From Nitrospina sp. (GTDB lineage: Bacteria; Nitrospinota; Nitrospinia; Nitrospinales; JACRGP01), in the NCBI GenBank assembly GCA_024648695.1, contig JACAVV010000010.1, positions 1-64,000 of the forward strand: DNA of 64,000 bases, written 5' to 3'. This document shows positions 1 to 64,000 of this stretch, piece after piece. Within the stretch, counting starts at the first letter, position 1. Each line of letters starts with the position of its first letter. Position numbers and translations under genes: made by a program. The notes beneath the pieces were generated by a model. It was not told the DNA's origin. It saw nothing but the letters and a program-made list of their open reading frames with translations, and ran no database searches.

Positions 1-265
1 GAGTGAAAAGTACCTCAAAAGTTCCCTAAATTTCTTGGTCGAAATTCGGGCGCGTTTTAAAATCGGGTTTCGCCGCTTCATAACTACATTTTAGCCCTCT
101 TTGGAGGACGTTAACTAGTCATGAACCAAAAATAAAAAAGAAAACAGCCCATAGGCTCCATTGAATTTTTGATGGACGTTTCATGGTCTTGCTCCTCTTT
201 AAGTAATATTTGCAAAATATTCCTGAAAGAAAACTTTTCAGCGCTAAGCAAATTTAACGGGTCCA

Positions 266-287
266 GGGGAAGCTCAAAGGCTTCCCC
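266..287. repeat. Hairpin downstream of giant secreted protein 1
   Basis: An 8-bp perfect stem, GGGGAAGC/GCTTCCCC, has a 6-nt loop and lies about 50 bp past the stop of the minus-strand gene ending at 334. A very similar stem lies at 4246-4268, just past the paralogous gene's neighbour. There is no U-tract, so it is a weak candidate as an intrinsic terminator. Bases 1-265 hold no convincing gene; the left edge of the window is featureless apart from short overlapping open frames. Confidence 0.4.
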
Positions 288-333
288 TTTCCCTGTTACA
301 GGCTGGTCATTTCCCCCCGGAAACGGATCAGCC

Positions 334-3300
334 TTATTGGAGAGTGGAGTCCACCGTTTGCCCGTCATCCACTGCTGTGGATTTACGGTTGTGAGGAACT
401 GAGACGTTCACCGATCCGGTACAACTCTCGAAACCGTCGTCAGCAGTGAAGTTCAATTGGTACACACGACCGTTTTCGTTTCCTGAGCGCTCGGAGCGGA
501 TCAAGGTGGTGTCGGCTGTACCGTTATTAGCGGTACCAGGCTCAATCACGGCATCCGGACTCGAATCGCCGTCGCCTAAGCCGTTCACGGGCTCATCCTG
601 GGTCACGCTATCAATGATCAGGGAAACGACCTGGTCTCCGTCGGGATCACTGACGCCCTGCACGCTCACGCTATTCAACTTGTGATTCGGAGGCCATAGT
701 TTTTCCGAACTGGCAACAGCCAAATCACATCGAGGCGGATCGTTGGCATTGACGACATTAACCACCACCGTATCGGTGCCCGATTTGGGATTGACGGGAT
801 CGTCGTCGGTGACGGTCAGTTCAAACGTTAGCGCTTCACCACCTGCGGAAACAGCTGGGGCTTGGAATGAAGGTGACGCTGTATCGCTTGCGATGAGGGT
901 TACGGTCGTTCCCGTGGTTTGTTCCCAATCAAAACTCAAACCGTCGCCATCCGGATCGTTGCTAAGAGAGCCGTCGAGATTGACCAAAACTCCTTCGCTC
1001 TTGGTCTGGTCGGAACCGGCATTTGCAATTGGCACACTGTTCTCGACCACTGTGATGGTGACTTCAGCATCTTGTGCCTGATCCGTGCTTTCCGCACTGG
1101 ATTCTTTACCGTCCGATACTTCCAGATGAAATACCAGGGTTGGGTCTCCAGCGCCAACGGGTGCGGTGAAGGAAGGGGCTACCACAGTACCATCCGGTAG
1201 CAGGGTAACGGCATCTCCGCCGATTTGTGTCCATTGGTAGGTAAGCGGATCGCTATCGGTATCGAAACTGTTACTACCATCCAGGGAAGCCACAGCGCCT
1301 TCTTTGATAGTACTGTCGTCGCCCGCATCTGATACCGGCGGTGTATTTACATTCAGTACGGAGATTTCCACTGTGTCCGGATCGCTGTACTGGGTGCCGT
1401 CGTTCACAACCAATTCAAAAGTCAAAGTCGTGTTCGAAGACAAGTATGGTGCGGTAAAGGTCGGTCGTGCTGGATCTGTTAGATCAAAAGTCACAGCAGG
1501 CGTGCCAATTTGATTCCAATCGTAATTCAGCGCATCACCTTGAGGGTGCGTGCTTGCGGAGCCGTCCAAAGTGACCAGGACGCCTTCGTCTACAGTCTGG
1601 TCGGGACCCGCATCAGACAATAAGTTAGCCGCACAACCGAGATGGAACACTTCGTCATCTGTGCCTACGGCAACTTCGCTGGGATCCACATCACAAGGTG
1701 AAAGCACATCGAAGAATTTTCCATTGTCTTGAAAAACGATCCCCATTCGATAACGCCCTGGTACCAGATCTACAATTTGGGAACCGGTTAACACGGAACT
1801 GGCCCTTCCTAGTTGCCAACCTCCTGTAAATGCTTGAGGGTTGATGTCAATTGCAAATGTATTGAAAAAAATATTGTTGCCGGTGAAACCAATTTTATCT
1901 AACACGTTTGTAGCATTACTGAATACCTCCTGATTTGCATCCAATTGAAAGGAGGTATTCGCTCCCCAATCGCCAAAACTGATGCGGTGAATGCCGTTTC
2001 GGTCGTCGGCTCCGGAACCAAACCCGGACAGGTTTACCGTTTGAACTCCTTGCATCCAGTCAGAAGATCTACCGAAACCATACAAACCCAGAAAACGTTG
2101 TGGATCGATATTAACAGGAACGGTATTGATCGTAATGGTATTACCTGCAACGTCCACATGATCAGAATTATCGGGCACAAAGTCTCCGCTGGCATCCAAA
2201 TCTAAAAATGCACCATATCCACCGTCTCCAATACTCATAATATGGCGGGTTTGAGCATCATCAGCACCTGTACCAAATTTGGGAAGATACAGGGTTTGAT
2301 CAAATCGTTCCCAGTTCGAAGCACGGCCAAATCCGTAAAGTCCATCGAATAAACCCACCACCACATTCACGGGAACCGTATTGATGGTTACGGTATTTCC
2401 AGACACATCCACATGGTCCGAGTCATCGGGTAAAAAGTTTCCACTGGCATCCAAATCCAAACGTACGCTATGGTAATCACCAATGCTAAAATTATGGCGA
2501 GTTTGAAAGTCATCGGCGCCTGTTCCGAATCCTGGAATATGAATGGTTCGGTCCCCACTCCTCCAATCCGCCGCACGTCCAAATCCGTATAGGCCCTCAT
2601 AAGGACCAACGACTATATTCACAGGTACCAGATTAAATGTGACGGTGGTACCATTGATACTGATATGGTCGGAGTCACTTGTAAGATTTCCCACGGAGTC
2701 CACATGAATCCTGGCGCCATGGAAATCGCCTATACTCACAGTTGTAGTGCTGGAGAAATCAAGTTCAAAAGTTTGGACACCTCTGACAAAATTAGTTCCG
2801 CCACTTACAAAATACAATCCAATATAATCCGGCCCCGGATCGAAGGTTACATCCACGGAGGTTTTACAACTGATATTGAAAGTCTCGCTACCTACTGCCA
2901 CAGGATTAGGGTTGATGCCGCAAGGGTTAGCAAGATCAAAAGGGCCAAAATCAGGGGAAATGGAAATTGCATAATCCACTCCATTTAGCATTGCATAGTT
3001 TTGTATTCCTGAAACGGAACCTAAACTCAGCGAGAAAAAAGTGTCATTAGTCGCTTTGTAACCACCCAATTGCCAGTTTCCCGTATAACTATTGGGATCA
3101 ATAGAAATTACCGAAGTATTTAGAGATACTGTGTCTCCTGATGCAGATGCAGAGGAAGAACTCATTGTGACATTTCCAGTCGCATCAATATCAAAAGTGT
3201 CATTATCCTGGCCATTGTAAAATAGCTTCCACTCTGTACCGGGAATAAGAATCATGGAAGGTGTTTGGGTAATTACAGCGGCACTTCCAAATGCGCCGAA

Positions 3301-4185
3301 TTGAACAAAAGCTGATCCCTGATATCCATTGTTTTCGAAATTCACAATGGTGTTATTTAAGGTTACGGTATCAGTGACAGGGCTTCCCGAAATGGTTAAG
3401 GAATCTGTTGTTGTCGTACTGAAATTTCCGCTGGTGTCTGCTGTAATGGGTAGAAAATTTGGACCGGTTTGAATGTTATACGTCAATCCGCTAACAGCTA
3501 CTAAGGGTTGTGTTGTTGTGCCACAATTCCAATTACACATGGCTCCCAAATGGGGAATGTTTGCGAAACCCAGGAATTGGTCTCTGTCTAAAGTAAAAGG
3601 TGCGTTGCGGAAAGTAACTGTGGGATCGGGGGAGGTGAAATTGTCCACAATGAATGAATCCAGGTCAGACGCGGGAAATACGACATCCCCATTTGCCAAA
3701 ATATCGAAAATGATGTTCTTTACACCCATACCCAGAATATGCTCTACTCCTGGAACTAGCACTTCAGAGCCATCGACACAATCTGAAAACAGGTCACAAC
3801 TTTGACTGAACTGACTCAGGCCTGCTCTGCCTATATAAGCGCCGCGATCAAAATTAACGTTTGTGTTTTTTATCGTAAGGGTATTGCCACCAGAGTCCGT
3901 CAAAGTATCTGTATCGACATTGGCTAGATTTCCCCCTGCATCAATATCGAACGAGGCGGAATTGCCTGCCCTTTCAAAGGTGATGTCGTAGCTTGCTCCG
4001 GCAGGCAGGTCTACAACCCTTTGCCCATTGCCAAAAGGAAGTAGATTGCCATCACCGACTCTATAGAATCCCGTATAGTTTTGGGGGTCGATGGTCACAT
4101 TCACCGCCCAGGCGTGCAGAGCAGACATAAGTAAAAAAAGCACGGTCCAAAGACCGGTTTTTAATTTTGATTTTAGATTAAACAT
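334..4185 (-). CDS. Giant secreted repeat/PKD-domain protein 1
   Basis: This 1283-aa exported protein starts with a basic N-terminus, a hydrophobic core and an AWA cleavage site near residue 27, as in a Sec signal peptide. Residues about 28-880 consist of about a dozen divergent modules of 60-80 aa. Each begins like NVTIDPQNYTG, contains a glycine-rich beta segment and ends with a D-G-N/S-G-N-L strand. Three PKD/K319L-like Ig domains follow at about 880-1165; each opens with DAGPDQTV or a variant and DG-S-S. The C-terminal domain of about 110 aa ends in a segment shared with the neighbour (KSTAVDDGQTVDS). PKD domains suggest cell-surface or matrix adhesion. Substrate and secretion route beyond Sec are unknown. 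The gene is a tandem paralogue of the next gene, with a 128-bp gap between them. Confidence 0.85.
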   Translation of the reverse strand: MFNLKSKLKTGLWTVLFLLMSALHAWAVNVTIDPQNYTGFYRVGDGNLLPFGNGQRVVDLPAGASYDITFERAGNSASFDIDAGGNLANVDTDTLTDSGGNTLTIKNTNVNFDRGAYIGRAGLSQFSQSCDLFSDCVDGSEVLVPGVEHILGMGVKNIIFDILANGDVVFPASDLDSFIVDNFTSPDPTVTFRNAPFTLDRDQFLGFANIPHLGAMCNWNCGTTTQPLVAVSGLTYNIQTGPNFLPITADTSGNFSTTTTDSLTISGSPVTDTVTLNNTIVNFENNGYQGSAFVQFGAFGSAAVITQTPSMILIPGTEWKLFYNGQDNDTFDIDATGNVTMSSSSASASGDTVSLNTSVISIDPNSYTGNWQLGGYKATNDTFFSLSLGSVSGIQNYAMLNGVDYAISISPDFGPFDLANPCGINPNPVAVGSETFNISCKTSVDVTFDPGPDYIGLYFVSGGTNFVRGVQTFELDFSSTTTVSIGDFHGARIHVDSVGNLTSDSDHISINGTTVTFNLVPVNIVVGPYEGLYGFGRAADWRSGDRTIHIPGFGTGADDFQTRHNFSIGDYHSVRLDLDASGNFLPDDSDHVDVSGNTVTINTVPVNVVVGLFDGLYGFGRASNWERFDQTLYLPKFGTGADDAQTRHIMSIGDGGYGAFLDLDASGDFVPDNSDHVDVAGNTITINTVPVNIDPQRFLGLYGFGRSSDWMQGVQTVNLSGFGSGADDRNGIHRISFGDWGANTSFQLDANQEVFSNATNVLDKIGFTGNNIFFNTFAIDINPQAFTGGWQLGRASSVLTGSQIVDLVPGRYRMGIVFQDNGKFFDVLSPCDVDPSEVAVGTDDEVFHLGCAANLLSDAGPDQTVDEGVLVTLDGSASTHPQGDALNYDWNQIGTPAVTFDLTDPARPTFTAPYLSSNTTLTFELVVNDGTQYSDPDTVEISVLNVNTPPVSDAGDDSTIKEGAVASLDGSNSFDTDSDPLTYQWTQIGGDAVTLLPDGTVVAPSFTAPVGAGDPTLVFHLEVSDGKESSAESTDQAQDAEVTITVVENSVPIANAGSDQTKSEGVLVNLDGSLSNDPDGDGLSFDWEQTTGTTVTLIASDTASPSFQAPAVSAGGEALTFELTVTDDDPVNPKSGTDTVVVNVVNANDPPRCDLAVASSEKLWPPNHKLNSVSVQGVSDPDGDQVVSLIIDSVTQDEPVNGLGDGDSSPDAVIEPGTANNGTADTTLIRSERSGNENGRVYQLNFTADDGFESCTGSVNVSVPHNRKSTAVDDGQTVDSTLQ

Positions 4186-4245
4186 GATGTTCTCCTCTTA
4201 TATTCATTGAGATTAGAAGCGTTGAATTATTGATTCCGAGGTCCT

Positions 4246-4268
4246 GGGGAAGCACAGCCCACTTCCCC
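4246..4268. repeat. Second copy of conserved 3' hairpin
   Basis: A GGGGAAG/CTTCCCC stem with a 9-nt loop lies between the two giant paralogues. It is followed toward the upstream gene by a CTGTTACAGG-T/C-TGG segment that is also found after the first gene (about 291-308). The 3' flanks were therefore duplicated together with the genes. Confidence 0.4.
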
Positions 4269-4313
4269 TGCTCCTGTTACAGGTTGGTCATTTTTCCCGG
4301 AAACATACCAACC

Positions 4314-7300
4314 TTAAGGAAGTAAGGAATCGACAGTCTGCCCATCGTCCACAGCTGTGGATTTGCGGTCGTGCGGAACGGAAACGTTCACCGATCCGGT
4401 ACAACTTTCGGAACCATCAGTGGCAGTGAAATTCACTTGATACACACGGCCGTTTTCATTTCCAGATCGCTCGGCTCGAATGAGCACCGTATCCAAGCTA
4501 CTTTGATTAACCTTCACGACCGCATCCGGGCTGGTATCGCCATCACCCAAACCATTGACCGGTTCATCTTGTGTGACTGAGGTCATCTCAAGGGTCAATT
4601 GGTCATCGTTGGGATCGGTAATTCCTTGTATGTCCACCTCGACCATTTTATGGTTAGGCGGCCATAATTTATTCAGACTGACCACCGCCAAACTACAATC
4701 AGGAGGATCATTTACGTCTTGAACGTGGATAACTATCTGATCTGTTCCTGATTGCGGGTTTTCGATAAAGTCATCGGTTACGGTTAATTCGAAAGTCAAA
4801 TAAATCCCCCCGACACTTGCATCTGGAGCTGTGAAGGTAGGGGTTTGAGAAGAGATGTCGTCTAAAACGACCGTGGGACCTGCAATCTGGTCCCATTCAA
4901 AACTTAAACCATCTCCATCGTTGTCCGATCCGGAACCGTTTAGTGCAACCGCGGAATTTTCATCTACCGTTTGATCGGGACCAGCATCTGCTGTCGGGGG
5001 ACTATTCACTTCGACCGTTACTTGAACAAAACTTGGGGTACTGGATAATTGGCCATCATCCACCACTAGCTTAAATTCGTAAACGGCTCCTAAACCCAAA
5101 GGTGCGGTGAAGGTAGGGTTGACGGCAGAGGTGGAGGATAAAGGCACTAAAGCGGGACCACCCACTTGAGTCCAGTTATAGGTAAGCGGATCGCCATCGG
5201 GATCAAAGCTGAAGTTTCCATTCAATTGAGCCAAAGCCCCTTCCCGAATAGTACTGTTGTCTCCCGCATCTGCAAATGGTGCTTTGTTTACATGCACCAC
5301 GGTGACATCGACCGTATCTGCATCGCTAAATACAAGACCGTCGTCGACGATTAGCTCGAAAGTTAGAGTTTGGCTACCGTCGACGGCATCCACTTCTGGC
5401 GCGGTAAAAGTAGGTTGTGCCGTCGTTGGATCATTCAAGGTTATAGTCAATTCCGGAGTGGCTGGAACCTGGCTCCATTCATAACCTGGAACGGAATTTA
5501 CCGGGAACTGACTCCCTGTTCCATCCAAAATAACCAAATCATTCTCATCCACAGTTTGATCGGTGCCCGCATCTGCTTTTGGCAGACAAGTCAGGTTAAA
5601 AATTTCTGTCCCCGCAGGCAAGGGATTGGGATCAATTGAGCAAGGGTTCAGAAGACTGAAGGTTCCTGTTCCTGAATTGATTACTTCTGAGATTCTGTAA
5701 TTTTGACCCAGTACCAAATTCAGGCTTTGAGTTCCAGATACAAGGGAGGAGGTAACGAAGATAACCGAATAATGACCTGCAAAAGTTCCAGGATCAATTT
5801 CCACCGGCGCCGTGATGAAGGAAAGGGTTTCACCAGATGTAGTTGCGGAATCTGTATAGGCTGTTGATACTTCTCCGTTTGCATCAACATCGAAAAAGAT
5901 GGAACCTTGTTCTCCAATAAACATCCAGTAAGTCTGGGCGGGTACCAAGGTAATGTTTTGATCGCCACTTATCCAGCCAGTAACTCGATGGATATTATAC
6001 TTCCCATCGTAATTATTGGCATTGAGGGTCAACTGGGCATTTTTAAAAGTAATTTTGTCAAAAGTACCTGCTCCCAATACCGATTCTTCAACATCGACCG
6101 AATCGGTTTGAGTAGTAGTAACATTTCCATTGTCGTCAATGTCAAATAAAAGGGAACCATTACCTCCGATAAAATATCGAAACCGAATTCCGGGAACTAA
6201 AGTTTCGATTTTAGCCCCGCTCAACCATATTCCCGAGCCCAACTCCTGAGTATATTCTCCAGTGTACAGCTGAGGATTGAAGTGAACATCGGTATTATTA
6301 AAATTTAGATAACCAGCCCCTCCTGTAGCGGCTGCGGGTACGGTGATTCCGCTAACCACACCACTGCTGTCTACATTCATTAGAAAAGAGCCTTGTCCTC
6401 CAATGATGACCTGATAATTCCCCGCGGGGATGTCCAAAGTTTGGACACCTGTTAACTGAGTAGCCACTCCACCTGTAATGGACCATGTTCCTGCATAATT
6501 CCCGGGATCCACCGTGACACCCGTATTGCAACTGAGATTGAAAGTTTCTGTTCCCACTGTCACGGGGTTGGGGCTAATGCCGCAGGGATTAGCGATATTA
6601 AAATCGGCCTCACCGTTTGCTACCAGAGTATAATCAAGTCCTTTTGTCAAAATGAGGGTTTCGAGGCCAGTCCCACTTACTCCAGAGTTTTTGATTTGAT
6701 AATTTCCCAAATAAGTTCCGGGATCAATTGCTATGGTTTCGGTGTTAAATGTAATGGTATCTCCAGAAGAACTGACCGAGCCCGTACTTAAAGCAGTTAC
6801 TACACCGTTTGATTCTATTTGGAAATCGGCAAAACTACCCCACTTGCTTCCAGGCCACAGTTGATATGTTAATCCCTTTACTAAAATCCTACTGTGGAGG
6901 CCGCTCCCGTTCAATCCCGCATTAGCAATTTGACTGCTCCCTAAATAACCGTTGGAATCAAAGTTCACGGTGGTTGTAAGAAAAGTCAATGTATCCCCTG
7001 AGGCACTTACTGAATCAGTGTCTATGGCCGTGACATCCCCGTTAGCTTCAACACGAAAATCAGCGAAACTTTGCCATTTACTTCCTGGCCACAGATTGTA
7101 AATTAATCCCTTTACTAATACCCTACTGTGGAGGCCACTCCCGTTCAATCCCGCATTAGCAATTTGACTGTTCCCTAAATAACCGTTGGAATCAAAGTTC
7201 ACAGTAGCCGTCTTGAAAGTGAGGGTATTCCCAGACGAACTAAGCGAATCTGGACTAAGAGTAGTGACGTCCCCATTAGTTTCCACACGAAATTGTGGTA

Positions 7301-7523
7301 ATCCCATAAATTTACTTCCAGGAAACAATTGGTAAGTAGTATTGGGAGTAAGATCTATAGTTTGATTTCCATTAAATGAACCAGGAATACCTATTATTTG
7401 ATAATTTGCTATGTAACCATTTGGATCTACATTTACTTGAACCGCCCAGGCGGGAATGGCAGATATTAGTAAAATGAATATGATCCAAAGGCCTATTTTT
7501 GTATTTAGTTTTGGATATCTCAT
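4314..7523 (-). CDS. Giant secreted repeat/PKD-domain protein 2
   Basis: This 1069-aa exported protein is paralogous to the gene downstream. It has a Sec signal peptide (residues 1-27, ending PAWA). About nine beta-rich modules of 60-80 aa follow, built around NFDSNGYLG-like starts, PGSKW or PGxxY turns and SGDTLTF strands. Three PKD/K319L-like domains lie at about 655-945, and the C-terminal domain of about 115 aa is nearly colinear with that of the paralogue, including the KSTAVDDGQTVDS tail. Two adjacent modules (residues about 105-265) are almost identical even at DNA level, so the array still expands by duplication. A role as adhesin or extracellular matrix protein is inferred from architecture only. 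Confidence 0.85.
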   Translation of the reverse strand: MRYPKLNTKIGLWIIFILLISAIPAWAVQVNVDPNGYIANYQIIGIPGSFNGNQTIDLTPNTTYQLFPGSKFMGLPQFRVETNGDVTTLSPDSLSSSGNTLTFKTATVNFDSNGYLGNSQIANAGLNGSGLHSRVLVKGLIYNLWPGSKWQSFADFRVEANGDVTAIDTDSVSASGDTLTFLTTTVNFDSNGYLGSSQIANAGLNGSGLHSRILVKGLTYQLWPGSKWGSFADFQIESNGVVTALSTGSVSSSGDTITFNTETIAIDPGTYLGNYQIKNSGVSGTGLETLILTKGLDYTLVANGEADFNIANPCGISPNPVTVGTETFNLSCNTGVTVDPGNYAGTWSITGGVATQLTGVQTLDIPAGNYQVIIGGQGSFLMNVDSSGVVSGITVPAAATGGAGYLNFNNTDVHFNPQLYTGEYTQELGSGIWLSGAKIETLVPGIRFRYFIGGNGSLLFDIDDNGNVTTTQTDSVDVEESVLGAGTFDKITFKNAQLTLNANNYDGKYNIHRVTGWISGDQNITLVPAQTYWMFIGEQGSIFFDVDANGEVSTAYTDSATTSGETLSFITAPVEIDPGTFAGHYSVIFVTSSLVSGTQSLNLVLGQNYRISEVINSGTGTFSLLNPCSIDPNPLPAGTEIFNLTCLPKADAGTDQTVDENDLVILDGTGSQFPVNSVPGYEWSQVPATPELTITLNDPTTAQPTFTAPEVDAVDGSQTLTFELIVDDGLVFSDADTVDVTVVHVNKAPFADAGDNSTIREGALAQLNGNFSFDPDGDPLTYNWTQVGGPALVPLSSTSAVNPTFTAPLGLGAVYEFKLVVDDGQLSSTPSFVQVTVEVNSPPTADAGPDQTVDENSAVALNGSGSDNDGDGLSFEWDQIAGPTVVLDDISSQTPTFTAPDASVGGIYLTFELTVTDDFIENPQSGTDQIVIHVQDVNDPPDCSLAVVSLNKLWPPNHKMVEVDIQGITDPNDDQLTLEMTSVTQDEPVNGLGDGDTSPDAVVKVNQSSLDTVLIRAERSGNENGRVYQVNFTATDGSESCTGSVNVSVPHDRKSTAVDDGQTVDSLLP
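6869..6968 (-). repeat. Intragenic near-identical repeat, copy 1
   Basis: This 100-bp stretch inside giant protein 2 matches 7103-7202 with only four mismatches by eye. The offset is 234 bp, exactly 78 codons, so the reading frame is kept. Confidence 0.85.
7103..7202 (-). repeat. Intragenic near-identical repeat, copy 2
   Basis: Partner of 6869-6968. The far lower similarity between other modules of the same protein shows that this duplication is recent. Confidence 0.85.
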
Positions 7524-7601
7524 AACCTCGACTCCTCTGAATTATGACTTAAGGTTTCTCTCTAAATTAAAAGTAATGTTTTCTGAAACGACTCTACTTA
7601 C

Positions 7602-7955
7602 TTATTCCTGATCCCGGCTCAGAGGTTCGATTTCATATTCTTCGTCGAAGCTAACGCCCATGCCGTTGCCCTGCACCCGTACAACCTGGCCGGATAACCT
7701 CACTCGCGCCCGGTTACCCGGTAGATCTTTCAACTGATCAAGGGGTAATACCAGATCGATTTCCACCAGGGAGCTGAGTGGCAGGGCATTTTCATTTTGG
7801 AAATAGCCGCCGGTGGTGCTGATATCTCGAGTGTGAAAATCATGCGGTGTTTCCCTCAATCCCGTTTCTTCAACTACAGTTACACTGGCGGTCAGGTTCA
7901 GGTTAAAGCGCGCCGATTTTCGTTTTTCAACTCCCATTAACAATTGCCTTTGCAT
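7602..7955 (-). CDS. PilZ-domain protein (c-di-GMP receptor)
   Basis: A 117-aa single-domain PilZ protein. The c-di-GMP contact motifs are both present: RxxxR at residues 12-16 (RKSAR) and DxSxxG at 44-49 (DISTTG). Standalone PilZ proteins act as second-messenger adaptors in motility, exopolysaccharide and adhesion control. It sits between the giant secreted proteins and a CsgD-like regulator, which fits a biofilm/surface locus. Translation could also begin at the ATG seven codons in (7937), immediately before the RxxxR segment. An AGGGGGTATTTT motif about 165 bp upstream resembles half of the inverted repeat found before the LuxR genes. Confidence 0.85.
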   Translation of the reverse strand: MQRQLLMGVEKRKSARFNLNLTASVTVVEETGLRETPHDFHTRDISTTGGYFQNENALPLSSLVEIDLVLPLDQLKDLPGNRARVRLSGQVVRVQGNGMGVSFDEEYEIEPLSRDQE

Positions 7956-8210
7956 GAGGGTTTATGTTTGCCAGCGTTCCGGATGAAGGATGCGCTGGAA
8001 TTTCTTACTACGGGAAAAAATTTTAAGTGTGTCACCCTGGCCTAAAACCACTCCGTAGATTCCACCTGAATATCTTCTTTAAGAAGGTAAGGATTTCATT
8101 GATTTTTGTATATTAGCCATAGGGGGTATTTTAATTAGAAAATATTAATTTTTTATTTATTCACTACTTCTTTAGAGGTAGAGAGGGTGTTGTCTTGTTG
8201 TCTACAGGTT
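7956..8210. other. AT-rich intergenic region upstream of PilZ gene
   Basis: No gene is visible. The right half is very AT-rich, and a GGGTATTTT element at 8124-8132 resembles the right arm of the inverted repeats at 9041-9063 and 9361-9383. It is the probable promoter region of the PilZ gene. Confidence 0.4.
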
Positions 8211-8969
8211 TTATTCGGAGTTTTCGCTTTGAAAATTGTCCGTTACCCAGAGCGCGGCTTGCAGACGGCTTTGGACATTGATTTTTTTATAAATGTTATT
8301 AAGGTGCTTTTTGGCGGTGTGGAGGCTGATGAAAAATTTTTGAGCGATTTCTTCGTTACTCGCGCCGGACGCCACGGCAACCAGAATTTCTTTCTCTCTC
8401 TTGGTGAGAATGGCTTCCGTTTTCTTTACCACTTCCTGCTGTATGGAATCCACTCTGGTCTGAAAAATTGTTGAGATTAAAAGGTCCTCATTTCCAATGT
8501 TGGGTTGTGAGCCGTTATTTTTGGCATCTTCCGGGTTGAAAGCCTGCTGGACCCATTTCGCCAGGAGTTTTCGGGGAAACCACAGGTCCCCTTTCAAAAT
8601 TGCATTGACCCCCTTGCAGATACCAACGATGGAGTCTCCTTCGTAAAAGACCCCTTTCAGTCCTTTTTTTAATTCTTCCGGCTGTAAAGGGTGACTGTTT
8701 CCAAAATTGATAAAAAGGTAAGGGGAGGCCCCGGGTGGGTCGAATCCCTTAGACTGGCAGGTGGAGGATCGTTGTTGAAAGAACGAACTCAATGCATCCA
8801 CCAGTATCAGGGTTTCACCACCCGGGCTCCCAATCCCCGCAGATTCTCTGGGCCATTGGGGAGACCCCCTGCAGGGTAGACCGGTTTCTTTTTCCATTAC
8901 CTGGAGGAACGGTTGGGTCAAAAATATTTGTTCCGAGACTATATGTATAACTTTGATAGAAGTATTCAT
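8211..8969 (-). CDS. CsgD-like LuxR-family transcriptional regulator
   Basis: A 252-aa regulator. The N-terminal ~150 residues look like the degenerate receiver domain of CsgD: a hydrophobic strand, a LILVDALSS segment and a GVFYEGDS stretch comparable to the GVFYSMED region of CsgD, followed by a linker ending in LLAKWV. The C-terminal ~65 residues are a LuxR/GerE helix-turn-helix (LTKREKEILVAVASG, NEEIAQKFFIS, TAKKHLNNIYKKI). The ATG at 8969 is preferred over an upstream start at 9005 because GAGGAAAACT precedes it. An inverted repeat lies at 9041-9063. CsgD-type proteins switch on matrix genes; the adjacent PilZ and giant secreted proteins make that an attractive but unproven role. Confidence 0.82.
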   Translation of the reverse strand: MNTSIKVIHIVSEQIFLTQPFLQVMEKETGLPCRGSPQWPRESAGIGSPGGETLILVDALSSFFQQRSSTCQSKGFDPPGASPYLFINFGNSHPLQPEELKKGLKGVFYEGDSIVGICKGVNAILKGDLWFPRKLLAKWVQQAFNPEDAKNNGSQPNIGNEDLLISTIFQTRVDSIQQEVVKKTEAILTKREKEILVAVASGASNEEIAQKFFISLHTAKKHLNNIYKKINVQSRLQAALWVTDNFQSENSE

Positions 8970-9040
8970 AGTTTTCCTCGGGGTGGAAAGCTCAACTGTC
9001 TGCATAGCGAAAAACTGTTACCTTATTTGCCATTAAATCG

Positions 9041-9063
9041 ATAGTACCCTTTCAGGATATTTT
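9041..9063 (-). promoter_or_regulatory. Inverted-repeat operator upstream of CsgD-like gene
   Basis: TACCC-N5-GGATA is flanked by ATAG on one side and TTTT on the other. It matches 9361-9383 at all but about three positions. It lies 72 bp from the chosen start of the CsgD-like gene and covers the last codon of the small LuxR gene. It probably binds one of the LuxR-type regulators encoded here. Confidence 0.6.
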
Positions 9064-9291
9064 TCAGGAAAGGAGCCTGGCCATAAGTTTTGCCCGGGTT
9101 CTCACGTCCAATTTTCTGTGCAGGTTTTTGATGTGCTTCTTAACCGTATGGCCGCTAATACCAAGCTTTTCAGTAATTTCCGCATTGCTCATTCCGGTTT
9201 TGACTAAACCCGCCACTTCGGTTTCGCGCGGGGTCAAATGCCATTTTTTTTGCAATGGAAAGCCCGTCCCTTTTCTGGCGGTATTATTCAT
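9064..9291 (-). CDS. Minimal LuxR/GerE HTH protein
   Basis: A 75-aa protein that is almost only a LuxR/GerE DNA-binding domain (LTPRETEVAGLVKTG, NAEITEKLGIS, HTVKKHIKNLHRKL), as in GerE itself. There is no sensory domain. The ATG at 9291 has a GGAG six bases upstream; a TTG four codons earlier is less likely. The gene lies between two other LuxR-family genes on the same strand and is preceded by its own copy of the TACCC-N5-GGGTA element. It may compete with, or dimerise with, the full-length regulators. Confidence 0.8.
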   Translation of the reverse strand: MNNTARKGTGFPLQKKWHLTPRETEVAGLVKTGMSNAEITEKLGISGHTVKKHIKNLHRKLDVRTRAKLMARLLS

Positions 9292-9360
9292 AAAAAACTC
9301 CAAGCCTGAATCTCCAAAAGGTTGGCAATGGACAATATTGGCAAAAGGTAGAAAAAATGG

Positions 9361-9383
9361 ATAGTACCCGTTTAGGGTATTTT
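9361..9383 (-). promoter_or_regulatory. Inverted-repeat operator upstream of minimal LuxR gene
   Basis: A perfect TACCC-GTTTA-GGGTA inverted repeat with flanking ATAG and TTTT lies 70 bp before the ATG at 9291. It is the better of two copies (see 9041-9063). Both are placed in the short gaps before LuxR-type genes. Confidence 0.65.
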
Positions 9384-9386
9384 GAA

Positions 9387-10484
9387 TTATTGAAGGAGGG
9401 CAGTGAGGGAGGGACGATCCGTTACGCCGAACTTTTGGTAGATCTCTTTTATATGTTTTTTTACTGTGTTTAGAGAGATGAACAGGCGAGCGGCGATTTC
9501 TTCGTTGGGGATGGCATCTTTCAAAAGGATGGCGACTTCTGTTTCGCGCGAGGTCAGTCCGACTTTTTGCATTGTGAAGTTCAGGTTGAAGAAGGGGCCG
9601 TCGACAGGTTGAAGTCTAAGGAGCCAGAACGGAGAGCCCTTGGGATCGTCGCCGATCACCGTCATTAGGTTAAGATTGCATTCCCCTTGCGGCAATTTGT
9701 AAAAGGGAACGTTTACTTTGGGAGGATCAATATCAAAAGGTGGTGAAAAAGGTTCCACTTCCTTCCGCAAAATTTGAGTGAGATCGTCGGGAAGCCAATC
9801 ACCAGACTCCAAAGGGAACAAATCTTTGAACAAGGTATTTCCTTGAGAGAGGCGCATATCATTATTCAAAATGGCGGCAGGGACTGGTATCTCCATCAAC
9901 TGATTTACGATAGCTTTCAGTGCTCTCAACTCCTCGCGTAGCGTGACGGTTTTGATTGTATGCATCAGATGGGGCCGCAATAATTCCAACAAACGTATTT
10001 CGCGAAATCCAATGGGTTTTTCTATGTGGTGGCGGTGGAATCCAATTCCCAGTCCAGGAGCACAACGGTCGAATGCAAGCAAGGCGCCTTTCATAGTTTT
10101 TCCAAATTCTTTATAGCCGGGGAATTTCCGCATTCCCCATTGAATAGCTATATTTAGTTCCTCCATATCAAGATCCACATGATGGGCCAGTACCGAACGG
10201 GATTGGGATACAATCATTTCCGTTAAAGGTTCGTATTTTGTCAATTCCTTAAATGTTTCTGAGTCAATAGAAACGGGACCTATATTTACCATTGAATGAG
10301 TTCTTAAGTCTGGCGCGGTCCAACCATACGTAGCGGTGTGGACTTCCAACAAAGGGAATATGAAATGTTCCGCTACATTTAAGAAATCCTGCCTTTGGGT
10401 ACATTGATGCAGGCGGGTGACGATGTCCAGAGTATCCAAATAGTCTTGTTCGGAAAGGGAGGGATTTGGGGGTTCCTCGTTCAT
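9387..10484 (-). CDS. LuxR-family regulator with GAF/PAS-like sensor (A)
   Basis: A 365-aa regulator. Residues about 10-195 form a GAF-like domain ending in a conserved LRPHLMHTIK helix. Residues 205-300 resemble a PAS fold (AAILNNDMRLSQGN), and the last ~65 residues are the LuxR HTH (LTSRETEVAILLKD, NEEIAARLFIS, NTVKKHIKEIYQKF). No autoinducer-binding domain of classic LuxR type is recognised. It is the last gene of a six-gene minus-strand run beginning at 17033, nine bases after its close paralogue, with which it is colinear. The ligand is unknown. Confidence 0.82.
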   Translation of the reverse strand: MNEEPPNPSLSEQDYLDTLDIVTRLHQCTQRQDFLNVAEHFIFPLLEVHTATYGWTAPDLRTHSMVNIGPVSIDSETFKELTKYEPLTEMIVSQSRSVLAHHVDLDMEELNIAIQWGMRKFPGYKEFGKTMKGALLAFDRCAPGLGIGFHRHHIEKPIGFREIRLLELLRPHLMHTIKTVTLREELRALKAIVNQLMEIPVPAAILNNDMRLSQGNTLFKDLFPLESGDWLPDDLTQILRKEVEPFSPPFDIDPPKVNVPFYKLPQGECNLNLMTVIGDDPKGSPFWLLRLQPVDGPFFNLNFTMQKVGLTSRETEVAILLKDAIPNEEIAARLFISLNTVKKHIKEIYQKFGVTDRPSLTALLQ

Positions 10485-10493
10485 GAGTCTGTC

Positions 10494-11627
10494 CTATTCG
10501 TTCAGCAGTGCAGTGAGTGACGCGCGATCAGTGACATGGAACTTCTTGTAAATTTCCTTGATGTGCTTTTTTACCGTGTTGTTGGAGATGAACAATCGCG
10601 CCGAGATTTCCTCATTGGACATGGTGTCACGAAGGAGGATAGCCACCTCGGTCTCGCGCGGAGTCAGTCCGGCTTTTTGCAAGAGGCACATCATGCGAGT
10701 GTGTGGCGCGTCAGTGGGTTTGAAGCGTAGGAGCCAGTAAGGTGACGAGTCTTCTCCATCGCGTTGAATTGCCGTGAGATTTAATAATAATTCGCCCGCA
10801 GGAAGAGTATAAAATGATTGCCCGACATTTGGAGGATCCACCTCATAAGGAGGTGTGAAGTGTTCCACCTCTTTACGTAACCGTTCCATCAGTTCTTCCG
10901 GCAACCAGTCGCCATCTTCTATGTGGAGCAAGTCTTTGAACATGGGATTGCCAATGCTTACCCGCAGGTCATTGTTCAGCAAGACCACCGGCTCTGGAAT
11001 TTCCATCAGTCGATGGATAACGGATTGCAAATTCTTCAGTTCCTCTCGCAAAGTGAAGGTTTTAATCGTATGGATAATATGAGGACGCAATAGTTCCACC
11101 AATCGCACCTCGCGCAAACTGATGGGCTTTTCGATTCGGTGGCGGTGGAAACCGATGCCCAGTCCCGGTTCACATTTATCGAAGGCTAAAAGAGCTCCTT
11201 TATAGGTTTTTCCGAATGACCGATAGGCCGGGATCTGATCTAAAAACATATTTCTAACTTCGTTTTCCTCTTCCCAGGGAAAATCAACATGGGAAGCCAA
11301 AACGGGACGTGATTGAGTGAACATGAGTTGATTATGCGGTGAATATTTTGTTAATTCTCCGACTTCTTCCTGAGTTGCTGAAACTTGAGGAGCACCTATT
11401 TGAATAAGCGAGTGGGTTTTAAGGTTTTGGTCAGTCCAGCCATACATCGCCGAATGCACCTCAAGCAATGGAAATACAGATTTCTCAAGTAACTCTATGA
11501 AGTCCTGCCTTTGAACACAACGGTGCAAGCGTGCAACAATGTCAAAGATTTTAAGATAATCCTGTTCAGAAAGAGAGACCACCTGGCCTTCCTGGTTATT
11601 ATCGAAAGAGGGTTCGTTGCTGGACAT
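10494..11627 (-). CDS. LuxR-family regulator with GAF/PAS-like sensor (B)
   Basis: A 377-aa paralogue of the following gene, with the same order: GAF-like region, LRPHIIHTIK helix, PAS-like segment (VVLLNNDLRVSIGN), C-terminal LuxR HTH (LTPRETEVAILLRD, SNEEISARLFIS, NTVKKHIKEIYKKF). Its start overlaps the 3' end of the outer-membrane protein gene by about 29 bp, so translation is probably coupled. Conserved paired features such as a GIGFHRHRIEKP stretch suggest the two regulators sense related signals or heterodimerise. Confidence 0.82.
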   Translation of the reverse strand: MSSNEPSFDNNQEGQVVSLSEQDYLKIFDIVARLHRCVQRQDFIELLEKSVFPLLEVHSAMYGWTDQNLKTHSLIQIGAPQVSATQEEVGELTKYSPHNQLMFTQSRPVLASHVDFPWEEENEVRNMFLDQIPAYRSFGKTYKGALLAFDKCEPGLGIGFHRHRIEKPISLREVRLVELLRPHIIHTIKTFTLREELKNLQSVIHRLMEIPEPVVLLNNDLRVSIGNPMFKDLLHIEDGDWLPEELMERLRKEVEHFTPPYEVDPPNVGQSFYTLPAGELLLNLTAIQRDGEDSSPYWLLRFKPTDAPHTRMMCLLQKAGLTPRETEVAILLRDTMSNEEISARLFISNNTVKKHIKEIYKKFHVTDRASLTALLNE

Positions 11628-12834
11628 TGGAGGATCTCGCGTTGAAAAAGTAAGTTAAGCTGAGATTGAAAAAATCGTCGTCGCGCAAATCGAGCAGGAG
11701 GTCTTCTTTGGGTTGGTTGACGAAGCCTCGGTATTCTGCGGTCACCCGAATATTCTCTGTCAAACGTGTGGTGCCCTGGACTAAAAGCAGGCGGCTGTTG
11801 GTATCACGATCCTGGATCACTGCACCCAATATGGTGGAACCTTCAACGTCGTTGAAATCCAAGCGAAGGCCAAAGCCGATGTCGTCTTCCGTTGGTGACC
11901 GTTTTTCTCCACGGTCGTCGAACAGGTATTCGGCCAGAATACCGAGGCTTTTGCCGGTCCCGAACAGGCTGGGGATGGTGTATTCGATGCCTGCGTCATA
12001 GGCATAATAGTCGTCGAGCATACCATCTTGATGAATGCCTTCGAATTTCAGAAACAGGTTTCCTACAACGTATTGGGCATCGATTCCAAATTGCCGGATT
12101 TGCTCGTAAAAGGGAGTCAGGACAAGTTCTCCTTTATTGAAACCCACGTCGAACAAAGGATTCCTTCCGGTACCGATAAAGTAAGACAGGCCCAGATCGA
12201 GGTCTTTAAAGGAGTTGAAGTAGCGGAACGCAAAGTCGATATGTTTTTCTTCGGCGCCGCTTTCGAATTTGGTTTGATCGGTATCGACCACTATGGAAGG
12301 GCGTACACGTCCGTCTTTTCCCGGAAAAGTACGTTCGCGGAACCAGGGCAGGAGATAAAAATCGAACACACCATAATCTGTGAACCAGGACGCATTGACC
12401 ATGGGTTGACCCAGTTTTTCGAGTCCGGAAGGAGAATCCACCACATCCAGTTGGTTGATGATATCCACGAGGCGAGCGAACTCGACCACGCCCCAGAACT
12501 CCCGCCGTACCCCGACTCGGAATTCGAAGTCCTTGTAGGCAAAATTGTAACTCATTTGCCTGATATCGAAGTGGGTGCGCTCCGGATCCTCTGTGTCGTA
12601 GCGAAAATGCGGGATGAAGGTTAAGAAACTTTCATTATCAAAACCAACATAAAAATCCGGTTCCAGGACGCCGGAAAAGAAGTGTTCCTCCTGGCCGGGA
12701 TGAATGGAAGCCTCAGGGAACAGCAAAGCTTCAGCCGCGGCAAACCCGCGCAGGTCAAAGGTGACTGCCTCGGTCTTCGGCGGAAAGTATAGAGCAACTC
12801 CAAATAGAAATACTACAAGAACGTATCGAAACAT
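11599..12834 (-). CDS. Outer-membrane beta-barrel protein of an RND export cluster
   Basis: About 411 aa. A short signal sequence (FRYVLVVFLFGVALYF, cut near residue 22) is followed by alternating amphipathic strands rich in aromatic residues and ending in FFNLSLTYFFNAR, as expected for a transmembrane barrel. It contains the conserved patch RREFWGVVEFARLVDIINQ, typical of the porin-like proteins encoded beside MMPL-type RND exporters and LolA-like proteins. The ATG at 12834 was chosen over an upstream TTG because the signal peptide starts there. It lies seven codons downstream of the LolA-like gene. It probably forms the outer-membrane exit or receptor of the export system; cargo unknown. 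Confidence 0.75.
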   Translation of the reverse strand: MFRYVLVVFLFGVALYFPPKTEAVTFDLRGFAAAEALLFPEASIHPGQEEHFFSGVLEPDFYVGFDNESFLTFIPHFRYDTEDPERTHFDIRQMSYNFAYKDFEFRVGVRREFWGVVEFARLVDIINQLDVVDSPSGLEKLGQPMVNASWFTDYGVFDFYLLPWFRERTFPGKDGRVRPSIVVDTDQTKFESGAEEKHIDFAFRYFNSFKDLDLGLSYFIGTGRNPLFDVGFNKGELVLTPFYEQIRQFGIDAQYVVGNLFLKFEGIHQDGMLDDYYAYDAGIEYTIPSLFGTGKSLGILAEYLFDDRGEKRSPTEDDIGFGLRLDFNDVEGSTILGAVIQDRDTNSRLLLVQGTTRLTENIRVTAEYRGFVNQPKEDLLLDLRDDDFFNLSLTYFFNARSSNVQQRTLFR

Positions 12835-12861
12835 CGTTATCAGCCTGAGAAGCAAAATTAA

Positions 12862-13659
12862 TCAACGTGCGCGTTTGAGTCGATTTACGGAAAAGTGTCG
12901 CTTGGTCAGTCCTGTCTTGAATCTCCAATTATAAAAAAGAGCTCTTGTGCTCCTCCCGGTTTGGTGGTTCACAAAATACCATTCATCCCACCGCCAGAAG
13001 TAACCCTCATATTTGTGATAGCCCAGGTAATATACGGTTTTAATATGTATGTCATTCAGGTTATAGGATTCCAGTTTTTGCCACTTCAAACCTTCGGTTT
13101 GATCTATCCAAACTCGTTGTCTTTTATATCCTGAAGTTTTCTCAATGGGAAAGCGATCAATCACATCGCACATTTGCCCCTCATACATTTCCTCTCGAAT
13201 CCACTTATAAGTGAACTTTTCCGGTTCGAGGAAATAAGAGTCTTCATTGGTAGCTTCGGTTCCCATAAAGGCAGCGGTTTTATTTTGAGTGGTGACCCTT
13301 TTAACCCGACGCAATTGAGGAATATAGATCCACATATCGTCGGGTTCATCTTTATATGTATGCAGAAGGCTGATGATCCCTTTGGAATCCGCCGGGTCGA
13401 TAACAGTAATCATTCCCATATCGCCTTTGCCAGGTAATTCCATTAATTTTACTTTTACATCCCTTCTTTTTTCCTGGCCGTACCGATTGATCACAATTAT
13501 GGTTTCATCAAATTGGACATCGCCATAGCCATCATCCCTTCGGCTTTCGGAGGCGTAGTAAATTCTTTTGCCCTTTTCTTCAGGTGTTTCTGCCGTAACC
13601 TGTTCAGGAAAGAGAAATAATACAGTGCACAGGATTATCAGGTGAATTGATTTTTTCAT
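12862..13659 (-). CDS. Outer-membrane lipoprotein-sorting (LolA-like) protein
   Basis: A 265-aa periplasmic protein with a signal peptide (residues 1-23). The body matches the LolA-like family found with RND exporters: GDVQFDETIIVINRYGQ, DPADSKGIISLLH, the WIYIPQLRRVKRVT strand and a GTEATNEDSYF loop. The fold is an open half-barrel that carries acyl chains. The gene overlaps the upstream RND gene by 4 bp and precedes the outer-membrane barrel, so the three likely form one lipid or lipoprotein transport chain across the envelope. Confidence 0.85.
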   Translation of the reverse strand: MKKSIHLIILCTVLFLFPEQVTAETPEEKGKRIYYASESRRDDGYGDVQFDETIIVINRYGQEKRRDVKVKLMELPGKGDMGMITVIDPADSKGIISLLHTYKDEPDDMWIYIPQLRRVKRVTTQNKTAAFMGTEATNEDSYFLEPEKFTYKWIREEMYEGQMCDVIDRFPIEKTSGYKRQRVWIDQTEGLKWQKLESYNLNDIHIKTVYYLGYHKYEGYFWRWDEWYFVNHQTGRSTRALFYNWRFKTGLTKRHFSVNRLKRAR

Positions 13660-15929
13660 TTCCGGTATTCCAGTTTAAGTATCAAAACGGGCAAAAACAA
13701 CAAATCGGCGATCAAGGCAATCAAGACAATCATCGCGGTTAAAGCACCCAGGTGTGCGTTGATTGTGAAACCTGAAAAAATCAGCATGGCAAAGCCAATG
13801 AATAAAGTTACAGTGGTTGAGCCCAATGCAACGCCTACCACTTCAAATGAATTACGAATGGCTATAGACGCAAAAAAATTTTTATGTTTCCGGAAAGCCA
13901 AATAATAACATATTAAGTGGATGGTATCACTAAAAACTAAGCCTAAACTGGTCAAAGTAATTAAGGAAACCGCGATTCCCATTTTGGAACTAAATATTGC
14001 CCAGAGTCCAAATCCCAAGACTGGGGGTACGATATTGGCGAGGAGAGCAATGAAACCGAAACGGATACTTTTAAAAAAAACGGTCAATAGGATTGTAATG
14101 GTACATAAAGCAACCACCGTTCCCGGAATTATGCTGTGCAGGTTGCTTTTGGCTAAATGAGCGAAAAGGAATGGGGGGCTGGTTCCTATTTGAGCCGTGT
14201 TTGGAGGTATATTTTGGGATAACCATTTTTCGCTTTTTAGATTAAGATCCAGAATTTCTTTAGTGGAAATATTTTTAAGGACCGCGACAAACCGTGTGGC
14301 GGAATCGTCTGGCCGAATCTGAGTCCCTAAATCTACGCCAGGCGGAACCGACATTTCATAAATCGTCAAATACTGGCCGATCAGTTTGTAATCTTTTGGG
14401 AGTTTAAAATAACGTGGGTCATCCCCATGCATGAGCCGGTGAAAACGTTTTATTGTTTCGGCAAAATTGGAAACAAATACTGTTTCTGGTTGTTGTGCAT
14501 ACCAGGAGGCGAAACGATTCACTTGATCCAGATACTCGGGTTGAATGATCCCTCGGTTTTTCCCGGATTGCATATCGTATTCCAGTGTCCAAATACCGGT
14601 GAAATTTTGTGTGATGAAATCGGTGTCGGAACGAAAACTATAGCGTGGGTGAATGTATTCGGTGATTTTTTCATCTAAATGCAGTTTAGGTAATTGATAA
14701 AGCGACAGAGCAAGGAAGCCCAAAAATGACCAATAGACGACATCCTTATTTTTAATAACCCAATCCGCCAAACCCAACATGGTTTTATGTCTGTCCGCCC
14801 GTATCCCTCTGGGCTCAATTGTTAAAGTGGAAAGAATTGCGGGCAAATAAAAAATCGATAGGAAGTAGGCCGAAACGATTCCGATAGCGACTACAATTCC
14901 CATCACTTGATAGGGGGGTGAACTATTGAAGTTGAAGCATATGAAACCTACCGAAGTGGTGACCGATGTTAAAAACACGGGCCGGGAATTGATATTAAGA
15001 GATTCCAGAATCGCTTCATCGCGGGAGCTTCCCCGGTCGAAATAATAAAAAAAAGTAGTAAGAATATGGATGCCGTCGGCAATTCCAATTATGAGGATCA
15101 TATTAGGGGCTTGCACGGATACGGCGGTAATGGGAAAAAAAAGCCAGCCAGCGATCCCTGCAGAAATTACATCTGCAAAAAAAACCACGGTCATTAAGGC
15201 AAGGGTGGCTTTAAGTGATCTGAGAATCCACCAGGCAATCAGGGATACGGCCAGATACATGAGGGGGAAAAAAGATTTAAAATCATCTTGTGCCGCTTGT
15301 TTGAGGGCACGTCCGAATAATACCGACCCGCCTATATGTAATTTTAAGTCCGGGTATTGAGACCGATATCGCTGGGCTAACTGAAGAGCGAATTGCGCCG
15401 TTTCTTCTCGTTCGTTTTCCTTCCAGCCCGGAAAATAAATCGTGACCTCAACTCCCAGGGCTTTCCCATTGCTGGAAACCAGCCGATGTACCAATTGCGG
15501 ATCGGTCGAGGAAAGTTTTTTTGCCAGGATAAGTTGTTCATCGCTCAGGCCTTTTGGATTATGCGCAAGGGGTCTGATGTTCAAAGTATCCCCATCAGCG
15601 GTTGTGTGGGGAAAGTTTGAAAGGGAATCGACTCGAATGAAGTTGGGAATATACCGGGTATCGAGAGTGAATTCATCCAGAATTGAAAGGAATTCGCGGT
15701 TAAATACTTGTTCCGATTTTGAGGACAAAACAAAGAGGATATTGTCCTGATAGGTGTAGAACCGGTTTAAGTCCTCATAAGCTTTAAAGTAAGGATCATT
15801 GGGATCAAAGAATTCGCGATAATCAGGTGAAAAAGTTAATCGTCCTAACCCGAGTCCGGCGAAAAGGACTATAAAAAAAGTGAATGTTAAGATTGGGATT
15901 CTGTGACGAAGAATCCAGGAGGCCTGCAT
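13656..15929 (-). CDS. MMPL/HpnN-type RND exporter
   Basis: A 757-aa inner-membrane transporter of the RND superfamily (predicted exporter type). One TM helix at the N-terminus is followed by a periplasmic domain of ~190 aa (starts FSPDYREFFDPNDPYF), then a five-helix bundle (residues about 215-390). A second periplasmic loop and a second helix bundle near the C-terminus complete the two-fold repeat. It lacks the long loops of drug-efflux RND pumps and is similar in size to lipid exporters such as HpnN and MMPL. The genetic link to a LolA-like protein and an outer-membrane barrel points to a hydrophobic cargo. The gene follows a LuxR gene by six bases. Confidence 0.85.
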   Translation of the reverse strand: MQASWILRHRIPILTFTFFIVLFAGLGLGRLTFSPDYREFFDPNDPYFKAYEDLNRFYTYQDNILFVLSSKSEQVFNREFLSILDEFTLDTRYIPNFIRVDSLSNFPHTTADGDTLNIRPLAHNPKGLSDEQLILAKKLSSTDPQLVHRLVSSNGKALGVEVTIYFPGWKENEREETAQFALQLAQRYRSQYPDLKLHIGGSVLFGRALKQAAQDDFKSFFPLMYLAVSLIAWWILRSLKATLALMTVVFFADVISAGIAGWLFFPITAVSVQAPNMILIIGIADGIHILTTFFYYFDRGSSRDEAILESLNINSRPVFLTSVTTSVGFICFNFNSSPPYQVMGIVVAIGIVSAYFLSIFYLPAILSTLTIEPRGIRADRHKTMLGLADWVIKNKDVVYWSFLGFLALSLYQLPKLHLDEKITEYIHPRYSFRSDTDFITQNFTGIWTLEYDMQSGKNRGIIQPEYLDQVNRFASWYAQQPETVFVSNFAETIKRFHRLMHGDDPRYFKLPKDYKLIGQYLTIYEMSVPPGVDLGTQIRPDDSATRFVAVLKNISTKEILDLNLKSEKWLSQNIPPNTAQIGTSPPFLFAHLAKSNLHSIIPGTVVALCTITILLTVFFKSIRFGFIALLANIVPPVLGFGLWAIFSSKMGIAVSLITLTSLGLVFSDTIHLICYYLAFRKHKNFFASIAIRNSFEVVGVALGSTTVTLFIGFAMLIFSGFTINAHLGALTAMIVLIALIADLLFLPVLILKLEYRK

Positions 15930-15935
15930 TTTATT

Positions 15936-17033
15936 TCAGGAGTGAAGTTTAGCCATGAAGGCTATTAACTGAGAGCGTGTTGTTGTTTTCAATTTGAAGC
16001 TGATGCTTTTAACGTGTGATTTAACTGTATGGACACTAATGAACAAGCGCAGAGAAATTTCTTCGTCGTTCATCCCCTCGAATATCAAGCTGGCAACTTC
16101 AATCTCCCGTTGAGTAAGATTAGCTTCCTGCATTAGATAAATCATTTTGGAGTAAGGTTCGATGGCAAGCTTTAATCTTAGTAAATAGGAGGGAGCGATG
16201 TTTTCTGAAGGATCATCCAAAAGAGTCCAGGAAATTCGGTACAAAATTTTAGATAATTTGATAAACCGGACGGGAGTCAATGTAGATGAAAGATCTGGTT
16301 TGTATTGTGGGTCCGTGTAACTTTCGGGGAATCCTTCGAGGAATTCTTTGGGTAACCAATCCTTAAGCTTAAGGCCTAGCAAATTTTCAAAGGCTTTATT
16401 CTGAAATTGAATTTTGAAGTCCCAACTGATAACAGCTACGGGTTTATCGTTTTCCGCAAGAACTTCCGTAAGAGATTGATACCGTGCTAACTCCTGCTTT
16501 AATAATACAAATTGGACCATGTGAGATAAATGGGGCCGCATTAATTCCATAACCCGTATATCTCTACCAGACCAACTGTTTTCTAGATTTCCAATACCTT
16601 TTCGAAAGATAATTTTAAAATTTTCATCTGGTGGATCTACTGCCATTAAATGAGAACCGGCTTTGGGATCGAATCCTATAGAAGACAGGAGATTGCTCAT
16701 TTGATGGGATTCGGAGAATTGAATTTCTTCATTCTTAAAAATCGGCCAAAAACTTTCCCGATTTTTTAAAGGGGAGATCTCCATTGCATTTTTCTCTATC
16801 CAACTTTTTCCAAGAGTCTCTTCCTTGGGAACCCATTGGATGATGGAATTATTTCCAAACTCTTTATCATAAAATTGATACAGGGCAGAATCAGCCCCAA
16901 CCAAAGGAAGAACGTGTTTGCACAAAGAAGATTGCAAGTCTGAGGAAGTTTCACATTTATAAAGGCAAACGATGGTATTGAGAATGGATAAATAATCCTC
17001 TTCCGGAAGTGAAACAAAATTTGGAGCATTCAT
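15936..17033 (-). CDS. LuxR-family regulator with GAF/PAS-like sensor (C)
   Basis: A 365-aa regulator and first gene of the six-gene run. It has the architecture of regulators A and B: GAF-like N-terminus, LMRPHLSHMVQF helix, PAS-like segment (VAVISWDFKIQFQN) and LuxR HTH (LTQREIEVASLIFEG, DEEISLRLFIS, HTVKSHVKSISFKL). It is more diverged than A and B are from each other. Its position directly before the RND gene suggests it controls the export operon. Confidence 0.82.
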   Translation of the reverse strand: MNAPNFVSLPEEDYLSILNTIVCLYKCETSSDLQSSLCKHVLPLVGADSALYQFYDKEFGNNSIIQWVPKEETLGKSWIEKNAMEISPLKNRESFWPIFKNEEIQFSESHQMSNLLSSIGFDPKAGSHLMAVDPPDENFKIIFRKGIGNLENSWSGRDIRVMELMRPHLSHMVQFVLLKQELARYQSLTEVLAENDKPVAVISWDFKIQFQNKAFENLLGLKLKDWLPKEFLEGFPESYTDPQYKPDLSSTLTPVRFIKLSKILYRISWTLLDDPSENIAPSYLLRLKLAIEPYSKMIYLMQEANLTQREIEVASLIFEGMNDEEISLRLFISVHTVKSHVKSISFKLKTTTRSQLIAFMAKLHS

Positions 17034-17488
17034 TCCAAGCGTCTTTGCAGGGGTGAAAAGGGTTGTTTACTTTAAAAAGATGTCCTGATTATATATTTCC
17101 TTATTCCATATATGAAATTTATTTTGGCCAATTTTGTCAGAATATTTTATTTCATATTTTTTAAATTGATTGAATTTTTATGGAATTTCTCAATTTGGAA
17201 AAAAGACATGACGTTCCCTGGCAAGCCTCTCGAGTGAAGGAAGAGGATATAGCTTTATAGGAAGAGACAACAAATTAGTACTTCTCAAATAAAAAAGGGA
17301 GAGGGCAACATTGTAAGATGGAGGGTTACCAGCTCGATTAAATGAAAAGAGAATTTTTCTCACCACATTTTTAAAAAGTTACAGCAAATTTTAGGGATAT
17401 TGTATGTCAGCTTCCCCGGGAATGAACCGTGTAATAGATATCGAGTCTATCACCGTAAACTGTGACTTAAAACTGGAAGCTTGAGATT
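17034..17488. other. Intergenic region between LuxR operon and truncated integrase
   Basis: AT-rich, without a credible gene. It should contain the promoter of the minus-strand operon starting at 17033. No clear consensus promoter or repeat could be picked out. Confidence 0.35.
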
Positions 17489-18010
17489 ATGCCAAACCAC
17501 AATGCAAATTATGAAAGGATCAAGCGCCGTTACTTTTCTTACTTAAAAGAAGCCAAACGTCAAAGCGAAACCACCGTGGATGCAATTGCGAAAGCTCTGA
17601 ACAGATTTGAATCATACTCGAATTATCGTGATTTAAAAAAATTTCATTATGAGCAGGCCATCGAATTCAAGAAAAACCTGGCTGAACAAAAAAAACAAAA
17701 AACCAGAGAGAAGTTAAGCAAGGCAACCTTAAATGCAACACTTTCTCACTTAAAAAGATTTTTTCAATGTCTCTCGTGTCAACCCGGGTACAAGTCTCGT
17801 ATCCAATATTGCAATGCGGACTATTTTGATTTCTCAGATAAAGAGGTGGGCGTGGCTACTGCTAAAAGGGAACAGAGGGCTCCGACCTTGGAACAAATAA
17901 AGCATGTTTTTTCAATGATGCTGATTCATACGGATATAGATTGTCGAAACCGTGCTTTGGTAGCATTTACGATCTTGACCGGGGCTATGGAGCCAAAACT
18001 TGAGCCATGA
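17489..18010 (+). pseudogene. Truncated tyrosine recombinase (phage-type integrase)
   Basis: 173 codons covering the SAM-like core-binding domain (a KFHYEQAIEFKKNLAEQK helix, then THL-like ATLNATLSHLKRFFQ) and the first helix of the catalytic domain (CRNRALVAFTILTGA). It then ends at a stop exactly where the first catalytic Arg region should follow. The remaining ~200 residues with R-H-x-x-R-Y are absent. A 63-codon open frame just after it (18017-18205) does not supply them. It is the relic of an element that once integrated here. Confidence 0.8.
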
Positions 18011-18205
18011 AAAATTTTGACAACGTTTTATAGATATAGGGAGGCAGGAGTCCAACGCCAAGGGGAATTTATATCGAACTTAATGAAACCCCGACAACCA
18101 ATTGGAGTTGAAGCAAAAGACTTTGCAAAAGCTGTAGCTCGTGAAATATGTCAGGTTAATAAAAAAGGTCCACCCTATAAAAATAAAACCGGTTTTTCGG
18201 TTTGA

Positions 18206-18712
18206 AGGATTGATAACAAAATTTGAGGCCGAGTTTATAGGGGTAACTTTGGGGTTAACATTAATGATTGTGACAATATTAACCTAATAAAATTGAGCAG
18301 TTACTATTTTAATTTGGTAGTCCCTTCCCTATTGCCTTGCGGCAGATCCCGATTGCTGACGGCATGCAAAATTCCTCGTTTGTTTCAAACTAATACGCAA
18401 AATGTCCAAGGATTCTTTTTGGTGAGATTCTTTCTAATCTGCTGTTGGTTTCACTGGTGATTGTCATGAGCTCGATATAATGGTAATGCTGGATCTCTCC
18501 TGTTTAACTAGGTTTACTCTTTAATTTTGGTGTTTTCGAACACTGAGTCTAAAAAATTACTGTTTCACCATTCAAAGAAAATTATTCAGAAATTTGACTG
18601 GAATTCGTTTTCCAATCAATCACCAAAAATCTACCTTAATTACATCAAATTAAAACATTGGTAATGTATTCCTGAGTTCATAGTTATCGAGGACTTAAGG
18701 AGAAATCACCCT
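18206..18712. other. Intergenic region before PHP-glycosyltransferase gene
   Basis: About 500 bases without a supportable gene. There is a small AAACCG/CGGTTT hairpin near 18188-18205 at its left end. AAGGAG about 11 bases before the ATG at 18713 is the ribosome-binding site of the next gene. Confidence 0.4.
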
Positions 18713-21127
18713 ATGAATACAAAAAAAGCCGACCTTCATTTGCATTCCAAAGCTTCAAACAAGCCCGCCTTTTACGCTTTAAGAAAAATCAACTGTCCCG
18801 AAAGTTTTACGACCCCTCAATACATTTATGAAACGGCCAAAAAACGGGGAATGGATTATGTCACCATTACCGATCACAATACCATCGATGGTGTGCTGGA
18901 AATTGCGCACCACCCCGATGCTTTTATCAGTTGTGAATTTACCGCCAAGTTCCCTGAGACAAACACCAAAATTCATGTGGTCGGATTAGACATTGATGAA
19001 GAGTCTTTTAAAATGGCCAACTCATTGCGCAAAAATGTTTATGATCTGGTTCATTATCTAAGGCAGAAAAATATGGTCCATTATGTCGCACACCCTTTTT
19101 TCGATCATAGTGGCCGATTGACGGTTGAAACTTTTGAAAAAATGGTTTTGCTGTTCAACGTATTCGAAGTGTTCAATGGAACGAAAACCCAAAAATTAAA
19201 TCACTTCAATTCCAAAGTACTGGACGAGCTTACCAAAGAAAAAATCGAGGTTCTGGCCAATAAACATGACCTTTTCCCTTTCGGAAAAACGCCGTGGATA
19301 AAAGGGAGAGTCGGGGGATCGGACGACCACGGCGGTCTTTTCATTGGAAAAACCTACACTTCCGGTGCGGCAAACGATTTAAACGGTTTCATTCAAAGTA
19401 TCGAAAACAGGGAAACCTCGGCAGGAGGTGATGACGGGGATCATCTTACTTTGGCACACGCCATTTACAGTATCGGCTACCAGTTTCTCAAGGGAAAAAT
19501 GGACGATGAAAATAATAGTCAAATGCCCTGTGTAAAAACTTTATTGAATTCAACATTCAGTCCTGCTCCGGAAAGAATGGGCGCTTGGGAAAAGTGCAGG
19601 TTTTTTCTTAACAATATTCTTCCGCAATCCAAGTCCAAAATTCGTCAGATGACCTTTGAGAATGTTTTGGACATGGAAGCCCGGCAAATTTTAAATGACA
19701 AAGAGTTTCAACAGTCCTTGAGCAAGGAAGACCTCAACAGAAAAATCTTTTCTGTGACCAGCCGCCTTGCCAATCGCCTGATTTATATTTACACACAACG
19801 GCTTATTGAAAAAACAGGGCCCACCAACATCCTTACGTTTATTGACTCTATTGGCACTCTGGGGTTCGTTCATCTTCTGGTGGCGCCTTATTTTATTTCA
19901 TTTTTTCACAGTCACCAGAATAAAAAACTATTACAGGATGTTGGTAAGGCATTTCTTCCTGATGGGGAAACTCAGACGCGACAAAAGATTGTTCTGTTCA
20001 CTGATACCCTTCACGATATTAATGGAGTTGCCAAAACCATCAAGCGCATTATGAATTTTGCCAGGGAAAATGAAATTGACCTGACGGTAATCACCTGCTC
20101 CAATGAGGAAACTGGATTTAGAAATGGGGTCATGAATTTTAAATCGCTTGGTGAGTTTTCACTTCCGGAATACCCCGAAATCAAACTCCATTTTCCTCCA
20201 CTTCTTGAAGTGATGGATTATATTGAAAAAGAACAGTTCACCCGAATCCATATTAGCACTCCAGGAGCCGTGGGTATTCTGGGATTGATAATTTCAAAGT
20301 TGATGCGCTTTCCGGTCACAGGGACTTATCATACAGATATTCCCCAATATGTGAAAGAATTGACAAAAGATGAAAACCTGACCCGAACTGCGATCAATTT
20401 TATGATCTGGTTTTATGGCCAAATGGATGAGGTGACCGTTCCTTCCAACAGCACGAAAGAGCAACTGGTGGAATTTGGATTGGATAAGGAAAAAATAAAA
20501 CCGCTTCCCCGTTGGGTGGATTCTGACGACTTCAATCCGGGTAAAAAGGATGGTCAATTCTGGAAGGATAGAATCCCTAATGACGAAATAAAGTTTCTTT
20601 ATGTTGGGCGAGTATCCAAAGAGAAAAATTTACCACTTCTTGTGGACGCCTTTAAAAAACTAATAAGGTCAGGAGATAATGCGAATTTGATTATCGTTGG
20701 CGACGGGCCTTACAAAAGAGAAATGGAGGAAAGCCTGGAAGGTTATCCGGCCTATTTTACCGGGTTTATGGAGGGAGATACCTTGTGCAAGGCTTATTCT
20801 TCATCCGATGTCTTCGTGTTTCCAAGCACTACTGACACCTGGGGAAACGTCGTTCTGGAAGCTCAGGCTTCCGGGTTGCCGGTTATAGTGAGCGATGAGG
20901 GTGGGCCTAAGGAATTGATGCGGGACGGGAAAACCGGGTTCGTGATTGAATCAAACAACGTGGATAAGTTTGCCCAGGGAATGCGGTTTTTTATTAAAAA
21001 CCCTTCCGAAATTCCGGGCATGGGTTATTACGCCAGGTCTTTTATTTTGAAAAACAAGATTGAGCGCGGGACCACGTACAGCACTATTTTCGAATTTGAA
21101 AACCAAAAGAAAATAAAAGCCGCATAA
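18713..21127 (+). CDS. PHP-domain / GT4 glycosyltransferase fusion
   Basis: An 804-aa two-part protein. Residues 1-270 form a PHP metal-dependent phosphoesterase domain with DLHLHS (7-12), TITDHNT (52-58), an HPFFDHSG stretch and GGSDDHGG near 203. Residues ~420-800 form a GT-B glycosyltransferase of family 4: a donor-side start IVLFTDTLHDINGVAKT, TGTYHTDIPQY, FLYVGRVSKEKNL, and VFPSTTDTWGNVVLEAQASG containing the nucleotide-sugar-binding Glu. The GT half resembles enzymes that transfer mannose or glucose to lipids. The fusion suggests glycolipid or phospho-sugar synthesis with a built-in hydrolase. The gene stands alone and converges with the hydrolase gene. Its substrate cannot be read from sequence. 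Confidence 0.85.
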   Translation: MNTKKADLHLHSKASNKPAFYALRKINCPESFTTPQYIYETAKKRGMDYVTITDHNTIDGVLEIAHHPDAFISCEFTAKFPETNTKIHVVGLDIDEESFKMANSLRKNVYDLVHYLRQKNMVHYVAHPFFDHSGRLTVETFEKMVLLFNVFEVFNGTKTQKLNHFNSKVLDELTKEKIEVLANKHDLFPFGKTPWIKGRVGGSDDHGGLFIGKTYTSGAANDLNGFIQSIENRETSAGGDDGDHLTLAHAIYSIGYQFLKGKMDDENNSQMPCVKTLLNSTFSPAPERMGAWEKCRFFLNNILPQSKSKIRQMTFENVLDMEARQILNDKEFQQSLSKEDLNRKIFSVTSRLANRLIYIYTQRLIEKTGPTNILTFIDSIGTLGFVHLLVAPYFISFFHSHQNKKLLQDVGKAFLPDGETQTRQKIVLFTDTLHDINGVAKTIKRIMNFARENEIDLTVITCSNEETGFRNGVMNFKSLGEFSLPEYPEIKLHFPPLLEVMDYIEKEQFTRIHISTPGAVGILGLIISKLMRFPVTGTYHTDIPQYVKELTKDENLTRTAINFMIWFYGQMDEVTVPSNSTKEQLVEFGLDKEKIKPLPRWVDSDDFNPGKKDGQFWKDRIPNDEIKFLYVGRVSKEKNLPLLVDAFKKLIRSGDNANLIIVGDGPYKREMEESLEGYPAYFTGFMEGDTLCKAYSSSDVFVFPSTTDTWGNVVLEAQASGLPVIVSDEGGPKELMRDGKTGFVIESNNVDKFAQGMRFFIKNPSEIPGMGYYARSFILKNKIERGTTYSTIFEFENQKKIKAA

Positions 21128-21156
21128 CAGCTTTAAAGGGTAGAGGTCACCACAAG

Positions 21157-22326
21157 CTAAAGCGATTCTGAGATCGAGGTGAACAGGTTCACCCACTGCT
21201 CCCGTGTAATGGGACCTCTGCTCTTTCCCAGCCTTAAAATAATGGAGTTTGTTTTCGGATTGACGTGGATATATTGTCCAAACAAACCTTCGGCTTGAAA
21301 AATCCCGCTATCATTGGGGGGGATCCACCAGCCATACTGGTATTCAGATGAACTTCCTTCGCTTTCATCAATTCGTGTAGATTGTTCCACCCAACTTTCG
21401 GGGATCACAGTTTTCCCGTTCCATTTTCCTTTATTTAAATAAAGTCGACCCAATTTGGCGAAATCGCGGGGGGTGGCCCCAATGCAACACCACATTTTCT
21501 CAAGTCCGTCGGAATTATTATCGAGGTTAACCAGGCCATCAAACTCCATGCCCAAAGGGTTCCAAAGGGATTCCTGAAGGTATTGGGTGATCGTTTTATC
21601 TTGCAAAGCTCTTGATAACGCTAATCCCAATAAGGCAGATTCTCCTGATTTGTAACGGAATCCCTTTTGTTCTGGTGGATGTAAAAAGTTGATGGCCAAC
21701 AATTCCTGCTTCAGGAAGGGCGTGTAATACAAGCGCGCATGCAAGCCAAAAACATTATGCACTCCACGGCTTTCAAAATAATTCATGCCGCTGGTCATCT
21801 GCAAAAGATGCTTTATGGAAATTTCTGCATTGGGTTTTCCTGAAAGCTCCGGCACAAAGTCGGAAACAAGTTGGTCCACTGACTGAATGTATCCATCCTG
21901 AATGGCTTTTCCCACCAAAACTGACAGAAAAGACTTGGCGATCGAAAAGGAGATGGATGTGGATGTCCAAGTATGACCGTTTAAATAATTTTCATATAAA
22001 ATGAGGTCATCTTTAATAACTAGAAAAGCCAAAGTTTCTGATACTTCCAATAAATTTTCAAAATCTACCCTGGATTCGGGTCCTGTGGAAATAGACCTGG
22101 GGGGTGTCCAATGGTTATTTGTTGGTTTAAAGCGGAAAGGATTGATACTTGCTTTTAAGGTTTTATAGGGAAACTTTTTGTAATCGTTATAATCCGGTAA
22201 GTTGTAGTAAAGAATATTTCCCAGAGTAGGGGTGGCGTACATCCATGACAATAATGAAACCGCAATTAAAACGAAAACCAGGAACACCCTGATTTTTAAT
22301 AAATTTCTTCTCCAAACCATTACCAT
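21157..22326 (-). CDS. Beta-lactamase class C / NylB-like serine hydrolase
   Basis: A 389-aa hydrolase with an N-terminal TM or signal segment (FLVFVLIAVSLLSW). The nucleophile motif is SxxK at 128-131 (SIAK) and the catalytic Tyr is in YKSG at 225. A GLFGQYIHVNP segment near the C-terminus takes the place of the third box. This combination is typical of 6-aminohexanoate-dimer-hydrolase-like and esterase-type members, not of AmpC resistance enzymes. It probably acts in the periplasm on an ester or amide. It is a single gene, convergent with the PHP-glycosyltransferase gene. Confidence 0.82.
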   Translation of the reverse strand: MVMVWRRNLLKIRVFLVFVLIAVSLLSWMYATPTLGNILYYNLPDYNDYKKFPYKTLKASINPFRFKPTNNHWTPPRSISTGPESRVDFENLLEVSETLAFLVIKDDLILYENYLNGHTWTSTSISFSIAKSFLSVLVGKAIQDGYIQSVDQLVSDFVPELSGKPNAEISIKHLLQMTSGMNYFESRGVHNVFGLHARLYYTPFLKQELLAINFLHPPEQKGFRYKSGESALLGLALSRALQDKTITQYLQESLWNPLGMEFDGLVNLDNNSDGLEKMWCCIGATPRDFAKLGRLYLNKGKWNGKTVIPESWVEQSTRIDESEGSSSEYQYGWWIPPNDSGIFQAEGLFGQYIHVNPKTNSIILRLGKSRGPITREQWVNLFTSISESL

Positions 22327-22646
22327 TGAATTTCAGAAAATGAGAGTTGAGCAGGCTTTTTCGTTGTGTTAGCAAAGGATTAGTAAATGGTAATAAATTT
22401 ATTTTCGTATTGCAAGCGTTCTCAGTTATTAGGTTTTTTGAGAGCCTTTGTTTTGGTGAGAATCAATTTCCTTGCTTATTGTTTAACTTTGATGTGGCAG
22501 AAAAACAGAACCAATCAGATTCGCAAGAGAGGGAAGGCTTGATGTTAGAGGCTGGGGGTTACAAGGAAGTGGAAAACTGGGCGAATCATTTTTCAAAGCA
22601 GAAATCAAGTTCAATAACCTGCGGATTCCCAGCCTTTCGGTTGATT
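22327..22646. other. Intergenic region, pilus operon end
   Basis: About 320 bases between the hydrolase start and the kinase stop. No gene is supported on either strand. A pilR-like response regulator, which often follows pilS, is absent here. Confidence 0.4.
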
Positions 22647-24374
22647 TCAAGGATTTACTTTTATTTGATCAGGGCTTTTGGCGAGAGCTTCCTTTTGAGG
22701 AAGGTATACTATGAACTGCGTTCCTACACCGGGTTCGCTTATCAAGCTGATATACCCATCATGACGTTCTACAATCTGAAACACGCGAGCCAGTCCCAGG
22801 CCGACCCCTTCTTCCTTTGTAGTGTAGAAAGGATCAAAAATATGTTTCCTTTTTTCTTCGGGAATTCCGCATCCAGTGTCTTTAACTTTCAGCAAAATAC
22901 CCTTGTGGTCTGAATAATATCCTTCGAACTTGTAACCATCGATGGCTTCTATTTCAATAACAAGGGTCCCTCCAGAAGACATGGATTGAATTCCATTAAT
23001 ACATAAATTCCAAACCAGTTGCTGGATTTGCTGTTCATCACAATTGAGAACGAGATGCTGAGCGTGGTCTTGGAAATCAATACTGATAGAAGAATGGTAC
23101 TCACTGCTGTTTTTCATAAGCAAAATGGCATCCTTTATCAATTGGGAAATATCTACAATGGAATTTCGATTGTCGCGTGGATTGGCAAAATGCAGGAAAT
23201 CAGAAACGATTCGATTGAGGCGGCCTGTTTCCTTAATCACGATATCCATCAAGCGTTTATCGTCGCCGGAAAGGTTCAATCCTGTATTCAATACTTCAAT
23301 GGATCCGCTTAAGGAAGCCAGGGGATTGCGGATTTCATGTGCCATACCTGCAGAAAAGCGTCCTACGGTAGCCAGGCGTTCGGCTTTAGACATTTTTTCT
23401 TCCATTCGTTTAATTTCGGTTAGATCTTCGAACACAAAAATAAAACCCTGGGGTTGTCGAGATTGAGGGTTGCCTTCCAACCTGCTCATACGAATTCTGA
23501 TAAAGGCATGTGTACCGTCTTTTCGAGTATACGTTCCCTCAATATAGTCTGGCAGGGCTGTGAACGGAATTTCATCAAACAGGGTTTTCAAAGGAGACAT
23601 GGGAAGCAGGGAATATATGGAGTGTCCGACAATATCGGTTTGGTTCACTCCCGTGATGCGCTCCGATGCGGGGTTCATCGAGGTGATTATTCCGTTCAGG
23701 TCTGTTGTTACCAGACCGTTTCCCATGTTCTGTACCACGTTTCGGTGAAAAGCTTGCAGTTTTTCCAGACTGATATTTGTAAGTGCTAATTCTTCCTTGA
23801 TCAATCTAAGACGGTGCGATAGCAGACTGCTTAAAAATGCTACAGAATAAAAAGAGGCGATATTTACGAAGACGATGTAAAACACATACCCGCCTTCATG
23901 GGGCACAGTGGATTTGGGAAACAAATACACGGGGTGCAGGATCCCAAAATATTCCAGGTCTATAATCAGTCCAAAGGAAATGCTGGCGGCGGAAGCTACC
24001 AGGTAAATTGCTGTTCTCGGCAACATCACGCTTGTGGCGACAACCACCAGAGAGTAGAGAAAGGAAAGGGGACTTTCGATTCCGCCGGTGGAATAGATTA
24101 TACCCCCGACAAAAACCAAATCTCCAATGACCTGGATTGAGGCGATCAGGGAAAGGTTCCATTCCCATCTTAAAAGTACGGAATAAATTGCTGAAAACAG
24201 AAAGGCAAGCGCCAGGGTGACGCTTAAAGGAACAATGGGTGTGCGGTACGGGTATTTTTGTTGAAGAATGAAAACGGTGACAACGATCCCGATCAGGAAA
24301 AAAATCCTGAGAAACAGGATCGTTTTTACCCGCAGAAGCAGTTCCCTATCGGGTTGCTCTTGTTTACCGAACAT
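22647..24374 (-). CDS. PilS-like membrane sensor histidine kinase
   Basis: About 575 aa. Six hydrophobic helices (residues about 15-195 from the chosen start) are followed by a coiled linker and a PAS domain (NMGNGLVTTDLNGIITSMN). Next come the HisKA box MAHEIRNPLASLSGS carrying the phospho-His and the ATP-binding N (LCINGIQSM), G1 (DTGCGIP) and G2 (GVGLGLARV) boxes. This is the layout of PilS, which controls pilin transcription with PilR. An ATG at 24470, overlapping pilC by 44 bp, is also possible, but the start at 24374 leaves the usual short tail before TM1. It is the last gene of the pilus operon, and no partner response regulator is in view. Confidence 0.8.
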   Translation of the reverse strand: MFGKQEQPDRELLLRVKTILFLRIFFLIGIVVTVFILQQKYPYRTPIVPLSVTLALAFLFSAIYSVLLRWEWNLSLIASIQVIGDLVFVGGIIYSTGGIESPLSFLYSLVVVATSVMLPRTAIYLVASAASISFGLIIDLEYFGILHPVYLFPKSTVPHEGGYVFYIVFVNIASFYSVAFLSSLLSHRLRLIKEELALTNISLEKLQAFHRNVVQNMGNGLVTTDLNGIITSMNPASERITGVNQTDIVGHSIYSLLPMSPLKTLFDEIPFTALPDYIEGTYTRKDGTHAFIRIRMSRLEGNPQSRQPQGFIFVFEDLTEIKRMEEKMSKAERLATVGRFSAGMAHEIRNPLASLSGSIEVLNTGLNLSGDDKRLMDIVIKETGRLNRIVSDFLHFANPRDNRNSIVDISQLIKDAILLMKNSSEYHSSISIDFQDHAQHLVLNCDEQQIQQLVWNLCINGIQSMSSGGTLVIEIEAIDGYKFEGYYSDHKGILLKVKDTGCGIPEEKRKHIFDPFYTTKEEGVGLGLARVFQIVERHDGYISLISEPGVGTQFIVYLPQKEALAKSPDQIKVNP

Positions 24375-24426
24375 GGCTCGGTACAGGCCCCGGAAGCCGC
24401 TCTGGGCTCCCGGTTGGCCCGCCTGG

Positions 24427-25629
24427 TTAAATCGTTTCACCCATTTTGAAGATGGGCAGATACATGGCAACGACGATGAATCCGACGATGGCGCCCAAAA
24501 ATACCATCAACATCGGTTCCATAAGTGAGGTCAGGGCTTCTACCGCGGTATCGACCTCCTCATCGTAAAAATCGGCAATCTTGACCAGCATGCTATCCAG
24601 CGCACCAGCAGATTCACCAACGTCAATCATCTGGATCACCATCGGGGGGAAAACTCCCTCTCTGCCTAAAGGTGCCGCAATAGTTTCACCTTCCTTGATT
24701 GCGTTAATTGTATTCAGGATAGCAAACTCGACAATTTTGTTTCCTGAAGTGCGTGCACAAATATCCATGGCTTCAATGAGGGGTACGCCTGAGGAGATGA
24801 GCGTTCCCAGTGTTCTGGTGAATTTTGCAACGGATACTTTCCTGATCAGAATACCCACTACAGGAACTTTGAGCGCAAAACGATCAATTTCAATATTTCC
24901 GCGTTCCGTGGCATAAATTTTCTTGGTCAGAAAGAAAAGTCCAAAGACTGTTCCAATCATGTACATCCACTTTTCGCGGAACAAATCACTTACATCCATC
25001 ACGATCTGTGTAGGACCTGGAAGTTCTGCGCCCCCACCGGAAAACATGGTGGCAAACGAAGGAATTACAAAAACCATCAGGAATGCAACTACGCCCACGG
25101 CAACCGTAACGATAACGCCCGGATACACCATTGCGGATTTAACTTTTTTCTTGAGCAGTTCAGCCTTTTCAATGTAATCGGCCAAACGACGGAGGATTAC
25201 GTCCAGGATACCACCTGCTTCTCCCGCTTCCACCATATTGCAAAACAGGGTGTCGAATACTTCCGGATGCCTTCTCATGGAATCGGACAAGTTACCACCG
25301 ACTTCAATATTTGATTTTACATTCAGGGTGATATCGCCAAAGGTCGGATTGTCTGATTGCTTGCCAAGAATATCCAGGCACTGCACCAGAGGCAGTCCTG
25401 CATCCACCATGGTTGAAAACTGGCGAGTGAAAATTACGATGTCGCGGCCTTTGATGGGTTTTTTGTTCATCGATTCCCAAAGGCTGGCACCCTCTCGCTT
25501 TTTTTTGACCTTATTGACTTTGATGTTTTGTTGCTTGAGCAGGGCTATCGCATTTTTTTCATCATCGGCTTCCACTTCCCCTTCAACCGTTTTACCTTTT
25601 ACCGTCGTTTTATACGTATAGAATGGCAA
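24427..25629 (-). CDS. pilC: Type IV pilus inner-membrane platform protein PilC
   Basis: A 400-aa GspF/PilC family protein. The N-terminal YKTTVKGKTVEGEVEADDE strand segment is followed by two T2SSF domains (residues about 70-195 and 275-395). Three TM helices include VTVAVGVVAFLMVFVIPSF and the C-terminal MLMVFLGAIVGFIVVAMYLPIF. The conserved FTRQFSTMVDAGLPL and FTRTLGTLISSGVPL motifs are both present. PilC couples the motor ATPases to pilin extraction and insertion. It lies downstream of two pilT-type genes in one operon; pilB is not in the window. Confidence 0.93.
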   Translation of the reverse strand: MPFYTYKTTVKGKTVEGEVEADDEKNAIALLKQQNIKVNKVKKKREGASLWESMNKKPIKGRDIVIFTRQFSTMVDAGLPLVQCLDILGKQSDNPTFGDITLNVKSNIEVGGNLSDSMRRHPEVFDTLFCNMVEAGEAGGILDVILRRLADYIEKAELLKKKVKSAMVYPGVIVTVAVGVVAFLMVFVIPSFATMFSGGGAELPGPTQIVMDVSDLFREKWMYMIGTVFGLFFLTKKIYATERGNIEIDRFALKVPVVGILIRKVSVAKFTRTLGTLISSGVPLIEAMDICARTSGNKIVEFAILNTINAIKEGETIAAPLGREGVFPPMVIQMIDVGESAGALDSMLVKIADFYDEEVDTAVEALTSLMEPMLMVFLGAIVGFIVVAMYLPIFKMGETI

Positions 25630-25641
25630 GGAATACCTCCT

Positions 25642-26064
25642 TTACATTGGTTTTAAGGTATAGGATTGAATCGCTTCCTTGGTGCTTTGCAATTGCACCC
25701 CAATATTGGACAATTGTTGAGAGGTGAACTGTAAGCGATCAACCAGGGCCAGGATGATGGAACGCACATCTTTTGGAAGGTTCTGGATCATGTTATCAAA
25801 GGTTTCCTTATCAATAATTCCGATGGTGACGTCTGTGGTAGCGACCACATTGGCGCTTCTGAGTGACTGGGCAAGCAAACCCATTTCCCCGAATACATCG
25901 CCTTCTTTGAGCGTATTAAGGATGACGGTTTTTTTATCCACCTTTTTGGATACCTCCACTTCGCCCTCAATAATAACGTATGCGTTGTTGCTGATAATTC
26001 CTTCGGAGATGATTACATCCCCTTTGGCGTATCTTTGAATGATAGGAGTGTCTTTAATAGTCAT
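25642..26064 (-). CDS. Cyclic-nucleotide-binding-domain protein
   Basis: A 140-aa protein consisting of one cNMP-binding beta-roll (YAKGDVIISEGIISNNAYVI, VFGEMGLLAQSLRSANVVA) plus a C-terminal helix. The phosphate-binding cassette is recognisable as GEMGLLAQSLRSA, with Glu and Arg in place. There is no output domain, so it presumably signals by protein contact. It overlaps the upstream zinc-ribbon gene by 4 bp and is 12 bp from pilC, suggesting second-messenger control of the pilus machine. Confidence 0.82.
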   Translation of the reverse strand: MTIKDTPIIQRYAKGDVIISEGIISNNAYVIIEGEVEVSKKVDKKTVILNTLKEGDVFGEMGLLAQSLRSANVVATTDVTIGIIDKETFDNMIQNLPKDVRSIILALVDRLQFTSQQLSNIGVQLQSTKEAIQSYTLKPM

Positions 26065-26738
26065 ATCTTTCCCAATTCATGCAAGGTGTCTTTAAATACT
26101 TTATAAAACGTTTCATTTTCACTAATGCCTTTTTTCAAAATAATTGGAGTTTTATCGAGATCTTTTTCATTGATAACCAAATTGGCACTAAATTGAAACG
26201 CATGCATATTGCTGGCCGATTTAACCTTATCGCTCACCAGAATAAAAAATAATTTACGCCGGGACGTCATCGGCTCTTCCAAAATACTAATGTAAACAGG
26301 GTTTTTATTTAGTTCGCGTTTGCCGTAATGGTCATCCAGAACCACCATATGGTACTGGGTGAACTTCATTTTATGGACTGCATGTTCGGGTGACCTGGCA
26401 AATTCTATTTTATAGTCTAACTCTTCGAGATGTTTGACCCAGTGGTCTTTATGGCGCTCATCCAGCACTAATGCGATCTGGTCGCCTTCATCATAGACCA
26501 CCAGTTCGTCTTCATCGAACTCGGTCTGTTTGACCATTTTCGAGGTGTCGACTAACTCCTCGGAAGGTTTCTTTTCCGTATTGACCGGTTGAGAAGCTTC
26601 TTCTTCCTTTTTCAAGTGGGCATCCACCTTGATTTTATTTTTGCAACCGGGACAAGCAACGGTGACAGCCTTGTCCTTGGGTAGTTTGTCATCAGGAATA
26701 TTGATAGCCCGAGAGCATTCGAAGCATTTGACTTGCAT
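26061..26738 (-). CDS. Zinc-ribbon protein with receiver-like C-terminal domain
   Basis: 225 aa. Residues 1-40 are an MJ0042-type zinc ribbon (CFECSRAINIP then CPGCKNKI, four Cys). A charged linker follows. Residues about 85-225 look like a degenerate response-regulator fold: ALVLDERH first strand, VVLDDHYG third strand with an Asp at the phospho-site position, FFILVSDKV fourth strand. Such proteins accompany type IV pilus or gliding genes in several lineages, but their action is not defined. It overlaps the cNMP gene by 4 bp. Confidence 0.7.
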   Translation of the reverse strand: MQVKCFECSRAINIPDDKLPKDKAVTVACPGCKNKIKVDAHLKKEEEASQPVNTEKKPSEELVDTSKMVKQTEFDEDELVVYDEGDQIALVLDERHKDHWVKHLEELDYKIEFARSPEHAVHKMKFTQYHMVVLDDHYGKRELNKNPVYISILEEPMTSRRKLFFILVSDKVKSASNMHAFQFSANLVINEKDLDKTPIILKKGISENETFYKVFKDTLHELGKI

Positions 26739-26783
26739 TGATCCGGGTACCTCGTTAATTTTTTCTAAATGGGTTGATAAACA

Positions 26784-27944
26784 TCAGACTTTATAATCCT
26801 CATCCATAGAGAGCTCTTCAATATCGGTAGTTTTTTCGCCTTTTTGGGCTTTAACGGTATCGAGTCCTCGCCCCACAATAGCTTTGCGCGAGGAATAGGC
26901 CATCGCAGATTCCTCCGTAATCAGTCCATCTTTGTAAAGCTGAATAATGTACTGGTCGAAAGTGAACATCCCATAAGCCTGGCCATTGGAAAGAATTTCA
27001 TAAAAGGTCTTGCCCTCGGATTCTCCATTGGTGATGGAATCCACAATCCGCATATTTGTTTTCAGGATTTCCAGCAAGGCCACCCGGCCTCCTCCTACCT
27101 TGGGAACCAAACGTTGACAAATGATCCAACGCACAGTGTCAGCCAAACGCAGGCGGATTTGCTGTTCTTCCTCCTGATTGAACATTCCTACAATACGGTT
27201 AATGGTCTGGCCGGCATCCACAGTATGCAATGTACTTAATACAAGATGACCTGTTTCGGCCGCACTCAAACCAATCTCAACTGTTTCCCGGTCACGCATT
27301 TCACCCACCAGAATCACTTTGGGGGCTTGCCTTAAAGCCGCGCGCAGACCTGTAGCAAACGAATCGAAATCGCCACCCAGTTCCCGTTGATTGAACGTTG
27401 CGGTTCGATGAGGATGCACAAATTCAACCGGGTCTTCCAGCGTGATAATGTGCACCGATTTTTCATCGTTCATTTTGTTAAGCAAAGCTGCAAGAGTTGT
27501 GGATTTACCTGAACCTGTGGCGCCAGTTACCAAAATCAAGCCGTTTTTCTCTTCTGCCGCCTTGGAAAATTGAGGGGGCAGTTTTAACTCTTCAATGGTC
27601 GGGATGCGGGTTTCCAGTTTTCTCAGGACAATGGTGTAATTCCCCCGCTGGGAAAATATGTTCACACGAAAACGCGCTTTGCCGACCAGAAAATAGGAGC
27701 AGTCACAAGACCCTTCCCGCAACAGGATTTCCGTCAAGCGGCGGTCGGAGGCAATGAGGTTGAGAGCGAAAACTTCCGCTTGAAACGGAGTGATTTTGGG
27801 CATCGGGGGATCAATGGGAACTTCGGTCAATTGTCCTGAGGATTCCACCTGGAACGGTTTGCCGACGGTGATGTTGAGGTCGGAAATGTTCCCGAAGGCT
27901 TCCAGCATGGTCGTTAAAATGTGATCAATCTCCGCTTTTCGCAT
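26784..27944 (-). CDS. PilT/PilU-type twitching motility ATPase
   Basis: A 386-aa hexameric retraction ATPase. Walker A is GATGSGKST (141-149). The Asp box (HIITLEDPVEFVH), Walker B (VILVGEMRDRETVEIGL) and His box (GHLVLSTLHT) are present. Compared with its neighbour, the N-terminus carries extra residues (SGQLTEVPIDPPMPK) and the C-terminal tail is acidic, as in accessory PilU-type proteins. It follows pilT by 35 bp and presumably powers retraction together with it. Confidence 0.88.
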   Translation of the reverse strand: MRKAEIDHILTTMLEAFGNISDLNITVGKPFQVESSGQLTEVPIDPPMPKITPFQAEVFALNLIASDRRLTEILLREGSCDCSYFLVGKARFRVNIFSQRGNYTIVLRKLETRIPTIEELKLPPQFSKAAEEKNGLILVTGATGSGKSTTLAALLNKMNDEKSVHIITLEDPVEFVHPHRTATFNQRELGGDFDSFATGLRAALRQAPKVILVGEMRDRETVEIGLSAAETGHLVLSTLHTVDAGQTINRIVGMFNQEEEQQIRLRLADTVRWIICQRLVPKVGGGRVALLEILKTNMRIVDSITNGESEGKTFYEILSNGQAYGMFTFDQYIIQLYKDGLITEESAMAYSSRKAIVGRGLDTVKAQKGEKTTDIEELSMDEDYKV

Positions 27945-27979
27945 AAAGTCTCTTCGATAAAAGGTCGCGCTGTGATGGG

Positions 27980-29053
27980 TTAAATGATATCGGGCGCCTT
28001 TTTCAGGAATTGTAGAAAACGGTCCTTAACGATGGCCTTGTCATAAGCATCTTCGGCACTGATTTTTTTTGCGTTTAAAGCTTCCAGAATGGCATCGTCC
28101 AGCGATTGCATGCCGAATTTTTTACCGGTTTGAATGACGGAGGGTATCTGGAAGGTTTTTCCTTCACGGATGAGATTGGAAGTTGCCGGAGTCACCACCA
28201 ACACTTCCAATACCGCCATTCGGCCTTTTTTATCGATGCGTCTGAACAGGTTTTGGGCCACGACCCCTTTTAAGGCTTCAGACAAGGTGGTACGAATCTG
28301 TGCCTGCTGGTTGGCTGGAAAAACGTCAATCACACGGTCGATTGTTTTTGCGGCGCTTTGAGTGTGCAGGGTACCAAACACCAGGTGACCGGTGGATGCC
28401 GCTTCTAAAGCCAGAGCAATGGTTTCCAGGTCGCGCATTTCACCTACCAGAATGATGTCCGGATCTTCGCGCAATGCCCCTTTAAGGGCCGAGGCGAATC
28501 CGCGTGTATGAACGCCCACTTCGCGGTGATTAACAATACAACTTTGACTTTTATGAACGAATTCAACGGGATCTTCAACCGTCAATATATGCTCTTTCCG
28601 GTTTTTGTTAGCATAATCCATCATAGCTGCAAGGGTGGTCGATTTTCCACTACCCGTAGGACCGGTCACCAGCACCAGCCCTTTGTGCAACATGGCGAAT
28701 TTTTTAACGACTGGAGGAAGGCCCAACTGTTCAGCCGTCAGGATTTCACTGGGAATTTCACGAAATACTGCACCGACACCCCATTTTTGCTGAAAATAGT
28801 TGGCACGGTAGCGCGCCAGATTAGGTATCTCATAAGCGAAGTCAATGTCCCCCGTTTCTTCGAAAACCTTGACCTTATCTTCAGGAGCAATTTCATACAA
28901 CATTGCTTTCAATTCGTCATTCTCGAGGACCTTGTATTTAACCCGCTCCATTTCCCCATGCACTCTCAAAATGGGTTGGGATCCCGAAACCAGGTGTAAA
29001 TCAGACGCTCCCTGGTCGTTCATTAGCTTGAAAAATGCGTCGATTTTTGCCAT
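27980..29053 (-). CDS. pilT: Twitching motility ATPase PilT
   Basis: A 357-aa protein close to canonical PilT length. It has the N-terminal PAS-like region (ASDLHLVSGSQPILRVHGEM), Walker A GPTGSGKST (131-139), Asp box (HILTVEDPVEFVH), Walker B (IILVGEMRDLETIALAL), His box (GHLVFGTLHTQSA) and a C-terminal DDAI-rich helix. It disassembles the pilus at the PilC platform. It starts two bases after the RodZ-like gene ends. Confidence 0.93.
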   Translation of the reverse strand: MAKIDAFFKLMNDQGASDLHLVSGSQPILRVHGEMERVKYKVLENDELKAMLYEIAPEDKVKVFEETGDIDFAYEIPNLARYRANYFQQKWGVGAVFREIPSEILTAEQLGLPPVVKKFAMLHKGLVLVTGPTGSGKSTTLAAMMDYANKNRKEHILTVEDPVEFVHKSQSCIVNHREVGVHTRGFASALKGALREDPDIILVGEMRDLETIALALEAASTGHLVFGTLHTQSAAKTIDRVIDVFPANQQAQIRTTLSEALKGVVAQNLFRRIDKKGRMAVLEVLVVTPATSNLIREGKTFQIPSVIQTGKKFGMQSLDDAILEALNAKKISAEDAYDKAIVKDRFLQFLKKAPDII

Positions 29054-29055
29054 GA

Positions 29056-30216
29056 CTATTCCAGAAGTTTGGGGGTTATTAGAAAATCCCGGACCACATT
29101 CCCTCTCACTTTGGGTAAAGCAAGAGACTGACCATTTAGAGCCATTTGGGCCGCATTTTTATTGCCGATCGTAACTTTAAACGAATTCTTTGCGTTATAG
29201 GTTTTAACGGATCCCGGCTTTAAAATGAAATCCACCACATTATCATTGTCAACCACAATATTGAACCAGGAATCGTTTGTTACTTCGATTCTCAATGTCA
29301 TTAAATCGGAGGTTACCTCTGAGCCTGCATCATTGGGTATGTTTGCGGAGGCCACCTTTTCTTTGCTGTCAGACGATTTGCTTTTATCTTTAGGTTGTTG
29401 AATTATAACACCTTGTTCATTAGAAGTCATGCTTTTTTGAGCTTTATCGGGAGGCGTGGTTTCGGTCTTTGAAGTGGAAGAGAGCGCAGAATCCCGGACT
29501 GCCTGAGGTTTTTTCCTTTGGTCCGTTTGGGCTTGGTTTTGGGATTCGGGCTTTTCCTTGGGATTCGACGGTTTAGCGTCATTGGAAATTTGCGTGAGAG
29601 CTTCGAGTTCCGCCAGTTGAGCTTCCAGGGATTGCTCAGAAACGTTTTCCGACATTGTTGCAGATTGCTGAGTAGAGGTTTCGGTCTTTTTATCTTTTGT
29701 AGACGAGTTATCAGGTGCCACTGATTGCGCCGGAGTAGCGGTTTTTTTTGCGGGTGGAGGCACCGGTGGAGCAGATTCCTTGTGTGTCAATTTTACATCA
29801 GAGCTTACCGAATCGGGTTTGCCTTTTGAAAAATCCATTTCCAGGAGGTAAAAAACGATGGCCCCGAGAACGATCAGAATAAAACCGCCCAATATGTACT
29901 GCAAAGGATTTCTTTGCAATAGATAACGGTTTTCCTGTTGCCTTATTTTAGCATCGTGCTCTTCCTTACGTTTCAACCCAACAGAGCGGTCATAAGTGTC
30001 GAGAAAATCATCCGAATTGGCTCCGAGTGATTTGGCATAAGCCTGAATGTAGCCTTTAACAAACACTTCACCCGGCAGGTCATCAAATCGGTTGTCCTCA
30101 AGGGCACTCAGGAACCTCGTATGGATGCGGGTGGTACTTGAAATGTGTTCCAGGGGAATGCCCCTGTCTTCGCGCTGATTTTTTAAAAACAATCCAAAGT
30201 CTTCAGTAGTATTCAT
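29056..30216 (-). CDS. RodZ-like HTH membrane protein (DUF4115)
   Basis: 386 aa. The N-terminal RodZ-type helix-turn-helix (FGLFLKNQREDRGIPLEHIS, then FDDLPGEVFVKGYIQAYAKSLG) is followed by one TM helix (YILGGFILIVLGAIVFYLL, about 110-128). A low-complexity Ser/Thr/Lys/Pro-rich linker of ~150 residues leads to a C-terminal DUF4115 beta domain (SWFNIVVDNDNVVDFILKPG). RodZ links MreB to the wall. Membrane HTH proteins of this type are also common at the head of pilus operons, which fits its place just before pilT. Confidence 0.82.
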   Translation of the reverse strand: MNTTEDFGLFLKNQREDRGIPLEHISSTTRIHTRFLSALEDNRFDDLPGEVFVKGYIQAYAKSLGANSDDFLDTYDRSVGLKRKEEHDAKIRQQENRYLLQRNPLQYILGGFILIVLGAIVFYLLEMDFSKGKPDSVSSDVKLTHKESAPPVPPPAKKTATPAQSVAPDNSSTKDKKTETSTQQSATMSENVSEQSLEAQLAELEALTQISNDAKPSNPKEKPESQNQAQTDQRKKPQAVRDSALSSTSKTETTPPDKAQKSMTSNEQGVIIQQPKDKSKSSDSKEKVASANIPNDAGSEVTSDLMTLRIEVTNDSWFNIVVDNDNVVDFILKPGSVKTYNAKNSFKVTIGNKNAAQMALNGQSLALPKVRGNVVRDFLITPKLLE

Positions 30217-30218
30217 TT

Positions 30219-31013
30219 TTAATTTGGGATAATTGAGAGGTATTCACGGGATGCTCTGGCTTGAACACTTTTTGGGGATAGTTTAACCACCTTTCTGAAA
30301 TGGTCTTCAGCCAGACGCAGTTTTTTGTTTTTCAAATACAATAAACCTAAATGATAGTGAGCCAAAGGAAAGGCGGGGTTATGCAAAACCGCCTTTTTTA
30401 AAGAATCCATGGCCAGATCAAATTTTTCCTGATCACGGTAAGCGAGGGCAAGGTTCAAGCGAATATTTTCATTTTCTCTGACAGAAAGGGAATTGAGCCA
30501 TTGTTCTTCGGCTTTGTCCACTTTGCCCAGAGCATAATAGCTGATAGCGATCCAGTTTTGAATTTGTTGAGGTGAATTTACCTTGGGTTTAGTGAGGCCT
30601 GTTTTTAAATAATCGACTGCCTTGTCAAATTCTCCCCTATGCATATATAGTCGGCCTAATTGACGGTAAGCCTCGCTGTAGTCGGAATCAATTTGAATGG
30701 TCTGTAAAAACTCTTGTTCCGCGTTGTCTAATTGACCTTCCTTAAAAAAATTTCTGCCCAAAGTTAAATGATAATTGGGTTCCAAAGGATCGAGGCGAAC
30801 CGCTTCTTTTAAACTTTCAAACATCTTGGAATTATCGTTGAGGGAAGAGAATTTCAAGGCGTCAGCATAATGTTTTTTTCCAAGAGCGGTTTTATCTTCT
30901 TTATTACTGGTGCAACCTGAAGAATAAATTAACAAGACTGAAAAGGCTAAGAAGGAAAAAATGTTTCGTGATGATGGAGAAGAAAAAAGTCTATTTAGGG
31001 GGCTAAAAAACAT
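30219..31013 (-). CDS. TPR lipoprotein, PilF/PilW-like
   Basis: A 264-aa protein with an N-terminal hydrophobic segment ending IYSSGC, a plausible but non-ideal lipobox. About five tetratricopeptide repeats follow (LKEAVRLDPLEPNYHLTLG, AEQEFLQTIQIDSDYSEAYRQLG, AVDYLKTGL and others). PilF/PilW outer-membrane TPR lipoproteins assist secretin assembly, and this gene opens the pilus operon. The assignment rests on position plus architecture. Confidence 0.72.
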   Translation of the reverse strand: MFFSPLNRLFSSPSSRNIFSFLAFSVLLIYSSGCTSNKEDKTALGKKHYADALKFSSLNDNSKMFESLKEAVRLDPLEPNYHLTLGRNFFKEGQLDNAEQEFLQTIQIDSDYSEAYRQLGRLYMHRGEFDKAVDYLKTGLTKPKVNSPQQIQNWIAISYYALGKVDKAEEQWLNSLSVRENENIRLNLALAYRDQEKFDLAMDSLKKAVLHNPAFPLAHYHLGLLYLKNKKLRLAEDHFRKVVKLSPKSVQARASREYLSIIPN

Positions 31014-31162
31014 CAGGAGGGGACCCTTTTAATTTTATGTAAGTAATTGAAACATAATTGCCAAGGATTATACCAAAAGGCTTTTCCATTCTCAACACCT
31101 TGATTTTAAATAGATTGTGGTGTGGAGGAAAAGTTGGATCCATTATTCAGATCATGAATATT

Positions 31163-31180
31163 GTCATAATTTTGTCATAA
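31163..31180. promoter_or_regulatory. GTCATAA direct repeat, 11-bp period
   Basis: Two GTCATAA units lie one helical turn apart (both preceded by TT), about 150 bp upstream of the pilus operon start. The pattern suits a dimeric activator such as an OmpR-type regulator; the identity is unknown. Confidence 0.35.
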
Positions 31181-31546
31181 AAAGAAGCCTTGTATTTTTT
31201 ATATGGATAAAAAAGGCTTGGAAAACCCTTTAAAATGCGCTATAAGTTGCACGGAAAATAAAACCCAACAGAGTTTTACCGCTTAATAATCCGCTGATCG
31301 CTTTCCTTAAAAATAAAGAAATCCTGAATTCTGCCGATTAAGTTACTTATAATGTTAAATGCTATGAAACCATGGACATTCAGCTAAGAATTGGTTAAAA
31401 TAGTTTGAATTTTTTCAATAATTATCTTACAATGAAAAATAGTGTAAACTTTAATGTTTACATGAGGGCAACGGGTCAAACCTGCTAGCTCTTTTTAATC
31501 AATCAATTAATTCGATTTTGGTTGGAAAGGCAGTAGAAAAAAGTTA

Positions 31547-31574
31547 TTGACATGCTTTTAAAATGTTCTATAAT
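31547..31574 (+). promoter_or_regulatory. Consensus sigma70-type promoter
   Basis: TTGACA at 31547-31552 and TATAAT at 31569-31574 are separated by 16 bp; both boxes are perfect. Transcription would start near 31581, giving a leader of about 185 nt before the secreted protein gene at 31766. Strong expression is expected. Confidence 0.75.
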
Positions 31575-31680
31575 TTCAGACTCGAATATTAAAATTAACC
31601 CATAAATTACAATTTTCCACATTGTGATCAAATAGAAAAGGAAGGTAATTAAAAAAAATTAAAATCTTGAGGGGAGGTGG

Positions 31681-31788
31681 ATGCCCGGTATCAATTTTAA
31701 CCTGTTTCCTAATGTTGATCCTTGGAATGTACCTAACAGGATGAATTTCAAAGGAGAAAAGTATAATGAAAAAAAAGTTTATGTTTAA
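31681..31788 (+). CDS. Short upstream ORF overlapping secreted paralogue 1
   Basis: A possible 35-aa peptide in the leader of the next gene. GGGGAGG stands just before its ATG, and its 3' end overlaps the first eight codons of the 31766 gene in another frame. The peptide has no signal sequence. Its WNVPN segment resembles the WNTPN near the C-terminus of the following protein, so it may be a decayed fragment of a third paralogue. Alternatively it couples translation. Confidence 0.35.
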   Translation: MPGINFNLFPNVDPWNVPNRMNFKGEKYNEKKVYV

Positions 31789-32371
31789 TGTATTAAAATT
31801 TGCATTAATAGCGGTAATGGTGCTGAGCGCCGGAAACGCTTTTGCAATACAAAATGATCGATCAGTCGTTTCGCCTTATTGGCAGGCTGATGGTGCTACC
31901 TATACCTTTATTGGTGTGAGTCATCCTTCTTTATCTGGTATGGCTACCCGAATTGGTGTTTCGTTGCAGGTTTTGCTGAACAGCGGAATCGCTAATGGCG
32001 CTTTTTTGGCTCAAGGTGAGTCCGATGCAAATGGTAAGCTCGATTTCACAATTGATCGAAATTCTACCAAGCGCATTTTTATTGCCGCGACCAATAATAG
32101 CGTTTTTAACCCAACCGTTTTTAGTGATGGCCTCGTGGTCGTAAATTCTCCGGCTTCGGGTCATGGTAACCTCCGGTTTAGCCCGGCTTCTAATCCGAAA
32201 ACTTGTGTTTCTGCAGTTACGGGCCATTGTGGTTTTCCGGATATCACTATGTTGAACATGTGGGGTGTTGTAGTGGTGCAATCCAGTAGTACTGGATTTG
32301 CAATGGAATTTGTGGGAGACTCTCAGGATTCCAGAGCTTGGAACACTCCTAATTTTAGTGGTGTGAATTAA
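31766..32371 (+). CDS. Small secreted protein, tandem paralogue 1
   Basis: A 201-aa exported protein of unrecognised family. A clear Sec signal peptide ends at NAFA (residue 27). The mature part contains VVSPYWQADGATYTFIGVSHPSL, then a beta-rich middle with ATNNSVFNPT, and WGVVVVQSSSTGFAMEFVGDSQD near the C-terminus. It has two Cys in the mature chain (KTCVS and GHCGF), which could form a disulfide. AAAGGAGAAAAG is its Shine-Dalgarno region. It lies behind a consensus promoter, in tandem with a homologue, so it may be an abundant surface or periplasmic protein. Function unknown. Confidence 0.85.
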   Translation: MKKKFMFNVLKFALIAVMVLSAGNAFAIQNDRSVVSPYWQADGATYTFIGVSHPSLSGMATRIGVSLQVLLNSGIANGAFLAQGESDANGKLDFTIDRNSTKRIFIAATNNSVFNPTVFSDGLVVVNSPASGHGNLRFSPASNPKTCVSAVTGHCGFPDITMLNMWGVVVVQSSSTGFAMEFVGDSQDSRAWNTPNFSGVN

Positions 32372-32432
32372 AATCTTTTTATTAGTTGGGTTACCAGGGT
32401 AATCTTTACTATCAAATAAAGGAGAACGACTG

Positions 32433-33041
32433 ATGAAAAGAACATCCATTTTGTTGATCTTAGCCCTGATGGCATTTGTCTTCGTTGGAAATGCTCAGGC
32501 TTTTTCAAATGACCGTGCCAGAAGCGTCATCTCCCCTTATTATCAGGCGGATGGTGATGGTTCGGTATATACTTTCGTTGGTGTCAGTCATCCTTCATTG
32601 GATACGGCGCAAACCAGAATTGGTCTTACCTTGAGCGCAGTAGGGCTCAGTGAGGATGGTTCCGGTAACAACACGAGTTTCAGCGTTGATTCTGGTGAAA
32701 CACACAGGATCTTTGTTGTAACCACTAACGATAGTCTTTTTGATCCCAATGGATCCGCCTTTTCTGGTGATTCCAGGGTTCATTTTATTACCTCTTCTGG
32801 TAGTTCCTCTGGGTTCTTGCGAGCCCTTAGTAGCAATACCAACCCGGCAGTTGCAGAAAGTAATGGTCGGTTCAATAACTTGAGCCAGCTTTCTTTCTGG
32901 GGTGTTGTTGTGGTCAGAGCCAACTCCACTGGTTTCGCCATGGAGTTCGTGGGCGACGCTCATGATTCCTCAATCTTGCCTGGTACGTCATTGGTTCCTG
33001 TAAATGGTACCACGACCGGTCCGGCACGAGGTATCAACTAG
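32433..33041 (+). CDS. Small secreted protein, tandem paralogue 2
   Basis: 202 aa with a signal peptide ending NAQA. It shares YYQADGD, YTFVGVSHPSL, TRIGLTLS, VVTTNDSLFDP and WGVVVVRANSTGFAMEFVGD with paralogue 1, spaced alike, but lacks its two Cys. AAAGGAGAACG precedes the ATG. The gap to paralogue 1 is 61 bp, and a strong terminator follows, so the two form a bicistronic unit. The family is not recognised. Confidence 0.85.
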   Translation: MKRTSILLILALMAFVFVGNAQAFSNDRARSVISPYYQADGDGSVYTFVGVSHPSLDTAQTRIGLTLSAVGLSEDGSGNNTSFSVDSGETHRIFVVTTNDSLFDPNGSAFSGDSRVHFITSSGSSSGFLRALSSNTNPAVAESNGRFNNLSQLSFWGVVVVRANSTGFAMEFVGDAHDSSILPGTSLVPVNGTTTGPARGIN

Positions 33042-33057
33042 TTTGATCTTTCGATTC

Positions 33058-33090
33058 GGGGCCAGCTGAAAAGTTGGCCCCGTTTTTTTT
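33058..33090 (+). terminator. Rho-independent terminator
   Basis: A 10-bp stem GGGGCCAGCT/AGTTGGCCCC (one G-U pair) with a GAAA tetraloop is followed by G and eight T. It ends the secreted-paralogue operon, 17 bp after its stop codon. Confidence 0.95.
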
Positions 33091-33100
33091 TACCAAAAAT

Positions 33101-33949
33101 ATGAAATCCTACCTACTTCTCATTCCCTTCTTATTCTTTTTTTTAAACGCTTGTGGTTCCAGTGAATCCAAAGTTGATGTTATTGAATCTGACGCCCATT
33201 ACAAGCTTGGAATCGAATTTGCGCAGTATAACCTTTATCAAAATTCAATTGATGAATTTGATTTGGCAATAAAGTACAATCCTGATAATTTCCTGGCTCA
33301 TAATAAAAAGGGCCTAGTTTTGTTTGGAATGAAAAAGTACGATGAAGCCAAAAATGAATTTGAAAAAACCTTATCCATAAAGCCGGACCATGTTCAAACC
33401 TACGTCAATCTGGGCATGGTGTATTACATGAAAAACGACTTGGATAAGGCCAAGAGTTTATGGCAAGACGCGATCACCAAAAAAGAAAACGATAATGATT
33501 CCAAAGCTAATAACAACTTAGGCAATCTTCATAAAGATGCCAAAGAATATCCCCAGGCAATCGAGTATTACAAAAAAGCTTTGGCTCAGGAAGCCAATAA
33601 TTCAACTTATTTGAATAATCTGGGTGATACATATCGTTTGATGGGCGATCTGGATAAAGCTGAGGAAATTTTTAAAAAATCCCTTAATGTGGACCCCAAA
33701 GGAATGATGACCTTTTTTAACCTCGGCATGGTCTATAAAGAGCGCAAGCAATATGCCGATGCCATCATGGCTTTCAACGGATCCTTAAAGGTGAATCCAT
33801 TTTTTCTAGAAGCGTTTTATCATATTGCGGATACCCACCTTTTACAAAACGATAAAGCTTCAGCAAAAGCTGTCATTGATCAGGGCTTGAAATTAGATCC
33901 AAATAACACCAGGTTCAAGGAAATCCTTTCCAGAACGAAAGCGTCTTGA
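33101..33949 (+). CDS. TPR-repeat lipoprotein
   Basis: A 282-aa lipoprotein. The signal sequence MKSYLLLIPFLFFFLNACG has an LNAC lipobox. It is followed by about seven TPR units (YNLYQNSIDEFDLAIKYNPDN, YDEAKNEFEKTLSIKPDHVQ, LDKAEEIFKKSLNVDPKG). The ATG at 33101 is the start: an in-frame TTG at 33074 would lie inside the terminator. It resembles NlpI/PilF-type scaffolds. Its partner is unknown. Confidence 0.8.
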   Translation: MKSYLLLIPFLFFFLNACGSSESKVDVIESDAHYKLGIEFAQYNLYQNSIDEFDLAIKYNPDNFLAHNKKGLVLFGMKKYDEAKNEFEKTLSIKPDHVQTYVNLGMVYYMKNDLDKAKSLWQDAITKKENDNDSKANNNLGNLHKDAKEYPQAIEYYKKALAQEANNSTYLNNLGDTYRLMGDLDKAEEIFKKSLNVDPKGMMTFFNLGMVYKERKQYADAIMAFNGSLKVNPFFLEAFYHIADTHLLQNDKASAKAVIDQGLKLDPNNTRFKEILSRTKAS

Positions 33950-34114
33950 ATTTGTTTCATCGGATTTTTGTCTAAAAGAAATAAATATATTCAATTCAAC
34001 TTCCAATTATTTTTTGAATTGAAGTGCAGGTTAATTTCCCCCTTTCCCTTTTACCACCTTGTATTAATTCCCCGCCCTGGTATTTTTCCTTATTTTCAAC
34101 GGAAGAAGCCTTAA

Positions 34115-36079
34115 ATGAACTCCTTGCGGTACCTGGTTTACAAACCCTGCATATCCTCCTTATTGATTGTCTTTGCAGGTTTATGGACTTGGCCTTTACC
34201 CCTGTTTTTCGAATCTTATAATTTGGGAACATCCTGGTTTTACGGTTTATATTTTGGTTTGGTAGAGGGGTATCAATTTGGAAAAGAAATTGTATTTACC
34301 TATGGTCCATTAGGATTTTTATGGCCTAATTATCCTGGATTCTTTAATTATGACCAATGGCTGATTTCGGTTTCATTTGTATATGCCTGCCATTTGTTTT
34401 TCATGATCTTGGTCCTGAAGTTTTTAAGCCATATTAAAATCGGACTTTTGTCAAGTTTCATGATCGTTGTTTCTCTCCTTTTGACGATGGGTTTCTTTCA
34501 ATGTGATTTAAAATTAATCTTTTCAGGGACCCTTCTTCTTTCTTTATTGTTTTCATGTAAGAGCCCCCCCAAATGGCTCATTGTATTTTCCCTTACCGGT
34601 TCTTTGTTTTTCGCTTTGGGGGCTTTGATTAAATTCAGCTCAATGGTAATGGCAATTACTATCCTGGTAATGTCCATACTTATGTCCACAATAAGTAAGA
34701 ATAAAGATACGAACAAAGTGGTTTCGGTTTATTTTTGGGGGTTTATTTTTTGGTACCTATTGTTTTGGCTGGTTTCGGACCAATCCATAGCAAATTTATG
34801 GAGTTATTTGGTAAACAGTTTTCAAATTGTCAATGGTTACAATTCTGCTATGAATTCGGAAGGACCCACCCACCAGGTGGTTCTTGGAGTGGTGGTTTTA
34901 ATTTTGGTGCTTATTATTATCGGATACGCCCGATACCGAAGAGATGAATTGCTTTTTAAATTAGCCCTATTAAGTTTTCCAACCCTGTTGATCCAATTCA
35001 AACTTGGTTTTGTGAGGCATGATTTGCATGCTTACTGGTTTTTTTCATACAGTTTATTTTTGATCGCATTTTTAATGGCAACCGCATTCAGGCCATCCTT
35101 TCATAGCGACCAAATCCCAAATAAAATAAATCCAGATATCTTAAAGGGTATGCTGTTTGGAATCATCGTTTTATTATTGGGAATACATCCTTATTTTTCC
35201 AAGTGGTCAACAAACTTTAATTTAGGTTACGATCTGATTCTGGACGATGCTAAATATTCGACGCAGGCCATTTCCCTTATCCAGAAACCCGACAAAAGAT
35301 TAGATCTGGAAGAGAAAGTTAAAGGCGAAATCAGAGAAAAGATTCCATTAAAAAAGGAGACTCTGGAAATTATCCAAGACAAAACAGTTGATGTGTTTTG
35401 TTGTGACTTGATTCTTACTTTAGGGTATTCATTAAATTGGGTTCCCAGGCCCGTTATTCAGTCATACTCGGCATATACACCGGTTTTGGATGATCTAAAT
35501 GCGAATCACTTCAAAAAAACCAACGCTCCAAAGCATATATTATTTCGCTTTGCTACTATTGACGGAAGATACCCATTGTTTGATGAACCAGCAACATTTC
35601 TGACTTTGCTGGACAGATACAAATTTGTCCATCAAGATAATTCATACCTTTTACTTTCGAGAAAAAATACAAGCTCTGTTCAAAAAGAAAGCACTCTATT
35701 AAGGAATGTCTCCGTTAGAGCAGGTGAACCTGTAAAAATTCCTAAAAATTTTAAGGGAATCATAACAGCCCATGTTTCCATCAAAAAAACATTGCTCGGT
35801 CAATTGATCTCCTTAGTTTATAAGCCGTCCTCTGCCTTGATAAAAATTAAACATTCCGACAAGGGAGAAAGCTTATGGAGTCCCGATTTTAAACTGGTAA
35901 TCAAAGTCGCGGAGAATGGTTTATTCGTTTCCGATTTTGCAAAAAACTTGCAGGATGTAGCTTCCATTTTTTCAGGAAAACTTGAAAATAACATCGAAGA
36001 AATGCTTATTTCTTTTAAGGATGACTTTACTTATAAAGATAAGATTGAAATCATCTTTAAAGGCTATCGATTCAATTGA
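34115..36079 (+). CDS. Polytopic membrane protein, GT-C-like
   Basis: A 654-aa protein with about ten hydrophobic helices in residues 10-395, then a hydrophilic, probably periplasmic, domain of ~250 aa. Loop 1 carries YQFGKEIVFTYGPLGFLWP, a motif typical of a family of large uncharacterised membrane proteins resembling GT-C lipid-linked-sugar transferases. The acidic residue in such loops is catalytic in true GT-C enzymes, but I cannot assign one here. It is a lone gene on AT-rich DNA, bordered on the right by mobile-element debris. Confidence 0.6.
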   Translation: MNSLRYLVYKPCISSLLIVFAGLWTWPLPLFFESYNLGTSWFYGLYFGLVEGYQFGKEIVFTYGPLGFLWPNYPGFFNYDQWLISVSFVYACHLFFMILVLKFLSHIKIGLLSSFMIVVSLLLTMGFFQCDLKLIFSGTLLLSLLFSCKSPPKWLIVFSLTGSLFFALGALIKFSSMVMAITILVMSILMSTISKNKDTNKVVSVYFWGFIFWYLLFWLVSDQSIANLWSYLVNSFQIVNGYNSAMNSEGPTHQVVLGVVVLILVLIIIGYARYRRDELLFKLALLSFPTLLIQFKLGFVRHDLHAYWFFSYSLFLIAFLMATAFRPSFHSDQIPNKINPDILKGMLFGIIVLLLGIHPYFSKWSTNFNLGYDLILDDAKYSTQAISLIQKPDKRLDLEEKVKGEIREKIPLKKETLEIIQDKTVDVFCCDLILTLGYSLNWVPRPVIQSYSAYTPVLDDLNANHFKKTNAPKHILFRFATIDGRYPLFDEPATFLTLLDRYKFVHQDNSYLLLSRKNTSSVQKESTLLRNVSVRAGEPVKIPKNFKGIITAHVSIKKTLLGQLISLVYKPSSALIKIKHSDKGESLWSPDFKLVIKVAENGLFVSDFAKNLQDVASIFSGKLENNIEEMLISFKDDFTYKDKIEIIFKGYRFN

Positions 36080-36215
36080 GTTTTGGTTTAGGCGAAGAGG
36101 ACTGAAAACTTCGGTAGTTTGTAAAGGGTTTGAATTCCGTATTTTAGAGTGCGAGGAAACAGTAAAGCGCATTGCCGATTCTTAAGTGTACTGTCCCCCC
36201 GGAATCAAGACAAAT

Positions 36216-36786
36216 TAGTCATCCCTGAAAAAGTGAGATAGGCGCGTTAATAAAGGCTGAACGGGGCTTTTAAGTATAGTAAAACCGCCAAAACTTGTTG
36301 AATAACCTTCAAAAGCTGGTGATTTTATGCAAGCAAAAGCGCGCGATCCTCAACAGAATTTATACGAAGTGAATCTGGGTTTTTTGTGTGACGAGAAGCA
36401 TCCCTTGATCCGTTTATCGTCTGTGATCGAGTGGTCCGAATTCGATAAGACGTTTGGCGCGCTTTATAGCGAACAAGGTCGCCCAGCGAAGCCAACGCGT
36501 TTGATGGTGGGTTTGCATTACCTGAAGCATGCGCATGGGTTGAGTGATGAGGAAGTGGTGAGTCAATGGGTGGAGAATCCCTACTGGCAATACTTTTGTG
36601 GCGAGTTGACGTTTCAGCATGAGTTGCCGATTGATCCGAGTTCGATGACGCGTTGGCGTAAACGGTTAAAGAGTGGCAATGCTGTGTTACTCGGGATATT
36701 GGGCGTAAGGTTGCCGGAGATGGTGCTTTGGAAGAACACTTTCCACCCTTCTTTATTCATGCACTATAATGATTCAGGGACAACTA
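36216..36786 (+). mobile_element. Internally deleted IS5-like element
   Basis: It is bounded by imperfect inverted repeats: TAGTCATCCCTGAA at 36216-36229 and its near complement TTCAGGGACAACTA at 36773-36786 (12 of 14 match). The only content is the N-terminal third of an IS5-type transposase; the DDE core is missing. Outside the repeats, similar GT-CCCCCGGAA segments occur in direct orientation at 36193-36207 and 36790-36804. The insertion cuts the 3' end of an integrase gene on the other strand. Confidence 0.6.
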
Positions 36787-36869
36787 CTTCGTGCCCCCGG
36801 AAACACAAAACGTCCATATCCTGTAATGGGTTGCAATTCTCTCAATATTTCCACGGCCTGACGCGATAA
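36327..36869 (+). pseudogene. Truncated IS5-family transposase
   Basis: The first ~115 codons match the N-terminal DUF772 region of IS5/IS1182 transposases (MQAKARDPQQNLYEVNLGFL, SEQGRPAKPTRLMVGLHYLK, LSDEEVVSQWVENPYWQYF, SSMTRWRKRLK). After about residue 118 homology stops, and the frame runs through the right inverted repeat into the integrase relic. The catalytic D-D-E domain is lost, so the product cannot transpose the element. Confidence 0.85.
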
Positions 36870-37600
36870 AGGGACAATGTGCTGACTATTGGTTTTGGTT
36901 ACCCTGTAGGTCCAAGTTGCCGATTCCAAATCAATGTCGGCCAATTCAGCATTTCGGAGTTCTCCAGGACGGACAAAAATCAGTGGAGCCAAATTTAAGA
37001 CACACGCCACAATGTGGCTTCCTTGGTAGCCATCCAAAGCCCGCAGGGCTTCGGCTACTTGTTTGGGTTCTGTTACTGCGGCAAAATAATTTCCCTTGGC
37101 AGGAGTAAGGCCCCGCGATTTTCAATCCGGCGAATAACAGAAAGCAGTTCGGGCGCGGTGATTTCTTTGACGGGTTTTTTACCAAGCCATGGAAAAATGT
37201 CACGCTCGAATCGGCGGATAATTCGGTTGCCATGATCTTCTCCCAGCTTTTGGAATATTTAGCAAACCATTCCCTGGTCACCACTTCGAAGCAGTTCACA
37301 ACCCTCTGCCCTTGCCAGTTTGTTAGCCTTCCGATTTTGGCTGGGGTCAATCCCATTGGCGATCAGTTTTCGGGCATCATCCCTGCGATCCAGTGCATCC
37401 CTAAGGCTGACATCGGGGTAAACGCCCAAAGACATCAATTTTTCCTTATTGTCAAATCGGTATTTAAAACGCCACCATTTGCTTCCATTAGGGTTCACAA
37501 GAAGGAACAACCCACGCTCATCGAATAATTTACGCGATTTCGCTTCGGGTTTAGCGTTTTTAACGGTTGTATGGGAAAGAGACATTGGGGGGTAACTCAT
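36774..37600 (-). pseudogene. Decayed P4-type integrase
   Basis: The N-terminal arm is intact from 37600: SLSHTTVKNAKPEAKSRKLF and KWWRFKYRFDNKEKLMSLGV, the DUF4102 domain of P4-like integrases. The frame is broken near 37,300; EVVTREWFAKYSKSW continues in another frame, and the catalytic start (LIFVRPGELRNAEL, containing the first catalytic Arg, and QHIVPLSRQA) reappears in a third at 37037-36774. It stops after FVFPGAR at the IS insertion, without the His-x-x-Arg and Tyr motifs. At least two frameshifts plus a 3' truncation make it inactive. Confidence 0.85.
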
Positions 37601-37692
37601 TTTTTAGCACGAGGGTAACCCCAAAAGTTATCCCCAAAATACTTAAGATTTCATAAAATCATATAATCCCTCTAGGACCTGAAAGCAATAAA

Positions 37693-37716
37693 AAAGCCCT
37701 ATATTACTAGGGCTTT
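37693..37716 (-). terminator. Hairpin terminator following tRNA-like 3' end
   Basis: A perfect 9-bp stem AAAGCCCTA/TAGGGCTTT has a 6-nt loop. Read on the minus strand it is followed by a T-run. It lies about 35 bp beyond the CCTCCACCA-like end at 37749, as a terminator after an RNA gene would. Confidence 0.6.
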
Positions 37717-37740
37717 CGGATTTTATTGGATTTTATAGGA

Positions 37741-37780
37741 TTAAAAAATGGTGGAGGCTCGGGGAAAAAGTTCGAACCCC
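37741..37780 (-). other. Possible attachment site derived from a tmRNA/tRNA 3' end
   Basis: On the minus strand the segment reads GGGGTTCGAAC, then a C-rich stretch, then CCTCCACCA. It looks like the T-loop, acceptor arm and CCA end of a tmRNA or tRNA. No complete RNA gene can be folded upstream. P4-type integrases commonly use ssrA or tRNA 3' ends, with int starting just beyond on the same strand, as here (int start 37600). It is therefore probably an att remnant. Confidence 0.4.
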
Positions 37781-37931
37781 ATTTTCGACATCCTAGAGCA
37801 ATGGAACTCCATTCTCAAGGGGACCTCATTGGATATTTTACCATCCACTGCGTAGGAACAGACCACAGAAAAGGCTATACGGCTCAATACGTTATTGAAC
37901 CTCCCACCTAGCCCTTTTCTTCTGCAAATAC

Positions 37932-37975
37932 CCATTAGTAACGGGTACAGGCCCGATTTCCCGAATTTCCGGGAA
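37932..37975 (+). other. Candidate oriT inverted repeats upstream of mob genes
   Basis: Two short inverted repeats lie 30-75 bp before mobC: CGGG-N6-CCCG at 37942-37955, and TTCCCG-AATTTC-CGGGAA at 37958-37975. Relaxases of this class nick beside such repeats directly upstream of their own genes. No nic consensus could be recognised. Confidence 0.35.
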
Positions 37976-38005
37976 TGACAGCCTGATTTGCGAAGAAAAG
38001 GTTAA

Positions 38006-38386
38006 ATGACAGATAAAACCAAAAAAACAGATGCTCCTTTCTCCCTGCGCCTCACGTTCGAGGAACGCGCCCGCTTGGAAAAAGAAGCTGCAGGAATGTC
38101 TCTCGGAGCCTATATCCGCTCCCGCCTGTTTGATACAAAAGCCCCGGTAAGGCGAACTCGCGGTAAATTCCCAGTCAAGGATCATCAGGAACTGGGTAAG
38201 CTTCTGGGCGAACTTGGAAAATCCCGGATTGCGAACAATATTAACCAACTGGCCAAGGCCGCGAACTCCGGCTCCCTCGAAGTATCGCCCGATACCGAAA
38301 AAGCCATAAAGTTGAGTTGCAAGGACATCCGTTGGATACGTACTTCTCTGATTGATGCCTTAGGTCTGGATGGAGGATCGTCATGA
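38006..38386 (+). CDS. mobC: MobC-like relaxosome accessory protein
   Basis: A 126-aa basic protein. The N-terminal FSLRLTFEERARLEKEAAGMSLGAYIRSRLF is a ribbon-helix-helix-type segment. The C-terminal half has the MobC hallmark GKSRIANNINQLAKAANSG. MobC opens the duplex at oriT for the relaxase. It overlaps the relaxase gene by 4 bp and follows the candidate oriT, an ordinary mobilisation layout. Confidence 0.88.
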   Translation: MTDKTKKTDAPFSLRLTFEERARLEKEAAGMSLGAYIRSRLFDTKAPVRRTRGKFPVKDHQELGKLLGELGKSRIANNINQLAKAANSGSLEVSPDTEKAIKLSCKDIRWIRTSLIDALGLDGGSS

Positions 38387-39657
38387 TCCTAAAAGCCAGC
38401 CAGCGCGGGGCAGCCAAACAATTAGCCACTCATCTACTTAAGGCAGATGAAAACGAGCATGTCGAGGTGCATGAATTACGGGGTTTCATGGCCGACGACC
38501 TGCACGGTGCTTTAAAAGAAACTCAAGCCATTAGCAAGGGCACGCGCTGTAAGCAATTCCTATTTTCCCTCAGTCTAAACCCACCACAGACTGAAAACGT
38601 TCCTATCAAGCATTTTGAAAACGCTTTGGCAGATATCGAAAAAGAGTTGGGACTGGAAGGCCAGCCCCGTGCCGTGGTGTTTCATGAAAAAGAAGGACGG
38701 AGACACGCCCATTGCGTTTGGTCCCGGATCAATACGGAAAAAATGACGGCTATTAACCTGTCTCACTATAAATATAAACTGAGAGACGTATCCAAACAGC
38801 TCTATCTCAAACATGGCTGGAAAATGCCGCGCGGTCTGATGGATAGTAAGAAGCGCGATCCACGAAACTTCACCCTGGCCGAGTGGCAACAAGCTAAACG
38901 CATGAATGAAGACCCGAAAACTATCAAATCTCTATTTCAGGAATGCTGGGCGGTTTCTGATAGTGGCAAAGCTTTTACCCAGGCTTTGAAGGAAAGAGGA
39001 TTCTATCTGGCCCGAGGCGACCGGCGCGGATTTGTGGCCGTCGATTATCGTGGAGAAGTATTCTCTTTAAGTCGTTGGGTTGGCGTAAAAGCCAAGGAAC
39101 TAAAAAACCGGCTGGGTGATCCCAAGAAGCTTCCTGACACAGAGCAAGTCAAAACCAAAATTGCCAAGAACATGACCAAAATGCTCGAACTCCATATCAA
39201 GGAGGTTCACCAGAAAATAGATAAGAAAAAAGAACCTCTCCTTAAAACCAAGCGGGCCATGCGGGATCACCATAGAAAATATAGAGCGATGCTAAAGGAA
39301 AAACACGAAAAACGCTGGAACCAGGAAACCATAGAACGATCCAAACGACTACCCCGAGGATTGAAAGCCATTTGGTTTCGTCTAACCGGACGATATCAGA
39401 AAATCCGCCGCATAAATGACCGTGAAACCGAGCAATGCCGAATTCGCGACCAGGAGGAAATGCAAGCCCTCAGGGAACGCCAATCAAATGAACGCCAAAA
39501 GCTCCAAGAGCATATCCGTTACGGATTCAAGGAACACAATATGGAACTCTTTGACCTAAGGCGTGACATCAGCCGCTATATGGGAATGAGTGAGAGAGTA
39601 TCTGAGCCAAACAGATCAAGGAAGGAAAAACAAATTATCCATGACCACAACCGATGA
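38383..39657 (+). CDS. mobA: MobP-type relaxase
   Basis: A 424-aa relaxase. The metal-binding triad is present as H101 and H108-x-H110 (VVFHEKEGRRHAHCVWSRIN). The N-terminal SQRGAAKQLATHLLKADENEHV stretch is typical of the MobA/VirD2-like family. The C-terminal ~180 residues are highly charged helices likely to form a coiled coil, with no primase or helicase domain. It nicks at oriT and pilots the strand. No coupling protein or mating-pair genes are visible in the window, so the element would be mobilisable rather than self-transmissible. Confidence 0.85.
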   Translation: MILKASQRGAAKQLATHLLKADENEHVEVHELRGFMADDLHGALKETQAISKGTRCKQFLFSLSLNPPQTENVPIKHFENALADIEKELGLEGQPRAVVFHEKEGRRHAHCVWSRINTEKMTAINLSHYKYKLRDVSKQLYLKHGWKMPRGLMDSKKRDPRNFTLAEWQQAKRMNEDPKTIKSLFQECWAVSDSGKAFTQALKERGFYLARGDRRGFVAVDYRGEVFSLSRWVGVKAKELKNRLGDPKKLPDTEQVKTKIAKNMTKMLELHIKEVHQKIDKKKEPLLKTKRAMRDHHRKYRAMLKEKHEKRWNQETIERSKRLPRGLKAIWFRLTGRYQKIRRINDRETEQCRIRDQEEMQALRERQSNERQKLQEHIRYGFKEHNMELFDLRRDISRYMGMSERVSEPNRSRKEKQIIHDHNR

Positions 39658-39720
39658 TATCTCATCGAAATATCTTCCCCGTACCTTCACCTTCAGGATG
39701 GGGTTTTTTATCCCCTTACC

Positions 39721-39750
39721 TTGACTTTTGGTCTACTGATCTTATTTATA
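39721..39750 (+). promoter_or_regulatory. Candidate promoter for CBASS operon
   Basis: TTGACT at 39721-39726 and TTTATA at 39745-39750 are 18 bp apart, about 200 bp before the nucleotidyltransferase gene, in an otherwise empty gap of 290 bases. GGGG-N7-CCCC at 39700-39714 just before it may form a weak terminator for the mob genes. Confidence 0.35.
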
Positions 39751-39947
39751 CATAATGAACTAAGTCTCTTTTATAAGGGGCAAGGCACAATCTATTGAAA
39801 CTTTGGACCTTATTTAGTCTTCGCAAGATTCCTTTTCAACGATAAGACCTCCTGCACGCAAAAAGTAGTGTCCAGCTTCTATTTTGGCATCGCAAAGGAT
39901 TTCTCCAGTTTCCACCATCAAACGGATAATTTTGTTGGAGTTTTAGT

Positions 39948-40913
39948 ATGGCACGAGAACATGTTGACCACAGGGATATAGCCCAATTCGCTCAAGACAG
40001 GGTGAATTTGCCGAAAGAAAAAGCGGATGAATATCGTGCTCAAGTTCGTCGTCTTCGCGAAAAGCTTGAATCTTACCTAAATGTACATCCGGATTTTTCA
40101 TTAAGAAAAATGATGCTATCTGGAAGCTTGGCAAAGGGCACTGCCTTACGGAGTTTAAATGATATCGACGTAGCCTGTTATATCAGTGGAAATGAAGCGC
40201 CTGGTGAAATTTCAGGTTTATTAGATTATCTGGCCGAAAATTTGCGGAAGGCTTTCCCAAATTTCAGTCCAGATCAAGTAAAACCTCAAACTTACAGTGT
40301 TACGGTGTCGTTTAAAGGATCAGGCCTTGATGTTGATGTAGTGCCAATTTTATATCGTGATGACCCAGATTGGTATGGAGATTTGGTAAGCCAGGAAGAT
40401 GGCTCCTTTTTAGAAACCAACATCCCTTATCACCTGGATTTCACAAAAAAGAGAAAGCAAGCCCAGGAAATAAATTTTGCGCAAGTGGTTCGTCTTATAA
40501 AATTCTGGGCCCGAAAGCAAAAAATTGAAAACGAAAATTTTAAATTCAAATCATTTATGATCGAAATGATCTTATCTCATCTCTGTGATGATGGCTGTGA
40601 TTTTTCAGATTACCCAGAGGCACTACAGCACTTTTTTACTTACATTATTCAAAGTGAACTTAAAAACGAGATCGTTTTCTCTGATTATTACAACCCAAGA
40701 GAAATTGAACCCTCATCTGATCCAGTTAGAATTTATGATCCAGTTAATCCCCAAAACAACGTAAGTCGTCTTTATACCGAAAACCAAGCAAGGGCAATTG
40801 TGGATGCGGCTCTCGATGCAGGCGATGCCATTGATGGGGCGCTCGCAGCTCCCACTAAACAGGAAACAATCTACTACTGGCAGAAGGTTTTCGGGCCATC
40901 CTTCCAAGTATGA
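39948..40913 (+). CDS. cdnC: CBASS CD-NTase (cyclic oligonucleotide synthase)
   Basis: A 321-aa nucleotidyltransferase. The active site is complete: G59-S60 in SGSLAKGTALRSL, D72-x-D74 (NDIDVACYI) and the third acidic strand LDVDVVP (D128/D130). The C-terminal OAS1-like helical domain includes VVRLIKFWARKQ. In type III-C CBASS the homologous enzyme, with HORMA bound, makes cyclic tri-AMP, which activates NucC. The HORMA, TRIP13-like and NucC genes follow in the same order here, so the clade C assignment rests on this context. Confidence 0.9.
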   Translation: MAREHVDHRDIAQFAQDRVNLPKEKADEYRAQVRRLREKLESYLNVHPDFSLRKMMLSGSLAKGTALRSLNDIDVACYISGNEAPGEISGLLDYLAENLRKAFPNFSPDQVKPQTYSVTVSFKGSGLDVDVVPILYRDDPDWYGDLVSQEDGSFLETNIPYHLDFTKKRKQAQEINFAQVVRLIKFWARKQKIENENFKFKSFMIEMILSHLCDDGCDFSDYPEALQHFFTYIIQSELKNEIVFSDYYNPREIEPSSDPVRIYDPVNPQNNVSRLYTENQARAIVDAALDAGDAIDGALAAPTKQETIYYWQKVFGPSFQV

Positions 40914-40920
40914 GGTGTTT

Positions 40921-41436
40921 ATGAGCTACAGTTATACTCACTCCGAAACAGTCACCTTCACTGCAACTCACGCAAAACATATGGCAGCGAAGGTCGCTAC
41001 CGATTTAAAACGAATGCAACGATTTTATGGTGAACCCACTGACGAAGCAATCAATGAATTTGAAATCGAAATTATTGAGCTACTTAAAAATGGTTTGTTG
41101 GGAACGGTAAAGTATGGGTTTTATCTTGACGGGGATTTTATCGAGCCAACTTTAATATACACTGCACGATCACTGGAAGGAGTTAACGCAAGTGACGATG
41201 ATCCAGGACGTGTTAGGCCAAACGCTAATATAAGCGGCGCATCTTTCTATAGCTACCTAACATATAGTTCCGCTTGGAGCGATCTATCAGAGGAAGAAAA
41301 GAAAAATTTTAAAGACTCCTTACCGTTTCAAAGAACAAATGGAAGTGAGCCTAGGGTGAATGGCTATATAGAAAATGACAAAACTTATTCTTCTGGGGGA
41401 CGAGCACTTGATCGTTCAAGTGTTAGGAGCTACTGA
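40921..41436 (+). CDS. cap7: CBASS HORMA-domain sensor (Cap7-like)
   Basis: A 171-aa bacterial HORMA protein. Its start SYSYTHSETVTFTATHAKHMAAKVATDLKR, a middle KYGFYLDGDFIEPTLIYTAR and a C-terminal seat-belt region with NGYIENDKTYSSGGRALDRSSV follow the group 1 pattern. HORMA proteins bind closure peptides and switch on the CD-NTase. GAGGTG four bases before the ATG supports this start. The stop codon overlaps the ATPase start (TGATG), so the two are coupled. Confidence 0.85.
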   Translation: MSYSYTHSETVTFTATHAKHMAAKVATDLKRMQRFYGEPTDEAINEFEIEIIELLKNGLLGTVKYGFYLDGDFIEPTLIYTARSLEGVNASDDDPGRVRPNANISGASFYSYLTYSSAWSDLSEEEKKNFKDSLPFQRTNGSEPRVNGYIENDKTYSSGGRALDRSSVRSY

Positions 41437-42368
41437 TGGCTAATTCCAACCAAAATAGCGGGTTGTTTGAGCGTGCCATAACCTATCCCGATATTGACCC
41501 ACAAGAACGTTTCTCTCGTTTGGTTGGCCTGGAGGAACAGAAATCTCGGCTAACGAAAATATTGGGCTTATTAGTCAATCCAAACGGCATTCAAGCCTGG
41601 TCAAATAAATTTCACCCGCAAGCAAATAAAATAATCAACACGATTTTGTCCCGTCCACCTCTTGTGGTCTTGGCAGGTGATGTAGGGTCAGGCAAAACAG
41701 AACTGGCTGAAACAGTGGGCGATGCGGTCGCCAGGCAAGAAAAAATTGATATTACTCTTTTTCCTTTGAGCCTTTCAGCGCGAGGTCAGGGGCGTGTAGG
41801 CGAAATGACTCAGCTCCTTTCCTCAGCATTCGATCATACTGTCTCAGAAGCAAAAAAACTAAAAGGTGCGGATGGTCGCTCCCGAGGCGCGATTATTTTG
41901 TTAGTAGATGAGGCAGACGCTTTGGCTCAATCGAGAGAAACCTCGCAAATGCACCATGAAGATAAGGCAGGTGTAAATGCATTTATCCGTGGAATAGATA
42001 GAATTGGAAATGGAAGGTTGCCAGCCGCCGTTATTATGTGCACTAACAGATTAGGCGCTCTTGATCCTGCCATAAGACGCAGGGCGGCAGATATTTTAGC
42101 TTTTCGTAGGCCCAATGATAAACAAAGACACACTGTCTTGGACTCTCCATTAAAAAGCTTAGGCCTATCGGACTTAGAAATTCAGGAAGTTGTTAAAGCC
42201 ACAGGCAACAATGGTGAGCAGTCCTATGGCTTTACATTTTCAGATTTAACTCAGCGCTTAATACCTCGAATTGTACTGGATGCCTATCCCGATAATCCTA
42301 TAAGCGGAAAAAGAGTTGTTCTCATCGCTCATAAAATGAAGCCAACACCACCCTTTAAGGAAAATTAA
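41436..42368 (+). CDS. cap6: CBASS TRIP13-like AAA+ ATPase (Cap6-like)
   Basis: A 310-aa Pch2/TRIP13-type AAA+ protein: Walker A GDVGSGKT (81-88), Walker B IILLVDEADALA, sensor-1 MCTNRLGALDP and the arginine finger in AIRRRAADI. In CBASS III it disassembles the HORMA-CD-NTase complex and keeps the system silent until infection. It is compact because it lacks a long N-terminal domain. Confidence 0.9.
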   Translation: MANSNQNSGLFERAITYPDIDPQERFSRLVGLEEQKSRLTKILGLLVNPNGIQAWSNKFHPQANKIINTILSRPPLVVLAGDVGSGKTELAETVGDAVARQEKIDITLFPLSLSARGQGRVGEMTQLLSSAFDHTVSEAKKLKGADGRSRGAIILLVDEADALAQSRETSQMHHEDKAGVNAFIRGIDRIGNGRLPAAVIMCTNRLGALDPAIRRRAADILAFRRPNDKQRHTVLDSPLKSLGLSDLEIQEVVKATGNNGEQSYGFTFSDLTQRLIPRIVLDAYPDNPISGKRVVLIAHKMKPTPPFKEN

Positions 42369-42375
42369 ATATCCT

Positions 42376-43116
42376 ATGGAACGCACCAAAGGAAGCAACG
42401 AGTGGGATTTGCCTGTAATTCTTGCCTCTCTAAATGACGACCTTGAGCAGGACCTATCCATCTCTAGAGAGGCTTTTAAACACCCGGGGACAAAAGGAGA
42501 TGCAAGCGAAACTACTTGGATGGATTTGCTCACAAAATATCTTCCTAAACGATATCAAATCGAAACAGGTCATATTGTTGACAGTAAAGGCGTGTTCAGC
42601 CAACAAATCGATGTGGTTATATTTGATCGACAATACTCCCCCTTTATTTTTGATTTCAAGGGACAGAAAATAATTCCGGCTGAAAGCGTTTATGCTGTGT
42701 TTGAGGCGAAGCAGGACGCTAATAAAGAAAGAATTGAATATGCTCGAAAAAAAATTTCCAGTGTTCGCCGTCTTCACCGAACGAGCCTTCCTATTCCTCA
42801 TGCTGGAGGAACATATCCGCCAAAACCTTTACCACATATTATTGGCGGAATATTAACCTTGGAGAGCACATGGAATCCTCCTTTAGGAATTGCCCTTCAG
42901 GAAGTGCTGGAAAATAATGAATTTGACGATGAATTGCTGGATCTGGGGTGCTTTGCTGCCCATGGAACTTTCGAATTAAAACATGGGGAATATTTTTTTA
43001 AAGAAAATAACAAACCAGTAACTTATTTTCTTTTCGAACTCATTGCTAGACTTCAATCTAGCGCAACAGTGCCCATGATAGATATTCGAGCCTATTCTGA
43101 CTGGTTGACCAAATAA
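42376..43116 (+). CDS. nucC: CBASS effector nuclease NucC
   Basis: A 246-aa restriction-fold endonuclease. The active site is D79 in QQIDVVIFDRQYSPFIF and E110-A-K112 in VYAVFEAK, the ID-x30-EAK pattern. The RLHRTSLPIPHAGGTYP block, recalled as nearly invariant in E. coli NucC, is present. NucC trimers join into hexamers when cyclic tri-AMP binds, and then cleave double-stranded DNA to kill the infected cell. It is the last gene of the operon, seven bases after the ATPase. All key residues are intact, so the system should be functional. Confidence 0.93.
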   Translation: MERTKGSNEWDLPVILASLNDDLEQDLSISREAFKHPGTKGDASETTWMDLLTKYLPKRYQIETGHIVDSKGVFSQQIDVVIFDRQYSPFIFDFKGQKIIPAESVYAVFEAKQDANKERIEYARKKISSVRRLHRTSLPIPHAGGTYPPKPLPHIIGGILTLESTWNPPLGIALQEVLENNEFDDELLDLGCFAAHGTFELKHGEYFFKENNKPVTYFLFELIARLQSSATVPMIDIRAYSDWLTK

Positions 43117-43184
43117 ATCTCGTTCAAAGTTATTTTTAATTCATCGATTCAAATTGGAAGGTGGAAGCCTTCCTCACAATTAGT

Positions 43185-43502
43185 CACTACCACCGGTTTT
43201 GGGCCGGTGCCAAATTTTGTACTCCCTACCCCTCATCTTTTTTCCTCTTTCCCGGAATTCCCCTTCCCGGTCGGTAAACTTTTCAAAGCGGGTTGATCGG
43301 CTTTCCCCTGGCCGTTGTAATGGCCGCTCCTTCATCGGGTTTTCTCAAATTTCATGCTTCTTTTAGCCGGTCGCGCCGCCGCGTCAATGGGCTGGCCCGC
43401 TCCATGCACTTCGCTTCCGTGTGGCCCATGACACGTCGGCTTATTCGCCCGGCAGACCTTCTCCGCATGTTGAGAAAACCCTCAAACCAAAGGAGCAAGG
43501 CC
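43185..43502 (+). promoter_or_regulatory. Hairpin-rich leader upstream of ardC
   Basis: About 320 bases of GC-rich non-coding DNA, unlike its AT-rich surroundings. It contains several short hairpins: CACCGG-N7-CCGGTG (43191-43209), GGCC-N8-GGCC and GGGC-TG-GCCC. An open frame from 43293 runs through it into ardC, but the real start is 43503. Strongly folded leaders before antirestriction genes suggest a single-strand-active promoter, used as transferred DNA enters the recipient. Confidence 0.4.
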
Positions 43503-44408
43503 ATGAAAAACAAGACTGCCAAAGCCGACATTTACACCCGCATTACAAACCAGATTGTTGCCGACCTGGAAACCGGGGTACTCCCTTGGGTGAAACCCTG
43601 GCATAGCGACCATGCTATGGACCGAATCACCCGCCCCCTTCGCCATAATGGCGAGCCGTACTCAGGCATCAACATCCTAAGCCTCTGGTCATCCGCAAGC
43701 GCTCAGGGTTTTACATCCCCGAGTTGGATGACCTTTAAGCAGGCTCAGGAATTGAAAGCCTCCGTACGCAAAGGTGAAAAGGGTTCTCTGGTGGTCTATG
43801 CCAATAAGTTCACCCGCACCGAGGAAAACGAAAACGGGGAGGACGTGGAACGCGCCATCCCCTTCCTGAAAGGCTACACCGTTTTCAACGTCGAGCAGAT
43901 CGACGGTCTTCCCGAGCGTTTCTACGCCAAACCGGAACCGCGCTTCGATACGGTGCAACGGATAGGGCACGCGGAAGCGTTCTTCAAGGATACCGGCGCA
44001 GATATCCGGCATGGCGGCAATCGAGCTTTCTACGCAATCCATCCTAACTATGTACAGATGCCTCTGTTTGAGGCGTTCCGCGATTCCGAAAGCTACTATG
44101 CCACCCTCGCTCACGAGTGCACCCACTGGACGCGCCACCCCTCTCGCCTTGACCGGGATTTCGGTCGAAAAAAACATGGCGATGAGGGTTACGCAAAAGA
44201 AGAACTCGTGGCTGAACTCGGAGCGGCTTTTCTTTGCGCCGACCTTGAGATCACGCTGGAGGCCCGCGACGACCATGCTTCCTATATCGCCTCCTGGCTC
44301 AAAGTTCTGAAAGATGACACGCGGGCAATCTTCCACGCCGCCGCCCATGCCCAGCGCGCGGTGGACTTCCTTCACTCCCTGCAAAAAGCAAAAAAAGAGG
44401 CGGCATAA
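43503..44408 (+). CDS. ardC: Antirestriction protein ArdC-like metallopeptidase
   Basis: A 301-aa protein with two domains: an N-terminal ssDNA-binding ArdC domain (IYTRITNQIVADLETGVLPWVKPW, SGINILSLW) and a C-terminal zincin with H204-E-x-x-H208 (TLAHECTHWT) and a downstream EELVAELGAAFL Glu helix as third ligand. ArdC shields incoming DNA from host restriction. The start at 43503 is preceded by AAGGAG. It is a leading-region gene of the mobile element, next to CBASS. Confidence 0.9.
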   Translation: MKNKTAKADIYTRITNQIVADLETGVLPWVKPWHSDHAMDRITRPLRHNGEPYSGINILSLWSSASAQGFTSPSWMTFKQAQELKASVRKGEKGSLVVYANKFTRTEENENGEDVERAIPFLKGYTVFNVEQIDGLPERFYAKPEPRFDTVQRIGHAEAFFKDTGADIRHGGNRAFYAIHPNYVQMPLFEAFRDSESYYATLAHECTHWTRHPSRLDRDFGRKKHGDEGYAKEELVAELGAAFLCADLEITLEARDDHASYIASWLKVLKDDTRAIFHAAAHAQRAVDFLHSLQKAKKEAA

Positions 44409-44444
44409 GCCGCCTCTTCAAGCCCCTCGAAAGAGGGGCTTTTC
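44397..44444 (+). terminator. Double terminator after ardC
   Basis: The first hairpin, GAGGCGGC-ATAA-GCCGCCTC, spans the stop codon. The second, AAGCCCCTC-GAAA-GAGGGGCTT, ends in TTTT-type tails. Both stems are perfect. Confidence 0.88.
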
Positions 44445-44470
44445 TCCTTAACTAAACCGCCCTAGTTAAA

Positions 44471-44573
44471 ATGCGGAGCTTAAGGGGTATATTCTACGCA
44501 TAATTTGCGAAGAATAATTCTTGCCGATGCGGAGAATATCGGGCATAATCTATGCATAAGGTGCGGAGATTAT
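44471..44573. promoter_or_regulatory. Six-copy operator upstream of fic gene
   Basis: The motif TGCG-N-AGAATAT occurs six times, in both orientations: forward at 44471 (partial), 44504, 44526 and 44561; reverse at 44489-44501 and 44545-44559. The 44489-44517 and 44545-44573 pairs form near-palindromes with TAAT or TAAGG centres. The cluster abuts the ATG of fic. It probably binds the C-terminal HTH of the Fic protein itself. Confidence 0.7.
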
Positions 44574-44577
44574 ACAG

Positions 44578-45684
44578 ATGAAATACATACACGAATTAAA
44601 AAAATGGCCTGAATTCTACTGGGAACAGGACCGTCTCACGGAAAAACTCGCTTATGTGCGCCACCATCAGGGGCGCTTGATCGGGCAAATGGAAACTCTC
44701 GGTTTTCAACTCCGGTCTGAGGCCATTTTACAGACACTCACAGAAGACGTTCTCAAATCCAGCGAAATCGAAGGCGAAATCCTGGACAAGGAACAGGTTC
44801 GCTCTTCCATCGCCCGGCACTTAGGCATGGATATTAGCGGGCTTATCCCCGCTGACCGAGACGTTGAAGGGGTGGTCGAGATGATGCTGGATGCGACTCA
44901 GAACTATGCCAAGAAACTTACAAAGGAACGCTTGTTTGATTGGCATGCGTCCCTCTTCCCTACCGGGCGGAGCGGGATGGGAAAAATTCGTGTCGCTAAA
45001 TGGCGAGACGACAAGTCAGGACCCATGCAGGTCGTCTCCGGTCCCATTGGCAGGGAAAAAGTTCATTACGAAGCGCCACCTGCAAAACAGGTGAATGCTG
45101 AAATGCGAGAATTTCTGACTTGGCTCAACCGCAAGGATTCCATGGACCTAGTATTGAAAGCGGCCTTGGCTCATTTATGGTTCGTTACTATCCATCCCTT
45201 CGAAGATGGTAACGGACGAATTGGCCGAGCAATCACCGACCAGTTACTGGCCCGATCAGAGGATAGCTCCCAACGGTTTTATAGTATGTCAGCGCAAATT
45301 CGGGCGGAACGGAAAGCCTATTACAATATTCTTGAAATGACCCAGAAAGGTAATCTGGATATTACCAACTGGCTCGAGTGGTTTCTGGATTGTCTGGACC
45401 GGGCGATTGGTGGAGCAGAAACTATTCTTGGTGACGTACTACAAAAAGCGCGGTTTTGGGAACTGCATCGAGACACAAAATTCAACGACCGCCAGCGTCA
45501 AATATTAAATCGCCTCTTCGATGGTTTTGAAGGAAAACTGACATCTTCCAAATGGGCGAAGCTTACGAAAGTTTCACAAGACACCGCTGTTCGCGATATT
45601 GATGATCTCGTTAAACGCGGCATCCTGGTCAAAAATCCAGGCGGTGGACGTAGTACCAATTATTCTCTGACTGAGATTGCATAG
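44578..45684 (+). CDS. fic: Fic-domain AMPylase with C-terminal winged HTH
   Basis: A 368-aa class II Fic protein. The autoinhibitory helix motif S/T-x-x-x-E-G is S61-E65-G66 (KSSEIEGE). The catalytic loop is HPFEDGNGRIGR (206-217), fully conserved. An N-terminal Fic/DOC-type helical domain (LAYVRHHQGRLIGQ) and a C-terminal winged HTH (KLTKVSQDTAVRDIDDLVKRGIL) flank it. It transfers AMP to protein targets when inhibition is released. The HTH plus the repeated operator just upstream suggests autoregulation. It lies between the antirestriction gene and the efflux operon, and could be a defence or addiction module. Confidence 0.9.
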   Translation: MKYIHELKKWPEFYWEQDRLTEKLAYVRHHQGRLIGQMETLGFQLRSEAILQTLTEDVLKSSEIEGEILDKEQVRSSIARHLGMDISGLIPADRDVEGVVEMMLDATQNYAKKLTKERLFDWHASLFPTGRSGMGKIRVAKWRDDKSGPMQVVSGPIGREKVHYEAPPAKQVNAEMREFLTWLNRKDSMDLVLKAALAHLWFVTIHPFEDGNGRIGRAITDQLLARSEDSSQRFYSMSAQIRAERKAYYNILEMTQKGNLDITNWLEWFLDCLDRAIGGAETILGDVLQKARFWELHRDTKFNDRQRQILNRLFDGFEGKLTSSKWAKLTKVSQDTAVRDIDDLVKRGILVKNPGGGRSTNYSLTEIA

Positions 45685-45869
45685 AGTTTCAACAGCCACC
45701 TGATTCAATAACTAAAAAAAAATGCTATTTGGTTTGTTCACACCACTAACCCGCAAAAAATTTTTATAAAAACTTCTACTTATAAATGCGTTGCGTCCCA
45801 CACACAACAAAGACGACGTGAACAGGAAGCACTGCCAAAATCTACATTAATAGGGGGAATTTTCTGCGC

Positions 45870-48800
45870 TCAGGACACTTTTAAACGTTTTTCATTGGCG
45901 CGGTCTTCAACTTTGAATGGTCCAAATTTAAGGTAAAACGCAGGAAGAAGAAACAGGTTCAAAATAGTGGATGTCACAAGCCCACCCAATATCACAATAG
46001 CAAGTGGATACTCGATTTCCTGGCCCGGTTGCAGGCCAGTGAGGATTATTGGCACCAGAGCCAGCCCGGTGGTCAATGCGGTCATCAGGATGGGGGCCAA
46101 CCGTTCCCGCGCTCCCCGAATGACGAGGTCCCTTCCAAACGGAACATTTTCCTCTGCTTCCAAATACTGGTAATGACTGACGAGCATAATGGTGTTGCGA
46201 ATGGCAATGCCAAGAACCGTGATGAAACCGATCTGCGATCCCAGTGAAATCATGCCATCGCTTGCAATGACGCCCATCACCCCACCCACGAGGGCGAAGG
46301 GAACCGCCAGGACAACCAGCAAAGCTAAACCCAGGGATTCAAACTGTGCGTGCAGAATGAGGACAACTCCAAGAAATACAAGTATCGAAAGTTTAAGGAT
46401 TCTAAAACTCGCTTCACGTTTGGCGGCAAATTCTCCCAAAAATTCCGGAAAATATCCCTGCGGAAACTCAATGCCCTTAACGGCGTTTTCCACGGCGCGG
46501 GCTACACTACCGAGATCGCGACCTGTGACGTTGCAGGTAACATCGATTTTTCTAGAACCCGCTTCCCGGGTGATCTGGTTGGGCGTTGGTCGGATTGTCA
46601 AATCGGCAATTTGCTCAAGGGGGATTTTCCCGCCCAATGGGGTTTCCACGATTATGGAACGCAAATCGTGAACGTTCTGCCGGAGCTTTGGGACCCCCCG
46701 AACCACCACGTCATCCACTCTCTGATCATGGTATATCTCACCCACTTTAGTTCCCTGGATAAGAGTCGTCACCGCGCGCCGGACTTCGCCGGGACTGACA
46801 CCGAACAAGGCACCGGCTTCATTTTTAATCCGGACCTCAATCTGGGGCACCAGAACCTGAGGTTGGACCTTAAGATCAGAGACTCCCTCAATAAGAGCCA
46901 TCGAATTGCCTGCCTCAACAGCGAGGGCCTGGAGCTTTTCAAGATCATTCCCATAAATTCGCACTACCAGCGTAGAACCAGAACCGGTCAGGACTTCCTT
47001 GATTCGCTCCCGCAAATAGGTGAGGAGATCACGATACAGTCCTGGATAACCGTCCACCACCTTTTGAATGCGTTGCACGGTCGAATCGTAATCCACCAAT
47101 GGATCAAGATGGACCCACAACTCAGCAAAATTTGGACCCACCACTTCATCGGCTACTTCCGCGCGGCCAATGTGTGCGCCAAAGTTCTGAACACCCGGGA
47201 TACGGAGCAGTTCATGGCTCACCCGTTTGGTGGTGCGAGTTGTGGCTTCCAATGAAGTTCCGGGTTTTTCAACCCAATGCATTAGAAAATCGTATTCCTT
47301 GAATTTCGGTAAAAATTCTTCACCCAGATACGGTGTCAATGAAATCGTCACCCCTATTACACCTATTGCAAAAACCATCAAGGCTTTAGGAAAACTAATA
47401 AAAGGACCAAGGACTTTCCCATACAGCCATTGCAGGGAGGACTGCAAAATCGACTGCCCCTGATTTTTCCGTGCTGCTCGGGGAAGCAGTATCAGAGACA
47501 ATGCAGGCGTTAGGGTCAGAGCCACCAACAGAGAAGCACCTATCGCCAGTACATAGGACAAAGCCAGCGGTGAAAAAAAAGCTCCCACCAGTCCCTCCAG
47601 GAAAAACACCGGGAAAACTACCAGTGCCACGATCATGCTTCCGTAGACCACGGCACTTCTGACTTCCAAAGTCGCTTTCAGGACTACATGGAATTCGCTT
47701 TCGGGGAAACCCGCTTCGGCGTTCAATCGAAGGCGGCGCATGCTGTTTTCCACACAGATGATGGCGTCGTCCACGACACTTCCCAAAGCAATGATCAATC
47801 CCGCCAGAACCATAGTATTGAGTGTCTCTCCACGGGAAAACAAGACTAGCAGGGCGGAAATCAGAGACAGAGGGATGGCGGTGATGCTGACGAGAGAAGT
47901 TCTCCAGTCATTGAGAAACAGGATCAGAACCAAGGTCACAAGAAGACAGCCGATTACCAGTGCGTGGAGGAGGTTGCGCAGGGACATTTCGATAAAAGTT
48001 GCGGGCCGGAAAATACCCGGAATGATCTGGATACCGCTGAGTGCGGGGCGCAGGGTCTCAAGTGTTTTTTCAATTTGGTGCGTCACCTCATACGTGTTGC
48101 CCCATGGTTGTTTTTCAACAATCAGCAACAGCCCGGACTCTCCGTTTATAACGGCATCTCCAATTGGAGGGGGATAGCTTTCCACGACATCCGTGACGTC
48201 CCCCAATGTTAGAGGAGCACCCCCCCTGAGGCCAATCGCTACATTTTCCAGATGATGCGGACTCTGTATGGAGGAAGAATGAGTGATAGCCAACCGTTGA
48301 TTGGGAGTGTCGAGGTACCCGCCTCCATGAATCGCTACCGCATCGCCCGTTGCGCGGAGAATTTCATTCAAGCTCACTTCGTTGGCTGCCAGGCGGTCGG
48401 GATCGACCAGAATCTGAAATTGGGAGTCCCGCTGGCCCCAGATGGCAACATTGGCTACTCCGGGAATAGCCATCAATCGCGGGCGAACCGTCCATTTAGC
48501 CAGTGTGGTCATCTCCATCTGAGACAATTGACTGGAAGTCATTCCTATTTTAAGTATGCGGCTTGTGGAGGAAAGAGGGGAAAGGATCACCGGCGTCAGG
48601 GCGACTGCGGGCAACAGGGCCGGAGCACGGGACAAACGCTCCTGGACCAGTTGCCGGGCCTGACTTAAATCCGTGCCTGCCTCGAAAATGAGAGTTACGG
48701 ATGACAGACCCAGCACAGATTTGGAACGAAGGGTCTTGAGCCAGGTAGTTCCGTTGAGCAAGCTTTCCAGTGGAACGGTGACGCGGGCCTCCACTTCAGC

Positions 48801-48974
48801 AGTGGACAACCCCGGGGCTTCGGTCTGGATTTCAACGAGGGGATTGGAAAATTCCGGGAAGACGTCCAGAGGGGATTTCTGCACAACGGAGATTCCTACA
48901 ACGATCAACAAAATGCCCAGTACAGCAGTAATCGTCCGGAAACGGAGTGCGGTGGAAACGAGACCTTGAATCAT
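45870..48974 (-). CDS. Heavy-metal-type RND efflux pump inner-membrane subunit
   Basis: A 1034-aa HAE/HME-type RND transporter. TM1 is followed by two large periplasmic domains and two six-helix bundles. Helix 4 carries [15 protein letters not shown] with the acidic pair needed for proton relay. It is CusA/CzcA-like in the N-terminal [19 protein letters not shown] region. I do not see the CusA copper-binding methionines clearly, so the metal or compound is uncertain. It overlaps the adaptor gene by 4 bp; the order OMF-MFP-RND is complete. Confidence 0.88.
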
Positions 48975-50266
48975 TTGCCGTTTCCAAATTCCACTCCGAA
49001 CAATTCTGCGGCTCCGGAAATGACTACACGTTTACCCTTTCCGGGCCCACGAGTGAGGACAACCGAATCGTCTTCCGTTGAAGATATTTCGATGCTCCTC
49101 CTTATGAATTCATGGCCACGGGTGTTTTCATAGACCCAGGTTTCGCCTCGGGAATCGTACAGGACCGCCGAACTCGGCAGAAACCATCCCTTTTTCTTGC
49201 GTTTTAGTTTCAATGTGGCGGCTACCTTCTGCCCTGGATGGAAGGTTTTCTGATCGGTGGGCAATTCGAAATACAAATCTACAGAGGCGGCTTGGGGATT
49301 CCCGGTCGGAGGAGCCAAAACGGGAATAGCTGTCCAACCACCAGATGGTTTCATGTTCGAGAGGCTGTGGACCCGAACTGAATCTTTTTGTCTCACCCGA
49401 TTTACTATCCCCGCGTAAACAGGAACGCGGACCCACAAGGGTTTTTCCGAAGCAATCTGAAACAGCGGGCTGCCTGCCGATACTCTCTGGCCAGGAGCAA
49501 CCAGTAGATTTTGGAGTCTCCCCTCGATAGGAGCATTAATTTCAAAGGGTGCGAACTCTTCAATGGAAGCACTGATGTCCTGATTGGCAATTAAATCTAC
49601 CAATACCTTTGCTTGTCGCAAATCTGTGCGGGAATTTTGTAATTCATTCCAGGCCTCTTCTTTGGCCCTAAGGCTTCCCGCTCCTTTATTTAGTAATTGT
49701 TCCGCCCTCTGGAATTTCTGTTCGGCAAATCGAGTTCTGTTTTCCGCCAGCTTCAGGCTGTTCCGTGCGGTCAACACATCCTTGTCCGGAGGCAACATTA
49801 AAAGCCTCAGCATTTTCTGGTTTTTTTGGAAGGTGGAGCCAACCATTGGCAATGGAGAATTTGCAGGGGCCAAAACCACTCCGGATATTGGTGCGGAAAC
49901 CGACAGGGTCTTTCCTGGAGGAATGATGACTTCTCCTCCCAGGGTCCGGGTTTCAAAATATGCCCCTGGCTTTAACACGACAGTTTTGATTCCCAGGCTT
50001 TCTGATTCTTCACCTGTCAAGGTGATGGACCGGGACGCACCTTGATGCGGAGATTGCCGGGTCGGAGTTTTATCAGGGGAAACCTGTTTAGGAGGGGTTT
50101 CCTGGTTTTCTAAAACAAGGAAAGCGATGCGATCCGATATTTTTTTTACATTGTCCGGCAGGGCATCGCACCCGTAAAGTCCGGACGCCAACAGAAACCC
50201 AATCAGCAAACTCCTAAAACGTTGGGCTCGAATAGGGGCAAATTGTATCATGTAGTCGGACTCCAT
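48971..50266 (-). CDS. RND efflux membrane-fusion lipoprotein
   Basis: A 431-aa periplasmic adaptor. The signal ends at a lipobox (LYGC, Cys about residue 33). Lipoyl/barrel-sandwich halves flank a helical hairpin ([22 protein letters not shown]...[13 protein letters not shown]), and a beta-barrel and membrane-proximal domain follow ([14 protein letters not shown]). It bridges the pump and the outer-membrane channel. Its start overlaps the OMF stop by 19 bp. Confidence 0.88.
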
Positions 50267-51648
50267 AAATCGATAGGCCGACCAATACTTATTCCAAGGT
50301 CAGCCGTCTTCCGCATCAAGTCCCCCATGACCTCTATTTGTCGCAATTGGGCATCGATCCATTGCCGTTTTGCTTCCAAAAGAGTCATGTAAGCAATATC
50401 CCCTTTTTCCAGTGCCTGAGCGGACAACAAAACTCTGGCTTCCTGTTGTGGAAGAACTTGCCGATTAAAAAGTTCCCAGCCTTCAAGTGCGGCCAGGTAT
50501 TGTGTGTGTGTTTCGCGAACGGCCAGTTTGATTTTCTCGCGGATGGCCACATATTGTTTGCCGGCGGTCTCCAGTTGCGCCTCGGCACGGGTGATACCCC
50601 CCTCGTTTTGGTTGAAAATAGGCAAATCCATCGAAATCCCTGGTCCCAGTTGGTTGTCCATCGCTCTTTTATCCAGGATTCCAATAAAATTAAAAATGCT
50701 GGATTGTTCAAGGCCAATCTGTTGACCTGCCGATTTGATATCAATTTCTGCCATGCGCAGTTCAGGGCTGGATTCAAAGGCAATTTTTAGCAAATCGTCA
50801 ATTCCTCTAACTTCGTAATAAAGGGGGACTTCTTCAGACAGATAAAAATTGGTATTGTTATCAATCCCAAGCAATGCGATCAGACGGTGATGAAACACCT
50901 GACCGTCATACCGCAGTCGATTAAGTTGATCTCGTGCGGCCAGGGAGTCAATTTGGGTTTGCTTGCGTTCCATTTCGCTGGTATCGCCCAATTCCAATCG
51001 CGCCTGATTGATTTCCGATAACTTCTCCATTAGGTCAGCCTTACTTTTAGCCAGGGGCAAGGCTTTCTGGTTTTGAAAAAGGTTGGCAAAAGCCACTTGA
51101 GTGTCTCGGGTGAGTGTGAGTCCGTTTTGAATTAATTTGTTTGCCGTTTGCCGTGCTTTCAATGCAGCGATAGCCAGCCTGTGGGGTCTGGCCAGAAGCT
51201 CCGAGAAAGCCCAAAAGAGTCGAACTTCGAGTTGTCTCAACCCTATGGGAAACAGGACATAGAAATTAGGATTTTTAATCTGCCCGGCTTGCAACACCTC
51301 ACCCCTTGCAATTCCCAGCTGGCCCAGGTCTGCTATGAATTGAGCATTGTTCCAGAGGGCAATCGCGACGGCTTCTTTTTCACTCAACCCATCTTCCAGG
51401 GAAATGTCCTGAGGGAGATGGCTTTTCTTTTCATCGCTTTCCGGCGGGAGACTTACTCCCACGTTATTTTCCAACCCTGTAGACACCTGTTTGTAGTTAG
51501 ACTCTGGAATATTAAGGGTGCAACCAGTTAATAAAATTAATAGGAATAGTGTAAATATTCGAAATTGTCTCCGTGCCCCAACAAGGGGAACCGGAGGGAT
51601 AATGGCTTTCTTGCGCCAGATCGGATTTTTCAGAATGCCCATGACCAA
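50248..51648 (-). CDS. TolC-family outer-membrane efflux lipoprotein
   Basis: A 466-aa outer-membrane factor. Signal and lipobox (ILLTGC) are near residue 43, and an acidic start region follows (ISLEDGLSEKEAVAIALWNN). Two repeats of long helices and strands contain LRMAEIDIKSAGQQIGLEQSS, the OEP signature position. As the first gene of the efflux operon it lies 141 bp downstream of the sensor kinase gene, behind the direct repeats at 51720-51751. Confidence 0.85.
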   Translation of the reverse strand: MVMGILKNPIWRKKAIIPPVPLVGARRQFRIFTLFLLILLTGCTLNIPESNYKQVSTGLENNVGVSLPPESDEKKSHLPQDISLEDGLSEKEAVAIALWNNAQFIADLGQLGIARGEVLQAGQIKNPNFYVLFPIGLRQLEVRLFWAFSELLARPHRLAIAALKARQTANKLIQNGLTLTRDTQVAFANLFQNQKALPLAKSKADLMEKLSEINQARLELGDTSEMERKQTQIDSLAARDQLNRLRYDGQVFHHRLIALLGIDNNTNFYLSEEVPLYYEVRGIDDLLKIAFESSPELRMAEIDIKSAGQQIGLEQSSIFNFIGILDKRAMDNQLGPGISMDLPIFNQNEGGITRAEAQLETAGKQYVAIREKIKLAVRETHTQYLAALEGWELFNRQVLPQQEARVLLSAQALEKGDIAYMTLLEAKRQWIDAQLRQIEVMGDLMRKTADLGISIGRPIDLWSPTT

Positions 51649-51719
51649 GAATAAATATGAAATATAGAGAGTCAGTTATTTTTGAATATAAAGTTTACAG
51701 AAGCGGACCTTATACAAGC

Positions 51720-51751
51720 GTTAAGGAACCGTTAAGAAACTGTTAAACGGC
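51720..51751 (-). promoter_or_regulatory. Three GTTAA repeats, 11-bp period (response-regulator box)
   Basis: GTTAAGGAACC, GTTAAGAAACT and GTTAAACGGC stand head to tail, exactly 11 bp apart, 72 bp before the start of the efflux operon. Tandem heptamers one helical turn apart are the normal target of OmpR/PhoB-type regulators, and one is encoded just upstream. Confidence 0.65.
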
Positions 51752-51789
51752 AAGAGAATTTTGGGGTTAATTACTTAAGAAAGGAGGGG

Positions 51790-53070
51790 TTATTCGGGTA
51801 GGGAGAAAACCACTTTAAACCGGCAACCCTGGGGGTGAATCGCTTCATAATAAATTTTCCAACCATGGTAATCACATATCCGTTTCACAATCGACAAACC
51901 AAGCCCTTCACCGCTCCCTGTAGCGTCGGCGGATTCGACCTGATAATGGCGATCAAAAATGGCATTTTTGTATTCTTCAGGAATGCCCCGTCCGGAATCT
52001 TCCACGCTAATCGAATCCGAATCGATCAAAACCAGAATTTCTCCCTGACGGGCATGATGGAGCGCATTCCTCAATAAATTACGGAGGGCTACTCGGAATA
52101 GTTGTGGAATACCCCGGACTTTGGGTGGGGCATTTAGGTGAAGGCGAGTTTTAGCACCATGAGACTCGGCTGCAGTGCGGATATCTTCAACTTCCTCAGA
52201 GGCGATCTCCGTAGCGTCAAAATCAAGAAAGTTTTTCTCTGTATTTTTGGAATCCCGGGACAGAACCAGAAAAGTCTCGACCAGGGACTGCATTTCTTTC
52301 GAAGACCGTCGGATTCGCTGAATTATTTCAATTCTATGATCGTCGCTATCCTTAGTTTCCAATAACAGTTCACAGGAACTGGAAATTACCATCAAGGGAG
52401 TTCGCAATTCGTGACTGACATCTCCAGTGAAAGCCTTTTCCCGGCCCAAGAATTCTTGAAGCGTTCGGGCATATTGAGTGATGGTAACTGCCAACAACCC
52501 GACTTCATCGTTGGTAAAATCCTGGCTGAGCTTTCCTAGGCGGGAATCGTCGGGATGTGCCTGTCGAACGCGGTTGGATAATTCGATGACGGGTGCAATG
52601 ACCCGGTTTGCGGTGAGGAAACCCAGCCAGAGTGACCCGGCCAGAGCGACAATAAATCCAATGCCGATGACGGCCCCAACGGTATCTTCCAGTTTTTCAA
52701 ATTCGGTCTGGTCCTGAACCAGGAAATATCGAACATCTCCCACTTTCCGGACAATTACAAAATAGGCCTCATCAGCCAGTTCGACCTCAGCACGATCCTC
52801 CTTCATGTTCTTCAACCAATCCGGTAAGTCATGGTCCTGATTTCCTTCAACCCGATACACCCCGGAACCGGGAGGAAGAGAAGCTGTTTGATCCTGTTGA
52901 GTGGATTGAATCAGCCAGTCAGCATTGCGTTCCAAGTGATTGTAAAAAAGTTCACGCTCCAGGCCATCAATCATAAGGAAAACAAAAAAGGCAAAAGTAC
53001 CTTCCAAAAAAAGAGTTAGGAAAAAAAACGAGACAACCACGCGTTTTTTGAGTGAATGGCGAAATTTCAT
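51790..53070 (-). CDS. Sensor histidine kinase of efflux two-component system
   Basis: A 426-aa kinase. It has TM1, a short periplasmic sensor domain (~residues 35-130), TM2 (VGAVIGIGFIVALAGSLWLG) and HAMP (ELSNRVRQ). HisKA contains the phospho-His in VSHELRTPLMVISSS, and the N (LRNLLRNALHH), G1 (VEDSGRGIP) and G2 (GEGLGLSIVKRI) boxes are present. It resembles QseC/CusS-type kinases. It overlaps the response regulator by 4 bp. The sensor loop is small and without evident metal-binding His or Cys clusters. Confidence 0.85.
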   Translation of the reverse strand: MKFRHSLKKRVVVSFFFLTLFLEGTFAFFVFLMIDGLERELFYNHLERNADWLIQSTQQDQTASLPPGSGVYRVEGNQDHDLPDWLKNMKEDRAEVELADEAYFVIVRKVGDVRYFLVQDQTEFEKLEDTVGAVIGIGFIVALAGSLWLGFLTANRVIAPVIELSNRVRQAHPDDSRLGKLSQDFTNDEVGLLAVTITQYARTLQEFLGREKAFTGDVSHELRTPLMVISSSCELLLETKDSDDHRIEIIQRIRRSSKEMQSLVETFLVLSRDSKNTEKNFLDFDATEIASEEVEDIRTAAESHGAKTRLHLNAPPKVRGIPQLFRVALRNLLRNALHHARQGEILVLIDSDSISVEDSGRGIPEEYKNAIFDRHYQVESADATGSGEGLGLSIVKRICDYHGWKIYYEAIHPQGCRFKVVFSLPE

Positions 53071-53747
53071 TTGGAAGAATCCACCAACCGGTAACCAACC
53101 CGGGATACCGTTAATAGAGAGTTGAGGTTGAAAGGTTTGTCGATGGCTTGGCGCAGTGAATGGATATGAACACGCAACACATCACTCTCCAAAAGAGTAT
53201 CGCCCCAAACAAACTCTTCCAGTATTCCCTTTTTAACCAGGTCCGGCGAGGCACGCATAAGGCATTCAAGGATTTTTATTGCCGTTGGCCCCACCTTGAT
53301 TGGGTTATCGCCTCGGTGAAGCTCCAGGGTTCTGGTATTTAAAATCAGGTCGCCTGACTTCAAGATTGCGCCGTCCTGCACATTTCGGCTTCTTTTGATA
53401 ACCGCTTCCAGGCGTGCTTTCAATTCAGATAGATCAAATGGCTTAACCAGATAATCGTCTGCACCGGCTTCAAAACCCTCCAGTTTATCTTCGATACGGT
53501 CTCGCGCGGTTAACATGATGATGGGGGTTTGGTTCTGCGCATCCGTCCGCAACCTCCGACATAAGGTAATCCCGTCGATTCCCGGCAGCATCAAGTCGAG
53601 TATGATCAAGTCGAAATCCTGGGTTGCGGCCAGGTGCAATCCTGTCAGACCGTCCTCCGCGCAATCCGTGATATAACCGCAGGCATTAAAATATTCTGAA
53701 AGATTTTTGAGAATATCTGGATTATCTTCAATTAGAAGGATTTTCAT
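53067..53747 (-). CDS. OmpR-family response regulator
   Basis: 226 aa. The receiver domain has acidic residues E7-D8, phospho-Asp D51 (LIILDLMLPGIDG) and Lys in YLVKPF. The C-terminal winged helix is of OmpR type (PIKVGPTAIKILECLMRASPDLV, RVHIHSLRQAIDKPF, VSRVGYRLV). It probably activates the downstream efflux operon via the 11-bp repeats. Confidence 0.9.
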   Translation of the reverse strand: MKILLIEDNPDILKNLSEYFNACGYITDCAEDGLTGLHLAATQDFDLIILDLMLPGIDGITLCRRLRTDAQNQTPIIMLTARDRIEDKLEGFEAGADDYLVKPFDLSELKARLEAVIKRSRNVQDGAILKSGDLILNTRTLELHRGDNPIKVGPTAIKILECLMRASPDLVKKGILEEFVWGDTLLESDVLRVHIHSLRQAIDKPFNLNSLLTVSRVGYRLVDSSK

Positions 53748-54098
53748 AAACCTAGGATAACTTATATTGCCAGACTAGGAAAACGTGATTTTTTTTGGGA
53801 ATTAATAATTAACACTAATAAAAATATTATGCTTAAAAGGGTTTATGGCTCAAGAGCGTGTGAACCTGCCAGATTGCGGAGACGGATTGAAAAATTTTTT
53901 CCACTTTTATGGATTTGATGCATGCTCTGGGACTAAGTTGGGTTCAGCTGTGATATTTAGAGCCATGGACATCCATGCTCAAAGAAACCTCACAGAGTAT
54001 TTCACCTCCCGCAGTATGCAAACGACCCTCGCGTAGAATCGGCGCTCTTCATTTAGGGTCCAGAACCAAAGTCAAAATCCCGGTATAAGAACGTACGC
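53748..54098. other. Intergenic region right of the two-component system
   Basis: About 350 bases. A 63-codon open frame at 53845-54036, with AAAAGGG before its ATG, cannot be related to any family, so I leave it unannotated. The region presumably carries the promoter of the response regulator. Confidence 0.35.
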
Positions 54099-54128
54099 AA
54101 GATGTGTGTTGTACTACAACACGATCTT
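54099..54128. repeat. Long inverted repeat next to hairpin array
   Basis: An almost perfect 30-bp palindrome. The core arms GTGTTGTA/TACAACAC (54106-54113, 54115-54122) surround one base, and AAGAT/ATCTT flank them at 54099-54103 and 54124-54128. It could be a dimeric operator, a replication or nick-associated site, or part of the following structured region. Confidence 0.6.
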
Positions 54129-54133
54129 GGCAA

Positions 54134-54484
54134 GGGGACCCGCTGCGCGTCCCCATTGCATCCCCTCGGCCTGTGGCGCAAGTCAGGTATTGTGCCTTTT
54201 TGCGCCAGTGAAACGTTTCGCCGTTTCATCACTCGCACCGTTTGGCCGGTGCATCACCAGTCAGGGGAGCATTCCTCCCCAAGACCAAGGGGCATTTCAT
54301 TCCCCTTGGAACCCCCTGACCGGCTGTTTCGCCACCCGGCTCGCGAGCAAAGGGAGATGTCGGTTCTCCCTTTTGCAATTCCCATCGACCAAACGTTCCG
54401 CCGTTGGATCACAGCCAACGTTTCCGCCCATTGGATTACGGCCAGCGTTTCGACGCTGGACCCCGACCAAGGTTGCGCCCTTGG
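54134..54484. repeat. Array of short hairpins with ~6-nt loops
   Basis: At least nine compact hairpins follow each other. Clear ones: GGGGAC/GTCCCC (54134-54154), TGAAACG/CGTTTCA (54209-54228, loop TTTCGC), GCACCG/CGGTGC (54235-54252, loop TTTGGC), GGGGAG/CTCCCC (54264-54280), CCAAGGGG/CCCCTTGG (54285-54309), AAAGGGAG/CTCCCTTT (54349-54373), CCAAACG/CGTTGG (54389-54407, loop TTCCGC), CCAGCG/CGCTGG (54442-54459, loop TTTCGA), CCAAGG/CCTTGG (54467-54484, loop TTGCGC). The last units repeat every 25-27 bp. Stem sequences differ but stay paired. No coding function is seen. Confidence 0.8.
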
Positions 54485-54527
54485 ATGCGTAATTTTTAGG
54501 CATTTTACAGGGTGCCGAAAAGGGAGC

Positions 54528-54731
54528 TTAAAGGCCCACTTTCGGATTCCATTGGCTTGCAAAGCGCAGGTTCAACTCACGTTGAATATTTTCCAATGAT
54601 GCCAAGGCATTCCGGCGTTCGGGTGAACCCGGTTTGCTTTGGATCAATTCTTGAAAAACTTTCCTGTAAAGCCCCTGCAATTGTTTGAGGCTGAGCCGTC
54701 CCAATTCGTTGGTAGTGATGAGTGTTGTCAT
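54528..54731 (-). CDS. Small conserved mobile-element protein
   Basis: A 67-aa protein with LGRLSLKQLQGLYRKVFQEL and a SPERRNALASLENIQRELN helix. I recall similar short helical proteins beside antirestriction genes on genomic islands, but their function is not known. AAAGGA eight bases before the ATG supports real translation. The hairpin array lies directly past its 3' end. Confidence 0.65.
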   Translation of the reverse strand: MTTLITTNELGRLSLKQLQGLYRKVFQELIQSKPGSPERRNALASLENIQRELNLRFASQWNPKVGL

Positions 54732-55109
54732 TTTCTTTTCCTTTAATTTTGGTAGGCCCGACTACCGGATGCCTTTCTCACCCACACACCCATCGGAAAG
54801 GCAGAGGTTGTGGTGGCTGGAGGAATTAAAGGAAATGAAAAATGATTGCCGAGACGCGGTTCCCTGAATTGGGCGGTTCGAGTCCCCTATGCGGTTTAAA
54901 TAGGGCTCCATATTTAAAATTGTTTTTCGGGAATTGAAGTGTGTCTGGCATCAATAGAAACTTCCAAAAGGCACTTCTTCTTGTCGTTCATAATAAGTGA
55001 ACTATTCGTCTAAAAACCTCCGGCTGGTTCTATGCTTTCAGGGGGATTTAGTAGCGTTAAAAACACATCGAAAATGATTAATATGAAATTGGGGAAAAAG
55101 AAATTTCCG
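54732..55109. other. Non-coding region left of ardA leader
   Basis: About 380 bases without a supportable gene. A GGTTCGAGTCCCC stretch near 54881-54893 resembles a tRNA T-loop but does not fold into a tRNA. Confidence 0.35.
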
Positions 55110-55480
55110 GGCGCATCCGGTTTTGTCAAACCGGTCAGGCTCTATGTTCTAAGGCCTTTGGGCGAGTCCAAAGACCAAGAACACCGAACCCCTTGAAAGG
55201 TTTCGGCCCATGCGGGTTACGATCCTTTGCGTGAATTAGGTGCTATCGCGCCTTATTGGTTTCGCTTTAGGCGGTTCCCCCTCGCGCGGGTCAAGGCACC
55301 GCTTGCGCTCTGCAAAAGCCGTATCCCCACCTTTCCGCGTTTCGTTTTACTCCACTTGTGCAAGGCGGGTGATCCCCCTCGGCTTTCTTCGGCCTGGACC
55401 CTTGCTCACCCCCCGTTCGCCACGTGGCAGGGGTTATATGCACACCGCTTCGCGGGGCATAAACCCCATTAACCACAAGG
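55110..55480 (+). promoter_or_regulatory. Hairpin-rich leader upstream of ardA
   Basis: Structured GC-rich non-coding DNA. It contains CCGGTTT-TGTC-AAACCGG (55117-55134), CTTTGG-GCGAGT-CCAAAG (55156-55173, 6-nt loop), AGGTGC-N4-GCGCCT (about 55229) and further GC hairpins. It resembles the region before ardC in composition and position. Confidence 0.4.
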
Positions 55481-55502
55481 AAAACAGAAAGGAACGAGGA
55501 TC

Positions 55503-56009
55503 ATGACTATTTTTTATGCACAACCCTATGACATGAGCGCAAATGGTTTCTATTTTGAAAGTTTTAAGGAATATCAGGAGAAGGCTAAAAAGGCCGTAAA
55601 TAGTTATGGAGACCCCGTTGAGGAATTTGAACTTATGTTCATCGATGGGGAAGCGATCGACTGCCAGTTTTTTGAGGCTATCGGCATAAACCAAGCCAAT
55701 ATAAGTCCAGCCATTGAAGCCGCCGAAAATTATGACGAATGGCAGAAAATAAATATCATTATCGCTGTCGGTGAATGCGGATTCGATTTTGATTTAGAAA
55801 ATGGCGACCCGGACGATTTTGATATCGACCTTTATGAAATGGATAGCATGAAGGAATTGGCCGAGCATTTTATAGACGAAGGGCTTTTCGGAGAAATCCC
55901 GGATCAATTAGCCTTTTATATAGATTTTGCCGCTATCGCCCGTGATTTGAGCGTTGATTATAGCGAAGTCTCTATTGCCGGTAAAAACCTGATCTACCGA
56001 TGCGGCTAA
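55503..56009 (+). CDS. ardA: Antirestriction protein ArdA
   Basis: 168 aa, strongly acidic (many Asp/Glu, e.g. FDFDLENGDPDDFDIDLYEMD), as expected for a DNA mimic that occupies type I restriction enzymes. Family features: a YDEWQKINIIIAVGECGFD segment, LAEHFIDEGLFGEIP and the C-terminal YIDFAAIARDLSVDY. AAAGGAACGAGG precedes the ATG. The preceding folded leader and the perfect terminator make it a monocistronic leading-region gene. Confidence 0.9.
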   Translation: MTIFYAQPYDMSANGFYFESFKEYQEKAKKAVNSYGDPVEEFELMFIDGEAIDCQFFEAIGINQANISPAIEAAENYDEWQKINIIIAVGECGFDFDLENGDPDDFDIDLYEMDSMKELAEHFIDEGLFGEIPDQLAFYIDFAAIARDLSVDYSEVSIAGKNLIYRCG

Positions 56010-56016
56010 AATTTCG

Positions 56017-56053
56017 CCTGAGCCGGGGATTTTCTCCCCGGCTCAGGTTTTTC
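56017..56053 (+). terminator. Strong terminator after ardA
   Basis: A perfect 13-bp stem CCTGAGCCGGGGA/TCCCCGGCTCAGG with a TTTTC loop is followed by TTTTT, eight bases after the ardA stop codon. Confidence 0.95.
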
Positions 56054-56180
56054 ATTAACTCCCCTTATTTTCGAGGTGATCAAACAAATTATGACCTGAT
56101 ATCCCAGTCCCTTAACCATTTATCAATCAAAATTTGTTAAATAGTAAAAGGGTAGAAAAGCTATAAGGGGGGAGTGAGCA

Positions 56181-57719
56181 ATTTATAAAATATTCCTTCA
56201 CAAAGACATTCTTGAAGCCATCGAGGGATTGCCCTGGATTAGCCAGGCCTCTGTTTACAGGCAATTCTGGAACCTTCAAAATTACGGAATAACGGAAATA
56301 TCCCCAGGACGAGTGCGCTTGGGTTGGCAAAATAATTTTGCCATTTTTGCACCTAAAAGGCATTTTGATATTGGCCATGAAGATGGTGTTGTCTTCCATG
56401 GTTATTGGAGGGAAAAGTTTGACCAAGCATTTTACATCTACAAACTCCATTCAGTTGAAGAGGGTAAATTCTCTGAAACCGGCCAAACTTTTTTCTTTTG
56501 GACAGACTCAGATGGGATTGGGCCGGAAACCATCGAGGAATACAAGGAATTAGAGGAAAAAGACCTGGATCAAAAAAGGGATATGCCTTTTATAAGTACA
56601 GCCAATAGGGGGATGAATCACACCAGACACACCCATTCAACCCTTTCAGTGTACTTGGAAGATGTCTGCTTTTATCAATCTATACGCGACATTTTAGAGT
56701 TTTCCAGCCTTGCGAAACGTCACGGCTCAGAAACCCTATGGTCGGATATATTGGGCGAATGGCGCGCAGAGCGTATTGTTTTTGACGGATCGACCAAAAA
56801 TAAAATCACAGGCGACAACCTTAAGGCATTAATCAATTCCCTGGCCAGCCAACCACAAAATCTGGTAATCACTCATTTTATTGACGAACAAGATATTTTT
56901 TGCCGGGCGCAATCAGAGTTTATCAACCTTGTTGTCTTTTACCTGACGGAAGAATTCAAGCAACTAAATGTGACGATCATAGATGTTGTTGTCAGAGATA
57001 CCAAAGGCAGAATTCATCACAATAATGAATTTCGGGAGTATATGGATACTCACCAAATTGGCCCAAGCGGAGAACTTTCGCATAACGAACCCACCTCCTT
57101 TGTGATGGTTTCAGGAAAACCCTCTGAAGATAAAATAAGCATCATCAAAGGCCATATTGATTTTGAAAAACGACTGGATTTTAATTTATTTAACGGATGC
57201 TACGCGGCTAAAAGCGATGAGGAAGCCGATGTTCTTTACAAACGCAATTTTCGAAAAATCATGCATGATTTATTTTGTATAGGGGGTCTGGTTGCGGGTA
57301 AAGCTTTTACACGTATTAGAGACTTTCGTGGCTTTCCCGAAGAAAAGGTAAATCTATTGTTATGGGATTTTGAAAGTAATGCCGTGGTGGTGAAGCTCCA
57401 TACCCAAAAAAGAGACATTACTAAAATGGTAACCCAACTGTGCAGTCATCTTAAACTTACGGGATGTCCCTATGTCGAACTGATTATCACTGACGGGCCA
57501 GAAGACATTGCAGAAATTCATAACGATACGGACACTTATGTGGAATTTAATAATGCGAATGGAGGGGAGGAATTTTCCTGCAACCTGGAAGGAACTGTTC
57601 GAGAATTGTATTTGGAGCACAAATTAAATGGAGCCGCACCGGGTTTCTTTTATCCCGGATTACCTCAAGACAATCCTCGGGGTAAAGAGCAAAAAACTCC
57701 TTTTCTGAGAATTGTTTGA
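56181..57719 (+). CDS. Unrecognised ~512-aa protein on mobile element, ATT start?
   Basis: No family recognised. The open frame continues upstream of the first usual start codon (TTG at 56229) to an in-frame ATT at 56181, which is preceded by GGGGGGAGTGAGCA, a strong Shine-Dalgarno at normal spacing. The product from there is ~512 aa. The N-terminal ~90 residues look like a small DNA-binding or wedge domain (LEAIEGLPWISQASVYRQFW). The middle carries NLVITHFIDEQDIFCRAQSEF and IIDVVVRDTKGRIHHNNEF strands. The C-terminal half holds NLLLWDFESNAVVVKLHTQKRD and YVELIITDGPEDIAEIHND. No TM segment, no Cys-His cluster and no clear catalytic triad are seen. Its place between ArdA and a toxin-antitoxin pair hints at defence or counter-defence. 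Confidence 0.6.
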   Translation: MYKIFLHKDILEAIEGLPWISQASVYRQFWNLQNYGITEISPGRVRLGWQNNFAIFAPKRHFDIGHEDGVVFHGYWREKFDQAFYIYKLHSVEEGKFSETGQTFFFWTDSDGIGPETIEEYKELEEKDLDQKRDMPFISTANRGMNHTRHTHSTLSVYLEDVCFYQSIRDILEFSSLAKRHGSETLWSDILGEWRAERIVFDGSTKNKITGDNLKALINSLASQPQNLVITHFIDEQDIFCRAQSEFINLVVFYLTEEFKQLNVTIIDVVVRDTKGRIHHNNEFREYMDTHQIGPSGELSHNEPTSFVMVSGKPSEDKISIIKGHIDFEKRLDFNLFNGCYAAKSDEEADVLYKRNFRKIMHDLFCIGGLVAGKAFTRIRDFRGFPEEKVNLLLWDFESNAVVVKLHTQKRDITKMVTQLCSHLKLTGCPYVELIITDGPEDIAEIHNDTDTYVEFNNANGGEEFSCNLEGTVRELYLEHKLNGAAPGFFYPGLPQDNPRGKEQKTPFLRIV

Positions 57720-57806
57720 ATATTTTCTGGTTAGGCATGAAAGGGCTTTACCAGCAAAGGGGGAGAATCTTCCGATCTAAGGCCGGTTTGACGGTATTTT
57801 GCTTTA

Positions 57807-58112
57807 TTACGCCGGGGCAAATTCTCCAGAAGGTTCTGGAAAGCGCTTGACCTTGATGCGGGCTACCTTGCCTTTCATACCTGCCAAGTCATAGGCCATT
57901 TGCATTCTTAACCAGTGTTCCGGAGAAGAACCAAATGCCTTTGATACCCGTATGGCCATTTCCGCAGACAGGGCCGTTTTAGCATTGATAACACGCGAAA
58001 GGGTCTGACGGGTAACACCCAAACCCTTGGCCGCTTCGGTAACATTTAACCCGGAAGCTTCGATGGCATTCTTAATAATCCTGCCGGGGTGAACGGGGTT
58101 TTTCATGGCCAT
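57807..58112 (-). CDS. higA: HigA-type antitoxin
   Basis: A 101-aa XRE-family HTH protein (HPGRIIKNAIEASGLNVTEAAKGLGVTRQTLSRVINAKTALS, written here in parts: HPGRIIKNAI, VTEAAKGLGV, TRQTLSRVIN). The HPG start and AFGSSPEHWLRMQMAYDL helix are typical of HigA/VapI. It neutralises HigB and represses the operon. It starts 10 bp after higB. Confidence 0.9.
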   Translation of the reverse strand: MAMKNPVHPGRIIKNAIEASGLNVTEAAKGLGVTRQTLSRVINAKTALSAEMAIRVSKAFGSSPEHWLRMQMAYDLAGMKGKVARIKVKRFPEPSGEFAPA

Positions 58113-58122
58113 TGTTTTTCTC

Positions 58123-58401
58123 CTAATGGTAGTCTACTAAATCAATGTCAAAAGCTTTGCCGTCTTCAAACCTAAATATAATCCTATGGTTTCTCGACAC
58201 ATAAACACTGTAAAATCCCTTCAAATTTCCCCTAAGAGCGTGAAAACCAAAGCCTATAATGTCCAGCTCTTCCAATGTTTCAGCCGTATCGAGCACAGAT
58301 AAATAAAGTTCAGCCTTATCCGCTATATCAGACCGCAACCTGCTACGGTCACCATGTTCATAAAGCCTTTTCAACCCCCGGTGCCGGAAATTTTCTATCA
58401 T
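58123..58401 (-). CDS. higB: HigB-type RelE-family toxin
   Basis: A 92-aa ribosome-dependent mRNA interferase. MIENFRHRGLKRLYEHGD is the usual start. LEELDIIGFGFHALRGN and YSVYVSRNHRIIFRFEDG are the core strands, ending in VDYH with the conserved terminal His. The toxin-before-antitoxin order is normal for higBA. Confidence 0.9.
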   Translation of the reverse strand: MIENFRHRGLKRLYEHGDRSRLRSDIADKAELYLSVLDTAETLEELDIIGFGFHALRGNLKGFYSVYVSRNHRIIFRFEDGKAFDIDLVDYH

Positions 58402-58719
58402 ATCTCACCGTAACACGTAACATTGCATGTGTCAAACTCTTGAGCCAGGATAGTAGTAAATAACAGGGGTCACCTTTTGCCGTATTTGCGCCTAAAAGAA
58501 CCCGATAATGGATGTCATCAATATTGCAACGCAACACGTCCCCTGGTTTGGCATTTCTTCGCAGGAGTATTTTTTTGAAAACACTATGGGATTAAAGTAA
58601 GCCCTAATGCTTTTTATCTGGACCAACCCCTAATGGCGGAAAATTTGACACATTTAGGCATTTGCCTTAAAACTTCCGGGAGGTCGTACATACTGTGCGT
58701 CCCCCACACACTTTACCTT
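58402..58719. other. Gap between higB and RHH gene
   Basis: About 320 bases without a supportable gene. It should contain the higBA promoter on its left side. Confidence 0.35.
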
Positions 58720-58748
58720 GGTCTGCCCCTTGAGGGCAGACCATTTTT
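58720..58748 (+). terminator. Hairpin terminator before RHH gene
   Basis: A perfect 9-bp stem GGTCTGCCC/GGGCAGACC with a CTTGA loop is followed by ATTTTT. It lies in a gene-free gap and shields the RHH gene from upstream transcription. An in-frame TTG start inside it (58718) is therefore rejected. Confidence 0.85.
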
Positions 58749-58786
58749 CGTTTGAATATCCGCTGAAAACTTGTAAATACGGAGGG

Positions 58787-59068
58787 ATGAAACCAAATAG
58801 ACCGAAAAGAGATTATTTTATTTCCAAGAGCATTAAAGTATTGGGAAACTACACTTCTCTCAAATTAGAGCCGGAAGTTTGGCGAGGGTTAAATGAGATT
58901 TCTGAATTCGAAAATTATACCAAAAGAGAATTGGTGGATTTTATCGCAACAAAAAAACCCGCCAATCAATCTGTAAGTTCTGCCGTTAGAATATTTTTGT
59001 TAAACTATTACCGAGATGCGTTAAAAAGCCAAAATAAAAAACTTCGCAATTTCCTTAGTAAAAAGTAA
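58787..59068 (+). CDS. Ribbon-helix-helix domain protein
   Basis: A 93-aa protein of the RHH_4 type: SIKVLGNYTSLKLEPEVWRG, a helix LNEISEFENYTKRELVDFI and SVSSAVRIFLLNYYRDAL. Such proteins are small repressors, often on islands. GGAGG is only one base from the ATG, an unusually short spacing, so the exact start is open to doubt. It is a single gene, convergent with the recombinase gene. Confidence 0.75.
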   Translation: MKPNRPKRDYFISKSIKVLGNYTSLKLEPEVWRGLNEISEFENYTKRELVDFIATKKPANQSVSSAVRIFLLNYYRDALKSQNKKLRNFLSKK

Positions 59069-59121
59069 AAGATGGAAAGTTCATTTAGTAGCATGACTGT
59101 TAAAATGCAAAAAAATTCCCT

Positions 59122-59682
59122 TCAATTGGCAAACTCAAATCTTCCCATAGCCCGGCTAAGTGTATTGCGGGAACAATCTAAACGTTCAGCCATGCCCATG
59201 ACGGTCGATCTGCCTGATTGAATTTCAAAATAGGCGTATGAAACTGCACCCGGTGATAACTTAAAGGGCCGTCCAATTTGTTTACCCTGTTTTCTGGCGG
59301 ATTCCATCCCCTGCTTGGTGCGCTCAATTAAATTTTCCCGCTCAAATTCTCCGAAGGCGGCCATGACGGTATAGCAAAGCTTCCCCGAAGGCGTTGCCGT
59401 ATCCAGGCAAAGCGTCACGATTTTAAACTCAATTCCCCGTGCGCGAAGCTTTTTCACTTCGTTCAATGCATCCAGTGTGGAGCGAAAGGCGCGATCCAAA
59501 TCCCACACGACAAGAGTATCGCCTTTCTTAAGTTTTCGCATGAGTTTTTGATAGACAGGCCGTTTCTTGGCCGTGGCGGAAACGGTTTCCAAATACACTT
59601 CGTCACAACGGGATTGAAGGCCGTCTAACTGCCTTTGGTGGGATTGTTCGTCTGTCGATACCCGTAAATAGCCGCGTCTCAT
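59122..59682 (-). CDS. Serine recombinase (resolvase/invertase family)
   Basis: 186 aa. The catalytic Ser is S9 in YLRVSTDEQS. The Arg/Asp cluster is VWDLDRAFRS, and the dimer helix MAAFGEFERENLIERTKQGMESARKQG is typical (FGEFER, LIERT, GMESAR). A C-terminal HTH (VMGMAERLDCSRNTLSRAMG) follows. The ATG at 59682 has AAAGGAG six bases upstream. It probably resolves multimers or inverts a segment of the element. Confidence 0.92.
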   Translation of the reverse strand: MRRGYLRVSTDEQSHQRQLDGLQSRCDEVYLETVSATAKKRPVYQKLMRKLKKGDTLVVWDLDRAFRSTLDALNEVKKLRARGIEFKIVTLCLDTATPSGKLCYTVMAAFGEFERENLIERTKQGMESARKQGKQIGRPFKLSPGAVSYAYFEIQSGRSTVMGMAERLDCSRNTLSRAMGRFEFAN

Positions 59683-59864
59683 GAGATTCTCCTTTCTGCC
59701 AAAAACGAAAAAAATGCACCGAAAGGGAACCTTTTTCAAGCAGGCTCTTTTGAGGGAAATTGACGGTTGGAGAGAATTTCTAACCGCTTCAAATCATTCA
59801 CTTTTTATTATTACAGCAAATTTTTATGCAAAGTGCAACGGAAGGGTTCCTTTATGGAGCACGG

Positions 59865-60515
59865 ATGACCATGCTTGAAAATATTATAGCAAAAGATTGG
59901 GGTTTTAGGAAAAAAGCCCTTTTAGGCAAAATGCAAAATTTGCAAATCTTGTCCAAAAGGCGTACAAGAAGGACAGGGAATTTCGTCCGGGTGGGCGAAA
60001 AAGCAAGAAAGAATCTTGACATGGCACAGCAGGGTTTATCGCTGACGAAAAGAGCCGGGATCGTTTTTGGTATTCCGTTTTTCCTCGCGTTCGCTTTAAA
60101 AACGGATGTGTTCGCCACGCCCCCTAAGCCACCGGAAGGATCGGGTACGAATATTACCCCCGCCGCCTTGAAGGTACCCGCTGAAAAGCCGCCCTGCGCC
60201 GATATGACCACCTGTTCCCGAAAAGAAGCCTACCGGGCTTCTACAGGTAAAATAGTTCTTCATTACGGTGAAGGGATTGAAAGAATTGATTCGGCAGAAG
60301 AGGGATTGAATATGGCAGGTTACCCTACTGTTGCCCTGCCAGGCGGGAAACCAGGACAGGTTGAGATATTTGTAAATAAGAAAATCCCAAAAATGTTTTT
60401 TAGTCAGGGTGATCTTGACGGGGGTACAGTTGGTGGTTTGGCTATGGATCTTCTTTATAAGTATGCCCCCACAGCAAAAAGACCACCCGAAGATTTGATG
60501 TCTTTAAACAGGTGA
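59865..60515 (+). CDS. Hypothetical exported protein
   Basis: 216 aa from the ATG at 59865 (GGAG five bases upstream). An internal ATG at 60021 would give a standard signal peptide (AGIVFGIPFFLAFALK, cut near VFA). The mature part is Pro-rich at first (TPPKPPEGSG), has a CADMTTCS pair of Cys, and ends in a compact domain (KIVLHYGEGIERI, PTVALPGGKPGQVEIFVN, VGGLAMDLLYKYAP). I do not recognise the family. It is divergent from the recombinase gene, and its 3' end overlaps the coiled-coil gene by 12 bp. Confidence 0.6.
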   Translation: MTMLENIIAKDWGFRKKALLGKMQNLQILSKRRTRRTGNFVRVGEKARKNLDMAQQGLSLTKRAGIVFGIPFFLAFALKTDVFATPPKPPEGSGTNITPAALKVPAEKPPCADMTTCSRKEAYRASTGKIVLHYGEGIERIDSAEEGLNMAGYPTVALPGGKPGQVEIFVNKKIPKMFFSQGDLDGGTVGGLAMDLLYKYAPTAKRPPEDLMSLNR

Positions 60516-61469
60516 AAAAGGATTGGTTGGCGTGCTTTCTTGCAGTTTAGCAGTCTGAAGAGGCTCTTCGCGATCTTTTAATGGTTCGAAGTAGTTTTCA
60601 GCAAATAGATGTTTCGTATCCCCTTGATCTTCCAGGGTCATGGAAGCCTCTTCAGATAGCCCTTGAACTAATTCTTGTTCGCGCACTAACCGATCATGGT
60701 TGTCTTCGATGCGTTTTGATTTTTCGAATTCCACCATGAAATAATAAACCTCTTGATCGACTTCCGAAATGTTGTCTTCAGCCTTAAGATCTTTTTGAAG
60801 CTCGGCCCGGTCGCGGACCCCTTCCTGCCCTTGTTTTTCAACGATATCATTTCGGGTTTTTGCATTTTGAATAAATAAATCGGGATCGCCACCTTGCTTC
60901 ACATATTCTTCTGTAACATCAGCTCTTTCAAGTTCCAATTTTGTGATTTCACGTTCAACGTCAGTTTGATTGTTTTGGGCAAATTGCAGAACAAGGCGCA
61001 TAGTTTCCAAATCATAAATGTCCACCTTTTTGCTGTATTTTTTCTCATATTCTTTGATGGCCTTTTTGACATCCTCAGTCATTTGCGGCGTTTTGCCGTT
61101 TTCTAAATCGTCAACGTAAGATTCAAGGTCTTGGACTTGTCTATCCAGTTCATTCCAGCGATTTTTTAATTGGTCGATTTGTTTGTCAATTTGCTCCAAT
61201 CGGCGTTCCAAAGCTTCCAAGGACTGCGCTCCAAGGCTCCTAATGATCTTTCGAAACTTCTCTTCCTCTTCTTTTTGCTTCTTGGCGGATAATTTGCCGC
61301 CGACAAAGCTAACAAAGCGAGCCATTAAACCGGCACCCACGATGCCGTTTTCATCCACTTCCCCATGCGAAAAATCAAGAACTTTTTTGATAAGCGCATC
61401 GGTCAAGCGGCTCGTGGCCTTGATAGCCTCGTCCATACTTTCCCATACGCTCAAGCCCCGTTTGAACAT
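60504..61469 (-). CDS. Coiled-coil hypothetical protein
   Basis: A 321-aa hydrophilic, highly charged protein. After an N-terminal helical section (SVWESMDEAIKATSRLTDAL, GAGLMARFVSFVGGKLS) almost all of it is predicted helix with heptads (LERRLEQIDKQIDQLKNRWN, KLELERADVTEEY). The ATG at 61469 is preceded by GGAGGGG. There is no signal peptide. It may be a scaffold or conjugation-associated protein; no family is recognised. Confidence 0.7.
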   Translation of the reverse strand: MFKRGLSVWESMDEAIKATSRLTDALIKKVLDFSHGEVDENGIVGAGLMARFVSFVGGKLSAKKQKEEEEKFRKIIRSLGAQSLEALERRLEQIDKQIDQLKNRWNELDRQVQDLESYVDDLENGKTPQMTEDVKKAIKEYEKKYSKKVDIYDLETMRLVLQFAQNNQTDVEREITKLELERADVTEEYVKQGGDPDLFIQNAKTRNDIVEKQGQEGVRDRAELQKDLKAEDNISEVDQEVYYFMVEFEKSKRIEDNHDRLVREQELVQGLSEEASMTLEDQGDTKHLFAENYFEPLKDREEPLQTAKLQESTPTNPFSPV

Positions 61470-61557
61470 AATAACCCCTCCACTGCTCACAACAACATTT
61501 TAGCGCGTCAGCATTAAGGGGTTGATAACATTAAGAAACATTTGAACTAATATTGAG

Positions 61558-61848
61558 CTAAATTTTATCTATCCGGCAAAGAAGCCCATAATTCAAGAAC
61601 ATAAGCATATCCCTTATTTCCTGAGTCAACGGGATATAAGGACCTTCAGGAAGAAACGCCCGTAATAACAAAACATAATAAAGCTCACTTTTGGGAACTG
61701 TTTTTATTGTCCCTCTCAACCAGCCTTTCACAGATGAGCCGCTTGGTTTTTTATTGTTTTTCAAAAGCTCTACTGGTCCCACACCCGTGCGTTTCTTGTG
61801 GGCTATCAACTCTTTGCGGATTTCATCGGTGATTGGAACACGGGCCAT
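61558..61848 (-). CDS. Small putative HTH protein
   Basis: 96 aa. ITDEIRKELIAHKKRTGVGPVELLKN resembles the first helices of a Cro/XRE-like fold, with a SSVKGWLRGTIKTVPKSELYYVL second half that could hold the recognition helix. There is no close family in memory. It lies in the same orientation as its neighbours, 88 bp from the coiled-coil gene. Confidence 0.5.
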   Translation of the reverse strand: MARVPITDEIRKELIAHKKRTGVGPVELLKNNKKPSGSSVKGWLRGTIKTVPKSELYYVLLLRAFLPEGPYIPLTQEIRDMLMFLNYGLLCRIDKI

Positions 61849-61905
61849 TCACTTAAAAAAGCTTTAATTCACAAATCAGTCAATGGAATATCTGTATTTT
61901 TGGCC

Positions 61906-62106
61906 TTACAAGTGAGTTACCCGACCAAGAACGTACTCAACATTTGGTGGAGTTCCATCTTCACAAATTTTTTCGATCCAAGTGAGAACTTTAAAGCGGG
62001 TCACCGTGTTATCAATTCCTTCCCAGGCATTGAGTAGGCGGCAGATTTGCTCGTCAGTCATAAGATTTTGAAAGTTTTCCAAAGCAGATTCAAGGTTTTT
62101 AGTCAT
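61906..62106 (-). CDS. Small hypothetical protein
   Basis: 66 aa starting at 62106 with GGAGGAAACC before the ATG, a very good ribosome-binding site. It is helical and acidic (LESALENFQNLMTDEQICRLL, TRFKVLTWIEKI). An open frame extends further upstream but has no comparable start. Function unknown. Confidence 0.6.
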   Translation of the reverse strand: MTKNLESALENFQNLMTDEQICRLLNAWEGIDNTVTRFKVLTWIEKICEDGTPPNVEYVLGRVTHL

Positions 62107-62317
62107 GGTTTCCTCCGACCCGGGTTCCATCCGGATCGGATGAGCCGGACGGTTACAACCTACGGATTGCCGAAGGCGCAGAGGTTTTAGGCACATAGCC
62201 CTGGACATAGCACTGCCATCCGGCCCTGAAGACCGTGGACTTTCAATTCAGGGTTTTAGCAAGGAAACCATAGACACTATTTTCAAGAATGAAAAGAGCC
62301 GAACCTGGATTTTTTGC

Positions 62318-63226
62318 TTAAGCCGCTTCTCCATGGAATCTTTTACGATATTCTTTTATAAGCGGCTGGGCCGATTTTGGAATAAACTCGGTGAAAAGTT
62401 CATCCTGTTTTTCATTCAAATAGAAATCATAGGGATCAATGCCGTTTATGGAACCTAGATTAGGTTCATGTACAAAATACCCCAGAAGCCTTAGCAAGTT
62501 TTCCGGCATATCTCTTAATTCTTCCTTGCTATACGCCAAATAACTGTTCTCGGCCTGCCTAAGCCAGCCCAGGCAATAACTGATTACGGCCCCACAGCGT
62601 CTTTCATTAGTTTTATTGGCCCCGCCGCAATGAAAAAGAGAACCCAGGTAAATCAATACGGAGCCTTTATTCATAACGCCCTGTGTCACCATATGAGGCG
62701 GTAAGTCTTCGCATTCCAGGTTGAGAGATTGACTCCGAGGCCACTTGTGGCTCCCCGGTACAACCACCGTAGCCCCGTTTTCTTTTGTGAAGTCATTTAT
62801 TGCCCACATGCAATTTATCATGGCTTCATAACCGGGATGCAAGAAGGGAAACATCGGGTCGTCCTGATGCATGATTTGTTTCTTTTCCTGCGGTCCGATA
62901 GATATGGCCTGTGTGAGATTAATCTGGTACTGGGAGCAGGCTTTCAATAGAAAATGATCCATCACTTCTAGGATATTTGGAATAATCGCCATTTTTTGAA
63001 AAACTTTGGATTTTGTGAACAGAGTTCCTAATCGCTTCGTTTCGTACCCGTAAAAATCCCCTTGGCAATCGGGTATGGCGTCTAAATGCGGCCCGATATC
63101 ATCTTGAAGCCGTTTGAGTTCCACGTCAGATAAAGCATTTTCCAATACCACACATCCGTCCTGTTCCAAAATCTCAATTATGGTTGCAGAGTTTTCATTT
63201 GAGGGTACTTTTCTTACCTCAGCCAT
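62318..63226 (-). CDS. Phytanoyl-CoA dioxygenase (PhyH) family protein
   Basis: About 302 aa. It is a non-heme Fe(II)/2-oxoglutarate oxygenase. The metal ligands appear as H-x-D (IMHQDDPMFPFL) and a distal His in SLFHCGGANKTNERRCG, the Arg there binding 2-oxoglutarate. GATVVVPGSHKWPRS is the usual PhyH core strand. The ATG at 63226, with GGAGGAG upstream, is preferred. It starts inside the 3' end of a small gene that itself overlaps a luxI-type gene, so it belongs to the quorum-sensing operon and may modify the acyl signal or its precursor, or produce a further signal. Confidence 0.88.
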   Translation of the reverse strand: MAEVRKVPSNENSATIIEILEQDGCVVLENALSDVELKRLQDDIGPHLDAIPDCQGDFYGYETKRLGTLFTKSKVFQKMAIIPNILEVMDHFLLKACSQYQINLTQAISIGPQEKKQIMHQDDPMFPFLHPGYEAMINCMWAINDFTKENGATVVVPGSHKWPRSQSLNLECEDLPPHMVTQGVMNKGSVLIYLGSLFHCGGANKTNERRCGAVISYCLGWLRQAENSYLAYSKEELRDMPENLLRLLGYFVHEPNLGSINGIDPYDFYLNEKQDELFTEFIPKSAQPLIKEYRKRFHGEAA

Positions 63227-63477
63227 TTGGTGCTCTCCTCCGTTTTTCCATTGTCCAACGCGTTTAAACTTTCCAGAGCCTTTTCCAGAAAATAGGTCGT
63301 GTATTCCCAATGATGATCGGCGCTAAATATAATCAAGGCTTTCAAGTGTCCGTTCATAGCGATGGCTTTTTGCTCCGAACGGTTCAGGTCGGTTAGCATA
63401 TCTTGAAAACACCCTTCAACCCCCCGGTCCGGGAAAGGGATAACATCGCAGTTGTGGAGGTCATTATCCTCAGGCAT
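63214..63477 (-). CDS. Small protein between luxI and phyH
   Basis: 87 aa (PEDNDLHNCDVIPFPDRGVEG, then a helical half LTDLNRSEQKAIAMNGHLKAL and WEYTTYFLEKALESLNALDN). It overlaps the synthase stop by 8 bp and the PhyH start by 13 bp, so all three are translationally coupled. The family is not recognised. Its C-terminal helices could form a partner for either enzyme. Confidence 0.7.
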   Translation of the reverse strand: MPEDNDLHNCDVIPFPDRGVEGCFQDMLTDLNRSEQKAIAMNGHLKALIIFSADHHWEYTTYFLEKALESLNALDNGKTEESTKWLR

Positions 63478-64000
63478 ATGCAACCGCCTTTCCTTGAGGA
63501 ATTGTAGTCCCGCCCACTCTGTTAAACAGAATCGGAGGCAAATCCTTTTCAGTAATTCCGCAGGTGACTCCAGTTATATCCTGTATCCGGTTCAGGGATT
63601 GGTGATCCATTGGAAACCGAACCGCAAGACCGGGTTTGCCATCAACCAAGACCTCATCGGATTCACGATCCGGTATAAATCCCACTCTCTTGATAGAACG
63701 TCCCACCGGCTTGTGATACATAGTGTAAGTGAATGGAATGCGAGCCAAAAGGCAGGTTTCGTATAAAGCTGTGATAAGTTGAGCCGTTATTCGATTTACA
63801 TTTTTGATGCTAGTTTTGTTTTCCTCTTCGTAACTGTAAACCCCGAACCGGCTGAGTTCCCATATATCGGGACTGGCCGGAAGGGGAAAATTTTTTAGAA
63901 AATCGGGCCAAACATCACGAATCATGGAAGGACCATCCGTAGGAGTTAACCGCCAAACACCTGCAATTCGATCTTTATCATCCCGAACTAATATGTAAAC
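63470..64000 (-). CDS. Acyl-homoserine-lactone synthase (LuxI family), partial
   Basis: The gene runs off the right edge; 176 codons are visible. The reading frame continues upstream of the first ATG (63925) to the window end. It shows the LuxI core: AGVWRLTPTDGPSMIRDVWPDFL and, after a short loop, IWELSRFGVYS with the conserved Arg. The acyl-pocket half carries RIPFTYTMYHKPVGRSIKRVGF. The N-terminal ~45 residues, with the first conserved Arg and Trp, are outside. It makes an acyl-homoserine-lactone from SAM and an acyl carrier. No cognate LuxR with an autoinducer domain is seen beside it. Confidence 0.9.
   Translation of the reverse strand, partial: VYILVRDDKDRIAGVWRLTPTDGPSMIRDVWPDFLKNFPLPASPDIWELSRFGVYSYEEENKTSIKNVNRITAQLITALYETCLLARIPFTYTMYHKPVGRSIKRVGFIPDRESDEVLVDGKPGLAVRFPMDHQSLNRIQDITGVTCGITEKDLPPILFNRVGGTTIPQGKAVAYA

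Follow-up and report, generated by a model that had tools for sequence, protein, structure and literature searches.

Which function is served by a row of small hairpins that differ in their stems and resemble each other in their loops? In the window, i.e., the whole stretch of 64,000 nt of Nitrospina sp. DNA that was analysed (GenBank JACAVV010000010.1, positions 1 to 64,000), a first-pass annotation made from the sequence alone had described such a row at 54134-54484, and it is indeed there. A mechanical search combined with folding places about ten hairpins between 54174 and 54484. Nine perfect hairpins (stem of at least 6 bp) occur in the 349 nt that follow a conserved core sequence, vs. 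1.4 ± 1.1 in 200 dinucleotide shuffles (maximum five), and the flanks of the array carry one or two per 440 nt. The annotation had suggested a comparison of folding energy with shuffled sequence: folded as DNA, a 406-nt stretch lies 6.0 (+ strand) and 6.9 (− strand) standard deviations below its shuffles, none of 100 shuffles being as good.

The array opens with a long hairpin, TGGCGCA...TGCGCCA, enclosing a small inner one (54174-54207), which was recognised by folding and has equivalents in other loci. The array proper (54209-54484, + strand), delimited by mechanical search and fold, has homologues elsewhere in Nitrospinia and at more than 100 loci. Perfect stems are found at 54209-54228 (TGAAACG/CGTTTCA), 54235-54252 (GCACCG/CGGTGC), 54264-54280, 54285-54309, 54349-54373, 54389-54407 (CCAACG-type), 54442-54459 (CCAGCG(T)/(A)CGCTGG) and 54467-54484 (CCAAGG/CCTTGG), all on the + strand, as is the imperfect stem CCAACG...CCATTGG with one C.A mispair (54415-54434). 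All the stems named in the first-pass annotation (TGAAACG, GCACCG, CCAACG-type, CCAGCG and CCAAGG) are thus present, and its period of ~26 bp at 54389-54484 agrees with the 25-27 bp that separate the last four units. Its statement that the second arm is always complementary applies to most units and is slightly too strong, because unit 54415-54434 carries the C.A mispair; the row is also less regular than described, some units being longer (54174-54207, 54264-54280, 54285-54309, 54349-54373) or nested. Moreover, the structure begins earlier, with two more hairpins (54098-54129 and 54130-54159) that constitute the core on the 5′ side.

Downstream of the array, a small ORF (MTTLITTNELGRLSLKQLQ...) at 54532-54732 on the − strand has relatives in three other loci (L060, L071 and L107). 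That the array would be the 3′ untranslated region of this ORF was rejected, as homologues of the ORF adjoin an array in only one other locus. A GC-rich non-coding stretch at 55090-55460 contains further hairpin-like sequences, with short matches in Sedimenticola and Parasphingorhabdus plasmids.

The core is a conserved sequence of ~70 nt (54097-54164) with the layout GCAAGATGTG-hairpin-(C)ATCTTG, followed by GCAAGGGG...CCCC(G)TTGC and then ATCCC. In the window, the first hairpin, GCAAGAT...(GTGTTGT act ACAACAC)...ATCTTG, occupies 54097-54129 and the second one, with the inverted repeat GCAAGGGGAC / GTCCCCATTGC, 54130-54159; the predicted nick region, CATCCC(C), lies at 54159-54165 (all on the + strand). 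The outer GCAAGATGTG of the first hairpin is kept in 118 distinct sequences, among which no conservation extends more than about 12 nt 5′ of it. A 69-nt consensus of the core matches nine plasmids. On four small plasmids, from Nitrosospira, Desulfosarcina, Methylomagnum and Frigidibacter, the match lies just upstream of an annotated mobC and relaxase gene, and MOB-suite assigns three of the four to type MOBP. The relaxase is the first long ORF after the core in eight of 99 loci. In MOBP nick sites, an inverted repeat is followed at once by (C/T)ATCCTG(C/T), and the relaxase becomes bound to the 5′ end (PMC3772185). The core shares the inverted repeat and (C/T)ATCC, with TG replaced by C/T; both arms are altered together in Rhizobium ruizarguesonis (GGAAAAC/GTTTTCC), where the nick region reads CATCCTT. 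As the core is situated upstream of mobC and a MOBP relaxase on small plasmids and ends in an inverted repeat plus (C/T)ATCC, we read it as very probably an origin of transfer (oriT) with which the array is associated. Gene context and nick-site layout predict that it is most likely of the MOBP type, CATCCC(C) being the equivalent of (C/T)ATCCTG(C/T), with the nick predicted at its 3′ end; a relaxase gene is present in the same element.

This element, in which the window's copy of the array is located, is a mobilizable element of ~39.6 kb that extends from 37748 to contig position 77379 and is integrated at ssrA. Its left attachment-site copy is an 11-bp repeat, ATGGTGGAGGC (37748-37758), with the partner at contig position 77379, at the 3′ end of ssrA; its right end comprises VirD4/TraG and a large serine recombinase reading into ssrA. 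Near the left end are mobC (38006-38386, + strand; PF05713), for a relaxosome protein, and the gene for a MOBP-type relaxase (38383-39657, + strand; PF03432), whose best NCBIfam match, TraI_MobP, is weak; the predicted oriT is ~15 kb away in the same element. The association of the array with oriT, the mobC/relaxase pair (38006-39657) and the large serine recombinase (outside the window) had been overlooked in the first pass. The cargo at 39948-45684 (+ strand) includes CBASS (cyclase, HORMA, TRIP13, NucC), ArdC and Fic genes; the CBASS genes, with HORMA, TRIP13 and a NucC-type effector, lie directly behind the relaxase gene (39948-43116). An RND-type efflux cluster and a two-component system, read from the ORFs, stand between Fic and oriT on the − strand (45870-53747). 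The first long ORF after the array is an ArdA-type antirestriction gene (55503-56009, + strand; PF07275, E 1.7e-7); ArdA also follows core and array in a Rhodobacteraceae locus (L033), with 59% identity. Inspection of the element's listed ORFs revealed no mating-pair genes. Just outside the left end, a broken P4-type integrase gene (Arm-DNA-bind_3; 36946-37600, − strand) is perhaps what remains of another island.

Elsewhere, the 5′ side of the core often carries genes for VirD4 (30 loci) or large serine recombinases (16 loci), and its 3′ side those for type I methyltransferase, type IIG, Fic, ArdA or other defence functions; besides the mobilization genes, no neighbouring gene family is common to the loci.

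How widely are core and array distributed? By blastn, the array and its relatives were found in four of the 61 genomes searched, viz. the window's own and three more from the same order, and on plasmids of Devosia, Rhizobium etli and Tritonibacter; the part of the array region most widely common to these relatives is its 5′ end. The core pattern occurs in at least 119 DNA stretches in genome contigs and in seven more in IMG/VR contigs. The matches listed are mostly from Alphaproteobacteria, many of them from metagenome bins; the other records listed are, by their titles, from gamma- and betaproteobacteria, Nitrospirales, Nitrospinia, Acidobacteriia, Puniceicoccaceae and Leptolyngbya. Of 385 genomes sampled evenly from the class to which the Thioclava genome belongs, five were positive, the seed genome counted in, and the phages and E. 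coli genomes searched gave no match. Core and array occur together in more than 100 loci from several phyla, the array directly following, in fixed orientation, a conserved core that accompanies mobC and MOBP relaxases. In Frigidibacter and several genome loci, it sits between the core and mobC/relaxase.

A frequent array module was found once per genome in 15 of 26 genomes, and not at all in a reversed-pattern control. Searching plasmids with module sequences yielded arrays in R. ruizarguesonis (where the core has diverged), in Bradyrhizobium and in a Planctomycetes plasmid; in the latter, the array stands directly before mobC-relaxase, with traG further on, and no core fitting the pattern was found. 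The cores of Nitrosospira, Desulfosarcina and Methylomagnum come without an array, which is therefore not indispensable. In eight loci, a DnaA-box-like sequence, TGTGGATA, is present at most 150 nt after the array.

Across loci, the hairpins of the array are under selection for both their fold and their 6-nt loop. In 132 loci, hairpin density is about threefold the background within 400 nt on the 3′ side of the core, and no higher than background 5′ of the core or beyond 400 nt; as enrichment is confined to 0-400 nt 3′ of the core, the hairpins have a fixed position relative to the predicted oriT. The array contains 321 6-nt loops, vs. 53 in an equal length of downstream DNA, and these are carried by 118 different stems; the loop consensus is T(T/A)TCGC, with the variants CTTCGC, GTTCCT and NNTNCC. 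Instances of the loop motif are flanked by a stem (at least four of five pairs) in 67% of cases in the array vs. 1.7% in downstream controls (132 loci). After de-duplication, pairing in the array exceeds that of permuted arms by 18.8 standard deviations, and no such excess exists upstream or downstream of it.

Covariation was assessed by pair counts in place of a covariance model, because the units are ~20 nt long and their stems vary. We used 71 distinct 18-mers, picked by their loop only from a random draw of 90 distinct instances; the other 19, with the loop variant CATCG(C/T), were left out as this variant coincides with a spacer motif, CATCG. In this set, 155 helix cells are changed on both sides, vs. 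70.3 ± 6.6 in shuffles, and the covariation score is 0.627 vs. 0.213, a value reached by none of 500 shuffles; all slid controls are far lower. Orthologous hairpins in other Nitrospinia likewise differ by compensated pairs, e.g., CCAGCG/CGCTGG and CCAATA/TATTGG. Selection on the fold, as the first-pass annotation had proposed, is thus supported by covariation and by the stem-flanked loops across loci; the outcome it had set against its reading, i.e., relatives devoid of hairpins or a folding energy no better than that of shuffles, was not what we found. Module types recur between different loci, and the arrays of close relatives differ by whole modules. The module CCAACC...GGATTGG, extant in the arrays of many loci, has a conserved C.A mispair.

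We consider it probable that the array acts during transfer and not as an independent RNA gene. More tentatively, and by analogy with known systems, we suggest that it is a single-strand-active flank of oriT, the hairpins of which may act as single-stranded DNA (ssDNA) in conjugation and provide start sites for second-strand synthesis; amongst the ssDNA roles, this one is favoured because it fits the position of the array best. The relaxase would nick the + strand after (C/T)ATCC, and, given a nick there, the array would be the first DNA to enter the recipient, at the head of the transfer strand, where it would fold into a row of stem-loops. These would be redundant single-strand origins for the complementary strand, the recipient's RNA polymerase or primase being captured by the fixed loop on interchangeable stems, and a succession of different hairpins would be suited to a broad range of hosts. 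Against such a role, the array loop is not known to match CS-6, the sequence found in established single-strand origins. If priming occurs shortly behind the nick, the circle would be converted in a single pass, and not before it has recircularised; the same has been proposed for sso1 of ICEBs1, the stem-loops of which, downstream of oriT, have been tested and aid second-strand synthesis (PMC4595007). That the array hairpins prime complementary-strand synthesis is a suggestion we hold with rather less than even confidence. The polarity of transfer rests on the nick motif; as a rule, relaxase genes lie in the lagging region (PMC11541004), and by this rule the polarity would be reversed and the array would come last on the transfer strand.

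A fixed loop on covarying stems is a typical mark of structured RNA, and the array could instead be a non-coding RNA or a transcribed region in which a protein reads the 6-nt loop of the hairpins. As RNA, the arrays fold 3.6-3.9 standard deviations better than shuffles on either strand, but the designed hairpins fold equally well on both, and neither folding energy nor designed-pair probability indicates a preferred strand of action. Stem mispairs on the + strand are A.C in 43 cases vs. G.T in eight (p 7e-7). The strand that folds may be the opposite one, either as DNA or as RNA transcribed from the transfer strand, since the A.C excess would fit wobble pairs there; in a − strand transcript, templated by the predicted transfer strand, both this excess and the C.A of CCAACC...GGATTGG would be G.U pairs. 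However, the bias could be mutational or, as the + strand spacers are C-rich, compositional in origin. No conserved promoter was found beside the array on either side or strand and no enrichment of sigma-70-like signals at arrays; the absence of a conserved promoter fits action as DNA. At its distal end, which is variable (41 to 508 nt), the array borders on unrelated genes, and Rfam yielded no family at gathering or lenient thresholds (one chance match, 17.5 bits vs. a cut-off of 104). We therefore regard an RNA function as unlikely.

The repeated units with a fixed loop would also suggest repeated binding of one protein, e.g., an accessory protein of the relaxosome or transfer machinery that presents, paces or protects the transfer strand, or the hairpins could shield it from recipient nucleases; the frequent position between oriT and mobC/relaxase agrees with this. 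The loci have only mobilization genes in common as neighbours, however, and some cores of the family lack an array, so that such a role, too, appears improbable. Still less do we expect promoters like Frpo, which drives the early genes of leading regions (PMC11541004, PMC9849209) and, here, would switch on downstream anti-defence genes while the element is single-stranded. The array does adjoin oriT, often with ArdA, HsdM or other restriction or defence genes directly downstream, but −35 and −10 boxes cannot be rebuilt in stems as short as 6-9 bp, promoter-like signals are not enriched, and in 75 of 114 loci the first long ORF downstream points away from oriT, in which case, under the predicted polarity, the transfer strand would not be its template (as for ygfA of F). 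It is equally doubtful in our eyes that the hairpins are a recombination landing pad into which cargo is inserted as into folded attC/attI. Arrays stop at different points, followed by unrelated cargo, and close relatives differ by whole modules, yet 95 of 98 strict consensus hairpins lie inside the array and do not recur beyond the cargo, and the element uses a serine recombinase of its own to integrate at a different site, ssrA.

If the array does provide start sites on single-stranded DNA, it would bear on ssDNA entry and conversion, the step of conjugation about which least is known beyond a few model plasmids. From Alphaproteobacteria to Nitrospinota, it offers a concrete experimental target, a conserved modular structure beside a predicted nick, and it is carried along with restriction, CBASS and anti-restriction genes on mobilizable elements. 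The core is a searchable oriT signature by which defence islands can be recognised as mobilizable where they would otherwise be annotated as non-mobilizable, e.g., on the Devosia and Tritonibacter plasmids. More speculatively still, the array might represent a new class of conjugation element, in which an array linked to oriT combines interchangeable stems with one recognition loop and is read as ssDNA (or as an RNA copy) by a host factor common to many phyla, by which mobilizable defence islands would be helped to establish in very different recipients. A search of the open-licence literature by topic and by sequence found no published description of the array.

The array shares with CRISPR, REP/BIME and integron attC sites the rows of hairpin-forming repeats, but its stems are not conserved in sequence and there is one array per genome. 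CRISPR was rejected on account of stems that differ from unit to unit and of the genes examined, which include no cas system, and an integron because no cassettes lie between the hairpins, which do not recur beyond the cargo. That the array matches no standard repeat class, as originally remarked, therefore stands: it is neither CRISPR nor integron nor an Rfam family. With the Frpo/ssi promoters of the F and ColIb-P9 leading regions, it has in common structured non-coding DNA near oriT, with anti-restriction genes nearby. Frpo is one long stem-loop with −35 and −10 boxes, whereas the array consists of many 6-9-bp stems without such boxes and the genes downstream of it mostly run away from oriT, on which grounds we rejected it as an Frpo promoter.

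The core resembles the MOBP oriTs (RP4, VirD2 borders, Tfs4 and the predicted oriT of Paracoccus pMARC2/pAES4) in its inverted repeat followed by (C/T)ATCC and in its location upstream of mobC/relaxase, but here ATCC is followed by C or T-rich sequence and not by TG. In the parts of the Paracoccus report considered here, the predicted oriT has a similar GGGGGATTG...GGGGGCC/GGCCCCC layout, and a hairpin array is not mentioned in them (PMC3832669). Like the array, sso1 of ICEBs1 and the single-strand origins (sso) found in rolling-circle plasmids are non-coding stem-loops; the likeness is one of position and of stem-loops, with no sequence relation apparent. In its integrating element, sso1 follows oriT and is used for second-strand synthesis once transfer has taken place (PMC4595007), but it comprises three defined stem-loops, whereas the hairpins of the array described here are small and interchangeable, number up to about ten and share a 6-nt loop.
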